A DNA stretch of 35,654 nt from Oscillospiraceae bacterium (GTDB taxonomy: Bacteria; Bacillota; Clostridia; Oscillospirales; Oscillospiraceae), in NCBI GenBank assembly GCA_015068325.1, contig SVKQ01000006.1, positions 1-35,654 of the forward strand. The letters are read 5' to 3'. The stretch's first letter is position 1. Every line of letters starts with the position of its first letter. Positions 1-35,654 of the stretch are shown here, one piece after another. The translations under genes were made by a program, and so were the position numbers. The notes beneath the pieces are model-generated. The model saw only the letters and a program-made list of their open reading frames with translations, was not told the DNA's origin and ran no database searches.

Positions 1-114
1 CGCCACCCCTCTTGCATGGGGTGGGTCCGGGAGGGGAGGGGACTCCCCTCCCGGGATATGAGATCCTACGCGCGCCAGCGGCGCGCAGCTGTCTTTCCAT
101 GATTACCGTCATGG
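1..114. repeat. Hairpin-rich direct repeat, copy 1
   Basis: This copy matches 168-281 at a fixed offset of 167 bp with one mismatch (position 77). It contains a perfect 12-bp stem (27-38 with 43-54, loop GGGA) and a GC hairpin around 70-87. The final hairpin seen in copy 2 is cut short here: the right arm diverges after 114. The element may extend upstream of the window. No coding potential is evident. Confidence 0.85.
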
Positions 115-133
115 CATGAGCCGCCGGCTCATG
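115..133. repeat. Short palindrome between the two repeat copies
   Basis: CATGAGCCG (115-123) and CGGCTCATG (125-133) are perfect inverted arms around one base. The palindrome starts exactly where copy 1 stops matching copy 2, so it may mark a junction or be an additional structural module. Its function is unknown. Confidence 0.6.
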
Positions 134-167
134 GGACACACAGAGGAGCCCGCCGGTCATTCTGTCC

Positions 168-290
168 CGCCACCCCTCTTGCATGGGGTGGGTCCGGGAG
201 GGGAGGGGACTCCCCTCCCGGGATATGAGATCCTACGCGCGCCGGCGGCGCGCAGCTGTCTTTCCATGATTACCGTCATGGAAAGACAGC
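168..290. repeat. Hairpin-rich direct repeat, copy 2, with complete terminal stem-loop
   Basis: This is the second copy of the 114-bp repeat. It ends in a perfect 15-bp inverted repeat (255-269 with 276-290, loop TTACCG). It lies 3' of murA on the minus strand, but neither side of the stem has a T-run, so it is not a typical intrinsic terminator. A dispersed repeat family or a structured RNA are both possible. No gene is seen between 1 and 336. Confidence 0.8.
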
Positions 291-336
291 GTCCGCCCGG
301 GGCGACCAAGCGAACGCTGTTGTCTGTATAGGGGGG

Positions 337-1629
337 TTATCCGATGCGGCTGTCCTGCCGGGGCTCCTCGGGCACGTCCACGACCCGGATGTCGGCGCCC
401 AGGGCGCGGAGCTTGCCCACCATGTCCTCGTAGCCGCGCTCGATATAGTGCACGTTCTCCAGGGTGGTGGTGCCGCCCGCCGCCAGACCGGCGATCACCA
501 GCGCGGCGCCGGCCCGCAGGTCGCAGGCCTTGATGGGGGCGCCCTCCAGATGGTCCACGCCCTCGATGACGGCCACCTTGCCGTCCACCTGCACCCTGGC
601 GCCCAGGCGCTTGAGCTCGTCCACGTACTTGAAGCGGTTGTCCCACACGCCCTCGGTGACGATGCTGGTGCCCTCGGCCAGGGACAGGACCACCGTGATC
701 TGGGGCTGCATGTCGGTGGGGAAGCCGGGATAGGGCAGCGTCTTGACGTTGGTGCGGCGCAGGGGCTGGCTGCGGCGGACCAGCAGCGTGTCGTCCTGCT
801 CGGTGACGGATACGCCCATCTCCACCAGCTTGGAGGAGATGCACTCCATGTGCTTGGGGATCACGTTCTTCAGCAGCACCTGGCCGCCGGCGGCGGCCAC
901 GGCCGCCATGTAGGTGCCGGCCTCGATCTGGTCGGGGATGATGCAGTAGGTGCCGCCGGTGAGCCGCTCCACGCCGCGGATGCGGATGGAGTCGGTGCCG
1001 GCGCCCTTGATGTCGGCGCCCATGGAGTTGAGGAAGTTGGCCAGGTCCACGATGTGGGGCTCCTTGGCGGCGTTGTCGATGGTAGTCATGCCGTCGGCCA
1101 GCACGGCGGCCATCATCACGTTCATGGTGGCGCCCACGCTGACCTGGTCCATATAGATGTTGGCGCCGTGGAGGCGGCCGTTCTCGGCCTCGGCCTCGAT
1201 GAAGCCGCCCTCGGTGACCCGCGCGCCCATGGCGGTAAAGCCCTTCACGTGCAGGTCGATGGGCCGCACGCCGAAGTTGCACCCGCCGGGCATGGCCACG
1301 GCGGCCCGGCCGAAGCGGCCCAGCAGGGAGCCCAGCAGGTAGTAGCTGGCGCGGATGCGGCGGGCCAGCTCATAGGAGGGCCGGGTGGAGCGGATGGCGC
1401 GGGCGTCGATCTCCACCGCGTGGCGGTTGAGCAGGCGCACCTTGGCGCCCAGCTCCTCCAAGATGGAGAAGAACAGCGTCACGTCGCTGATCTGGGGCAC
1501 GTTCTCGATGCGGCACACGCCGTCCACCAGCAGTGCGGCGGGGATGATGGCGACGGCGGCGTTCTTGGCGCCGCTGACGGTGACCTCGCCGAACAGGGGG
1601 CTGCCGCCGCGGATGATATATTGATTCAT
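337..1629 (-). CDS. murA: UDP-N-acetylglucosamine 1-carboxyvinyltransferase (MurA)
   Basis: MurA transfers enolpyruvate from PEP to UDP-GlcNAc, the first committed step of peptidoglycan synthesis, in the cytoplasm. The 430-aa length is normal for the family. The sequence shows the N-terminal SGAKNA motif (K22, substrate binding) and the active-site loop PGGCNFGVRPIDLH with the catalytic cysteine at C117, which is the fosfomycin target. The EPSP-synthase fold is repeated along the length. The ATG is preceded by GAAAGG. A sigma-A promoter lies about 185 bp upstream (1815-1842), so the leader is long. Firmicutes often have two MurA paralogues, and which one this is cannot be told from sequence alone. 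It is monocistronic here. Confidence 0.95.
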   Translation of the reverse strand: MNQYIIRGGSPLFGEVTVSGAKNAAVAIIPAALLVDGVCRIENVPQISDVTLFFSILEELGAKVRLLNRHAVEIDARAIRSTRPSYELARRIRASYYLLGSLLGRFGRAAVAMPGGCNFGVRPIDLHVKGFTAMGARVTEGGFIEAEAENGRLHGANIYMDQVSVGATMNVMMAAVLADGMTTIDNAAKEPHIVDLANFLNSMGADIKGAGTDSIRIRGVERLTGGTYCIIPDQIEAGTYMAAVAAAGGQVLLKNVIPKHMECISSKLVEMGVSVTEQDDTLLVRRSQPLRRTNVKTLPYPGFPTDMQPQITVVLSLAEGTSIVTEGVWDNRFKYVDELKRLGARVQVDGKVAVIEGVDHLEGAPIKACDLRAGAALVIAGLAAGGTTTLENVHYIERGYEDMVGKLRALGADIRVVDVPEEPRQDSRIG

Positions 1630-1814
1630 GGCAAAACCTTTCTCGTCTGTGAAGAATCGTCGGGTCTATCATGCCCCGAAGAAGAACGCTTCATGCGCGC
1701 CGCGGATGGGGCGGGAAGAAGCGCGGGCTGCGGCTGCGCCGGCGCGGCGGTCTGCCGCGGCGCAGGCGGCGTCTCCGGCACCGGGCCGGCGGCACTGCGC
1801 AGAGTTACATAATA

Positions 1815-1842
1815 AGTATACCACAATTTTCCGCAAAAGCAA
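1815..1842 (-). promoter_or_regulatory. Probable sigma-A promoter of murA
   Basis: On the minus strand there is TTGCTT (1842-1837), a 16-bp spacer, then TATACT (1820-1815). It is the only AT-rich patch in the 1630-2051 gap. That gap otherwise holds the terminator of the DUF1287 gene and GC-rich sequence with no convincing gene. Confidence 0.6.
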
Positions 1843-1954
1843 TGGGGAGCCGTGAAAACCCGGGAAAAAGAATGCACAGCCTTTTTGTCGAAAACGCCGA
1901 CGGCTTTGTGCGTCCTGTGCGCCCCCGCCGGGCCGCCGCGCCCCTGTCCGCGCA

Positions 1955-1990
1955 GAAAAAGACCGCCGCGCCGGGGGGCCGGCGCGGCGG
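1955..1990 (-). terminator. Intrinsic terminator of the downstream DUF1287 gene
   Basis: A perfect 12-bp GC stem (1963-1974 with 1979-1990, 4-nt loop) is followed on the minus strand by a T-run (TCTTTTT). A partly degraded counterpart occupies the same relative place behind the second DUF1287 gene (3031-3070). Confidence 0.85.
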
Positions 1991-2051
1991 AGCCTCTCCG
2001 CGATTCACACGGGTATCATGCGCATATCACGCGCCTCATCTGCGGGGCGCG

Positions 2052-2876
2052 TCAGGGCGTGCCGCCGTCCCAGCGGTAATGGCCGCACACCGGGTGGCGG
2101 CGGATGGCGTCCACCTCCACGGGGCCCTCCTCCAGCGTGCCGTGGTGGATGATATAGGGCAGGTCGCCCACGATGCTCCGCCGGTCGGAGCAGATGGCGA
2201 TGTGATCCCGGTCGCCGAACACCACGATGTCGCCCGGCTGCCACTGGGCCGGATCGTCGAAGTCGCAGGTCAGCACCGTGGCGTGGGCGGCGAAGAACCG
2301 GTCCAGCGTGCTGACGCGGCGGAAGTCGATGTTGCTGTCCACGGTGGTGATGTTGTCATAGCGGCCGCGGTTGGCCTGGATGTCGGCGTCCACCAGTGCC
2401 TTCAGGTCGTACCCGGCGGCCTGAAAGGCCGCCCAGATCACGTCGGTGCACACGCCGGTGCCGTTGTCGGGGTAGCCGCCGGCGAAGTAGCCGTTGGCGT
2501 CGTAGACGGGGTTGGTGGCGATGTAGGCCCGGGCGCCCAGCATGATGTCGCGGTAGTCGTCGATGCCGTCGCCGTCGGCGTCCAGGGGGCTCACCGGCGC
2601 CGGATAGGGGTCGTCCTCCTCCGGCAGGGTGTTGTCGGTGTTTGCCGTGTTGTCGATGTTGTCGGTGTTGTCGGCGGGGGCGTGCTTCCCGTGGCGCACG
2701 ATCACCACCGCCATGGCGGCGATCAGCACCAGGCTCAGCAGGAACAGCGCCCGGCGCAGCAGCAGCTGCCGCCGGCGGATCCGCTGGCGCTTCTGCCGGG
2801 CGGCCCGGCGCTGCTCCAGCGCCTGCCGGGCGGCATCCTCGTCGTACACAGTGTCGTGCTCCCGGTAAGAGGGCAT
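2052..2876 (-). CDS. Membrane-anchored DUF1287 (YijF-like) protein, copy A
   Basis: This 274-aa protein has a charged N-terminus, one membrane helix (about residues 45-65), a short Asn/Thr/Asp-rich linker, then a DUF1287 domain. Recognisable pieces are GVCTDVIW (conserved Cys and Asp), IDFRRVSTLDRFF, WQPGDIVVFG and DHIAICSD followed by IIHHG. The family is thought to adopt an NlpC/P60-like papain fold with a Cys-His pair, but its substrate is not established. Ahead of the domain lies DADGDGIDDYRD, a calcium-loop pattern of the DxDGDGxxD type. The start was chosen at the ATG behind GAGGTGGGG; an upstream in-frame extension is GC-rich and lacks a good site. It is a tandem paralogue of the gene at 3123-3806. 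An extracytoplasmic cell-wall role is an inference. Confidence 0.8.
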   Translation of the reverse strand: MPSYREHDTVYDEDAARQALEQRRAARQKRQRIRRRQLLLRRALFLLSLVLIAAMAVVIVRHGKHAPADNTDNIDNTANTDNTLPEEDDPYPAPVSPLDADGDGIDDYRDIMLGARAYIATNPVYDANGYFAGGYPDNGTGVCTDVIWAAFQAAGYDLKALVDADIQANRGRYDNITTVDSNIDFRRVSTLDRFFAAHATVLTCDFDDPAQWQPGDIVVFGDRDHIAICSDRRSIVGDLPYIIHHGTLEEGPVEVDAIRRHPVCGHYRWDGGTP

Positions 2877-2911
2877 AGCCCCACCTCGCTTTTCTTCGGT
2901 GTCGTGAGATG

Positions 2912-2940
2912 ATTGTACCCGATTTCCGCCCAAAGCGCAA
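2912..2940 (-). promoter_or_regulatory. Probable sigma-A promoter of DUF1287 copy A
   Basis: On the minus strand there is TTGCGC (2940-2935), a 17-bp spacer and TACAAT (2917-2912), about 35 bp before the chosen ATG. This supports separate transcription of the two DUF1287 copies. Confidence 0.6.
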
Positions 2941-3030
2941 GACAAAATCCGACAGCCCGTGCCCGAAGTGCACGCCCCTTTTGCAGGGGAGACCCTCCTC
3001 GCCCTCCCGCGCAGCCGCGCGGTCCCGCAC

Positions 3031-3070
3031 AAAAAGACACGCCGCGCCGGGAGACCGGCTCGGCATGTCC
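3031..3070 (-). terminator. Intrinsic terminator of DUF1287 copy B (imperfect)
   Basis: The stem 3041-3050 with 3055-3064 has one mismatch and loop GAGA. It is followed on the minus strand by GTCTTTTT. It is similar in sequence and placement to 1955-1990, so the duplicated unit appears to include the 3' flank. Confidence 0.7.
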
Positions 3071-3122
3071 GCTCCGCACACATAGAGACAATATGCGCAT
3101 ATCACGCATCGAGCGCCCGGCG

Positions 3123-3806
3123 TCAATCCCCGCCGGTCCAGCGGTAGTGGCCCGTCACCGGCTGGTGTCCCCGGCGGCCGGTCTCCACCGCCCCCTCCAG
3201 CGGGTTGCCGTGGTGGATGATCCAGGGGATGCCGTCGGCGCTCCGCCGGTCGGAGCAGACGGCGATGTGGTCCCGGTCGCCGAACACCACGATGTCACCC
3301 GGCTGCCACTGTTCCGGGTCATCGAAGCTGCAGGGCAGCACCTGGGCGTGGGCGGCAAAAAAGCGGTCCAGATTGCTGACCCGGCGGAAGTCGATGTTGC
3401 CGTCGGGATACCGGATGTTGTCGTACCGCTCCGGGTGGGCGGCGATGTCGGCGTCCACCAGATCCTTCAGCTCGTAGCCGGCGGCCCGGAAGGCCTGCCA
3501 GATCACGTCGGTGCACACGCCGGTGCCGTCGTCGGGATAGCCGCCGGCGAAGTAGCGGCTCTTGTAGCGGGGCCGGGTGGCGATGTAGGCCCGGGCGCCG
3601 GCCACCATGTCGTGCCAGTCGTCCGCACCGTCGCCGTCGGCGTCCAGCGGACTGCTGAGCTCCGCGATGCCCAGCTCCGCCGCCGTGTAGGAGCGCCGCG
3701 GCAGCTGCCGCCACAGCAGCGCGCCGACCGCCGCCAGCAGCAGGATCAGCACCGCCGGCCACCGCCTGCGCCGCGTCCGGCGCGTATATCGTCTCGTCCC
3801 GGTCAT
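3123..3806 (-). CDS. Membrane-anchored DUF1287 (YijF-like) protein, copy B
   Basis: This 227-aa paralogue of copy A has an Arg-rich N-terminus, one membrane helix (about residues 16-33) and the DUF1287 domain with GVCTDVIW, IDFRRVSNLDRFF, WQPGDIVVFG, DHIAVCSD and IIHHG. The DADGDGADDWHD calcium-loop pattern precedes the domain, as in copy A. The copies are most alike in the domain and its 3' flank and differ in the N-terminal anchor and linker, where copy A is longer. The ATG follows GGAGGG; a longer upstream reading has no good site. It has its own promoter (3836-3864), back to back with the XRE gene promoter. The enzymatic activity is unknown. Confidence 0.8.
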   Translation of the reverse strand: MTGTRRYTRRTRRRRWPAVLILLLAAVGALLWRQLPRRSYTAAELGIAELSSPLDADGDGADDWHDMVAGARAYIATRPRYKSRYFAGGYPDDGTGVCTDVIWQAFRAAGYELKDLVDADIAAHPERYDNIRYPDGNIDFRRVSNLDRFFAAHAQVLPCSFDDPEQWQPGDIVVFGDRDHIAVCSDRRSADGIPWIIHHGNPLEGAVETGRRGHQPVTGHYRWTGGD

Positions 3807-3835
3807 ACAGCCGCCCTCCGTACATAGTTTACATA

Positions 3836-3864
3836 ATCGTAGCACGGCGGAGCTTAAGAAACAA
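3836..3864 (-). promoter_or_regulatory. Probable sigma-A promoter of DUF1287 copy B
   Basis: On the minus strand there is TTGTTT (3864-3859), a 17-bp spacer and TACGAT (3841-3836), about 30 bp before the ATG. Confidence 0.6.
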
Positions 3865-3938
3865 GTGCGGAGCGGATTAAGATTTGTGGAAGGGGGCGGT
3901 ATGTCGCGTTTTTTTGGCAGGATGCAGAGATTTTTTGC

Positions 3939-3967
3939 TTGTATCCGGGGCATAACGACCGTACAGT
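3939..3967 (+). promoter_or_regulatory. Probable sigma-A promoter of the XRE regulator
   Basis: TTGTAT (3939-3944), a 17-bp spacer and TACAGT (3962-3967) lie upstream of the GAGAGG ribosome site. The match to consensus is moderate. Confidence 0.5.
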
Positions 3968-4009
3968 ATGTCTAAGGATCCAACATTTTTGCAAGAGAGG
4001 TGTTTCGTG

Positions 4010-4483
4010 ATGGCCGATATATCCAACAACATCAAAGCGCTGCGGGCGGAGCGGGGCATGAGCCAAGCCCAACTGGCCGAAAAGCTGAGCGTCGCCCGCC
4101 AGACGGTCTCCAGCTGGGAGCGCGGCGCCTCCTTCCCGGACATCCCCATGTTGGAAAAGCTGTCCGCCGTGTTTGAGATCAGCGCCGACGAGCTGCTCTT
4201 CCCCCGGAGGCGGACGCGGCGCCGGCGGACCGGGGACAGCCCGCTGTCCCTCAGCTTCGTGCTGCTCAGCGTGTTGGTCTACGCGCTGCTGCTGATCTGG
4301 GGCGGCGCACTGGTGGCCGTGCCCCTGCTCCGAAAGCTCCTGGGCGGCGGCATGGGTGCGGAGGCGACCTGGTATCTCGTCTGGGGGATGATCCTGCTGG
4401 TGGGATACATCGCCCTGTGCGCCGCGCTGCTGTCGGAGTACATGACCGGCGCCCCGTCGGGGGAGCAGCGCGACGAGCCGTGA
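4010..4483 (+). CDS. XRE-family transcriptional regulator with C-terminal membrane segments
   Basis: This 157-aa protein has an N-terminal HTH_3 domain (about residues 1-60: IKALRAERGMSQAQLAEKLSVARQTVSSWERG), typical of Cro/cI-type DNA-binding proteins. A basic linker (RRRTRRRRTG) and two membrane helices (about 80-105 and 120-145) follow. Membrane-tethered XRE regulators are common in Firmicutes and often control a neighbouring membrane or envelope gene. Here the divergent neighbour is DUF1287 copy B and the convergent one is trkH. The ATG at 4010 directly follows a GTG at 4007; both fit the GAGAGG site and the ATG is preferred. Target and signal are unknown. Confidence 0.8.
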   Translation: MADISNNIKALRAERGMSQAQLAEKLSVARQTVSSWERGASFPDIPMLEKLSAVFEISADELLFPRRRTRRRRTGDSPLSLSFVLLSVLVYALLLIWGGALVAVPLLRKLLGGGMGAEATWYLVWGMILLVGYIALCAALLSEYMTGAPSGEQRDEP

Positions 4484-4510
4484 CGGCCCGCGCCCGGGGC
4501 AGAGCAGAGC

Positions 4511-4545
4511 GGGGCCGGAGGCGTGTGCCTCCGGCCCCCGTTTTC
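4511..4545 (+). terminator. Intrinsic terminator after the XRE gene
   Basis: A perfect 12-bp stem (4511-4522 with 4527-4538, loop GTGT) is followed by CGTTTTC on the plus strand. There is no T-run in the other direction, so it mainly serves the plus-strand gene. Confidence 0.75.
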
Positions 4546-4565
4546 TGTCCGTATGACCCGTCCGC

Positions 4566-6017
4566 TCACCGGTCCCGCCAGGTGGCGGGGTTCAGCAGCA
4601 CCAGCAGCGGCAGCAGCTCCAGACGGCCCATCAGCATCTCCAGCGACAGCGCCGCCTTGCTGAGGTACGAGAGGATGCTGAAGTTGGCGGCGGGCCCCAG
4701 CTTGCCCAGGGCGGGCCCCACGTTGCTGATGCAGGTCAGCGAGGCCGTGAAGGACTCCTGGAAGCCCAGGTCGTCCAGTCCCACGATCAGCGCGCCGGCG
4801 GCCAGCACCAGCAGGTACGCCGCCAAAAAGCTGTGGCAGCCGGACACCACGCTCTCGTCCACCACCTCGCCGTCCATGGTGATGACGGACAGGTGCCGGG
4901 GGTGCACGATGCGGCCCAGCTCCCGCCGCAGGCTCCGCAGATGGATCAGCAGCCGGGAGACCTTGATGCCGCCGGCGGTGGACCCGGCGGAGCCGCCGAT
5001 GAACATCAGCGCCGCCAGCACCATCCGGCTGAAGGCGGGCCACTGGGCGAAGTCGCAGGTGGAGTAGCCGGTGGTGGTCATGACGGTGACCACCTGGAAG
5101 GCCGCGTCGGTGGCGGCCTGGGAGGCGCTCTGTCCCGCCTGGGCGTGCAGATCCACCGCCACCAGCGCCACGGCGCACAGCAGCAGCGCGGTGTACAGCC
5201 GCAGCTCGTGGCTGCGCAGCACCTGGCGCCACCGGCCCAGCACGGCGGCGTACAGCAGCGCGAAGTTGACGCCGGCCAGGAAGGTGAACACCGTGACGAT
5301 CCACACCACGGCGGCGGAGTGATAGGCGGCGATGCTGGCGTTGCGGACGGAGAAGCCGCCGGTGGCCAGGGTGGTAAAGGCGTGGGTCACCGCGTCGAAC
5401 CAGCTCATGCCGGCGATGCGCAGGGCCAGCGTCTCGGCCGCGGTCAGCCCCAGGTAGATGGTGTACAGGATCTTGGCGGTCTGGCCCACCTTGGGGGTCA
5501 GCTTGCTCTTGATGGGGCCGGGGCTCTCGGCCCTCATCAGGTGCACGGCGCCATCGCCGCCCAGCCTGGGCATCAGCGCCAGGAACATGACCAGCACGCC
5601 CATGCCGCCGATCCACTGTGTCTCGGCCCGCCAGAACAGCACGCTCCGGGGCAGATGCTCGATCTCGGTGAGGATGCTGGCGCCGGTGGTGGTCAGACCG
5701 GACACGGTCTCGAACAGGGCGTCGATGTAGTGGGGGATAGCGCCGCTGACCACATAGGGCAGCGCGCCGAACAGCGACAGGGCCAGCCAGGCGGCGGCTA
5801 CGATGACGTAGCCGTCGCGGCTCTGCATCAGGGCGCTGCGGTTCTTCCCCGCCCGGGAGAGGAGAAAGCCCAGCAGGCCGCACGCGGCGGCCACCAGGGC
5901 GAAGCTCCGCCAGGCGATCTCGCCGCAGACCAGCGCCACCAGCAGCGGCGGCAGCAGGCATCCGGCCTCCACCAGCAGGATGTAGCCCACCACACGGATG
6001 ATGAGACGATTGTTCAT
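4566..6017 (-). CDS. trkH: TrkH/KtrB-type potassium uptake channel subunit
   Basis: This 483-aa integral membrane protein has the fourfold pore layout of the superfamily of K+ transporters. The filter-like repeats are TTTGAS, TLATGGFS, TTTGYST and SNVGPALG. The C-terminus is the typical EMLMGRLELLPLLVLLNPATWR. It would move K+ into the cell together with a cytoplasmic RCK subunit (TrkA/KtrA). No such gene is in the window, so the partner must be encoded elsewhere. The ribosome site AGAGGGG overlaps the stop of the preceding 85-aa gene (13-bp gap), so the two are transcribed together from 6326-6354. Confidence 0.92.
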   Translation of the reverse strand: MNNRLIIRVVGYILLVEAGCLLPPLLVALVCGEIAWRSFALVAAACGLLGFLLSRAGKNRSALMQSRDGYVIVAAAWLALSLFGALPYVVSGAIPHYIDALFETVSGLTTTGASILTEIEHLPRSVLFWRAETQWIGGMGVLVMFLALMPRLGGDGAVHLMRAESPGPIKSKLTPKVGQTAKILYTIYLGLTAAETLALRIAGMSWFDAVTHAFTTLATGGFSVRNASIAAYHSAAVVWIVTVFTFLAGVNFALLYAAVLGRWRQVLRSHELRLYTALLLCAVALVAVDLHAQAGQSASQAATDAAFQVVTVMTTTGYSTCDFAQWPAFSRMVLAALMFIGGSAGSTAGGIKVSRLLIHLRSLRRELGRIVHPRHLSVITMDGEVVDESVVSGCHSFLAAYLLVLAAGALIVGLDDLGFQESFTASLTCISNVGPALGKLGPAANFSILSYLSKAALSLEMLMGRLELLPLLVLLNPATWRDR

Positions 6018-6030
6018 ACAAAAACCCCTC

Positions 6031-6288
6031 TTACGTCCGGGCCGCCAGGAACGACTCGTACCGCTCCTGCACCCAGTCCTTCAGCTGCGCCACGCCCTCC
6101 TCGGTCCAGGGGAAGTCCCGCTCCGTCACGTCGTCGGCCAGCTCGTAGCAGACGCGGCTGTACACGGAAACGTGCAGCGTCTCGTAGTCGCTGTGGGCGA
6201 AGCGGTAGCGGAAGTCGCCGATACTGCCGGTATAGACATAGGCCCGGTAGAACCACCGGGGCGTCAGGATCTCAAACTGGGGGTGCAT
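6031..6288 (-). CDS. Small conserved-looking protein of unknown function, upstream of trkH
   Basis: This is an 85-aa soluble protein rich in aromatic and acidic residues (for example PRWFYRAYVYTGSIGDFRYRF). It has no membrane helix, signal or motif that I recognise. The ATG behind GAGGAGGG was chosen, because a longer upstream frame would run into the promoter. It is the first gene of a two-gene operon with trkH. A regulatory or stress-linked role is only a guess from position. Confidence 0.7.
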   Translation of the reverse strand: MHPQFEILTPRWFYRAYVYTGSIGDFRYRFAHSDYETLHVSVYSRVCYELADDVTERDFPWTEEGVAQLKDWVQERYESFLAART

Positions 6289-6325
6289 GGCCCGCCCTCC
6301 TCGCAAAAAAATCAAGGCTGTCCCT

Positions 6326-6354
6326 ATCATACCACAGATGCGGCCGCTTGTCAC
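6326..6354 (-). promoter_or_regulatory. Sigma-A promoter of the small gene-trkH operon
   Basis: GTGACA (6354-6349), a 17-bp spacer and TATGAT (6331-6326) lie on the minus strand. It is back to back with the pfkA promoter, with the -35 boxes 12 bp apart. Confidence 0.75.
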
Positions 6355-6366
6355 CGGGAAAAATAC

Positions 6367-6395
6367 TTGAACGCGCCGCCGGAGCGTGCTACAAT
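6367..6395 (+). promoter_or_regulatory. Sigma-A promoter of pfkA
   Basis: TTGAAC (6367-6372), a 17-bp spacer and TACAAT (6390-6395) form a strong match, about 53 bp before the pfkA start. Confidence 0.8.
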
Positions 6396-6448
6396 GTTAA
6401 ACGGAAAAAATCGGGCCTGCGCCCGGAGAGAGCAGAGGGGATGCGCGT

Positions 6449-7450
6449 ATGGACAACGTCAGGGAAGAAGTGCAGGAGAGCGCCGTCAAACGCATCGGCG
6501 TGCTGACCAGCGGCGGCGACGCGCCGGGCATGAACGCGGCCATCCGCAGCGTGGTGCGCTCGGCTTTCCGCCGTGGCATCGAGTGCGTGGGCATCCGCCG
6601 GGGCTGGGCGGGCCTCATCAGCGGCGACATCTTTCCCATGACCAGCGGCGACGTCAGCCGCATCATCAACCGGGGCGGCACCGTGCTCTACACCGCCCGC
6701 AGCGAGGAGTTCCGCACCGAGGCGGGTCTGGAGAAGGCGGCGGCCACCTGCAAGCTGCTGGGGCTGGACGGCGTGGTGGCCATCGGCGGCGACGGCACCT
6801 TCCGGGGCGCCCGGGCCCTGTCGGCCTACGGCGTCAGCGTGGTGGGCATCCCCGGCACCATCGACAACGACATCGTCTGCACCGACTATACCATCGGCTT
6901 CGACACCGCCGCCAACACCGCCGTGGAGTGCATCGACCGCCTGCGGGACACCATGCAGTCCCACGAGCGGTGCGCCGTGGTGGAGGTGATGGGCCGTCAC
7001 GCCGGCTATCTGGCGCTGCACGTGGGCGTGGCCGTGGGGGCCACCGCCGTGCTGGTGCCGGAGCACCCCTACGACTTCCAGGCGCACGTGGCCGAGAAGA
7101 TCCGCCGCGCCCGGCTGGGCGGCAAGACCAACTTCATCATCGTGGCGGCCGAGGGCGCCGTCAGCGCCTTCACCGTGGGCGAGCAGATCCGCACCGAGCT
7201 GGGCCTGGACCCCCGGGTCACCATCCTGGGCCACATCCAGCGGGGCGGCGCCCCCACCGTCAAGGACCGGGTCATGGCCACCCGTATGGGCTACGAGGCG
7301 GTGCGCGTGCTGGCCGAGGGCAGGACCAACCGGGTCATCTGCGCCGCGGGCGAGAGCATCATCGACCGGGACATCACCGAGGGCCTGGCCATGCGCAAGA
7401 CCCTGAACCCCGAGGAGTTCAAGGTCATGACCGTCATGACCGGCACATGA
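6449..7450 (+). CDS. pfkA: ATP-dependent 6-phosphofructokinase
   Basis: PfkA phosphorylates fructose 6-phosphate to fructose 1,6-bisphosphate, the committed step of glycolysis. The 333-aa product is slightly longer than the usual ~320 because of a 14-residue N-terminal extension ahead of RIGVLTSGGDAPGMNA. GGDGT (113-117) and PGTIDND (135-141, catalytic Asp139) carry glycine at the two positions that separate ATP-using from pyrophosphate-using enzymes, so ATP is the expected donor. GRHAGYLAL and the C-terminal HIQRGG effector/substrate motif are present. It is monocistronic, with its own promoter and a strong terminator at 7496-7532. Confidence 0.95.
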   Translation: MDNVREEVQESAVKRIGVLTSGGDAPGMNAAIRSVVRSAFRRGIECVGIRRGWAGLISGDIFPMTSGDVSRIINRGGTVLYTARSEEFRTEAGLEKAAATCKLLGLDGVVAIGGDGTFRGARALSAYGVSVVGIPGTIDNDIVCTDYTIGFDTAANTAVECIDRLRDTMQSHERCAVVEVMGRHAGYLALHVGVAVGATAVLVPEHPYDFQAHVAEKIRRARLGGKTNFIIVAAEGAVSAFTVGEQIRTELGLDPRVTILGHIQRGGAPTVKDRVMATRMGYEAVRVLAEGRTNRVICAAGESIIDRDITEGLAMRKTLNPEEFKVMTVMTGT

Positions 7451-7495
7451 TCCCGGCGGCCGCGCCCCGCCTCCGCGGGGACGCCCGTCAGAAAC

Positions 7496-7532
7496 AAAAG
7501 GAGCCTCCGGCCTGTGCCGGAGGCTCCTTTTT
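7496..7532. terminator. Bidirectional intrinsic terminator between pfkA and the DMT transporter
   Basis: A 16-bp stem (7496-7511 with 7516-7531, loop CTGT) has A residues on the left and T residues on the right. It can terminate pfkA (+) and the transporter gene (-). Confidence 0.9.
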
Positions 7533-7550
7533 GCATGCATGTTCCGCGGC

Positions 7551-8459
7551 TCACGCGTCGTATACGCCCAGCACCACGATGCCCGCGGCCACCAGGCCGA
7601 TCATCAGATAGTGCTTCCAGGACAGGCGCTCCTTCAGGAAGAGCCAGCTCCACAGCACCGACACCACGCAGTAGGCGCCGATGATGGACACCGACAGCGC
7701 CACGTGGGCCGTGTCGGCCAGGGCGTAGATGTAGGCCAGCTGCCCGGCCGTCTCGCACACGGCGCCCAGATACTTGGGCCCCTCCCGCCGGGGGATCAGC
7801 CGCGAGCGGCGGATCAGCACCACATAGACGAAGCACACCAGGCCGGCGGCCAGGAACGTCAGCTCGTAGGCCACGTTGGCGCTGTCCTCGTTCAGCGTCT
7901 CCAGCACCCGGGCGTCGGCGTAGGTGCCGGCGGCGTCCAGCAGGGCGTACATGACGGGCAGACCCAGCGCCAGCCAAGACTTGGCGTAGCGCCGGTTGCC
8001 CTTCTCCTGCCGGGCGGCCCGCAGGGCGTCGTCCTCCCGGGCCTCCACAACGCCCAGGCCGATGGTGCCGATGCACACCACCGCTGTGGCGATGAGCTGG
8101 GCAGGGGCGATCTCGTTCATGCCGGCGGTGAACAGCGCCAGGATCACCACCAGCGCGCCGGAGGCGTTGCAGATGGGGGAGGAGATGGACAGCTCGATGT
8201 AGCGCAGCCCCGCGTAGCCGATCACCATGGACACGATGTACAGCAGCGACACCGGCAGGTAGGTCCAGATGATCTGCCAGCTGATCTCCACGCCGCCGAT
8301 GAAGATCTCCCAGGCGGCGTGCAGGCCCATGACCAGACCCACCGCCATGGTCATCTTCAGGTGGCTGAGCTTGTCGTCCTCGTGCTGGCAGCCGATCTTG
8401 CTGAACAGATCCGACCCGCTCCAGCAGACCAGGGCGATGATGGAAAACCAAAACCACAT
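7551..8459 (-). CDS. DMT-superfamily (EamA) transporter
   Basis: This 302-aa integral membrane protein has about ten hydrophobic helices in two related halves, as in EamA drug/metabolite exporters. The C-terminal half shows the family pattern SIIGAYCVVSVLWSWLFLKERLSWKHYLMIGLVAAGIVVLG. The central loop (EAREDDALRAARQEKGNRRY) is cytoplasmic and charged. The substrate cannot be assigned. The AAGGAG site is 12 bases before the ATG. It lies downstream of the YnbB-like gene on the same strand, separated by 112 bp that contain a palindrome (8478-8514) likely to act in its control. Confidence 0.85.
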   Translation of the reverse strand: MWFWFSIIALVCWSGSDLFSKIGCQHEDDKLSHLKMTMAVGLVMGLHAAWEIFIGGVEISWQIIWTYLPVSLLYIVSMVIGYAGLRYIELSISSPICNASGALVVILALFTAGMNEIAPAQLIATAVVCIGTIGLGVVEAREDDALRAARQEKGNRRYAKSWLALGLPVMYALLDAAGTYADARVLETLNEDSANVAYELTFLAAGLVCFVYVVLIRRSRLIPRREGPKYLGAVCETAGQLAYIYALADTAHVALSVSIIGAYCVVSVLWSWLFLKERLSWKHYLMIGLVAAGIVVLGVYDA

Positions 8460-8477
8460 ATGTATTTGTAACTCCTT

Positions 8478-8514
8478 GTCTGTAAAATTTGTAAAGTGCT
8501 TTTATTTTACAGAC
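8478..8514. promoter_or_regulatory. Palindromic operator or leader hairpin ahead of the DMT transporter
   Basis: An 11-bp perfect inverted repeat, GTCTGTAAAAT / ATTTTACAGAC, surrounds 15 bases. Overlapping it, 8490-8511 reads TGTAAAG-N8-TTTTACA, one base from the palindrome TGTAAAG-N8-CTTTACA found at 8941-8962 and 16201-16222. It sits 19 bp or more upstream of the transporter start. A regulator site is more likely than a terminator, because the stem is AT-rich. Confidence 0.55.
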
Positions 8515-8571
8515 GCGGCCGGTGGCGGACGCCGCCGGAAGGGGTGGTTGGGCGTATGCATGGCGGTCACC

Positions 8572-9882
8572 TCACAGCTCGATCAGGCCGGCCTCCAGCA
8601 GCTTCTGCAGGCTCATCAGCACGCCCAGCTTGGCGTGGTACCAGGTGAGCCCGCCCTGGAAGTACACGGCATAGGGGGGGCGGATGGGCCCGTCGGCGCT
8701 CAGCTCGATGGAGGACCCCTGGTTGAAGGCGCCGGAGGCCATGATGATCTCGCTGTCGTAGCCGGCCATGGGGGAGGGGACGGGCGTCACGTAGCTGTCC
8801 ACCGGGGCGGCGGACTGGATCCCCTTGCAGAAGGCGATCATGGCCTCCCGGGACCCCAGCTCCACCGCCTGGATGATGTCCCGCCGGGGCTCGGCGCTGC
8901 CGGGCACCACGCGGAAGCCCAGCTTTTCGTAGCATGCGGCTGTAAAGATGGCACCCTTTACAGCACTCTGCACCACAGTGGGCGCCAGGAACAGCCCCTG
9001 GAACAGGAGGGGCAGCAGGCCCAGGTTGGCGCCCACCTCCCGGCCCAGGCCGGGGGCGTTGAGGCGGCAGGCGCAGCGGTCCACCAGATCGGCCCGTCCG
9101 CACACGTAGCCGCCGGTGGGGGCCAGGCCGCCGCCGGGGTTCTTGATGAGGCTGCCCGCCATCAGGTCGGCGCCCGCGTCGGTGGGGTCGACGGTCTCGG
9201 TGAACTCGCCGTAGCAGTTGTCCACCAGGCAGATCACGTCCGGCTTGCAGCTCTTGCAGAAGGAGATCAGCTCCCCGATCTCCGCCACGGAGAAGCTGGG
9301 GCGCAGGGCGTAGCCCTTGCTGCGCTGGATGGTGATGAGCCTGGTACGCTCGTGGATGGCGGCACGGATGCCGTCATAGTCGAAGGAGCCGTCCGGCAGC
9401 AGGTCCACCTGCCGGTAGGTGACGCCGTACTCGGCCAGGGAGCCGGCGGAGGGCCGGATGCCGATGACCTCCTCCAGCGTGTCGTAGGGGGCGCCCACGG
9501 GGCTGAGCAGCTCGTCGCCGGGCAGCAGGTTGGCGCTCAGCGCCAGGTACAGCGCGTGGGTGCCGCAGGTGATCTGGGGCCGCACCAGTGCGCTCTCGGC
9601 GCCGAAGCAGTCGGCATAGACCCGCTCCAGCGTCTCCCGCCCGCCGTCGTCGTTGCCGTAGCCGGTGGAGGGGTTGAAGTGGGTCACGTTGACGTTGTTC
9701 TTCTGCAGGGCGGCGATGACCCGGGCCTGGTTGTACTCGGCCACCGCGTCCACCCGGGCAAAGGGCTCCGCCAGCGCGGCCAGCACACCGTCGCCGAAGG
9801 CCAGCACCGCGTCGCCGACGCCCAGCCGGCGGTAGAGATCGTTCCGGCCGGTGTCCCCGCCGGGGATATGTGTCACAGTCAT
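8572..9882 (-). CDS. Methionine gamma-lyase-like PLP protein (YnbB / aluminium-resistance family)
   Basis: This 436-aa fold-type I PLP enzyme belongs to the family annotated as 'aluminium resistance protein' or methionine gamma-lyase-like (COG4100). Visible landmarks are NPSTGYGNDDGGRETLERVYA, QITCGTHALYLAL, the cofactor aspartate region VDNCYGEFTE, and the PLP lysine in GSLIKNPGG (K247). The true reaction is uncertain; C-S lyase activity on sulphur amino acids is the usual suggestion. The ATG behind GCGAGGA was chosen, 12 codons inside a longer frame. The gene has an internal palindrome (8941-8962) where codons switch to GTA, TTT and ACA in an otherwise GC-ending gene. Confidence 0.85.
   Translation of the reverse strand: MTVTHIPGGDTGRNDLYRRLGVGDAVLAFGDGVLAALAEPFARVDAVAEYNQARVIAALQKNNVNVTHFNPSTGYGNDDGGRETLERVYADCFGAESALVRPQITCGTHALYLALSANLLPGDELLSPVGAPYDTLEEVIGIRPSAGSLAEYGVTYRQVDLLPDGSFDYDGIRAAIHERTRLITIQRSKGYALRPSFSVAEIGELISFCKSCKPDVICLVDNCYGEFTETVDPTDAGADLMAGSLIKNPGGGLAPTGGYVCGRADLVDRCACRLNAPGLGREVGANLGLLPLLFQGLFLAPTVVQSAVKGAIFTAACYEKLGFRVVPGSAEPRRDIIQAVELGSREAMIAFCKGIQSAAPVDSYVTPVPSPMAGYDSEIIMASGAFNQGSSIELSADGPIRPPYAVYFQGGLTWYHAKLGVLMSLQKLLEAGLIEL
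8941..8962. promoter_or_regulatory. Intragenic palindrome TGTAAAG-N8-CTTTACA
   Basis: This is a perfect match to the palindrome before ylxM, with arms extending to 9 bp (GC flanks, 8939-8964). It lies inside the YnbB-like coding sequence. The corresponding codons GTA, TTT and ACA are unlike the GTG, TTC and ACC preferred around them, which hints at selection on DNA sequence. Its role is unproven. Confidence 0.45.
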
Positions 9883-9908
9883 GGCAGTTCCTCGCTTTCC
9901 AACGCAAA

Positions 9909-9937
9909 AATGTATCATATTCCCGTTGCCATTGCAA
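9909..9937 (-). promoter_or_regulatory. Probable sigma-A promoter of the YnbB-like gene
   Basis: On the minus strand there is TTGCAA (9937-9932), a 17-bp spacer and TACATT (9914-9909), about 27 bp before the ATG. Its -35 box abuts that of the opposite promoter. Confidence 0.6.
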
Positions 9938-9955
9938 GGACGAAAATGCTATAAT
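9926..9955 (+). promoter_or_regulatory. Sigma-A promoter of the GIY-YIG / dus pair
   Basis: TTGCCA (9926-9931), an 18-bp spacer and the consensus TATAAT (9950-9955) lie 31 bp before the ATG. It is back to back with the minus-strand promoter at 9909-9937. Confidence 0.7.
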
Positions 9956-9986
9956 GCGGTCATCTGAAGGAAAAAAGGACCGCATC

Positions 9987-10334
9987 ATGCCGTATTACGT
10001 CTATATGCTCCGCTGCCGGGACGGCAGCCTCTACACCGGCATCACGCCGGACCCGGTCCGCCGCATGCGGGCCCACCGCGCCGGCACCGGCGCCCGGTAC
10101 ACCCGCTCCCACCCGCCGGCGGCGCTGGCGGCGCTGTGGCGCGCGGCGGACAAAAACGACGCCGCCCGGCTGGAGTACGCCGTGAAGAGGCGGCTGGACA
10201 AGGGGCAGAAGGAGGCGCTGGCCGCCGATCCGGGGCGGCTGGCGTCGCTGCTGCCGTCGCTGGCGGCGCTGGACCTGGAGCCGGTGCCCGGCGTCACGCT
10301 GGAGGACTGTCTGGAGGGCGCGTTCCATGGATAG
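9987..10334 (+). CDS. GIY-YIG domain protein (YhbQ/YazA-like)
   Basis: This 115-aa protein starts directly with the GIY-YIG nuclease fold: YYVYMLRCRDGSLYTGITPDPVRRMRAHRAGTGARYTRSHPP. These are the tyrosine pair, the RM-H stretch and the ARYTR segment typical of UPF0213 stand-alone proteins. The C-terminal 45 residues are family-variable and Leu/Ala-rich. Some relatives cut or repair DNA, but the physiological role of this subfamily is unclear. The ATG was chosen for its fit to the family N-terminus. Its end overlaps the following dihydrouridine synthase gene by 8 bp, so translation is coupled. Confidence 0.85.
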   Translation: MPYYVYMLRCRDGSLYTGITPDPVRRMRAHRAGTGARYTRSHPPAALAALWRAADKNDAARLEYAVKRRLDKGQKEALAADPGRLASLLPSLAALDLEPVPGVTLEDCLEGAFHG

Positions 10335-11262
10335 AGTCTGCTATGCCGCCCCGCTGGAGGGGCTCACCACCTGGCTGTGGCGCCGGGTGCATCACGACAT
10401 CTTCGGCGGCGCCGACAAGTATTTCACGCCCTTCCTCTCGCCCAACGCCAACCGGTCCTTCCAGACGAAGGAGCTGCGGGAGATCAGCCGCAACGGGGGG
10501 CTGCCGGTGGTGCCCCAGCTGCTGACGGCCCGGGCCGACCACTTTATCTGGGCGGCGCGGACGCTGGCCGACATGGGCTATGAGCAGGTGGATCTGAACG
10601 CCGGCTGCCCCGCCGGCACGGTGACGGCCAAGCACAAGGGCGCCGGACTGCTGATCCGCCCCGATGAGCTGGACGCCCTGCTGGAGGGCGTCTTCACCGC
10701 TCTGCCGGACATGCGTATCTCCGTCAAGACCCGCATCGGCGGCCGCAGCGACGACGAGTGGCCGGCACTGCTGGCCATCTACGACCGCTATCCCATCCAC
10801 GAGCTGACCGTCCACCCCCGGGTGCAGCGGGACTTTTACAGCGGCACGGCCCGCCGGGCGGTGTTCGACTGGACCCGCCGCCATACGTCGCTGCCGCTGG
10901 TCTACAACGGCGACGTGGCGGCGCCGGACGACCCGGCCTTCGACGCCGGGCTGGTGATGGCAGGACGGGGGCTGATGGCCGATCCGGCGCTGCTGCGCCG
11001 GGCCAGAGGCGGCCCGCCGGCCTCCCGGCAGGAGCTGATCGCCTTCCACGACGCGCTGGCCGGGGGCTACGAGGCCGAGCTGGGGGACCAGCCGGCGCTC
11101 CACAGGCTGTGGGAGCTGTGGGCATACCTGGTCCGCGCCTTCCCCGGCGCGGAGCCGTATCTCAAGCGGATGCGCAAGTGCCGCTCCCTGGCGGAGTACC
11201 GCCCCCTGGCCCGGACGGTGCTCACCGGCCTCCCCCTGCGGTGGGAGGAGCAGGGGGGATGA
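10327..11262 (+). CDS. tRNA-dihydrouridine synthase family protein
   Basis: This is a 311-aa flavoenzyme with a TIM barrel that would reduce specific uridines in tRNA to dihydrouridine using FMN and NADPH. The sequence shows APLEGLTTW at the N-terminus, VDLNAGCPAGTVTAKHKGAGLL with the catalytic Cys94, ISVKTRIGG (K134), and FMN-phosphate-binding pieces LVYNGDVAAP and GLVMAGRGLMADP. It is close in length to DusB-type proteins, but the subfamily cannot be fixed by eye. It overlaps the GIY-YIG gene and ends before a strong terminator. Confidence 0.9.
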   Translation: MDRVCYAAPLEGLTTWLWRRVHHDIFGGADKYFTPFLSPNANRSFQTKELREISRNGGLPVVPQLLTARADHFIWAARTLADMGYEQVDLNAGCPAGTVTAKHKGAGLLIRPDELDALLEGVFTALPDMRISVKTRIGGRSDDEWPALLAIYDRYPIHELTVHPRVQRDFYSGTARRAVFDWTRRHTSLPLVYNGDVAAPDDPAFDAGLVMAGRGLMADPALLRRARGGPPASRQELIAFHDALAGGYEAELGDQPALHRLWELWAYLVRAFPGAEPYLKRMRKCRSLAEYRPLARTVLTGLPLRWEEQGG

Positions 11263-11340
11263 GGGGCCCTGCAGAGACGGGCGGGGAGGTGCCCCGCCGT
11301 CCGCAGGGAGAGCACCCCGGGGGCCTTTACCGGCGTAAGG

Positions 11341-11375
11341 AAGCCGCCGTGATCGTGGGATCACGGCGGCTTTTT
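11341..11375 (+). terminator. Intrinsic terminator of the GIY-YIG / dus operon
   Basis: A perfect 14-bp stem (11341-11354 with 11359-11372, loop GTGG) runs into TTTTT. Another GC hairpin lies just upstream (around 11277-11301) without a T-run. Confidence 0.9.
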
Positions 11376-11460
11376 CTGTCGCCTTTGGATTGCAGGGGCG
11401 GGATCCGCCGCCTGTCAAAGCCGTGCAGGCAGGACGCTCCCACCGGCACGGAGGGCGGCC

Positions 11461-12558
11461 TCAATGGTCGGATTTCAGCCCTGCGCCGCACATGGTGATG
11501 AGACAGTCCGGCGTCGGGCCGTATGCCTCGCAGTATGCGAGATAGGCCGCATAGTTGGCCGCCGTGGTGTGCTCGCAGTAGATCCCCTTTGCCGCCAGGC
11601 GTGCGCGGGCGTCGAGGATCCCGGCCTCCGGCGCGTGGATGAAGCGGACGCCGTGCTTCTTCGCATACGTCAGGATCTCTTTGCCCCGCATGGGCTTTCC
11701 GATGGCGATGCCCTCCGCGATGGTGGGCTGCGGCGTCACCTCCGCAGGCTCGTCCAGCCCCTGCGCCGCAGCGCGCAGGAGCGGGTCGCAGGTCTCGGTC
11801 TGGAGCGCGATGATCTGCGGCATATGATCGATGCAGCCCGCGGAGAGCAGCTCCTCCAGGCCGCGCATCACGCCGAGGAACAGCGTGCCGTTGCCCACGG
11901 GGATCACGATGTTTTCCGGGATGCGGTGAAGCTGCTCGTACACCTCGTAGATGTAGGTCTTGGTCCCCTCGTAGAAGAAGGGGTTGTACACGTGATTTGC
12001 GTAGTACACGCCCTCGCGCTCCACCTTCTCCCGGCACACGTCCGCGCAGTGGTCGCGCGATCCGGGGACGACGGTACAGGTCGCGCCGTGGGCCCGGATC
12101 ATGTCGATCTTTTTGGGGCTGGTCCCCTCCGGCACAAAGATCTCGCATTTGATCCCGGCGCGGGCGCAGTAGGCCGCCACGGAGTTGCCCGCGTTGCCGC
12201 TGGAGTCCTGCACCACGCTCTCCACGCCGATGGACTTGCAGTGGGCGATCAGCGCCGCCGCGCCCCGGTCCTTGAAGGACAGGGTCGGCATGAAGTAGTC
12301 CATTTTGAGCAGCACGTTTTCATCCAGCCGGACGATGGGCGTCATGCCCTCGCCCAGCGTGATGCCCCGCCAGGCCGTGTCGTCGTTTATCGCCATGAAG
12401 AACCGGTAGCGGAATATGCTCCACTCGCTCCGGTCGACCATCCTCTCATCGAACCGGGGCGGCGTGAAGTCCAGCCTCCACAGCCCGCCGCAGCCGCAGC
12501 GGGCCCTTCTCGTCGTGACAGACTCGCGTGTTCCGCAGACAGAGCAGACAAATTCCAT
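11461..12558 (-). CDS. Threonine synthase-like PLP enzyme with N-terminal zinc-ribbon cysteines
   Basis: This 365-aa fold-type II PLP protein is close to threonine synthase and threonine dehydratase. C5, C8, C21 and C23 form a rubredoxin-like knuckle. Then come LGEGMTPIVRL, PTLSFKDRGA with the PLP lysine K96, the phosphate-side loop SSGNAGNS (119-126), and IPVGNGTLFLGVMRG. The length fits short threonine synthase-like proteins better than the ~500-aa enzymes. The reaction is not assignable by eye; elimination chemistry giving an enamine would suit the adjacent RidA gene, whose stop is 2 bp before this ATG. The start follows GGAGGAGG within the RidA tail. It is not obviously linked to the neighbouring operons. 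Confidence 0.85.
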   Translation of the reverse strand: MEFVCSVCGTRESVTTRRARCGCGGLWRLDFTPPRFDERMVDRSEWSIFRYRFFMAINDDTAWRGITLGEGMTPIVRLDENVLLKMDYFMPTLSFKDRGAAALIAHCKSIGVESVVQDSSGNAGNSVAAYCARAGIKCEIFVPEGTSPKKIDMIRAHGATCTVVPGSRDHCADVCREKVEREGVYYANHVYNPFFYEGTKTYIYEVYEQLHRIPENIVIPVGNGTLFLGVMRGLEELLSAGCIDHMPQIIALQTETCDPLLRAAAQGLDEPAEVTPQPTIAEGIAIGKPMRGKEILTYAKKHGVRFIHAPEAGILDARARLAAKGIYCEHTTAANYAAYLAYCEAYGPTPDCLITMCGAGLKSDH

Positions 12559-12560
12559 AT

Positions 12561-12941
12561 TTATGCCTCCTCCGGCATCTCGGCCATCGCCTCGATCTCT
12601 ACCAGTGCCCCGTGGTGAAGCCCGGTCGTGGGCACGACGACGCGGGCGGGTCTGTGGGCCCCGAAGAACGACGCGTATGCGCGGTTCACCTCGTCCCACA
12701 GCGCGACGTCGGGGATATAGACGCGGCACAGCACGACGGCCTCCTTTGGGGCGCCGGCCTCCGCGAGGATCCGCTCCACGTTCCGGAGCGCCGCCGCTGT
12801 CTGCTCCGCGGCGCCGCCGGGCACGAGCTCTCCCGTGCCGCCGTCGACGGGGAGCTGCCCCGAGATATAGAGCATCCCGCGGGATACGATGCCCGGTGCG
12901 TAATGACCTCCCCTGGAGGTATTTCCCGAAATGATCCGCAT
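12561..12941 (-). CDS. ridA: RidA family reactive enamine/imine deaminase
   Basis: This 126-aa protein of the YjgF/YER057c/UK114 family hydrolyses reactive enamines and imines (such as 2-aminoacrylate) released by PLP enzymes and so protects other PLP proteins. The family arginine is at R100 (RPARVVVP) and the glutamate at E115 (GALVEIEAMAE), spaced 15 residues as in characterised RidA. It is the first gene of a two-gene operon with the PLP enzyme at 11461-12558. The ribosome site is GGAGGAGGGA. Pairing with a PLP lyase supports a local clean-up role, or a place in a dedicated catabolic step. Confidence 0.9.
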   Translation of the reverse strand: MRIISGNTSRGGHYAPGIVSRGMLYISGQLPVDGGTGELVPGGAAEQTAAALRNVERILAEAGAPKEAVVLCRVYIPDVALWDEVNRAYASFFGAHRPARVVVPTTGLHHGALVEIEAMAEMPEEA

Positions 12942-12977
12942 ACAGTCCCTCCTCCGAAACGTTTTGCCGGTGGAAGG

Positions 12978-13006
12978 ATTATATCATCTCCGGCCGGCCC
13001 GGTCAA
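12978..13006 (-). promoter_or_regulatory. Sigma-A promoter of the ridA operon
   Basis: On the minus strand there is TTGACC (13006-13001), a 17-bp spacer and TATAAT (12983-12978), about 37 bp before the ATG. This is a near-consensus promoter. Confidence 0.8.
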
Positions 13007-13026
13007 TCGCCGCCGGACACGCCCGC

Positions 13027-13065
13027 AAAAAAACGGGGGGAGAGGACGTCGGTCCTCTCCCCCCG
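13027..13065 (-). terminator. Intrinsic terminator of the YabE-like gene
   Basis: A perfect 13-bp stem (13034-13046 with 13053-13065, 6-nt loop) is followed on the minus strand by a run of seven T residues. Confidence 0.92.
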
Positions 13066-13081
13066 CACCGTATGCGCTCCG

Positions 13082-14104
13082 TCAGCCCAGGATGAACACG
13101 TCGCAGTTCCGGCGGCCCCACTGGCAGCAGGTGCTGTAGTCCGGGAACCACAGGTCGATGATGTTGCCCTTGACGGCGCCGCCGCAGTCCCGGGCCACGG
13201 CCATGCCGTAGACCCAGCTGCCGCTGACCGTCTGGATATACATCCGGGTCCCGTAGGGGATCACCCGCGGGTCCACGGCGATGTTGCCGATCTCGGTGGG
13301 ATAGCCGGTGGCGGTGCGGCCGTGGATGTTGTAGGCGGTGGCGCTGCACAGCATCTTGGAGGTGTAGGTCATGGTGGCGCCGGAGGTGAACACCAGGTAG
13401 CCGCCGGTGCCGTCCTCATCGGGGTGCACCTCGGCGATGCGGTCGCTGCGGTCCACGCTGTCCACCCGTGTGCCGCGCTCCACGATCTCGGTCACGGCGG
13501 TGTCCTCGGTTCGGCCCAGATAGGTGGTGCGGCTCAGGACGCCGTCGGCGTACAGGCTGGTGTAGGACTCGGTGTACTCGCCGTCCTGTCCGGCCTGGGC
13601 CACCTGCACCACGCCGCTGTCCAGCCGCGGGTTGATGATCTCCTCGGTGTCATGGGTGGTGGGGATCGTCTTCTCCCAGTCGTAGTACCAGTGGTCGGTG
13701 ACGGAGATGGCCAGCTCCTCGCCGGTCATGTCCAGCACCACCATCTCGCCCTCCTCCGGCGTCATCTTCAGCCGCCGCAGCAGGCGGTCCACCGTCTCGT
13801 TTTTGGCCTCCAGGGTGCTGCTGTCGCCGCCGTGGGTCACGGTGACGCTCTGACCCTCCTCCAGCAGCAGCTGCGCGTCGCCGATGACGCTGTCGCTGGC
13901 GCGCACGGTCAGCAGCTCGTAGTCGGCGTCCTCCTCGGGCGCGCCGTAGATGAAGGCGGGCTCGCCCTCGCCCTGCAGCAGATAGGTGTGCCGGGCGTTG
14001 TCCAGCCCCTGCAGGGGCGCGGGCAGCGCCAGGGACGCCACTGCCAGCCCCGTCACCGCCAGCAGGCGGCCGCGCAGGAGAAATTGTGTGATAAATGTGT
14101 TCAT
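13082..14104 (-). CDS. YabE-like secreted protein with G5 and 3D domains
   Basis: This 340-aa protein has an N-terminal signal or anchor (about residues 9-30), a mixed region with a DUF348-like stretch, a G5 domain (about 150-220, EEIINPRLDSG...TEIVERGT), and a C-terminal 3D domain (about 250-340). The three aspartates are in AVDPRVIPYGT, ARDCGGAVKG and IIDLWF, within a double-psi barrel resembling lytic transglycosylase MltA. Proteins of this design (YabE, Rpf-like) remodel peptidoglycan outside the cell. The ATG follows GCGAGGTC; 17 further in-frame codons upstream lack a good site. Transcription starts at a consensus promoter (14206-14234) with an AT-rich inverted repeat in the leader. Confidence 0.88.
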   Translation of the reverse strand: MNTFITQFLLRGRLLAVTGLAVASLALPAPLQGLDNARHTYLLQGEGEPAFIYGAPEEDADYELLTVRASDSVIGDAQLLLEEGQSVTVTHGGDSSTLEAKNETVDRLLRRLKMTPEEGEMVVLDMTGEELAISVTDHWYYDWEKTIPTTHDTEEIINPRLDSGVVQVAQAGQDGEYTESYTSLYADGVLSRTTYLGRTEDTAVTEIVERGTRVDSVDRSDRIAEVHPDEDGTGGYLVFTSGATMTYTSKMLCSATAYNIHGRTATGYPTEIGNIAVDPRVIPYGTRMYIQTVSGSWVYGMAVARDCGGAVKGNIIDLWFPDYSTCCQWGRRNCDVFILG

Positions 14105-14169
14105 GATTGTCTTGACCTCGCTGGATTTCTGCCGGCGGCCGCAGTCGCCGCCCACCGGCGTGATACCAA

Positions 14170-14196
14170 AATGTAATTTTTGTTACCATTTTGGAG
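14170..14196 (-). promoter_or_regulatory. AT-rich inverted repeat in the YabE-like leader
   Basis: Arms of the form CCAAAAT-GTAA and TTAC-ATTTTGG, with one bulged G, lie just downstream of the expected start of transcription on the minus strand. It may be an mRNA hairpin or an operator. No c-di-AMP riboswitch motif was recognised here. Confidence 0.4.
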
Positions 14197-14205
14197 ATTG
14201 GGTGC

Positions 14206-14234
14206 AGTATAGCACCGCAGTGACGCTTTGTCAA
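14206..14234 (-). promoter_or_regulatory. Consensus sigma-A promoter of the YabE-like gene
   Basis: On the minus strand there is TTGACA (14234-14229), a 17-bp spacer and TATACT (14211-14206). The rest of the 14235-14441 gap holds an 8-bp hairpin (14237-14244 with 14252-14259) and the rimM promoter. Confidence 0.85.
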
Positions 14235-14370
14235 GTTTTTGCCGGTTTTTTCGGCAAAATCACGAAGGAGCGGGACGAAAGCGTTTACATAAATGAGGAA
14301 ATTCCGGACCGTTTTTCGGGGAAATGGTTACAGATATTTACGATTTTGTCACCGTCTGCACCACACCCCC

Positions 14371-14399
14371 TTGCCATGGCCGGACACATCTGCTACAAT
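14371..14399 (+). promoter_or_regulatory. Sigma-A promoter of rimM-trmD
   Basis: TTGCCA (14371-14376), a 17-bp spacer and TACAAT (14394-14399) lie about 42 bp before rimM. Confidence 0.75.
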
Positions 14400-14441
14400 A
14401 TGTTGTGGAAAAAACGCGCGCACAGCGGGAGGGAGACGCCC

Positions 14442-14948
14442 ATGAGACTGGAGTTCATCCCCGTCGGCACCGTGGTCAACGCCCACGGCGTCCGGGGCGA
14501 GATCAAAGTGCATCCGGAGGGCTTCGACCCGGCGTTCGTGGCCGGGTTCGGCACGGTGTATCTGGACGGCCGCCCCGTGGAGGTGCTGTCGGCCCGGGTC
14601 CACAAGAACGTGGCGCTGCTGACGCTGCCGGGGGTGGAGGACATGGACGCCGCCCTGGCGCTGAAGGGACGGCGCGTGTCGGTCCGCCGGGCGGACGCCG
14701 CCCTGCCGGCGGGGGAGTACTTCGACGCCGAGCTGCTGGGCCTGACGGTGCTGGACGACGGCACCGGCGCCGTGCTGGGCACGCTGGAGCGGGTGCTGCC
14801 CTATCCGGCCCACAAGGTCTACGAGGTGCGGGGGGAGCGGACGTATCTGATCCCCGCCGTGCCGGACGTATTCATCGCCGCCGTGGACATCGACGGCGGC
14901 ACCATGCGCATCCACAACATGAAAGGACTGGCCGCCGATGAGGATTGA
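14442..14948 (+). CDS. rimM: 16S rRNA processing protein RimM
   Basis: RimM helps mature the head of the 30S subunit by binding S19 and 16S rRNA. The 168-aa product has the N-terminal RimM barrel (EFIPVGTVVNAHGVRGEIKV...) and a C-terminal PRC-barrel segment (YFDAELLGLTVLDDGTGAVLGTLERVL...YLIPAVPDVFIAAVDIDGGTMRI). The ATG follows GGGAGGGA. It overlaps trmD by 11 bp, the usual translational coupling of this pair. It has its own promoter here and is not read through from rpsP. Confidence 0.93.
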   Translation: MRLEFIPVGTVVNAHGVRGEIKVHPEGFDPAFVAGFGTVYLDGRPVEVLSARVHKNVALLTLPGVEDMDAALALKGRRVSVRRADAALPAGEYFDAELLGLTVLDDGTGAVLGTLERVLPYPAHKVYEVRGERTYLIPAVPDVFIAAVDIDGGTMRIHNMKGLAADED

Positions 14949-15711
14949 CATCATGACGCTGTTCCCGGACGCGGTGGAGGCCATGCTGGGCCAGTCCATC
15001 ATCGGCCGGGCCCGTGAGCGGGGCTTCGTCACCATCGAGACCCATCAGATCCGGGACTACACCACCAACAAGCAGATGCAGGTGGACGACTACCCCTACG
15101 GCGGCGGCCGGGGCGCGGTGATGCAGGCCGACCCCCTGTACCGCTGCCTGCAGCACATCCGGGAGACGGCGGGCCCGGGCCACACCGTCTACCTGTCCCC
15201 CTGCGGCCGCACCTTCGACCAGCAGGTGGCCCGGGAGCTGTACGCCGCCCATGACCACATCATCCTGGTCTGCGGCCACTACGAGGGCGTGGACCAGCGG
15301 TTCATCGACGAGTGCGTGGACGAGGAGCTGTCCCTGGGCGACTTCGTGGTCACCGGCGGCGAGATCCCGGCCATGGCGGTGGCGGACTGCCTGTGCCGCA
15401 TGGTGCCGGGCGTGCTGCCGGAGGAGAGCTGCTACACCGACGAGAGCCACTGGGACGGCCTGCTGGAGTACCCCCAGTACTCCCGCCCGGAGGTGTGGCA
15501 CGACCGGGCCGTGCCGCCGGTGCTGCTGAGCGGCCACCACGGCAACGTGGCCGACTGGCGGAAAAAGGAGAGCTACAAGCGCACCATGATCCGCCGCCCG
15601 GACCTGTTCGCCCGGTTCGACGAGAGCACCCTCACCACCAGGCACGACCGGAAGATCCTGGCCGAGGCGAAGCGGGAGCTGGCCGAGGAGCGGGAGAAGA
15701 CCCCTGAGTAG
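14938..15711 (+). CDS. trmD: tRNA (guanine-N1)-methyltransferase TrmD
   Basis: TrmD methylates G37 of tRNAs next to the anticodon using S-adenosylmethionine, which prevents +1 frameshifting. The 257-aa protein has the SPOUT trefoil-knot motifs: MQADPLY, LVCGHYEGVDQRFID and DEELSLGDFVVTGGEIPAM, then the C-terminal tRNA-binding domain (LEYPQYSRP...VLLSGHHGNVADWRKKES). It starts inside the rimM stop region. The rplS gene that often follows trmD is not present. Confidence 0.96.
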   Translation: MRIDIMTLFPDAVEAMLGQSIIGRARERGFVTIETHQIRDYTTNKQMQVDDYPYGGGRGAVMQADPLYRCLQHIRETAGPGHTVYLSPCGRTFDQQVARELYAAHDHIILVCGHYEGVDQRFIDECVDEELSLGDFVVTGGEIPAMAVADCLCRMVPGVLPEESCYTDESHWDGLLEYPQYSRPEVWHDRAVPPVLLSGHHGNVADWRKKESYKRTMIRRPDLFARFDESTLTTRHDRKILAEAKRELAEEREKTPE

Positions 15712-15741
15712 ACCGCCCGTATTTTCTGATCAGAGAGGACG

Positions 15742-16002
15742 ATGGAGATGAAACGTCTGCCGCTGCCGCTGGTGCGGTGGATCATGGCCGGCACGCTGGT
15801 GCTGGCGCTGATCGTGGCGGTGGTGCCGCCCCGGAGCACCGGCCAGATCGTAGCCGCGCTGGTCCTCATCGCGGCGGCGGAGGGCTTCGGCTATGCCTTC
15901 CTCCGCTGCCCCCACTGCGGCTGCCACCTGGGCTGGCGGCTGCGGATGGACCTGAAGCGGAGCGACCGCTGCCCCTTCTGCGGCAAGCGGCTGGAGGGCT
16001 GA
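15742..16002 (+). CDS. Small two-helix membrane protein with C-terminal zinc ribbon
   Basis: This 86-aa protein has two hydrophobic helices (about residues 12-28 and 32-52) separated by a short PPRST turn. They are followed by CPHCGCHLGW and CPFCGKR, a CxxC...CxxC zinc ribbon facing one side of the membrane. I do not recognise a named family. It is 30 bp downstream of trmD with its own site (AGAGAGGA), so it may be transcribed with rimM-trmD, and it ends before a terminator. An in-frame ATG two codons downstream is an alternative start. Confidence 0.75.
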   Translation: MEMKRLPLPLVRWIMAGTLVLALIVAVVPPRSTGQIVAALVLIAAAEGFGYAFLRCPHCGCHLGWRLRMDLKRSDRCPFCGKRLEG

Positions 16003-16037
16003 CCGCCCGGCCTGTCCCATCCTATGCACCCTCCGCG

Positions 16038-16070
16038 CCCGGTATGCCGCCGCATGCCGGGTCGTTTTCT
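16038..16070 (+). terminator. Intrinsic terminator after the zinc-ribbon gene
   Basis: A 10-bp stem with one G-U pair (16038-16047 with 16052-16061) is followed by TCGTTTTCT. It separates the rimM-trmD unit from ylxM-ffh. Confidence 0.7.
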
Positions 16071-16162
16071 GCCGCTCCGGGGCGGGGGACGTCGAAGGGC
16101 GGCGCACCGTGAAAAATCACCAAAAACGGCGGGAAAATTTTTATCTTTCGTCCAAATTCGCC

Positions 16163-16191
16163 TTGACTTTTTCCGCCCGTTCGTGTATCAT
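16163..16191 (+). promoter_or_regulatory. Sigma-A promoter of ylxM-ffh
   Basis: TTGACT (16163-16168), a 17-bp spacer and TATCAT (16186-16191) predict a start near 16198, immediately before the palindrome at 16201-16222. Confidence 0.8.
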
Positions 16192-16200
16192 AATTTGTGA

Positions 16201-16222
16201 TGTAAAGGTATATAACTTTACA
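16201..16222. promoter_or_regulatory. Palindrome TGTAAAG-N8-CTTTACA at the ylxM transcription start
   Basis: The 7-bp arms are perfect and the site sits at about +3 to +24 of the predicted ylxM transcript, a classic repressor position. The same arms and spacing recur at 8941-8962, and with one change at 8490-8511. The regulator is unknown. Confidence 0.6.
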
Positions 16223-16237
16223 GAAAGGGGGATTACC

Positions 16238-16603
16238 GTGAAGAACCAGACCTTCCGCATGACCATGCTGTACGATTTTTACGGCGAGCTCCTCACCGAG
16301 CGGCAGCGCGAGTTCTATGACCTCTACTACAACGAGGACCTGTCCCTCAGCGAGATCGCCGAGAACTACGGCATCTCCCGCCAGGGCGTCCGGGACGTGA
16401 TCGTCCGGGCCGAGGCCGTGATGACGGAGATCGAGGACAAGACCGGCATCGTCAAGCGCTTCCTGGGCCTGCGGGACCGGATCACCGCCATCGAGGAGGC
16501 CGCCGCCCGGCTGAAGGAGATCAACTTCCGCCGCTATGAGAACCCGGATCTGGACCGCCTGGCCGACGCCATCGCGTCCAACGCCGCCGCGCTGAAGGAG
16601 TAA
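16238..16603 (+). CDS. ylxM: YlxM, UPF0122 helix-turn-helix protein of the SRP operon
   Basis: This 121-aa protein has a sigma-70 region 4-like HTH (LTERQREFYDLYYNEDLSLSEIAENYGISRQGVRDVIVRAE) and a C-terminal helix. In Firmicutes YlxM is encoded beside ffh, and in streptococci it binds the SRP and modulates its GTPase cycle. The start is a GTG at 16238 behind AAAGGGGG; no ATG gives a comparable site, and the family N-terminus (KNQTFRMTMLYDFYG) fits. It ends 6 bp before ffh. Confidence 0.92.
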   Translation: MKNQTFRMTMLYDFYGELLTERQREFYDLYYNEDLSLSEIAENYGISRQGVRDVIVRAEAVMTEIEDKTGIVKRFLGLRDRITAIEEAAARLKEINFRRYENPDLDRLADAIASNAAALKE

Positions 16604-16609
16604 CGCCCC

Positions 16610-17980
16610 ATGGCCTTTGAGGGACTGAGCGAAAAACTGAGCGGCGTGTTCAAGCGCCTGCGGGGCAAGGGCCGCCTGTCGGAGAGCGACGTGCGCCTGG
16701 GCATGCGCGAGGTGCGCATGGCCCTGCTGGAGGCCGACGTCAACTACAAGGTGGTCAAGGACTTCGTGGCCTCCGTCACCGAGCGGTGCGTGGGCGCCGA
16801 CGTGCTGGACAGCCTGACCCCCGCCCAGCAGATCATCAAGATCGTCAACGAGGAGCTGACGGCGCTGATGGGCGGCACCGACGCCCGTCTGACCATGGCC
16901 TCCCGGGGCCCCACCGTGGTGATGATGGTGGGCCTGCAGGGCGCCGGCAAGACCACCAACGTGGCCAAGCTGGCCGCCTTCATGCGCCGGCAGTACGGCA
17001 AGCGCCCGCTGCTGGTGGCCTGCGACGTGTACCGTCCCGCCGCCATCACCCAGCTGCAGGTGGTGGGTCGTCAGGTGGACATCCCCGTGTTCGAGATGGG
17101 CCAGGGGGACCCGGTGGCCATCGCCCAGGAGGCGGTGCGCTACGCCCGTGACCACGGCCACGACCTGGTGTTCCTGGATACCGCCGGCCGCCTCCACATC
17201 GACGAGGCGCTGATGGACGAGCTCAAGTCCATCAAAAAGGCCGTCATGCCCACCGAGATATTGCTGGTGGTGGACGCCATGACCGGCCAGGACGCCGTCA
17301 ACGCCGCCTCCGCCTTTGACGAGGCGCTGGGCATCGACGGCGTGGTGCTGACCAAGCTGGACGGCGACGCCCGCGGCGGCGCAGCGCTGTCCATCAAGGC
17401 CGTCACCGGCAAGCCCGTCAAGTTCGCCGGCACCGGCGAGAAGCTGGACATGATCGAGGTGTTCCACCCCGACCGCATGGCCTCCCGGATCCTGGGCATG
17501 GGCGACATGCTCACCTTCATCGAAAAGGCCGAGCAGCAGTACGACGAGAAGCAGGCCGCCAAGCTGGAGGAGAAGCTGCGCAAGAACCGGCTGACCCTCA
17601 CCGACTATCTGGAGCAGATGGAGCAGCTGCAGGGCATGGGCGACCTGAGCCAGATCGCCTCCATGCTGCCGGGCAACATGGCCAAGGGCTTCGATCCCGG
17701 CCAGGTGGACGAGCGCCAGCTGATCCGCAGCAAGGCCATCATCCAGTCCATGACGCCGAAGGAGCGGGAGAATCCCCAGATCCTCAATGCCAGCCGCAAA
17801 AAGCGCATCGCCGCCGGCTGCGGGCTGCAGGTGGTGGACGTGAACCGCCTGCTGAAATCCTTTGAGATGATGCAGCAGCTGACCAAATCCCTGTCGAAGG
17901 GCCGCATGCCCAACCTGGCGGGCCTGACGGGCAGCGGGCGCAATTTCCGCGGCTTCGGCCGCAAGAAGCGCTGGAAGTGA
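16610..17980 (+). CDS. ffh: Signal recognition particle protein Ffh
   Basis: Ffh is the SRP54 GTPase that binds signal sequences together with 4.5S/6S RNA and hands ribosomes to FtsY at the membrane. The 456-aa protein has the N domain (about 1-95), the G domain with GLQGAGKTT (108-116), DTAGRLH and [10 protein letters not shown], and a Met-rich M domain (about 300-456) including LPGNMAKG and the RNA-binding [13 protein letters not shown]. It is transcribed with ylxM. No terminator is visible before rpsP, so S16 and KhpA are probably co-transcribed. Confidence 0.97.
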
Positions 17981-18095
17981 CCGGCCCGCAGCCCCGCACA
18001 GAGCGGCGCGCCGTTCCCTGCGCATATCCATACATAAGTGCTCACGCATTTATAGATACAAGAGAAAGAAAATACTTATTTTGGAGGAAAAACAC

Positions 18096-18335
18096 ATGGT
18101 CAAGATTCGTCTGAGAAGAATGGGCGCCAAGAAGGCTCCCTACTACCGCGTCGTGGTGGCGGATTCCCGCTATCCCCGTGACGGCCGCTTCATCGAGGAG
18201 CTGGGCACCTACAACCCCTGCGTCTCTCCCGCCGAGATCAAGATCGACGCCGACCGCGCCCGCGAGTGGATCGCCACCGGCGCCCAGCCCACCGACACCG
18301 TGCGCGCCCTGCTGAAGAAGGTCGACGTTCTCTGA
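18096..18335 (+). CDS. rpsP: Ribosomal protein bS16
   Basis: This 79-aa protein starts with [25 protein letters not shown] and continues with [13 protein letters not shown], the signature of small-subunit protein S16. The ATG follows TTGGAGG. The 115-bp gap after ffh is AT-rich near the gene. No convincing promoter or terminator was found in it. Confidence 0.96.
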
Positions 18336-18350
18336 TGCGGGGGCAAAACC

Positions 18351-18584
18351 ATGAAGGATTTGCTGCTCTACATCGCCAGGAGCCTCGTCACCCAGCCCGA
18401 TAAGGTCACCGTGACCGAGGTGGACCGGGGCGACGAGCTGACGCTGGAGCTGCGCGTGGCCCCCGAGGACATGGGGAAGGTGATCGGCCGCCAGGGCCGC
18501 ATCGCCAAGGAGATCCGCACCGTGGTGCGCTCCTATGCCCAGCGCAAGGGCGTCAAGGTCTCCGTGGACATCGTCGACGAGTGA
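18351..18584 (+). CDS. khpA: KH-domain RNA-binding protein KhpA (YlqC)
   Basis: This 77-aa single KH-domain protein has the GxxG loop in MGKVIGRQGRIAKEIRTVV. KhpA pairs with KhpB (EloR/Jag) and affects cell elongation and RNA fate in Firmicutes. It lies 15 bp after rpsP, its usual place, and is followed by a terminator. Confidence 0.92.
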   Translation: MKDLLLYIARSLVTQPDKVTVTEVDRGDELTLELRVAPEDMGKVIGRQGRIAKEIRTVVRSYAQRKGVKVSVDIVDE

Positions 18585-18596
18585 TCGCCGGACCGG

Positions 18597-18638
18597 CGGC
18601 GGAAGCGTTTTCAAAGCGCTTCCGCCGTCTTTCTTTCT
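18597..18638 (+). terminator. Intrinsic terminator of the ffh-rpsP-khpA unit
   Basis: An 11-bp stem (18597-18607 with 18617-18627) is followed by the pyrimidine run TCTTTCTTTC. Confidence 0.75.
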
Positions 18639-18649
18639 GCCCGGCGCCA

Positions 18650-18678
18650 TTGAAAAACGCGCGCCGGTGTGCTATCAT
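18650..18678 (+). promoter_or_regulatory. Sigma-A promoter of the three-gene signalling operon
   Basis: TTGAAA (18650-18655), a 17-bp spacer and TATCAT (18673-18678) lie about 50 bp before the first gene. Confidence 0.75.
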
Positions 18679-18728
18679 CGGTGTGTCGGAACTTCGCCCC
18701 GGCGGGGCGCGGAAGAGGGGGGAGGAGC

Positions 18729-20357
18729 ATGCCCTACGGCTCGAAGAACAGCGGACGGCGCGTGGCGCTGTTCGTCCTTCTCTTTTTGGCGGCCGCGGTG
18801 TGCCAGGTGTTGCCGGAGCCGCTGCTGCCCCTGCGGGGCGTGTCCGCCGTGCTGTATATCGGCGTGCTGTCCGGCTGGGCCGTGAGCCTGCGCCGCCGCA
18901 TCGTCCAGGAGACGGTCCGGCGGCCGCTGCTGGCCTCTGCTTGGCAGATGGTGCTGCTGTTCGTGCTGCGCATGTGCCGCTTTATGTACTTCGCCGGCAT
19001 GCCGGCCCTGTCCCGCTGGCTGTGGTATGCCTATTACATCCCCTTCACCGCCGTGCCGCTGCTGGCCTGGCTGACGGCCTGCCGGGCGGGCGAGGTCTCC
19101 GGCCCCTCCCGCACCGGCGAGCGGCTGCTGTGGACGGTCCAGGCGCTGCTGTGCGCGGCCGTGCTGTGCAACGACCTGCACGGGCAGGCGTTTGTCCTCT
19201 CCGACCCGTTCGGTGCCGGCGCGTATTCCCGCGGCTGGCTGTATGGCGTGGCGGTCGTCTGGTGCGTGGGCTTTACGCTGGCCGCCTTCCTCACGCTGAT
19301 GCGCCGCTGCCGTGTGTCGGCGGCCCGGCGGCTGTGGTATGTGCCGGCGGCGCCGGCGCTGCTGGCCGCGGCGCTGCTGGCCGTCTATCTGTTCCGGGGC
19401 GGCCACGCGCCCCGGGTGGGCGATGTGGCCCTCTTCCAGCTGCAGGAGGTCTTCTGCCTGCTGTATGTGACGATGTTCGAGGGCAGTATCCGCATCGGAC
19501 TGATCCCCTCCAACTCCGGCTACGACGAGCTGTTCCGGATCTCCGATGCCAACGCCTCCATCGTGGATCAGGAGGGACAGGTGATCTACCGCTCCCGCGG
19601 CACCGGCCCGGTGCGGGACAGCGGCAGCCTCCGCACCCGCACCCAGGCCATCCGTGGCGGGCATATCTTCTGGACCGAGGACCGCTCCGCCATCGCCGGA
19701 CTGAACCGGGAGCTGCAGGTGGCCGCCCAGCGGATCGAGGAGGAGAACGACCTGATCCAGCAGGAGAACGCCGTCCGGGCCGAGCGGCTCCGATACGAGA
19801 CGAAGAACCGCCTCTACGACACGATCGCCCGGGCCGTCCGCCCCCAGGTGCTGGCCATGGACGAGTTTTTCCGCAGCCCGCCGCCGGATGAGGACGCCTT
19901 CCGCACCGGGCTGATGCACGCGGCGCTGCTGGGCGCCTATGTGAAGCGCCGGGGCAACCTGATGCTGCTGGCCGACGAGTCGCCCTCCATCGCCGCCGGC
20001 GAGCTGGTGCTGGCTGTGCGGGAGTCGCTGGAATATCTGGCCCTGCGCTGCCCCTTCTGCCACGTGCAGGAGGAGGGGACCGGGGCGTGCCTGCTGCCGT
20101 CCGCGCTGGTCATCCTGGCCTACGACCTGTTCGAGGCGGTGGCCGAGTCGGTCTGGGCGGAGGGACGCGCCTGCGTGGTCTCCGTCCGCTGCGCCGGCGG
20201 CTTCGCCATGGAGGTGCAGGCCGCCGCGGACGCCTGCCCCGTCACGGATCAGTGGCGCCGGGCAGAGCTGGAGGCCCTGGGCACCGCCGTGTCCGTCCGG
20301 CGGGAGGACGACACGCTGACCGTGCGCCTCACGGCGGGAGAGGGGGCGCGGCCATGA
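18729..20357 (+). CDS. Polytopic sensor-like membrane protein with kinase-like cytoplasmic part
   Basis: This 542-aa protein has about seven hydrophobic helices in the first ~240 residues, with the layout of 7TM sensor regions. A PAS-like stretch follows (LFRISDANASIVDQEGQVIYRSRG), then a coiled coil (about 325-370, LNRELQVAAQRIEEENDLIQQEN). The C-terminal ~170 residues are arranged like a histidine-kinase core, but I see no H-box histidine followed by D/E and no clear DxGxG ATP-lid motif. It is therefore probably a non-catalytic partner. The stop overlaps the next gene's ATG (ATGA), which encodes a complete histidine kinase. A role in sensing and passing a signal to that kinase is inferred. 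The start follows GGAGGA. Confidence 0.7.
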   Translation: MPYGSKNSGRRVALFVLLFLAAAVCQVLPEPLLPLRGVSAVLYIGVLSGWAVSLRRRIVQETVRRPLLASAWQMVLLFVLRMCRFMYFAGMPALSRWLWYAYYIPFTAVPLLAWLTACRAGEVSGPSRTGERLLWTVQALLCAAVLCNDLHGQAFVLSDPFGAGAYSRGWLYGVAVVWCVGFTLAAFLTLMRRCRVSAARRLWYVPAAPALLAAALLAVYLFRGGHAPRVGDVALFQLQEVFCLLYVTMFEGSIRIGLIPSNSGYDELFRISDANASIVDQEGQVIYRSRGTGPVRDSGSLRTRTQAIRGGHIFWTEDRSAIAGLNRELQVAAQRIEEENDLIQQENAVRAERLRYETKNRLYDTIARAVRPQVLAMDEFFRSPPPDEDAFRTGLMHAALLGAYVKRRGNLMLLADESPSIAAGELVLAVRESLEYLALRCPFCHVQEEGTGACLLPSALVILAYDLFEAVAESVWAEGRACVVSVRCAGGFAMEVQAAADACPVTDQWRRAELEALGTAVSVRREDDTLTVRLTAGEGARP

Positions 20358-21640
20358 CCACCTTTGCCACGCTGTCCCCCGGCTGGCGGGGGCTGATCCT
20401 GCTGGCCAGCCTGCTGGTGCTGCTGTCCTGCATCCGCAGCCTGGCCGCCTCGCTGCGTCTGGGCGCCGGGAGCTCGGCGCTGCTGACCCGCTCGGCGCTG
20501 CTGCTGGCGGCGGTCTTCGTACTGCAGCAGACGCTGCTGGCCCGCCACGCCGGCGGCGCGCCGTCGCTGGCGTCGGTGCCGCTGGCGCTCACGCTGGCGG
20601 CGCTGGCGCTGCTGACCGTGTACACGGTGCTGCTGCGGGTGAACATCCTCCGCTGGCGGCGCACCCATATCACGCCCGACTCCGTCAAGGAGAGCTTCGA
20701 CACCCTGCCCACCGGCATCTGCTACTGTTGGCCCAACGGCCTGCCCAAGCTGGTCAACGCCCGGATGGACGAGGTCTGCCGCGCCCTGACCGGCGAGGCG
20801 CTGCTGGACGGCCGCGCTTTCTGGGCACGGCTGCAGGCGGGGGACGTGTCCGGCAGCCTCCGGGGCGGGGAGACGCCCATCTGCGTCCTGCCCTCCGGCG
20901 CGGCGATCAGCTTCCGCCGGACGGAGACGGAGCTGGCCGGCCGCCCCATCTGGCTGCTGGAGACGGCGGACGTCACCGAGGAGTACCGCCTGACCCGGGA
21001 GCTGGCGGAGAAGGAGAAGCAGGCCGGCCACCTGAACGCCCGGCTGAAGGCGCTGATGGGCACCATGGAGTACGTGGTCATGGAGCGGGAGCTGCTGGAG
21101 TTGAAGGCCGCCCTCCACGACAACGTGGGCCGGGGCCTGCTGCTGATCCGACGCTATTTGGCGCAGCCCGGCGCCGTGGACCGGCAGGAGCTGCTGTCCC
21201 TGTGGCGGCGGGACCTGCAGGCCCTAAAGAACGAGGAGCCGGAGGCCTGGCAGACACCCTATTTCGTCAGCCTGCGCCAGGCCTCGCTGCTGGGGGTGGA
21301 GGTGCGTGTCGAGGGCGAGCTGCCCCGGCAGGAGCACCTGCTGCCGGTGGTGGAGACGGCCCTGGCCACCCATGTGACCAACACTCTCCGCCACGCCGAG
21401 GGCAGCCGGGCGGTGGTCACCGTCCGGGACGAGGGGGCGCGCTATGTCCTCACCTTCACCAACGACGGCCGCCAGCCCGACGCCGACCTGCAGGAGACCG
21501 GCGGCCTGGCCAATCTGCGGCGGGAGGCGGAGTCCGTGGGCGGATCCATGGAGATCCGCACCGATGCGCGTTTGGAACTGATCCTGACATTGCCGAAGGA
21601 GGCGGATGAGCATGGCATACAGCGTGCTGATCGCGGATGA
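20354..21640 (+). CDS. Membrane-bound HisKA_3-type sensor histidine kinase
   Basis: This 428-aa protein has three N-terminal membrane helices (within about 10-97), a PAS-like segment (about 110-210, ending LLETADVTEEYRLTREL), a short coiled coil, then the H-box ELKAALHDNVGRGLLLIRRYL with phospho-acceptor His255. The ATPase part shows the N-box HVTNTLRHAEGS (N343), TNDGR (G1-like) and GGLANLR (G2-like), as in NarX/DesK-type kinases. It is translationally coupled to the membrane protein before it (4-bp overlap) and overlaps the response regulator after it by 35 bp. The expected partner is that regulator. Confidence 0.85.
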   Translation: MTTFATLSPGWRGLILLASLLVLLSCIRSLAASLRLGAGSSALLTRSALLLAAVFVLQQTLLARHAGGAPSLASVPLALTLAALALLTVYTVLLRVNILRWRRTHITPDSVKESFDTLPTGICYCWPNGLPKLVNARMDEVCRALTGEALLDGRAFWARLQAGDVSGSLRGGETPICVLPSGAAISFRRTETELAGRPIWLLETADVTEEYRLTRELAEKEKQAGHLNARLKALMGTMEYVVMERELLELKAALHDNVGRGLLLIRRYLAQPGAVDRQELLSLWRRDLQALKNEEPEAWQTPYFVSLRQASLLGVEVRVEGELPRQEHLLPVVETALATHVTNTLRHAEGSRAVVTVRDEGARYVLTFTNDGRQPDADLQETGGLANLRREAESVGGSMEIRTDARLELILTLPKEADEHGIQRADRG

Positions 21641-22235
21641 CTTCAAGATGATTCGCGAGGTGTTTGAGGAGGTGGTGGCCCAGTCGGACCGCTACGAGCT
21701 GGCGGCGTCGCTGTCCTCGGCGGCCCGGGCGGTGGATTTCTGCCGTGAGCACGCCGTGGATCTGGTGCTGCTGGACGTGCTGTTCCCCGGCGGCATGAGC
21801 GGCCTGGAGGCCGCCCGGCAGATCAAGGCCCTGCGGCCGGCGGCGAAGCTCCTGGTGGTCACCTCCATGCCGGAGGTGTCCTACATCCGCCAGGCCCGGG
21901 AGATCGGCGTGGACAGCTTCTGGCACAAGGAGGTGCAGGAGCAGCCCATCCTGGAGATCATGGACCGCACCATGGCCGGCGAGTCGGTCTATCCCGACGC
22001 GGTGCCGGCGGTGATGCTGGGCAGCATCCCCAGCACCGGCCTCACCGACCGGGAGCTGGAGGTACTGCGGGAGCTGGTGCGGGGCCTCACCAACCAGCAG
22101 ATCGCCGACGCCCTGGGGATCACCGAGCGCACCGTGCGCATGCATCTGGAGAACATGCTCTCCAAGACCGGCTTCCAGAGCCGTCTGGAGTTGGCGGTGC
22201 GGGCCCGGGGCACCGGCCTCATCATCAATGACTGA
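21606..22235 (+). CDS. NarL/FixJ-type response regulator (REC-LuxR HTH)
   Basis: This 209-aa protein has a receiver domain (about 4-120) with acidic pocket D11/D12, phospho-acceptor D57 (LLDVLFPGG), T86 and K108. A C-terminal LuxR-type helix-turn-helix follows (TDRELEVLRELVRGLTNQQIADALGITERTVRMHLENMLSKTGFQSR). The likely kinase is the product of the overlapping upstream gene. A second ATG two codons in is equally well spaced from GGAGG. The nearest downstream target candidate is the long leader and surface-fibre operon beginning after the terminator at 22269. Confidence 0.92.
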   Translation: MSMAYSVLIADDFKMIREVFEEVVAQSDRYELAASLSSAARAVDFCREHAVDLVLLDVLFPGGMSGLEAARQIKALRPAAKLLVVTSMPEVSYIRQAREIGVDSFWHKEVQEQPILEIMDRTMAGESVYPDAVPAVMLGSIPSTGLTDRELEVLRELVRGLTNQQIADALGITERTVRMHLENMLSKTGFQSRLELAVRARGTGLIIND

Positions 22236-22268
22236 CCCTCCCTCGCGAGCCCGACGCACATCCGCTCC

Positions 22269-22303
22269 GCGGCGGACGCCCACCCGGTGTCCGCCGCTTT
22301 TTT
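22269..22303 (+). terminator. Intrinsic terminator of the signalling operon
   Basis: A 12-bp stem with one G-U pair (22269-22280 with 22286-22297) is followed by TTTTTT. Confidence 0.9.
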
Positions 22304-22512
22304 GAAATTTTTCCGCAGAAAAAATCGGCCCGACCTGTCAATTACGCCGTACCCGTCCCGGCAAAAATCCGTATAATATACATGGATTTATATAGAATAG
22401 GGAGATCGTATCCGCTGCCGCCGCGCCCGAGGACGGCCTGTCAGAAGGATATTTAATCTTCCGATCAAATCGATTCGTTTTCGTTATATCCAAAAAAAAA
22501 TAGTAAACGGTC

Positions 22513-22541
22513 TTGCATTTTTTCCGGTTTTATTGTATGAT
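22513..22541 (+). promoter_or_regulatory. Sigma-A promoter P1 of the surface-fibre operon
   Basis: TTGCAT (22513-22518), a 17-bp spacer and TATGAT (22536-22541) would give a 5' leader of about 245 nt. Confidence 0.7.
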
Positions 22542-22555
22542 GCAACAGAATAGGA

Positions 22556-22574
22556 TTAGTGTGGCGTTAGTGTG
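22556..22574. repeat. Tandem direct repeat TTAGTGTG x2, 11-bp period
   Basis: TTAGTGTG occurs at 22556-22563 and 22567-22574, one helical turn apart, directly after the predicted start of transcription. The spacing suits a regulator that binds head to tail on one DNA face, but this is not proven. Confidence 0.5.
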
Positions 22575-22712
22575 CGTTCCAATGTCCGGCGGCCGGTCAG
22601 GCCGGGGGGGGGCGGAGGTATGCCGCGCTTTGCGTTGTCCGGCGCCTGTCGGCGACGGATATCCGGCAAAAGTTTTTTCAAAATGACGCAAAGTTTACCG
22701 GATTATTGACGC

Positions 22713-22739
22713 TTGTTTTGACGGTGGGCCTGTTACAAT
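22713..22739 (+). promoter_or_regulatory. Possible second promoter P2 (extended -10)
   Basis: TGTTACAAT supplies an extended -10 (TACAAT at 22734-22739). The -35-like TTGTTT (22713-22718) has a short 15-bp spacer, so confidence is modest. Confidence 0.4.
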
Positions 22740-22792
22740 GGCATCACAAGAGCGGAAAGGGGTACCCGCCCGGGAGAGGAGCGTGCAGCGGC

Positions 22793-23182
22793 ATGACGGA
22801 TCAGGAACTGCGAAAACTGAAGCGGTCGGAGCTGCTGACCATCATGCTCCACCAGGGCAAGACGGTGGCCGCGCTGCAGGAGCAGCTGGCCGAGGCCGAG
22901 AAGAAGCAGGCGGAGACGGCGGCCGAGCTGGAGACGCTCACCGCCACCTACGAGCGGCTGCGCAAAAAACTGGATGAGAAGGACGCGACGATCCGCCAGC
23001 TGCGCCGGACGGCCCAGGGCCCCGGCGGCGCGGCGGCGGGGCTGGAGAGCGATCTGACGTCCATCTCCGCCTCGGCCGACAAGCTCAGCCGCGTGGCGGA
23101 AACAGCCCGCCGCGCCGTGGAGCTGCACATCGCGGCGCTGTCCCGCCTGGCGGACCAGATGCCGCAGAGCGATAAAGGGTGA
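22793..23182 (+). CDS. Coiled-coil protein of the surface-fibre operon
   Basis: This 129-aa cytoplasmic protein begins MTDQELRKLKRSELLTIMLHQGK, which resembles small coiled-coil proteins often encoded beside signal peptidase and pilin genes in Clostridia. Residues about 25-75 form a strong heptad coiled coil (EEQLAEAEKKQAETAAELETLTATYERLRKKLDEKD-like). A Gly/Ala linker and a second amphipathic helix follow. No catalytic motif is seen. It ends 3 bp before the signal peptidase start, so the two are coupled. It might organise or regulate the secretion step, which is inference only. Confidence 0.75.
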   Translation: MTDQELRKLKRSELLTIMLHQGKTVAALQEQLAEAEKKQAETAAELETLTATYERLRKKLDEKDATIRQLRRTAQGPGGAAAGLESDLTSISASADKLSRVAETARRAVELHIAALSRLADQMPQSDKG

Positions 23183-23185
23183 CCC

Positions 23186-23881
23186 ATGGATCAGGAAAAC
23201 AAATTCACGCAGGAAAACCCCATACCGGTCGATGTGCCGTCTCCGGCGCCGCCGGAGACGCCGGATACTGCGCCGGCGGAGACGATACCGGCCCCACCGG
23301 CCCCGCCGGACGGGGAGGGCTCCCTCTCCCTGGAGCAGCTGGAGGCGGAGCTCAAGCGCGAGAAGAAGAAAAAGAACTTCGCCTCGGCCATCCGCAACAC
23401 GATCTTCACGCTGATCACCGTGGCGGCCATCGCGGTGCTGGTGGCGGTACTGCTGCTGCCGGTGCTGCAGATCTACGGCTCGTCCATGACGCCCACGCTG
23501 GAGGAGGGCAACATCGTGGTGTCCGTCCGGGGCAGCGAGTTCAAAACGGGCGAGGTCGTGGCATTCTACTATAATAATAATATACTGGTAAAGCGCGTCA
23601 TTGCCCACGCGGGCGACTGGGTGGACATTGACGACAGCGGCACGGTCTACGTGAACAGCGTGGCCCTTGACGAGCCGTATATCACCGACAAGGCATTCGG
23701 CGAGTGCAACATCGAGCTGCCCTATCAGGTGCCGGAGTCGCGGATTTTCGTCATGGGCGACCACCGGGACGTGTCCATCGACTCCCGCAACACGGCCGTG
23801 GGCTGTGTGGCAGACGAGCAGATCGTCGGCAAAATCATCTTTCGCGTCTGGCCTCTGGCCGACTTTGGCATTGTAAAGTAA
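23186..23881 (+). CDS. Signal peptidase I (S26, serine-lysine type)
   Basis: This 231-aa protein has a long cytoplasmic N-terminus rich in Pro and Ala (about residues 11-42), a basic stretch (KREKKKKN), one membrane helix (about 72-96), then an outer catalytic domain. The nucleophile is S100 in GSSMTPTL and the general base is K136 in ILVKRVIA. FVMGDHRDVSIDSRN is the conserved GDN/SRD-like box. The Ser-Lys dyad is the bacterial (P) type and not the Ser-His ER/SipW type, although SipW-style substrates follow in the same locus. It probably processes the surface proteins of this operon. Confidence 0.9.
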   Translation: MDQENKFTQENPIPVDVPSPAPPETPDTAPAETIPAPPAPPDGEGSLSLEQLEAELKREKKKKNFASAIRNTIFTLITVAAIAVLVAVLLLPVLQIYGSSMTPTLEEGNIVVSVRGSEFKTGEVVAFYYNNNILVKRVIAHAGDWVDIDDSGTVYVNSVALDEPYITDKAFGECNIELPYQVPESRIFVMGDHRDVSIDSRNTAVGCVADEQIVGKIIFRVWPLADFGIVK

Positions 23882-23931
23882 GTAACCGGAAATTGCTTTG
23901 AGGAAAAGCAACTGTCCAGGAGGGATTTGAA

Positions 23932-26900
23932 GTGGGAAAGCGAATGAAGAAGAGCAGCAAGTGGTACACCAGGGCGGCATGGCGTAATACCATCATTACG
24001 CTGGCGGCCGTTGTGGTGTTTGCCACGACATATGCGTTGATCCTGCCGGCGGCAACGCTGGACGGTGACACCGCCGAGGAGGACCCCGCGGTCCATCTGG
24101 AGGGGGAGTACACCGCTGCGGAGCTGACGGGGGAGCGGGAGACCGCGCCCGGCGACGTCGCCGTGACGGACGCTGAGACGGACGCCGCGGAGACCCCCGC
24201 CGAGGGCGAGGAGCCTGCGGATGCCGAGACCCCCGCCGAGGGCGAGGAGCCTGCGGATGCCGAGACCCCCGCTGAAGGCGAGGAGCCTGCGGATGCCGAG
24301 ACCCCCGCCGAGGGCGAGGAGCCTGCGGACGCCGAGACCCCCGCCGAGGGCGAGACTCCCGCGCCGGAGACCCCCGTCGAGCCCACCGCCCCCGTGGTCG
24401 TGAGCGAGCCGGTGGAGGAGGTCCCCGCCCGCGAGTTCATCGGCCCCGTCGCCATGCCCGCCTGCAGCTTCTCTGAGACGCTGGACGGCCTGGTGGTCGA
24501 GGTGGAGGCCCCCAAGGGCGCCTTCCCCCAGGGCACCACCATGCAGGTCACCTGGGTGGACGTGGACGACGACATGCTGGCCTCCATCGAGAGCAGCGTG
24601 GACGGCCAGGTGGCTCAGACCAAGGCAGTGGACATCACCTTCCGTGATGCCGACGGCGCCGAGGTCCAGCCGCTGGTGGAGATCCGCGTCTCCATGCGCG
24701 ATGCGCTGGTGGCCGAGGCCCGCGACCTGGAGGTCGTCCATGTGGACGCCGACGGCAACGCCGAGGTCGTCTCCCAGGCCGAGGACGACAGCGCCGACGA
24801 CGAGGTCATCTTCGACGCCAACCACTTCTCCGTCTATGTCCTGGTGGAGAAGGTCATCACCGAAGTGGTCATCACCGACTCCGGCGAGGTCTACACCGTC
24901 AACGTGACCTACGGTCCCGAGGCCGGGATCCCCGAGGGCTCCGGCCTGCAGATCACCGAATACGACGCGTCCAGCGCCGAGTACAAGGCCGCCATGGACG
25001 CCGTCGTCGCCGCCAAGCTGGCGGAGGATCCGGAGTTCGATCCCGCCACCCTGGGCATGTCCGCCCTGGACATCTCCATCATCGCCCCCGACGGCACCCC
25101 TGTGGAGCCCTCCGCCCCCGTCAAGGTGGAGATCGCCGGCAGCGCCCTCCCCGCGGATGCCGACGCCCAGGCCCTGCAGAGCACCATGGAGCTGCAGCAC
25201 ATCCGCAAGCTGGATGACGGCAAGCTCCAGGCCGAGAGCGTGGCCAACACCTATACCAATTACGGCGAGTTCGGCGGCAACATCACCGTTGCCGAGGATT
25301 CCCTCACCGCCACCTTCGATGTGGACGGCTTCTCCACCTTCTCCTTCACCTGGACCAGCTATGGCGTGCGCAGCAACATCATCGTCCACTATGTGGACGT
25401 CAACGGCAACGAGATCCAGGGCCCCCACACCGGCGACGTGGCCCAGACCGCCCAGAACAACAGCAGCACCTGGACCGTCACCTTTGCCAGCTCCAACTAC
25501 GAGGGCGGCATCACCAACTACACCTTCAAGGAGGCCCGCCTGGGCGACGTGACCGGTCCCAAGGTCACCGGCGCCCGCTTCGAGCGGAAGTGGATGCCCG
25601 ATTACACTACGGAGAACCACGAGGTCGACGGCCACTACGTCCACAATGTGGTCCTGCTGAACGGCACCACCACGGTGCAGGAGTTCACCGGCCCCGCCAA
25701 CGTGGAGGTCTACTTCGTCTACGAGCTCACGGAGGTCCCCCCCGGAGGGCAGACCCCCGGCCTGAACGCCCCCGACACCGACAAGACCCTGGTGCGGCAG
25801 GACGACGGCACCTATGACATCACCCTCAGCATCTCCGGCAGCGCCAAGGTGGATCCCGACAAGAAGAAGGCCAACGTGCTGGTTATCTACGACACCTCCG
25901 GCAGTATGGAGACCACGGAGACCACCACCGACTACGTGGAGGACCCCGACGGCGACTACGTCCTGGTGGACGGCGAGTATGTGCGCCTCACCCAGCGGAA
26001 CGGCTGGTACATGAACGGCCAGCCCTACTACGGCTACCGCTACAAGCAGTCCACCTCCAACAGCCCCACCACACAGTACGGCATCCGCAACGGCAATGTC
26101 ATCGATGTCTATTACAACGACGGCAACTGGTACAGGACCCGCACCCAGCGCGGCAACTGGATAACCGGCTACTACTACACCTACAGCAACCCCTACAACG
26201 GCACCCGCTATGTCCGCGTCAACAACGGTGACAGCGACACCTCCTACAACCTGGGCTGGAACCAGGCCACCGGTCAGATGGTGGAGCTGACCTACGAGGA
26301 GGGCCTTTACTACACCGTGGGCGGCACCTCCTACAAGTATGACGGCGAGACCCGGTACAGGGAGGTCACCACCACCAAGTCCCGCCATGAGATCGCCAAG
26401 GCGGCCGTCACCAGCCTGGCCAACAAGCTGCTGGGCATGAACGGCGCCAACGGGAACGACAACGACATGGTGGAGATGGCCCTCATCGAGTTCGACTCCC
26501 TGGTTCACCGTATCAACGGCGCCAACGTGTCCACCCCCGGCGCCAAGACCAGCAGCAAGGACACCTTCCTCAAGTGGGTCAATGGCGACGACAACACCGC
26601 CGGCATCACCATTCCCGGTACCGACAACAACCGCCGCGGCACCAACTGGGAGGACGCCCTGGATTACGCCAACCGCTACAGCTGGGGCGACACCGATCCC
26701 GTCTACATCGTCTTCGTCTCCGACGGACAGCCCACCTTCCGCATCAGCAAGAACGGCCATCAGGACGGCCGCGGGAACAACAACAACTCCGTCAACACCT
26801 CGGGCGGCGGCCGCACGGTGGCCATCTGGGGCTCGGGCTACCACGACGACAACGAGTACAACATCGACGCGGCGGTGATGGTGGCCAAGTCCATCCTGGC

Positions 26901-29292
26901 CAGCAACAAGGACCTCTACACCGTGGGCGCCTTCGTGGATCCCGAGCACAGCAAGATGCCCAACCTGGGCGGCGCCGACTACGACGCCAGCAACTCCGAG
27001 AACCTGAACAGCGCCTTCAACGACATCGTCTACAGCATCACCAACGCCCTGAACATCGCCAACGTCCAGATCACCGACGGTATCACCGCCCTGACGGCCA
27101 GCGCCCTGGTGGCCGGCGACATCGATCCCAGCACCTTCCGCTACACCAAGGGCGGCGAGCCCTGGTCCCCGGTGGCGGACGGCGCCAACGGCGCCGAGCT
27201 GGTGGTGGATGACGAGACCGGCGCCCAGAGCATCCAGTGGAACATGGGCGAGAACTACGTGCTGGAGCCCAATGTCACCTACACCGTCACCTTCACCGTC
27301 TGGCCCAAGCAGGAGGCCTACGACACCCTGGCCAACCTGAACAACGGCCTGATCTTCTACGACTACGCCGACTATCTGGCCCGCAGCACCGACAATCCCA
27401 AGAAGACCGAGGCGGAAGCCAGGGCGGCCGACCTGCTCCTGAGCGACACCCTGAAGGCGCAGATCATCAAGAGCGGCAACACCTACACCGTCAAGACCAA
27501 CACCGAGGCCGGCGTCACCTATCAGGAGGTCACCTACAAGAACGGCGAGGAGACCGGACGCTCCGAGGAGAAGGAAGTGCCCATCGAGAACCCGACCAAC
27601 GGCATGGGCCTGTCCGAGTCCACCATCCAGGTCCAGAAGGTCTGGAACGACTCCCTGGATCCCACCCAGCTCCTGAAGATGCTGGAGAGCGACCCCAATT
27701 ACAAGGTCCGCCTGTGGATCACGCTGGACTCCGGCGACTATGTGGAGGTCACCATCGCCCCGCAGATCACCTATGACGCCAACGGCAAGGTCACCGGCGC
27801 CACCTGGCCCATCGCCACGGCCTACATCGCCCCCGGCGTCATGCTGGATGTGGACAGCGCCGAGGCCAAGGGCATCGACGTGGAGGACACCGACAAGTAT
27901 CCCCACGTGACCTACAACGGCGTGGAGTACGTCGTGCTGGAGTCGGGCCACGACTACAGCATCGACGAGCAGGCCACCGATTACCACTTCGAGCTGTCCA
28001 CCGGCACCTACCACCCCATGGTGGTCAACGGCGAGACCTATAACGTCACCTTCATCTACAAGACCGATCCCGACACCGGCGAGATCCTGAGGGATGCGGA
28101 TGGCAACCCCATCGTCGACGGCATCGAGGCCATGGATACCGACAACAGCGGCACCCTGGTGGCCACCAACGAGCTGCGCGCCGGTCTGAACATGCGCAAG
28201 ATCGTCCTGGACGAGGCCGGCAACGAGATCTATCCCACCGAGGAGACCTTCTACTACCGCGCCGTGCTGAAGGGCGCCGACGGCAGGGAGATCCTCTTCT
28301 CCAACTACATGCTCACCCAGGAGCAGATCGACGCCATCGAGAACTATGAGGCCGCGCCGTACCTGGCCGACGACGGGACCACGGCGACGGTGGATGTCAA
28401 CCAGGATACCTACCCCATCTGGTACAACATCTACTACGGCGCCTATGACGACCTGGATACCGACGGCACCTACATCCCCGAGGGCCAGCAGTACTACAAC
28501 CGCAGCCCCGGTATGGTCATCCAGAACGGCGGCATCGTGGCGCTGAAGGCCGGCGAGGTCATCCGCTTCGCCAACATCCCGCTGGGCACCCACATCGAGC
28601 TGGTGGAGGTCAATATCCCCGACGGCTACGAGTTCGAGAAGTACGAGACCAAGGTGGGCAAGAACACCTCCACCTGGACCACCAGCGAGGACGTGGCCTC
28701 CGGCATCGTGGTGCCGGACGCCAAGGGCAACACCTCCTACTACTTCGTCACCACCAACGTGCAGAAGGGCATGGAGGTCGAGCTGATCAAGGTGGACACC
28801 GGCGACAGCTCCAAGACGCTGTCCGGCGCCGAGTTCGAGCTCTACAAGGTGATCCCCGCGGTGTTGGATGAGGACGGCGTCACCGTCATCACGCCGGAGA
28901 GCCGCCAGAAGATCGGCACCACCTGGACCACCGACAGCGAGGGCAAGCTCGCCTTCGGCACGCTGGAGATCGGCACCTACAAGCTGGTGGAGACCAAGGC
29001 CCCGGCCGGCTACAACCTGTCCGACAGCGAGATCACCATCTACGTGACTGCGGACGGCGTGACCTATGACCAGCCCGACAACGCGGCCTCCAACACCAAG
29101 CTGACGCCCACTGTGCGGGACGGCGTGAAGGTCTATACCATCACCGTCACCAACTCCAAGGGCGCGGTCCTGCCCCACACCGGCGGCGCCGGTACCTTCC
29201 TCTATACATTGTGCGGCCTGATGCTCATGGCGTCCGCCGCTGCAGTGTACGGCTTCAGAATGAGGCGTAGAGAAAGGGGGACCGCTCGTTGA
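23932..29292 (+). CDS. Giant VWA-domain tip pilin / adhesin with LPHTG sorting signal
   Basis: This 1786-aa surface protein starts at a GTG 8 bases after AGGAGG. Its signal segment is WRNTIITLAAVVVFATTYALILPAATL (about residues 17-43). Next come ETPAEGEEPADA repeats (about 87-141), beta-rich regions, a MucBP-like segment (NIIVHYVDVNGNEI), and a von Willebrand A domain. The MIDAS residues are DTSGSM (654-659) and FVSDG (D931), separated by a Tyr-rich insertion. Cna_B/SpaA-like domains follow (VQKVWND...; VELIKVD with K1620; LVETKAPAGY with E1687). It ends with LPHTG (1747-1751), a hydrophobic span and a basic tail. VWA plus Cna_B domains are typical of pilus-tip adhesins. The receptor is unknown. 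Confidence 0.9.
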   Translation: MGKRMKKSSKWYTRAAWRNTIITLAAVVVFATTYALILPAATLDGDTAEEDPAVHLEGEYTAAELTGERETAPGDVAVTDAETDAAETPAEGEEPADAETPAEGEEPADAETPAEGEEPADAETPAEGEEPADAETPAEGETPAPETPVEPTAPVVVSEPVEEVPAREFIGPVAMPACSFSETLDGLVVEVEAPKGAFPQGTTMQVTWVDVDDDMLASIESSVDGQVAQTKAVDITFRDADGAEVQPLVEIRVSMRDALVAEARDLEVVHVDADGNAEVVSQAEDDSADDEVIFDANHFSVYVLVEKVITEVVITDSGEVYTVNVTYGPEAGIPEGSGLQITEYDASSAEYKAAMDAVVAAKLAEDPEFDPATLGMSALDISIIAPDGTPVEPSAPVKVEIAGSALPADADAQALQSTMELQHIRKLDDGKLQAESVANTYTNYGEFGGNITVAEDSLTATFDVDGFSTFSFTWTSYGVRSNIIVHYVDVNGNEIQGPHTGDVAQTAQNNSSTWTVTFASSNYEGGITNYTFKEARLGDVTGPKVTGARFERKWMPDYTTENHEVDGHYVHNVVLLNGTTTVQEFTGPANVEVYFVYELTEVPPGGQTPGLNAPDTDKTLVRQDDGTYDITLSISGSAKVDPDKKKANVLVIYDTSGSMETTETTTDYVEDPDGDYVLVDGEYVRLTQRNGWYMNGQPYYGYRYKQSTSNSPTTQYGIRNGNVIDVYYNDGNWYRTRTQRGNWITGYYYTYSNPYNGTRYVRVNNGDSDTSYNLGWNQATGQMVELTYEEGLYYTVGGTSYKYDGETRYREVTTTKSRHEIAKAAVTSLANKLLGMNGANGNDNDMVEMALIEFDSLVHRINGANVSTPGAKTSSKDTFLKWVNGDDNTAGITIPGTDNNRRGTNWEDALDYANRYSWGDTDPVYIVFVSDGQPTFRISKNGHQDGRGNNNNSVNTSGGGRTVAIWGSGYHDDNEYNIDAAVMVAKSILASNKDLYTVGAFVDPEHSKMPNLGGADYDASNSENLNSAFNDIVYSITNALNIANVQITDGITALTASALVAGDIDPSTFRYTKGGEPWSPVADGANGAELVVDDETGAQSIQWNMGENYVLEPNVTYTVTFTVWPKQEAYDTLANLNNGLIFYDYADYLARSTDNPKKTEAEARAADLLLSDTLKAQIIKSGNTYTVKTNTEAGVTYQEVTYKNGEETGRSEEKEVPIENPTNGMGLSESTIQVQKVWNDSLDPTQLLKMLESDPNYKVRLWITLDSGDYVEVTIAPQITYDANGKVTGATWPIATAYIAPGVMLDVDSAEAKGIDVEDTDKYPHVTYNGVEYVVLESGHDYSIDEQATDYHFELSTGTYHPMVVNGETYNVTFIYKTDPDTGEILRDADGNPIVDGIEAMDTDNSGTLVATNELRAGLNMRKIVLDEAGNEIYPTEETFYYRAVLKGADGREILFSNYMLTQEQIDAIENYEAAPYLADDGTTATVDVNQDTYPIWYNIYYGAYDDLDTDGTYIPEGQQYYNRSPGMVIQNGGIVALKAGEVIRFANIPLGTHIELVEVNIPDGYEFEKYETKVGKNTSTWTTSEDVASGIVVPDAKGNTSYYFVTTNVQKGMEVELIKVDTGDSSKTLSGAEFELYKVIPAVLDEDGVTVITPESRQKIGTTWTTDSEGKLAFGTLEIGTYKLVETKAPAGYNLSDSEITIYVTADGVTYDQPDNAASNTKLTPTVRDGVKVYTITVTNSKGAVLPHTGGAGTFLYTLCGLMLMASAAAVYGFRMRRRERGTAR
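24190..24354 (+). repeat. 36-bp tandem repeats in the tip-adhesin gene (about 4.6 copies)
   Basis: Units start at 24190, 24226, 24262, 24298 and 24334 (the last partial) and encode ETPAEGEEPADA. Copies differ by only a few bases, mostly synonymous. The repeat is a multiple of three, so changes in copy number would alter stalk length without loss of frame. Confidence 0.9.
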
Positions 29293-29389
29293 TGCCCCCG
29301 CTCTCGACGAAAATCTGATACGCCGAGTCTGAAACCGCAATAGATTTGTTTTTCCCAAAAAATTTATTTTATGAAAGGAAAAAGAAGCA

Positions 29390-30847
29390 ATGAAGAGCAC
29401 CAAGAAGATCCTGGCGGTCCTGCTGGCCCTGGTCATGACCATGGCTCTGACCGTCACCGCTTTCGCTACCACCACCAACCCCACGGAGGACACCACCCCC
29501 GTCGGCGAGGCCACCACCGGCAACGGCAAGATCACCATCACCGTGAATCCTCCCGCTGACAACCCCGATCAGAACGCCACCAACGAGACCTACACCGCCT
29601 ACATGATCTTCCGCGTGGAGAAGGGCGCTGTTCCCGCTGAGGGCGACCAGCCCATCACCTACTACCTGATCAACCCCACCACCGATCCCGCCGCTGACAA
29701 CGACAAGGCCCTGATCGCTGCTGTGAAGGATGTCGCGGACGAGGATGGCAACAAGTACTTCACCGCTACTCCCTCTGCTGACGGCACCCGCACCACCTTC
29801 GCTCTGGTGAACGAGAACACCGATCCCATCAAGCTGGCTGACGCTCTGCTGGCCGCCCTCAAGGCCGCCAACATCGCCGGCACGGCCCTGCAGGTCGGCG
29901 ACAACACCGTGGACGCCGGTTACTACCTGATCACCTCCACCCTCGGCACCAACCTGATCCTGGCCACCGCCGACTTCACCGTGGAGGAGAAGAACCTGTA
30001 TCCCAGCGTCACCAAGTCCGTTGACAAGGCTGCCGCCCAGATCGGCGACACCCTGACCTACACCCTGACCGTCACCATCCCCAAGAGCGCCAAGGGCGAG
30101 ATCGTCCTGACCGACACCATGGCCGCCGGCATCACCTATGCCGCCGCCACCGCCGTGGAGGGCGTGACCTTCGCCGCCAACGGCCAGACCCTGACCGTCA
30201 CCCTGTCCGAGGACTATGTGGAAGCCAACAAGGGCACCACCGTCACCTTCACCTACACCGCTACCCTGAACACCTCCGCTGTCATCGGCCAGAAGTCCGG
30301 TGAGGTCATCAGCGGCGTCGTCACCGGCTATGCCACCGACGGCAACTTCAACACCGTGTACCTGACCTACTCCCAGTTCAAGACCCAGACCTACGGCGTC
30401 GATACCGACACCTATGAGGCCACTATCAAGAAGGTCGACAAGAAGACCAATGCGCCTCTGCCCGGCGCCAAGTTCACCGTGGCCCGCGCTGACGGCACTC
30501 CCGTCAAGTTCACTCTGACCAACGGCGTGTACGTGGTCGATCCCGCCGGCACCGTCACCGAGGTCGAGTCCGATGCCAACGGCCTGATCAAGATCCAGGG
30601 CCTGAACACCGAGACCTATGTCCTGACCGAGACCGATGCTCCCGACGGCTACAACCTGCTGGAGGGCACCAAGGACCTGGTCGTCACCGCTGGCACCAAC
30701 GCCATCGAGCTGACCGTTGAGAACGAGACCGGCACCGTGCTGCCCAGCACCGGCGGCATCGGCACCAAGCTGTTCTATGTGGTCGGCGCCATCCTGGTCA
30801 TCGGCGCCGGTGTGGTGCTGGTCGCCCGCAAGCGCGTGGAGGACTGA
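29390..30847 (+). CDS. Major pilin (SpaA/FimA-like) with LPSTG sorting signal
   Basis: This 485-aa protein has a signal peptide (KKILAVLLALVMTMALTVTAFA), an N-terminal pilin domain, the pilin-motif-like NLYPSVTK (K209 is the candidate lysine for inter-subunit linkage), an isopeptide domain (VTKSVDKAAAQIGDTLTYTLTV...), a C-terminal SpaA/Cna_B domain (ATIKKVDKKTNAPLPGAKFTV...) with E-box YVLTETDAPDGYNLL (E414), then LPSTG (451-455), a hydrophobic span and RKRVED. This is the layout of polymerised backbone pilins. It carries more GCT and other 'fast' codons than its neighbours, which fits high expression. A GC hairpin follows at 30896-30927. Confidence 0.9.
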   Translation: MKSTKKILAVLLALVMTMALTVTAFATTTNPTEDTTPVGEATTGNGKITITVNPPADNPDQNATNETYTAYMIFRVEKGAVPAEGDQPITYYLINPTTDPAADNDKALIAAVKDVADEDGNKYFTATPSADGTRTTFALVNENTDPIKLADALLAALKAANIAGTALQVGDNTVDAGYYLITSTLGTNLILATADFTVEEKNLYPSVTKSVDKAAAQIGDTLTYTLTVTIPKSAKGEIVLTDTMAAGITYAAATAVEGVTFAANGQTLTVTLSEDYVEANKGTTVTFTYTATLNTSAVIGQKSGEVISGVVTGYATDGNFNTVYLTYSQFKTQTYGVDTDTYEATIKKVDKKTNAPLPGAKFTVARADGTPVKFTLTNGVYVVDPAGTVTEVESDANGLIKIQGLNTETYVLTETDAPDGYNLLEGTKDLVVTAGTNAIELTVENETGTVLPSTGGIGTKLFYVVGAILVIGAGVVLVARKRVED

Positions 30848-30895
30848 TCCCCGCCGCTGAACGCGATCATCCCATAGATTAACGCTACTTACCCA

Positions 30896-30927
30896 CCCGC
30901 CGCGGGGGCGCAGACCCCCGCGGCGGG
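30896..30927 (+). promoter_or_regulatory. Intercistronic GC hairpin between major pilin and sortase
   Basis: A perfect 13-bp stem (30896-30908 with 30915-30927, 6-nt loop) has no T-run, and a second smaller GC hairpin follows at once. It is likely to protect the pilin mRNA or reduce read-through, so that sortase is made in smaller amounts. Confidence 0.65.
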
Positions 30928-30961
30928 GAGGGAGACCCCCTCCAACAGCAAGGAGAGACCT

Positions 30962-31888
30962 ATGAAGAAAAAGAAGAAGAGCAGGAAGAGCCGGATCATC
31001 AACCTCATACTGATCGCCGTCTTCCTCGTAGGTTTGTCCTTGCTGCTGTACCCCACCTTCAGCAACTGGTGGAACTCCTTCCACCAGACCCGCGCCATCA
31101 TGCACTACATGGAGACCGTCTCCCACATGGATACGGCGGAGTATGAGCGGATCATTACCAGTGCCCAATCCTACAACGACGATATGCGCACCATGCACTG
31201 GGACATGACCGACGAGGCTCTGGAGACGTACAATGGCGAGCTGGACGCCAACGGCGACGGCAACATGGGTTACATCACCATCCCCAAGATCAACGTGATG
31301 CTGCCCATCTTCCACGGCACGGACGAGAGCGTGCTGCAGAGCAGCATCGGCCACCTGGAGTGGTCCAGCCTGCCGGTAGGCGGCAAGACCAGCCACTGTG
31401 TGCTGTCCGGTCACCGGGGCCTGCCCTCGGCCCGGCTGTTCACCGACCTCGACAAGCTGGTGGTGGGCGACACCTTCACGTTGAGCATCCTCAACGAGAT
31501 CCTCACCTACGAGGTGGATCAGATTCGGGTGGTGGAGCCCACTGACCTGAGCACCGTGCAGCTGGTGCCGGGGCGCGATTACTGCACGCTGGTCACCTGC
31601 ACGCCCTACGGCATCAACAGCCACCGGCTCCTGGTGCGGGGACACCGCATCGCCAACGCCCAGGGCGAGGCCAAGGTGGTGGCCGACGCCATGCAGATCG
31701 AAACCGTCTATGTGGTGCCCTTTGTGGGCGTCCCGATCCTGACGCTGCTGTTGATCATGCTGCTGATCGTCACCGGCCGGGGCAAGCGCAAGGGCGCGGA
31801 GTACCGGGAGATCCTGGAGCTGGACCGCATCATGGACGACGTAGAGGACCCGACCCATGAGAACACGCGGAAACAGCAGGATATATAA
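30962..31888 (+). CDS. Class C sortase (pilin polymerase)
   Basis: This 308-aa membrane transpeptidase cleaves LPXTG-type signals between Thr and Gly and joins pilin subunits through a lysine. It has a basic N-terminus and membrane helix (about 12-30) and a catalytic domain with GYITIPKINVMLPIFHGT, LSGHRG (H151), TLVTCTPYGINSHRLLVRGHR (C213, R222). A second membrane helix near the C-terminus (about 250-275) marks class C. The lid region ahead of GYITIPK lacks an obvious DPW/DPF motif. Position directly after the major pilin supports its role as that pilin's polymerase. The ATG follows AAGGAGA. Confidence 0.93.
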   Translation: MKKKKKSRKSRIINLILIAVFLVGLSLLLYPTFSNWWNSFHQTRAIMHYMETVSHMDTAEYERIITSAQSYNDDMRTMHWDMTDEALETYNGELDANGDGNMGYITIPKINVMLPIFHGTDESVLQSSIGHLEWSSLPVGGKTSHCVLSGHRGLPSARLFTDLDKLVVGDTFTLSILNEILTYEVDQIRVVEPTDLSTVQLVPGRDYCTLVTCTPYGINSHRLLVRGHRIANAQGEAKVVADAMQIETVYVVPFVGVPILTLLLIMLLIVTGRGKRKGAEYREILELDRIMDDVEDPTHENTRKQQDI

Positions 31889-31931
31889 AGAAGTAAGAAA
31901 CAGGAAACTTTTCGATAGAGGATGGGTTGCC

Positions 31932-32987
31932 ATGAAGAAGAGAATTCATTCCATTGTTGCGCTGGTCCTGGTTTGCGCGCTGGTGCTGGCCCTGCCCATG
32001 TGGGCGGCCCGGGCCGATGCGCTGGACCTGGACCGGAACGGATCGATGACGTTCAAGCTGGGCTCCTTTGAGGACCTGGAGAACGCCGATGCGGTCGTCG
32101 ACGTCTACAAGGTGGCGGATCTGGAGCCGGACAAGGTGTACAGCACCTTCTCCTTCAACGTTCTGAAGGGGATCGAGCTGTCCAAGCCCATCGCCGCCTA
32201 CGAGGATCTGGCGGCCCTGACCAACGAGGATTGGCAGACGCTGGCGCAGGACGCGGCCAGGAGCGTGCTGAACGGGGCCTTTGATCCCGCCGGTGACAAT
32301 GCCGACCTGCCCTGCGGCCTGTACCTGATCGTGGCCCACGGTGCCGATCTGGAGAAGGATGAGTATGTCGTGGAGGACGATGGGGGCAATCTGACCACCA
32401 TCGCCTACTCCGACGAGTACGTCTACACCTGGCTGCCGGAGCTGGTCTGCCTGCCCAGCACCGTGGCGGAGATCACCGGCGAGGTGGGTGAGGACGGCAG
32501 CCGTCAGGAGATCAGCACCGCCGGCGGCGACTGGCAGTATGACCTGACCGTGACGCTCAAGCCCACCCAGGAGGTGCGCTTCGGCGACCTGCTGGTCACC
32601 AAGACCGTCACCACCTATGAGACCAGCGGCCCCGCCACCTTCGTGTTCAGCGTGGTGGCCACTCTGCGCGACAAGGTGGTGTACGACGACATCCTGGCCC
32701 TGACCTTCGACGCGGCCGGCTCCCGCACCGCCGAGATCCGGGGCAAGATCCCCGTGGGTGCCACCGTGGTGGTGACCGAGATCTACAGCGGCGCCAGCTA
32801 TACCCTCACCACCGACGAGTCGGTGGAGGTGACCGTCGTGACGCCAGACCAGGATCCCGCCACCGCCGAGTTCACCAATACCTATGACGAGACCCTGAAT
32901 CAGGGCTACGGCATCCTCAACCAGTTTGCCTACAGCGCCGATACGGGTTGGGAACTTGCAGACAACGAGCACGATAGTGCTGCGTAA
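31932..32987 (+). CDS. Secreted Cna_B-like protein without sorting signal
   Basis: This 351-aa protein has a signal peptide (KKRIHSIVALVLVCALVLALPMWAARA). Its N-terminal region resembles pilin N-domains (MTFKLGSFEDLENADAVVDVYKVADL...LPCGLYLIVAHG). A C-terminal Cna_B-like domain follows (FGDLLVTKTVTTYETSGPATFVFSV...VTEIYSGASYTL...AEFTNTYDE). It ends in a polar tail (ELADNEHDSAA) without LPXTG or a hydrophobic anchor. It may be a minor or basal pilus component, or a released factor. The ATG follows TAGAGGA, 43 bp after the sortase stop. Confidence 0.75.
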   Translation: MKKRIHSIVALVLVCALVLALPMWAARADALDLDRNGSMTFKLGSFEDLENADAVVDVYKVADLEPDKVYSTFSFNVLKGIELSKPIAAYEDLAALTNEDWQTLAQDAARSVLNGAFDPAGDNADLPCGLYLIVAHGADLEKDEYVVEDDGGNLTTIAYSDEYVYTWLPELVCLPSTVAEITGEVGEDGSRQEISTAGGDWQYDLTVTLKPTQEVRFGDLLVTKTVTTYETSGPATFVFSVVATLRDKVVYDDILALTFDAAGSRTAEIRGKIPVGATVVVTEIYSGASYTLTTDESVEVTVVTPDQDPATAEFTNTYDETLNQGYGILNQFAYSADTGWELADNEHDSAA

Positions 32988-33000
32988 GGGGGGCTGAGAC

Positions 33001-33510
33001 ATGCGGAAAAGTAAAATCGTTTTGACAGTCCTTGCGCTCGTGCTGGTGGCCGGTTTGTCCATCAGCTCTGCCCTGGCCTACTTTACGGCCCACACGAGCG
33101 CGGTGGGCACGGTGACGATCCACGCCGGTACGAGCACCGAGATCGAGGAGCCCACCGTTTCCCAGTGGACCAAGCACCTGGTGATCTCCAACAAGGGCCC
33201 CGCCGACTGCTACATCCGGGCCCGGGCCTACGCCGGCAGCGAGCTGGAGCTGACCTATGACGGCACCGGCTGGACTGACGGCGGCGACGGCTGGTATTAC
33301 TACGACGCCGTCGTGCCCGGCGGCAGCGATGCCGAGGAGCTGCTGGTGCACATCGGCAACGTGCCCACGGCCGAGCTGGCCGAGGACGGCGACAGCTTCA
33401 ATGTGGTCGTGGTGTACGAGAGCGCCCAGGTCCTCTATGACGCGGACGGCAATCCCTATCCCGCCGACTGGACCCAGGCGGCGAATATTGTGGAAGGAGG
33501 GCAGAACTGA
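33001..33510 (+). CDS. TasA/camelysin-like protein with SipW-type signal sequence
   Basis: This 169-aa protein begins RKSKIVLTVLALVLVAGLSISSALAYFTAHTSAVGTVTI. The ALAYFT cleavage region is the hallmark of SipW-dependent fibre proteins. The mature part has WTKHLVISNKGPADCYIRARAYAGSELELTYDGTGWTDGGDGWYYYDAVVPGG, the beta-sandwich pattern of TasA/camelysin relatives. No C-terminal anchor is seen. It is 13 bp downstream of the Cna_B-like gene and overlaps the next start by one base (TGATG). Fibre or matrix function is inferred from family resemblance. Confidence 0.8.
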   Translation: MRKSKIVLTVLALVLVAGLSISSALAYFTAHTSAVGTVTIHAGTSTEIEEPTVSQWTKHLVISNKGPADCYIRARAYAGSELELTYDGTGWTDGGDGWYYYDAVVPGGSDAEELLVHIGNVPTAELAEDGDSFNVVVVYESAQVLYDADGNPYPADWTQAANIVEGGQN

Positions 33511-34208
33511 TGCGTGAGAAGAGAATCCCCTTCTCGGCGATCACGGTGGTCCTGCTGGTTCTGGCCGTTGGGCTGCTGCTGTTCAGCACCATCGGCGGCG
33601 CCCGCGCCGCGTTGGGCGATCCGGCCACCTACTCTGCCGAGGTGTCCATGAAGAGCATCGGCCTGGTGCTCAACGAGAACGGGACCCCCATCGAGGACGG
33701 CAAGCTGCTGTCCCGGCTGCTCAGCGGCCAGGAGGACTTCGTCCCCGGCAAGAGCTACGACGAAGTGCTGACCGTCTCCAACACTGGCAAGATCGACGAG
33801 TATGTCCGCCTGACCATCTACAGATACTGGCTGGGCGAGAACGGCAAGCGCACTGACCTGGATCCCGCCCTGATCCGGCTGACCCTGGGGACGGACGGCT
33901 GGGTGGAGGACAAGGACGCCTCCACCGCCGAGCGCACGGTGCTCTATTACACCAAGCCCCTGGAGGCCGAGGGCGATCCCACCTCCGCCGCGCTGACGGC
34001 GGTGATGGTGGACAACGCCGTGGCCACCGGCGTGCAGCAGGTGAGGAGCGGCAACACCATCACCACCATCTACGCCTACGACGGCATGCAGTTCGGGCTG
34101 GAGATCGAGGTGGACGGCGTGCAGACCCATAACGCCGCCGACGCGATCCTCAGCGCCTGGGGCATCGAGACCACCGTGGGCGCCGACGGCACGCTGAGCC
34201 TGAACTAA
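33510..34208 (+). CDS. Second TasA-like / SipW-associated secreted protein
   Basis: This 232-aa protein has an N-terminal segment ITVVLLVLAVGLLLFSTIGGARAALGDPATYSAEVSMKSIGLVLNENG, a pattern recurrent in Clostridial proteins encoded with SipW-type fibres. The mature part contains LTVSNTGKIDEYVRLTIYRYW, again TasA/camelysin-like. No sorting motif or second membrane helix is present. It starts at the overlapping TGATG behind AAGGAGG, so its translation is coupled to the preceding fibre-like protein, and the pair may form one structure. Confidence 0.78.
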   Translation: MREKRIPFSAITVVLLVLAVGLLLFSTIGGARAALGDPATYSAEVSMKSIGLVLNENGTPIEDGKLLSRLLSGQEDFVPGKSYDEVLTVSNTGKIDEYVRLTIYRYWLGENGKRTDLDPALIRLTLGTDGWVEDKDASTAERTVLYYTKPLEAEGDPTSAALTAVMVDNAVATGVQQVRSGNTITTIYAYDGMQFGLEIEVDGVQTHNAADAILSAWGIETTVGADGTLSLN

Positions 34209-34222
34209 AGGAGGAGACGAAG

Positions 34223-34930
34223 ATGAAGAAACGTATCGCGAGTCTGCTCCTGGCGGCGCTGCTGCTGGCCTGTGTGGGTGTAACGGCCTATGCCGACCCC
34301 TACAACGGGCAGGAGGGTCTGGCCGTGGAATACGACGGCGAGAAGCTGACCCCCAACTATGACGCCTCGGCCTTTGCCGACCAGCTGGGTGAGCTGCAGC
34401 CCGGCGACGACATCACCTTTACCATCGCGCTGATCAACGGCGACGAAAACGACGTGGACTGGTGGATGAACAACAAGATCCTGGAGAGCTTTGAGGATAC
34501 CGGCGCTGCCTCCGGCGGCGGCGCGTATGAGTACGAGTTGACCTATGTGGGCCCCGACGGCGCTGAGGACGTGATCTACAGCAGCAGCATCGTCGGCGGC
34601 GAGGACACCACCGCCGGCGAGGGCCTCCACGAGGCCACCGGCGCCCTGGAGGATTTCTTCCACCTGGGCACCATGACCAAGGGCCAGCAGGGCCAGATCA
34701 TCTTGAAGATCGCCCTGGACGGCGAGACCCAGGGCAACGTCTACCAGAGCACCGTGGCCGACCTGCAGATGCAGTTCGCCGTGGAGCCCCAGGCCGATGA
34801 GCCCACGCCCCCGGTCAAGACCGGCGACGAGATGAACCTGATGCCCTACCTGATCGCCTCGGCTGCCAGCGGCCTGGCGCTGCTGGTGATCGTGGCCTTC
34901 CGGATGAAGAAGAGCAAGCAGACGCATTGA
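34223..34930 (+). CDS. Surface protein with VKTGD sorting-like signal
   Basis: This 235-aa protein has a signal peptide (KKRIASLLLAALLLACVGVTAYA). Its folded region (about 35-190) has YEYELTYVGPDGAEDVIYSSSIVGGE and ALDGETQGNVYQSTVADLQMQFAVE, a pattern I associate with proteins encoded beside SipW-type genes in Clostridia. A Pro-rich spacer, VKTGD (198-202), a hydrophobic span and RMKKSKQTH follow. The last part is built like a sortase signal but lacks LPXTG, so a different sortase, or simple membrane anchoring, is likely. The ATG follows AGGAGG. Confidence 0.75.
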   Translation: MKKRIASLLLAALLLACVGVTAYADPYNGQEGLAVEYDGEKLTPNYDASAFADQLGELQPGDDITFTIALINGDENDVDWWMNNKILESFEDTGAASGGGAYEYELTYVGPDGAEDVIYSSSIVGGEDTTAGEGLHEATGALEDFFHLGTMTKGQQGQIILKIALDGETQGNVYQSTVADLQMQFAVEPQADEPTPPVKTGDEMNLMPYLIASAASGLALLVIVAFRMKKSKQTH

Positions 34931-34944
34931 GAGGGACGAGGAAT

Positions 34945-35565
34945 ATGAAGAAAGTGAAATGGATCACGGGAGCCCTGCTCTCCCTGGGCCTGACCCTCTC
35001 CCTGATGGTCACGGCGCTGGCGGCGAACGGCTACTCCTACACGGCGACCATGTCCGGCGGCCTGCACGGTACCGTTTCCCAGAAGAGCGACACCTTCTCC
35101 TACAACGAGCAGTGGAACCCCAACGACTATACCGTCACCGTGACGGACGGCAAGTACTACTTCAAGGGCTTCCATATCGCCGGCCAGGAGGGCGTCGTGG
35201 GTACCACCCGTATGACCAAGGACACGGATTTCGTGGCGGCCTACGGCGTGCGGGGCGACAACACGGTGGCCTACACCGTCAATTACTACGATGCTGACGG
35301 CAACCCCATTCCCGGCTATCCCAGCCAGACCTTCTACGGCGAGGCCGGTGAGAAGCCCGTGGTGGCCTTCATCTACATCGAGGGCTATCGGCCCCAGGCC
35401 TATAACCTGACCAAGACGCTGAGCAAGAACGAAGCGGAGAATGTGTTCACCTTCGAATACACCCCCGTGGAGACCACGCCCGGCGGCGAGGGCGGTGAAG
35501 GCGGCGGCCAGGGCGGCGGCGGCCAGGGCCGGCGGCCAGGGCGGCAACACCGAGCCCGGCGGTAA
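34945..35565 (+). CDS. MucBP-like secreted protein, reading frame broken near 35530
   Basis: As read, this is a 206-aa product. It has a signal peptide (KKVKWITGALLSLGLTLSLMVTALA), an N-terminal domain (YTATMSGGLHGTVSQKSDTFSYNEQW...), a MucBP-like segment (VAYTVNYYDADGNPIPGYPSQTFYGEAGEKP...FTFEYTPVE) and a Gly-rich stretch. The frame ends at 35563-35565 right after RRPGRQHRARR, which looks like out-of-frame Gly repeat. With one base fewer at the CC of 35529-35530, the protein continues as GGQGGNTEPGG repeats that stay open to the window end. A true frameshift, phase-variable switch or sequencing error are all possible. The start follows GACGAGGA. Confidence 0.7.
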   Translation: MKKVKWITGALLSLGLTLSLMVTALAANGYSYTATMSGGLHGTVSQKSDTFSYNEQWNPNDYTVTVTDGKYYFKGFHIAGQEGVVGTTRMTKDTDFVAAYGVRGDNTVAYTVNYYDADGNPIPGYPSQTFYGEAGEKPVVAFIYIEGYRPQAYNLTKTLSKNEAENVFTFEYTPVETTPGGEGGEGGGQGGGGQGRRPGRQHRARR

Positions 35566-35654
35566 CACCGAGCCCGGCGGCAATACCGAACCCGGCGGCA
35601 ATACCGAACCCGGCGGCAATACCGAACCCGGCGGCAATACCGAACCCGGCGGCA
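35546..35654 (+). repeat. 18-bp tandem repeats encoding NTEPGG, running off the window
   Basis: Six units begin at 35546, 35564, 35582, 35600, 35618 and 35636. The first two use AAC/GAG codons and the rest AAT/GAA, and the later copies are identical as far as the window runs. They are in frame with the MucBP-like protein only after a one-base correction near 35530. Recent expansion is likely. Confidence 0.9.

What the first reader, a model, noticed from the sequence alone, without database searches (positions are those of the whole stretch)
22793..35654. Composite surface-fibre locus: sortase pilus genes fused with SipW/TasA-like fibre genes
One collinear set of plus-strand genes holds a tip adhesin (LPHTG), backbone pilin (LPSTG), class C sortase and signal peptidase. 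It then continues, with short gaps and a TGATG overlap, into two proteins with SipW-type signal sequences and TasA/camelysin-like bodies, a VKTGD protein, and a repeat-bearing MucBP protein. Sortase pili and TasA fibres are normally described as separate systems. Joint expression would suggest a mixed fibre, or a pilus embedded in its own matrix.
Basis: partly seen in the sequence, partly recalled or inferred. Interest (0 to 1): 0.75.

Follow-up and report, generated by a model that had tools for sequence, protein, structure and literature searches.

The report
Sortase pilus joined to SipW fibre
In this bacterium one string of genes encodes both a covalently stitched surface pilus and the parts of a second, SipW-processed fibre system; distant relatives keep the same gene order, and the pilus base protein has lost its usual wall anchor, which suggests that the two are built together.

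Summary
The gene set is real and is part of a conserved unit. The window is one whole contig; the locus runs on to the next contig, where the first gene after the shared repeat is the missing SipW (Ser/His) signal peptidase. Full order: coil - signal peptidase I - LPHTG tip - LPSTG backbone - class C sortase - DUF5979 base-pilin homologue - two BsaA-like SipW substrates - VKTGD protein - repeat protein - SipW. A base-pilin profile, blind to neighbours, found 12 further copies without a sorting signal; both SipW-substrate genes follow directly in 12 of 12 (17 of 17 counting the five known before). Class C sortase is directly upstream in 14 of 17; SipW is in the locus in 13 of 13 genomes with enough sequence. 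The 11 stand-alone base-pilin homologues of ordinary pilus loci all carry a sorting signal and no such neighbours. Two genomes encode one LPETG protein that combines the base-pilin N-domain with a SipW-substrate body. I read the locus as a covalent pilus whose base docks on a SipW-processed layer. Conservation is shown; docking is inferred. The TasA/camelysin and MucBP labels were not confirmed by family models.

The parts
22269..22297 (+). intrinsic-terminator-like site separating the upstream sensor/regulator genes from the locus
   Evidence: 12-pair stem plus T run
22793..23182 (+). short coiled-coil gene at the start of the locus
   Evidence: ORF; similar stretches in L119, L120, L121, L123, L124 and L073; function not known
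23186..23881 (+). signal peptidase I, bacterial (Ser/Lys) type
   Evidence: TIGR02227 115.6 bits over cut-off 47; Ser and Lys present in alignment
23932..29292 (+). tip adhesin, 1786 aa from GTG (or ATG at 23944), LPHTG sorting signal
   Evidence: SpaA, DUF7604 and Gram_pos_anchor matches
29390..30847 (+). backbone pilin, LPSTG
   Evidence: TIGR04226 69 bits, SpaA and anchor
30897..30926 (+). strong hairpin (12 pairs, loop of 6) without T run between backbone and sortase genes
   Evidence: the whole gap folds at -53.1 kcal/mol against shuffles -35.6, sd 3.5
30962..31888 (+). class C (pilus) sortase
   Evidence: NF033745 266.8 bits over cut-off 160
31932..32987 (+). FctB-like base-pilin homologue with no sorting signal; conserved K224/E283/N316 and a tail with N-x-F
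   Evidence: DUF5979; 17 copies compared: no anchor in any, these residues kept in all
33001..33510 (+). sub1: BsaA-like SipW substrate, signal ends SALAYFT
   Evidence: TIGR04090 below cut-off in 6 of 11 homologues; Y27 F28 invariant in 11
33510..34208 (+). sub2: BsaA-like SipW substrate, overlaps sub1 (TGATG)
   Evidence: TIGR04090 below cut-off in 7 of 9 homologues; G29, A33, A34 of the IGGARAAL region invariant in 9
34223..34930 (+). VKTGD protein, probable class B sortase substrate
   Evidence: TGD invariant in 6 aligned homologues, each with a hydrophobic tail
34945..35654 (+). repeat protein (MucBP-like by eye), runs off the contig; its tail and SipW are on contig C4
   Evidence: ORF and 18-bp PGGNTE repeat; the repeat occurs in the genome only at the end of C3 and the start of C4; tail at C4 1-285, SipW at C4 278-883

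Best explanation
One co-directional operon makes a composite surface fibre. Shown by sequence: (1) a class C sortase with LPHTG and LPSTG substrates, the equipment of a covalent pilus; (2) a base-pilin homologue placed where ordinary loci have their wall-anchored base pilin, but with the sorting signal replaced by a conserved tail; (3) two BsaA-like proteins with their own Ser/His signal peptidase, SipW; (4) a KTGD protein with a class B type sorting signal, and a membrane-tailed repeat protein; (5) conservation of this order. Inferred: the sortase adds the base-pilin homologue as the last, membrane-proximal subunit; lacking a sorting signal, it cannot be moved to peptidoglycan; instead its tail docks non-covalently on sub1/sub2, which SipW matures and which assemble like BsaA/TasA proteins; the KTGD protein, linked to the wall by class B sortase, and the repeat protein hold this layer to the cell. 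The pilus would thus be seated on, or embedded in, its own SipW-processed base layer.
For: 12 anchorless base-pilin copies found by the profile alone: sub1 and sub2 follow directly in 12 of 12; with the five loci known before (window, L089, L093, L098, L102) 17 of 17, from 15 genomes. Class C sortase directly upstream in 14 of 17. Median pairwise identity of the 17 is 29%, so they are not recent copies. SipW in the locus in 13 of 13 genomes with enough sequence, with Ser and His in 9 of 9 aligned. Of the 11 stand-alone profile hits that have a sorting signal, none has sub1/sub2 genes detected beside it. Natural fusions base-pilin N-domain + SpaA + sub1 body + LPETG in two genomes that also carry the composite locus (sub1 49.6 and 62.8 bits; reversed sequences 3.2 bits or less). 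SipW::class B sortase fusion in L098, both models over cut-off. A class B-like sortase in the locus in 9 of 13 genomes (model tested for L098 and L102 only); the own genome has one elsewhere. C. difficile SrtB cleaves SPKTG/PPKTG peptides (PMC4155245, passages).
Against: No physical contact, transcript or fibre was tested. AlphaFold models of sub1 and sub2 are weak (mean pLDDT 61 and 58) and TasA was not among the listed matches. One genome, G406 (L123), has the SipW half with signal peptidase I but no SrtC or backbone hit (the tip was not searched for), so that half can exist without the pilus; two of three copies in G727 have no adjacent SrtC. On the SrtC tree the composite loci are not one clade: 3 changes, at least 2 forced. 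SrtC and sub2 distances are not significantly correlated (r 0.22, P 0.14, 8 loci). In G424 and G426 no KTGD or repeat gene was found downstream of sub2. In C. perfringens srtB deletion did not alter BsaA polymers, and BsaA made in E. coli also polymerised (PMC7395162, passages).
Confidence: 0.55

Rival explanations
1. Co-expression only: the operon makes two separate structures, covalent pili and a SipW-type matrix, needed at the same time but not touching.
For: SipW modules with homologous KTGD proteins stand alone in the same genus: KTGD homologues were found in 5 of 31 congeners (G030, G008, G012, G014, G007), on contigs that also hold SipW (four) or SipW-substrate-like genes (G030); the class C sortases of four of these genomes lie on other contigs and G007 has none. 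G406 (L123) has the SipW half without SrtC or backbone hits.
Against: Loss of the base-pilin sorting signal exactly where sub1/sub2 are neighbours and the natural base-pilin/sub1 fusions are not explained by co-expression alone.
Confidence: 0.25
2. sub1/sub2 are assembly helpers (chaperone-like, as TapA or CapP in Bacillus) for the pilus, not fibre subunits.
For: Both are small and occur once each per module in fixed order; a chaperone-like SipW substrate is known (CapP, PMC13082335, passages).
Against: Their only family match is to BsaA, a structural matrix protein; in the fusions the sub1 body is part of an anchored pilin-like protein.
Confidence: 0.12
3. The anchorless base pilin ends the pilus without wall linkage, so pili are shed and form extracellular matrix; the SipW proteins are a parallel matrix component.
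For: No sorting signal in any of the 17 copies.
Against: Does not explain the conserved tail (pattern present in 17 of 17, against 1 of 11 anchored homologues; the pattern was drawn from the same 17) or the strict linkage to sub1/sub2.
Confidence: 0.08

Closest known systems
Streptococcus pyogenes FCT pilus locus (cpa-sipA-fctA-srtC-fctB)
   Same: signal-peptidase homologue, tip, backbone, sortase and base pilin in one cluster (order from PMC4049620, passages)
   Different: here the pilus sortase is class C, signal peptidase I keeps Ser/Lys (SipA has lost them), the base-pilin homologue has no sorting signal, and a SipW module follows
Clostridium perfringens sipW-bsaABCRSD with srtB (PMC7395162, passages)
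   Same: SipW peptidase, BsaA-type secreted proteins, a sortase gene next door
   Different: no sortase-type pilins or class C sortase in the passages read; BsaA polymerised without srtB; here the substrates match the BsaA family only below its cut-off
Bacillus tapA-sipW-tasA / sipW-tasA-calY
   Same: dedicated SipW peptidase and paired secreted substrates
   Different: the B. cereus system is described as sortase-independent (PMC13082335, passages); no TasA/camelysin family match here
Stand-alone SipW clusters in the same genus (G030, G008, G012, G014, G007)
   Same: KTGD protein near SipW or SipW substrates, repeat-protein homologue in G030
   Different: no FctB-like ORF at E <= 1e-3 in the stretches held and no class C sortase on those contigs

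Membership tests
class C sortase-dependent pilus | class C sortase over the curated cut-off | tested here: met
   266.8 bits, cut-off 160
class C sortase-dependent pilus | backbone and tip with LPxTG sorting signals and isopeptide-type domains | tested here: met
class C sortase-dependent pilus | base pilin with its own wall sorting signal | tested here: not met
   no sorting signal in the window protein or the 16 composite homologues; present in 11 of 11 stand-alone homologues from ordinary loci. So not a canonical three-part anchored pilus, though the class C polymerisation core is present
class C sortase-dependent pilus | covalent polymer on the cell surface | not testable with these tools
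   needs immunoblot or microscopy
SipW-dependent matrix system | ER-type (Ser/His) signal peptidase in the locus | tested here: met
   TIGR02228 93.9 bits over 51.85 on contig C4; Ser and His aligned; the Bacillus SipW model NF046067 gives 75.3 bits, below its cut-off 190
BsaA family (TIGR04090) | match over the curated cut-off | tested here: not met
   22.1 and 23.0 bits against 60; 6 of 11 and 7 of 9 homologues match it at E <= 0.01 and no other family was listed
TasA/camelysin family | family or fold match | tested here: inconclusive
   no TasA or camelysin family at E <= 0.01; models too weak for a fold comparison
class B sortase substrate | xKTGD-type signal with hydrophobic segment and charged tail, class B sortase in the genome | tested here: met
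   alignment; own class B sortase over cut-off on contig C1; cleavage itself not testable here

The most novel reading that the evidence does not exclude
A hybrid surface organelle: a covalent sortase pilus whose base pilin gave up wall anchoring and, through a conserved C-terminal tail, docks on SipW-processed BsaA-type subunits that are held to the wall by a class B sortase substrate.
Probability: 0.45. Interest if true: 0.85.

Novelty: new variant of a known kind. Interest (0 to 1): 0.72.

Why it matters
Gram-positive fibres are usually described as two kinds: sortase-linked pili and SipW-dependent, sortase-independent matrix fibres. A conserved operon that holds both, with a base pilin that lost its anchor and natural fusions between the two kinds of subunit, would give a defined case to test how a covalent pilus can be seated without its own wall linkage and how pili and matrix are built together. 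The titles of related MAGs (rumen, duodenum, faeces) suggest bacteria of animal guts.

Tried and rejected

Literature: six searches of open-licence PubMed Central; no title or abstract start in the listings described such an operon, and the four papers looked into were seen as passages only. Subscription papers and preprints are not held.

Full report
What is there. The window is contig C3 of a 1.96 Mb, 95% complete genome. Plus-strand genes from 22793 encode a short coiled coil, a bacterial-type signal peptidase I, a 1786-residue LPHTG protein, an LPSTG backbone pilin and a class C sortase. Upstream is a terminator-like site at 22269-22297.

The locus continues. A search of the own genome for the archaeal/ER-type signal peptidase family gave one match over cut-off, 419 bases into contig C4. 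C4 opens with the same repeat in frame with a hydrophobic, lysine-rich tail; the SipW start overlaps its end by 8 bases. A 30-base piece of the repeat occurs five times in the genome, only at the end of C3 and the start of C4. In relatives the repeat-protein and SipW genes overlap by 4 to 43 bases in 5 of 5 pairs measured (in L102 the repeat gene is part of a longer frame and was not measured). After SipW the sequence shows a hairpin with a T run, read by eye. The repeat protein's frame changes near 35540; an error at a contig end is possible.

Conservation. A scan with the sortase protein returned 20 named loci. Four of the 20 (L089, L093, L098, L102; labelled Oscillospiraceae, Erysipelotrichaceae and Clostridia MAGs) carry the DUF5979 gene followed by sub1 and sub2; L089 and L093 are cut by contig ends. 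In the other 16 these were not detected; several of those contigs are short. A profile of the DUF5979 protein then found 8 of 394 order genomes, 6 of 300 family genomes and 2 of 391 class genomes, own included each time; G890 gives the same coordinates as L089 and is taken as the same genome. Two of these, G265 (L126) and G992 (L145), are ordinary pilus loci with an LPQTG base pilin. The rest add 12 copies without a sorting signal: G225, G424, G426, G406, G186, G346, G1001, G1035, G980 and three in G727. These were found blind to their neighbours, and sub1 and sub2 follow directly in 12 of 12; with window, L089, L093, L098 and L102 this makes 17 of 17 copies in 15 genomes. A class C sortase gene is directly upstream in 14 of 17 (not in G406, nor in two of the three G727 copies). 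KTGD and repeat protein follow in 13 of 15 copies with enough sequence, in L102 and L144 as one frame; in G424 and G426 they were not found downstream, and SipW, with a short KTGD-like match, sits at the other end of the locus. SipW is present in 13 of 13 genomes with enough sequence. The sortase-to-DUF5979 gap is -11 to 51 bases in 10 of 10 loci measured. Median identity between the 17 copies is 29%, highest 49%.

The base pilin. In 2375 ORFs from the loci numbered 69 and up (composite loci and small duplicate stretches set aside), the profile also found the protein that follows the class C sortase in ordinary loci: 10 homologues (one duplicate stretch not counted) plus the two fusions below; L145 adds an eleventh. 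All 11 end in a sorting signal: LPQTG in seven, VPQTG, LAQTG, PQTGD or PKTGD in the others; none has sub1/sub2 genes detected beside it. None of the 17 composite copies has a sorting signal. Fisher's test on the first 10 and 11 gave 2.8e-6, but the rows are related. Instead each of the 17 ends, after the last strand, with a tail containing N-x-F; the pattern was drawn from these 17, and 1 of 11 anchored proteins matches it by another stretch. K224, E283 and N316 are invariant in 17 of 17, as expected from recalled knowledge of the Lys/Glu/Asn triad of CnaB-type isopeptide domains; the bond itself is inferred.

The SipW half. SipW aligns with Ser and His in 9 of 9, while the signal peptidase I of the window has Lys. 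sub1 and sub2 match only TIGR04090, the BsaA family, in 6 of 11 and 7 of 9 homologues; the window members lie below its cut-off. The KTGD protein resembles class B sortase substrates; C. difficile SrtB cleaves SPKTG and PPKTG peptides (PMC4155245, passages). A class B-like sortase lies in the locus in 9 of 13 genomes, fused to SipW in L098 (both models over cut-off) and in G727 (own profiles, frame cut by the stretch end); the own genome has one on contig C1.

Natural fusions. In G426 and G424, which both carry the composite locus, a second gene encodes a 603/628-residue protein: DUF5979-type N-domain (115.9/112.3 bits), SpaA domain, sub1 body (49.6/62.8 bits) without SipW-type signal, and an LPETG signal; the first also matches TIGR04090 weakly (19.9 bits). 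Reversed sequences scored 3.2 bits or less. This is the best sequence hint that the two kinds of subunit belong to one structure.

Against a simple story. In the genus (32 genomes with own), KTGD homologues occur in 5 of 31 congeners, on contigs without class C sortase. G406 has the SipW half without SrtC or backbone hits. The SrtC tree places composite loci in three spots (3 changes, at least 2 forced). Distance correlations: SrtC-FctB r 0.31 P 0.015; SrtC-sub1 0.41 P 0.0046; FctB-sub1 0.62 P 0.0019 (10 loci); SrtC-SipW 0.61 P 0.0012 (7 loci); SrtC-sub2 0.22 P 0.14 (8 loci). The SipW half thus behaves as a unit that has been combined with, or separated from, pilus cores more than once. Structure models were too weak to test the TasA fold.

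Comparison. The pilus half matches the gene content of the S. pyogenes FCT cluster (cpa-sipA-fctA-srtC-fctB; PMC4049620, passages), but with intact Ser/Lys in the peptidase and an anchorless FctB-like protein. The SipW half works like C. perfringens sipW-bsaA, where srtB lies next door and its deletion did not change BsaA polymers (PMC7395162, passages), and like Bacillus TasA/CalY/CapP, called sortase-independent (PMC13082335, passages). Six literature searches showed no account of the combination in their listings.

Verdict. That the two halves form one conserved unit is well supported; that they make one physical fibre is the leading inference, not a result.

Noticed in passing
G727:C14, loci L146 and L147: Three successive copies of the base-pilin homologue, sub1, sub2, KTGD and repeat-protein genes on one contig; a SipW::class B sortase frame follows one of them.
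   Followed up: partly
L098 13694-15163: One open frame joins an ER-type signal peptidase to a class B sortase, both over curated cut-offs.
   Followed up: partly
window 30897-30926: Very strong hairpin without T run between the backbone and sortase genes. The same gap also folds more stably than shuffles in L102, L124 and L125 and only slightly so in L098; it may set backbone excess.
   Followed up: partly
window 18729-22235: Two sensor-like proteins (by eye; no family match at E <= 0.001) and a LuxR-type response regulator directly upstream, followed by a terminator-like site; possible regulator of the locus.
   Followed up: no
window 24190-24354: 36-bp tandem repeat (4.6 copies) in the tip adhesin gene.
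   Followed up: no
L098 15297-19662 and L076 8364-11999: By eye, similar transglutaminase-like and PilT-like genes follow the SipW module in both loci.
   Followed up: no
window 2052-2876 and 3123-3752: Two neighbouring minus-strand ORFs that look alike by eye at their ends (PYIIHHGTLEEG and PWIIHHGNPLEG), probably a gene duplication.
   Followed up: no
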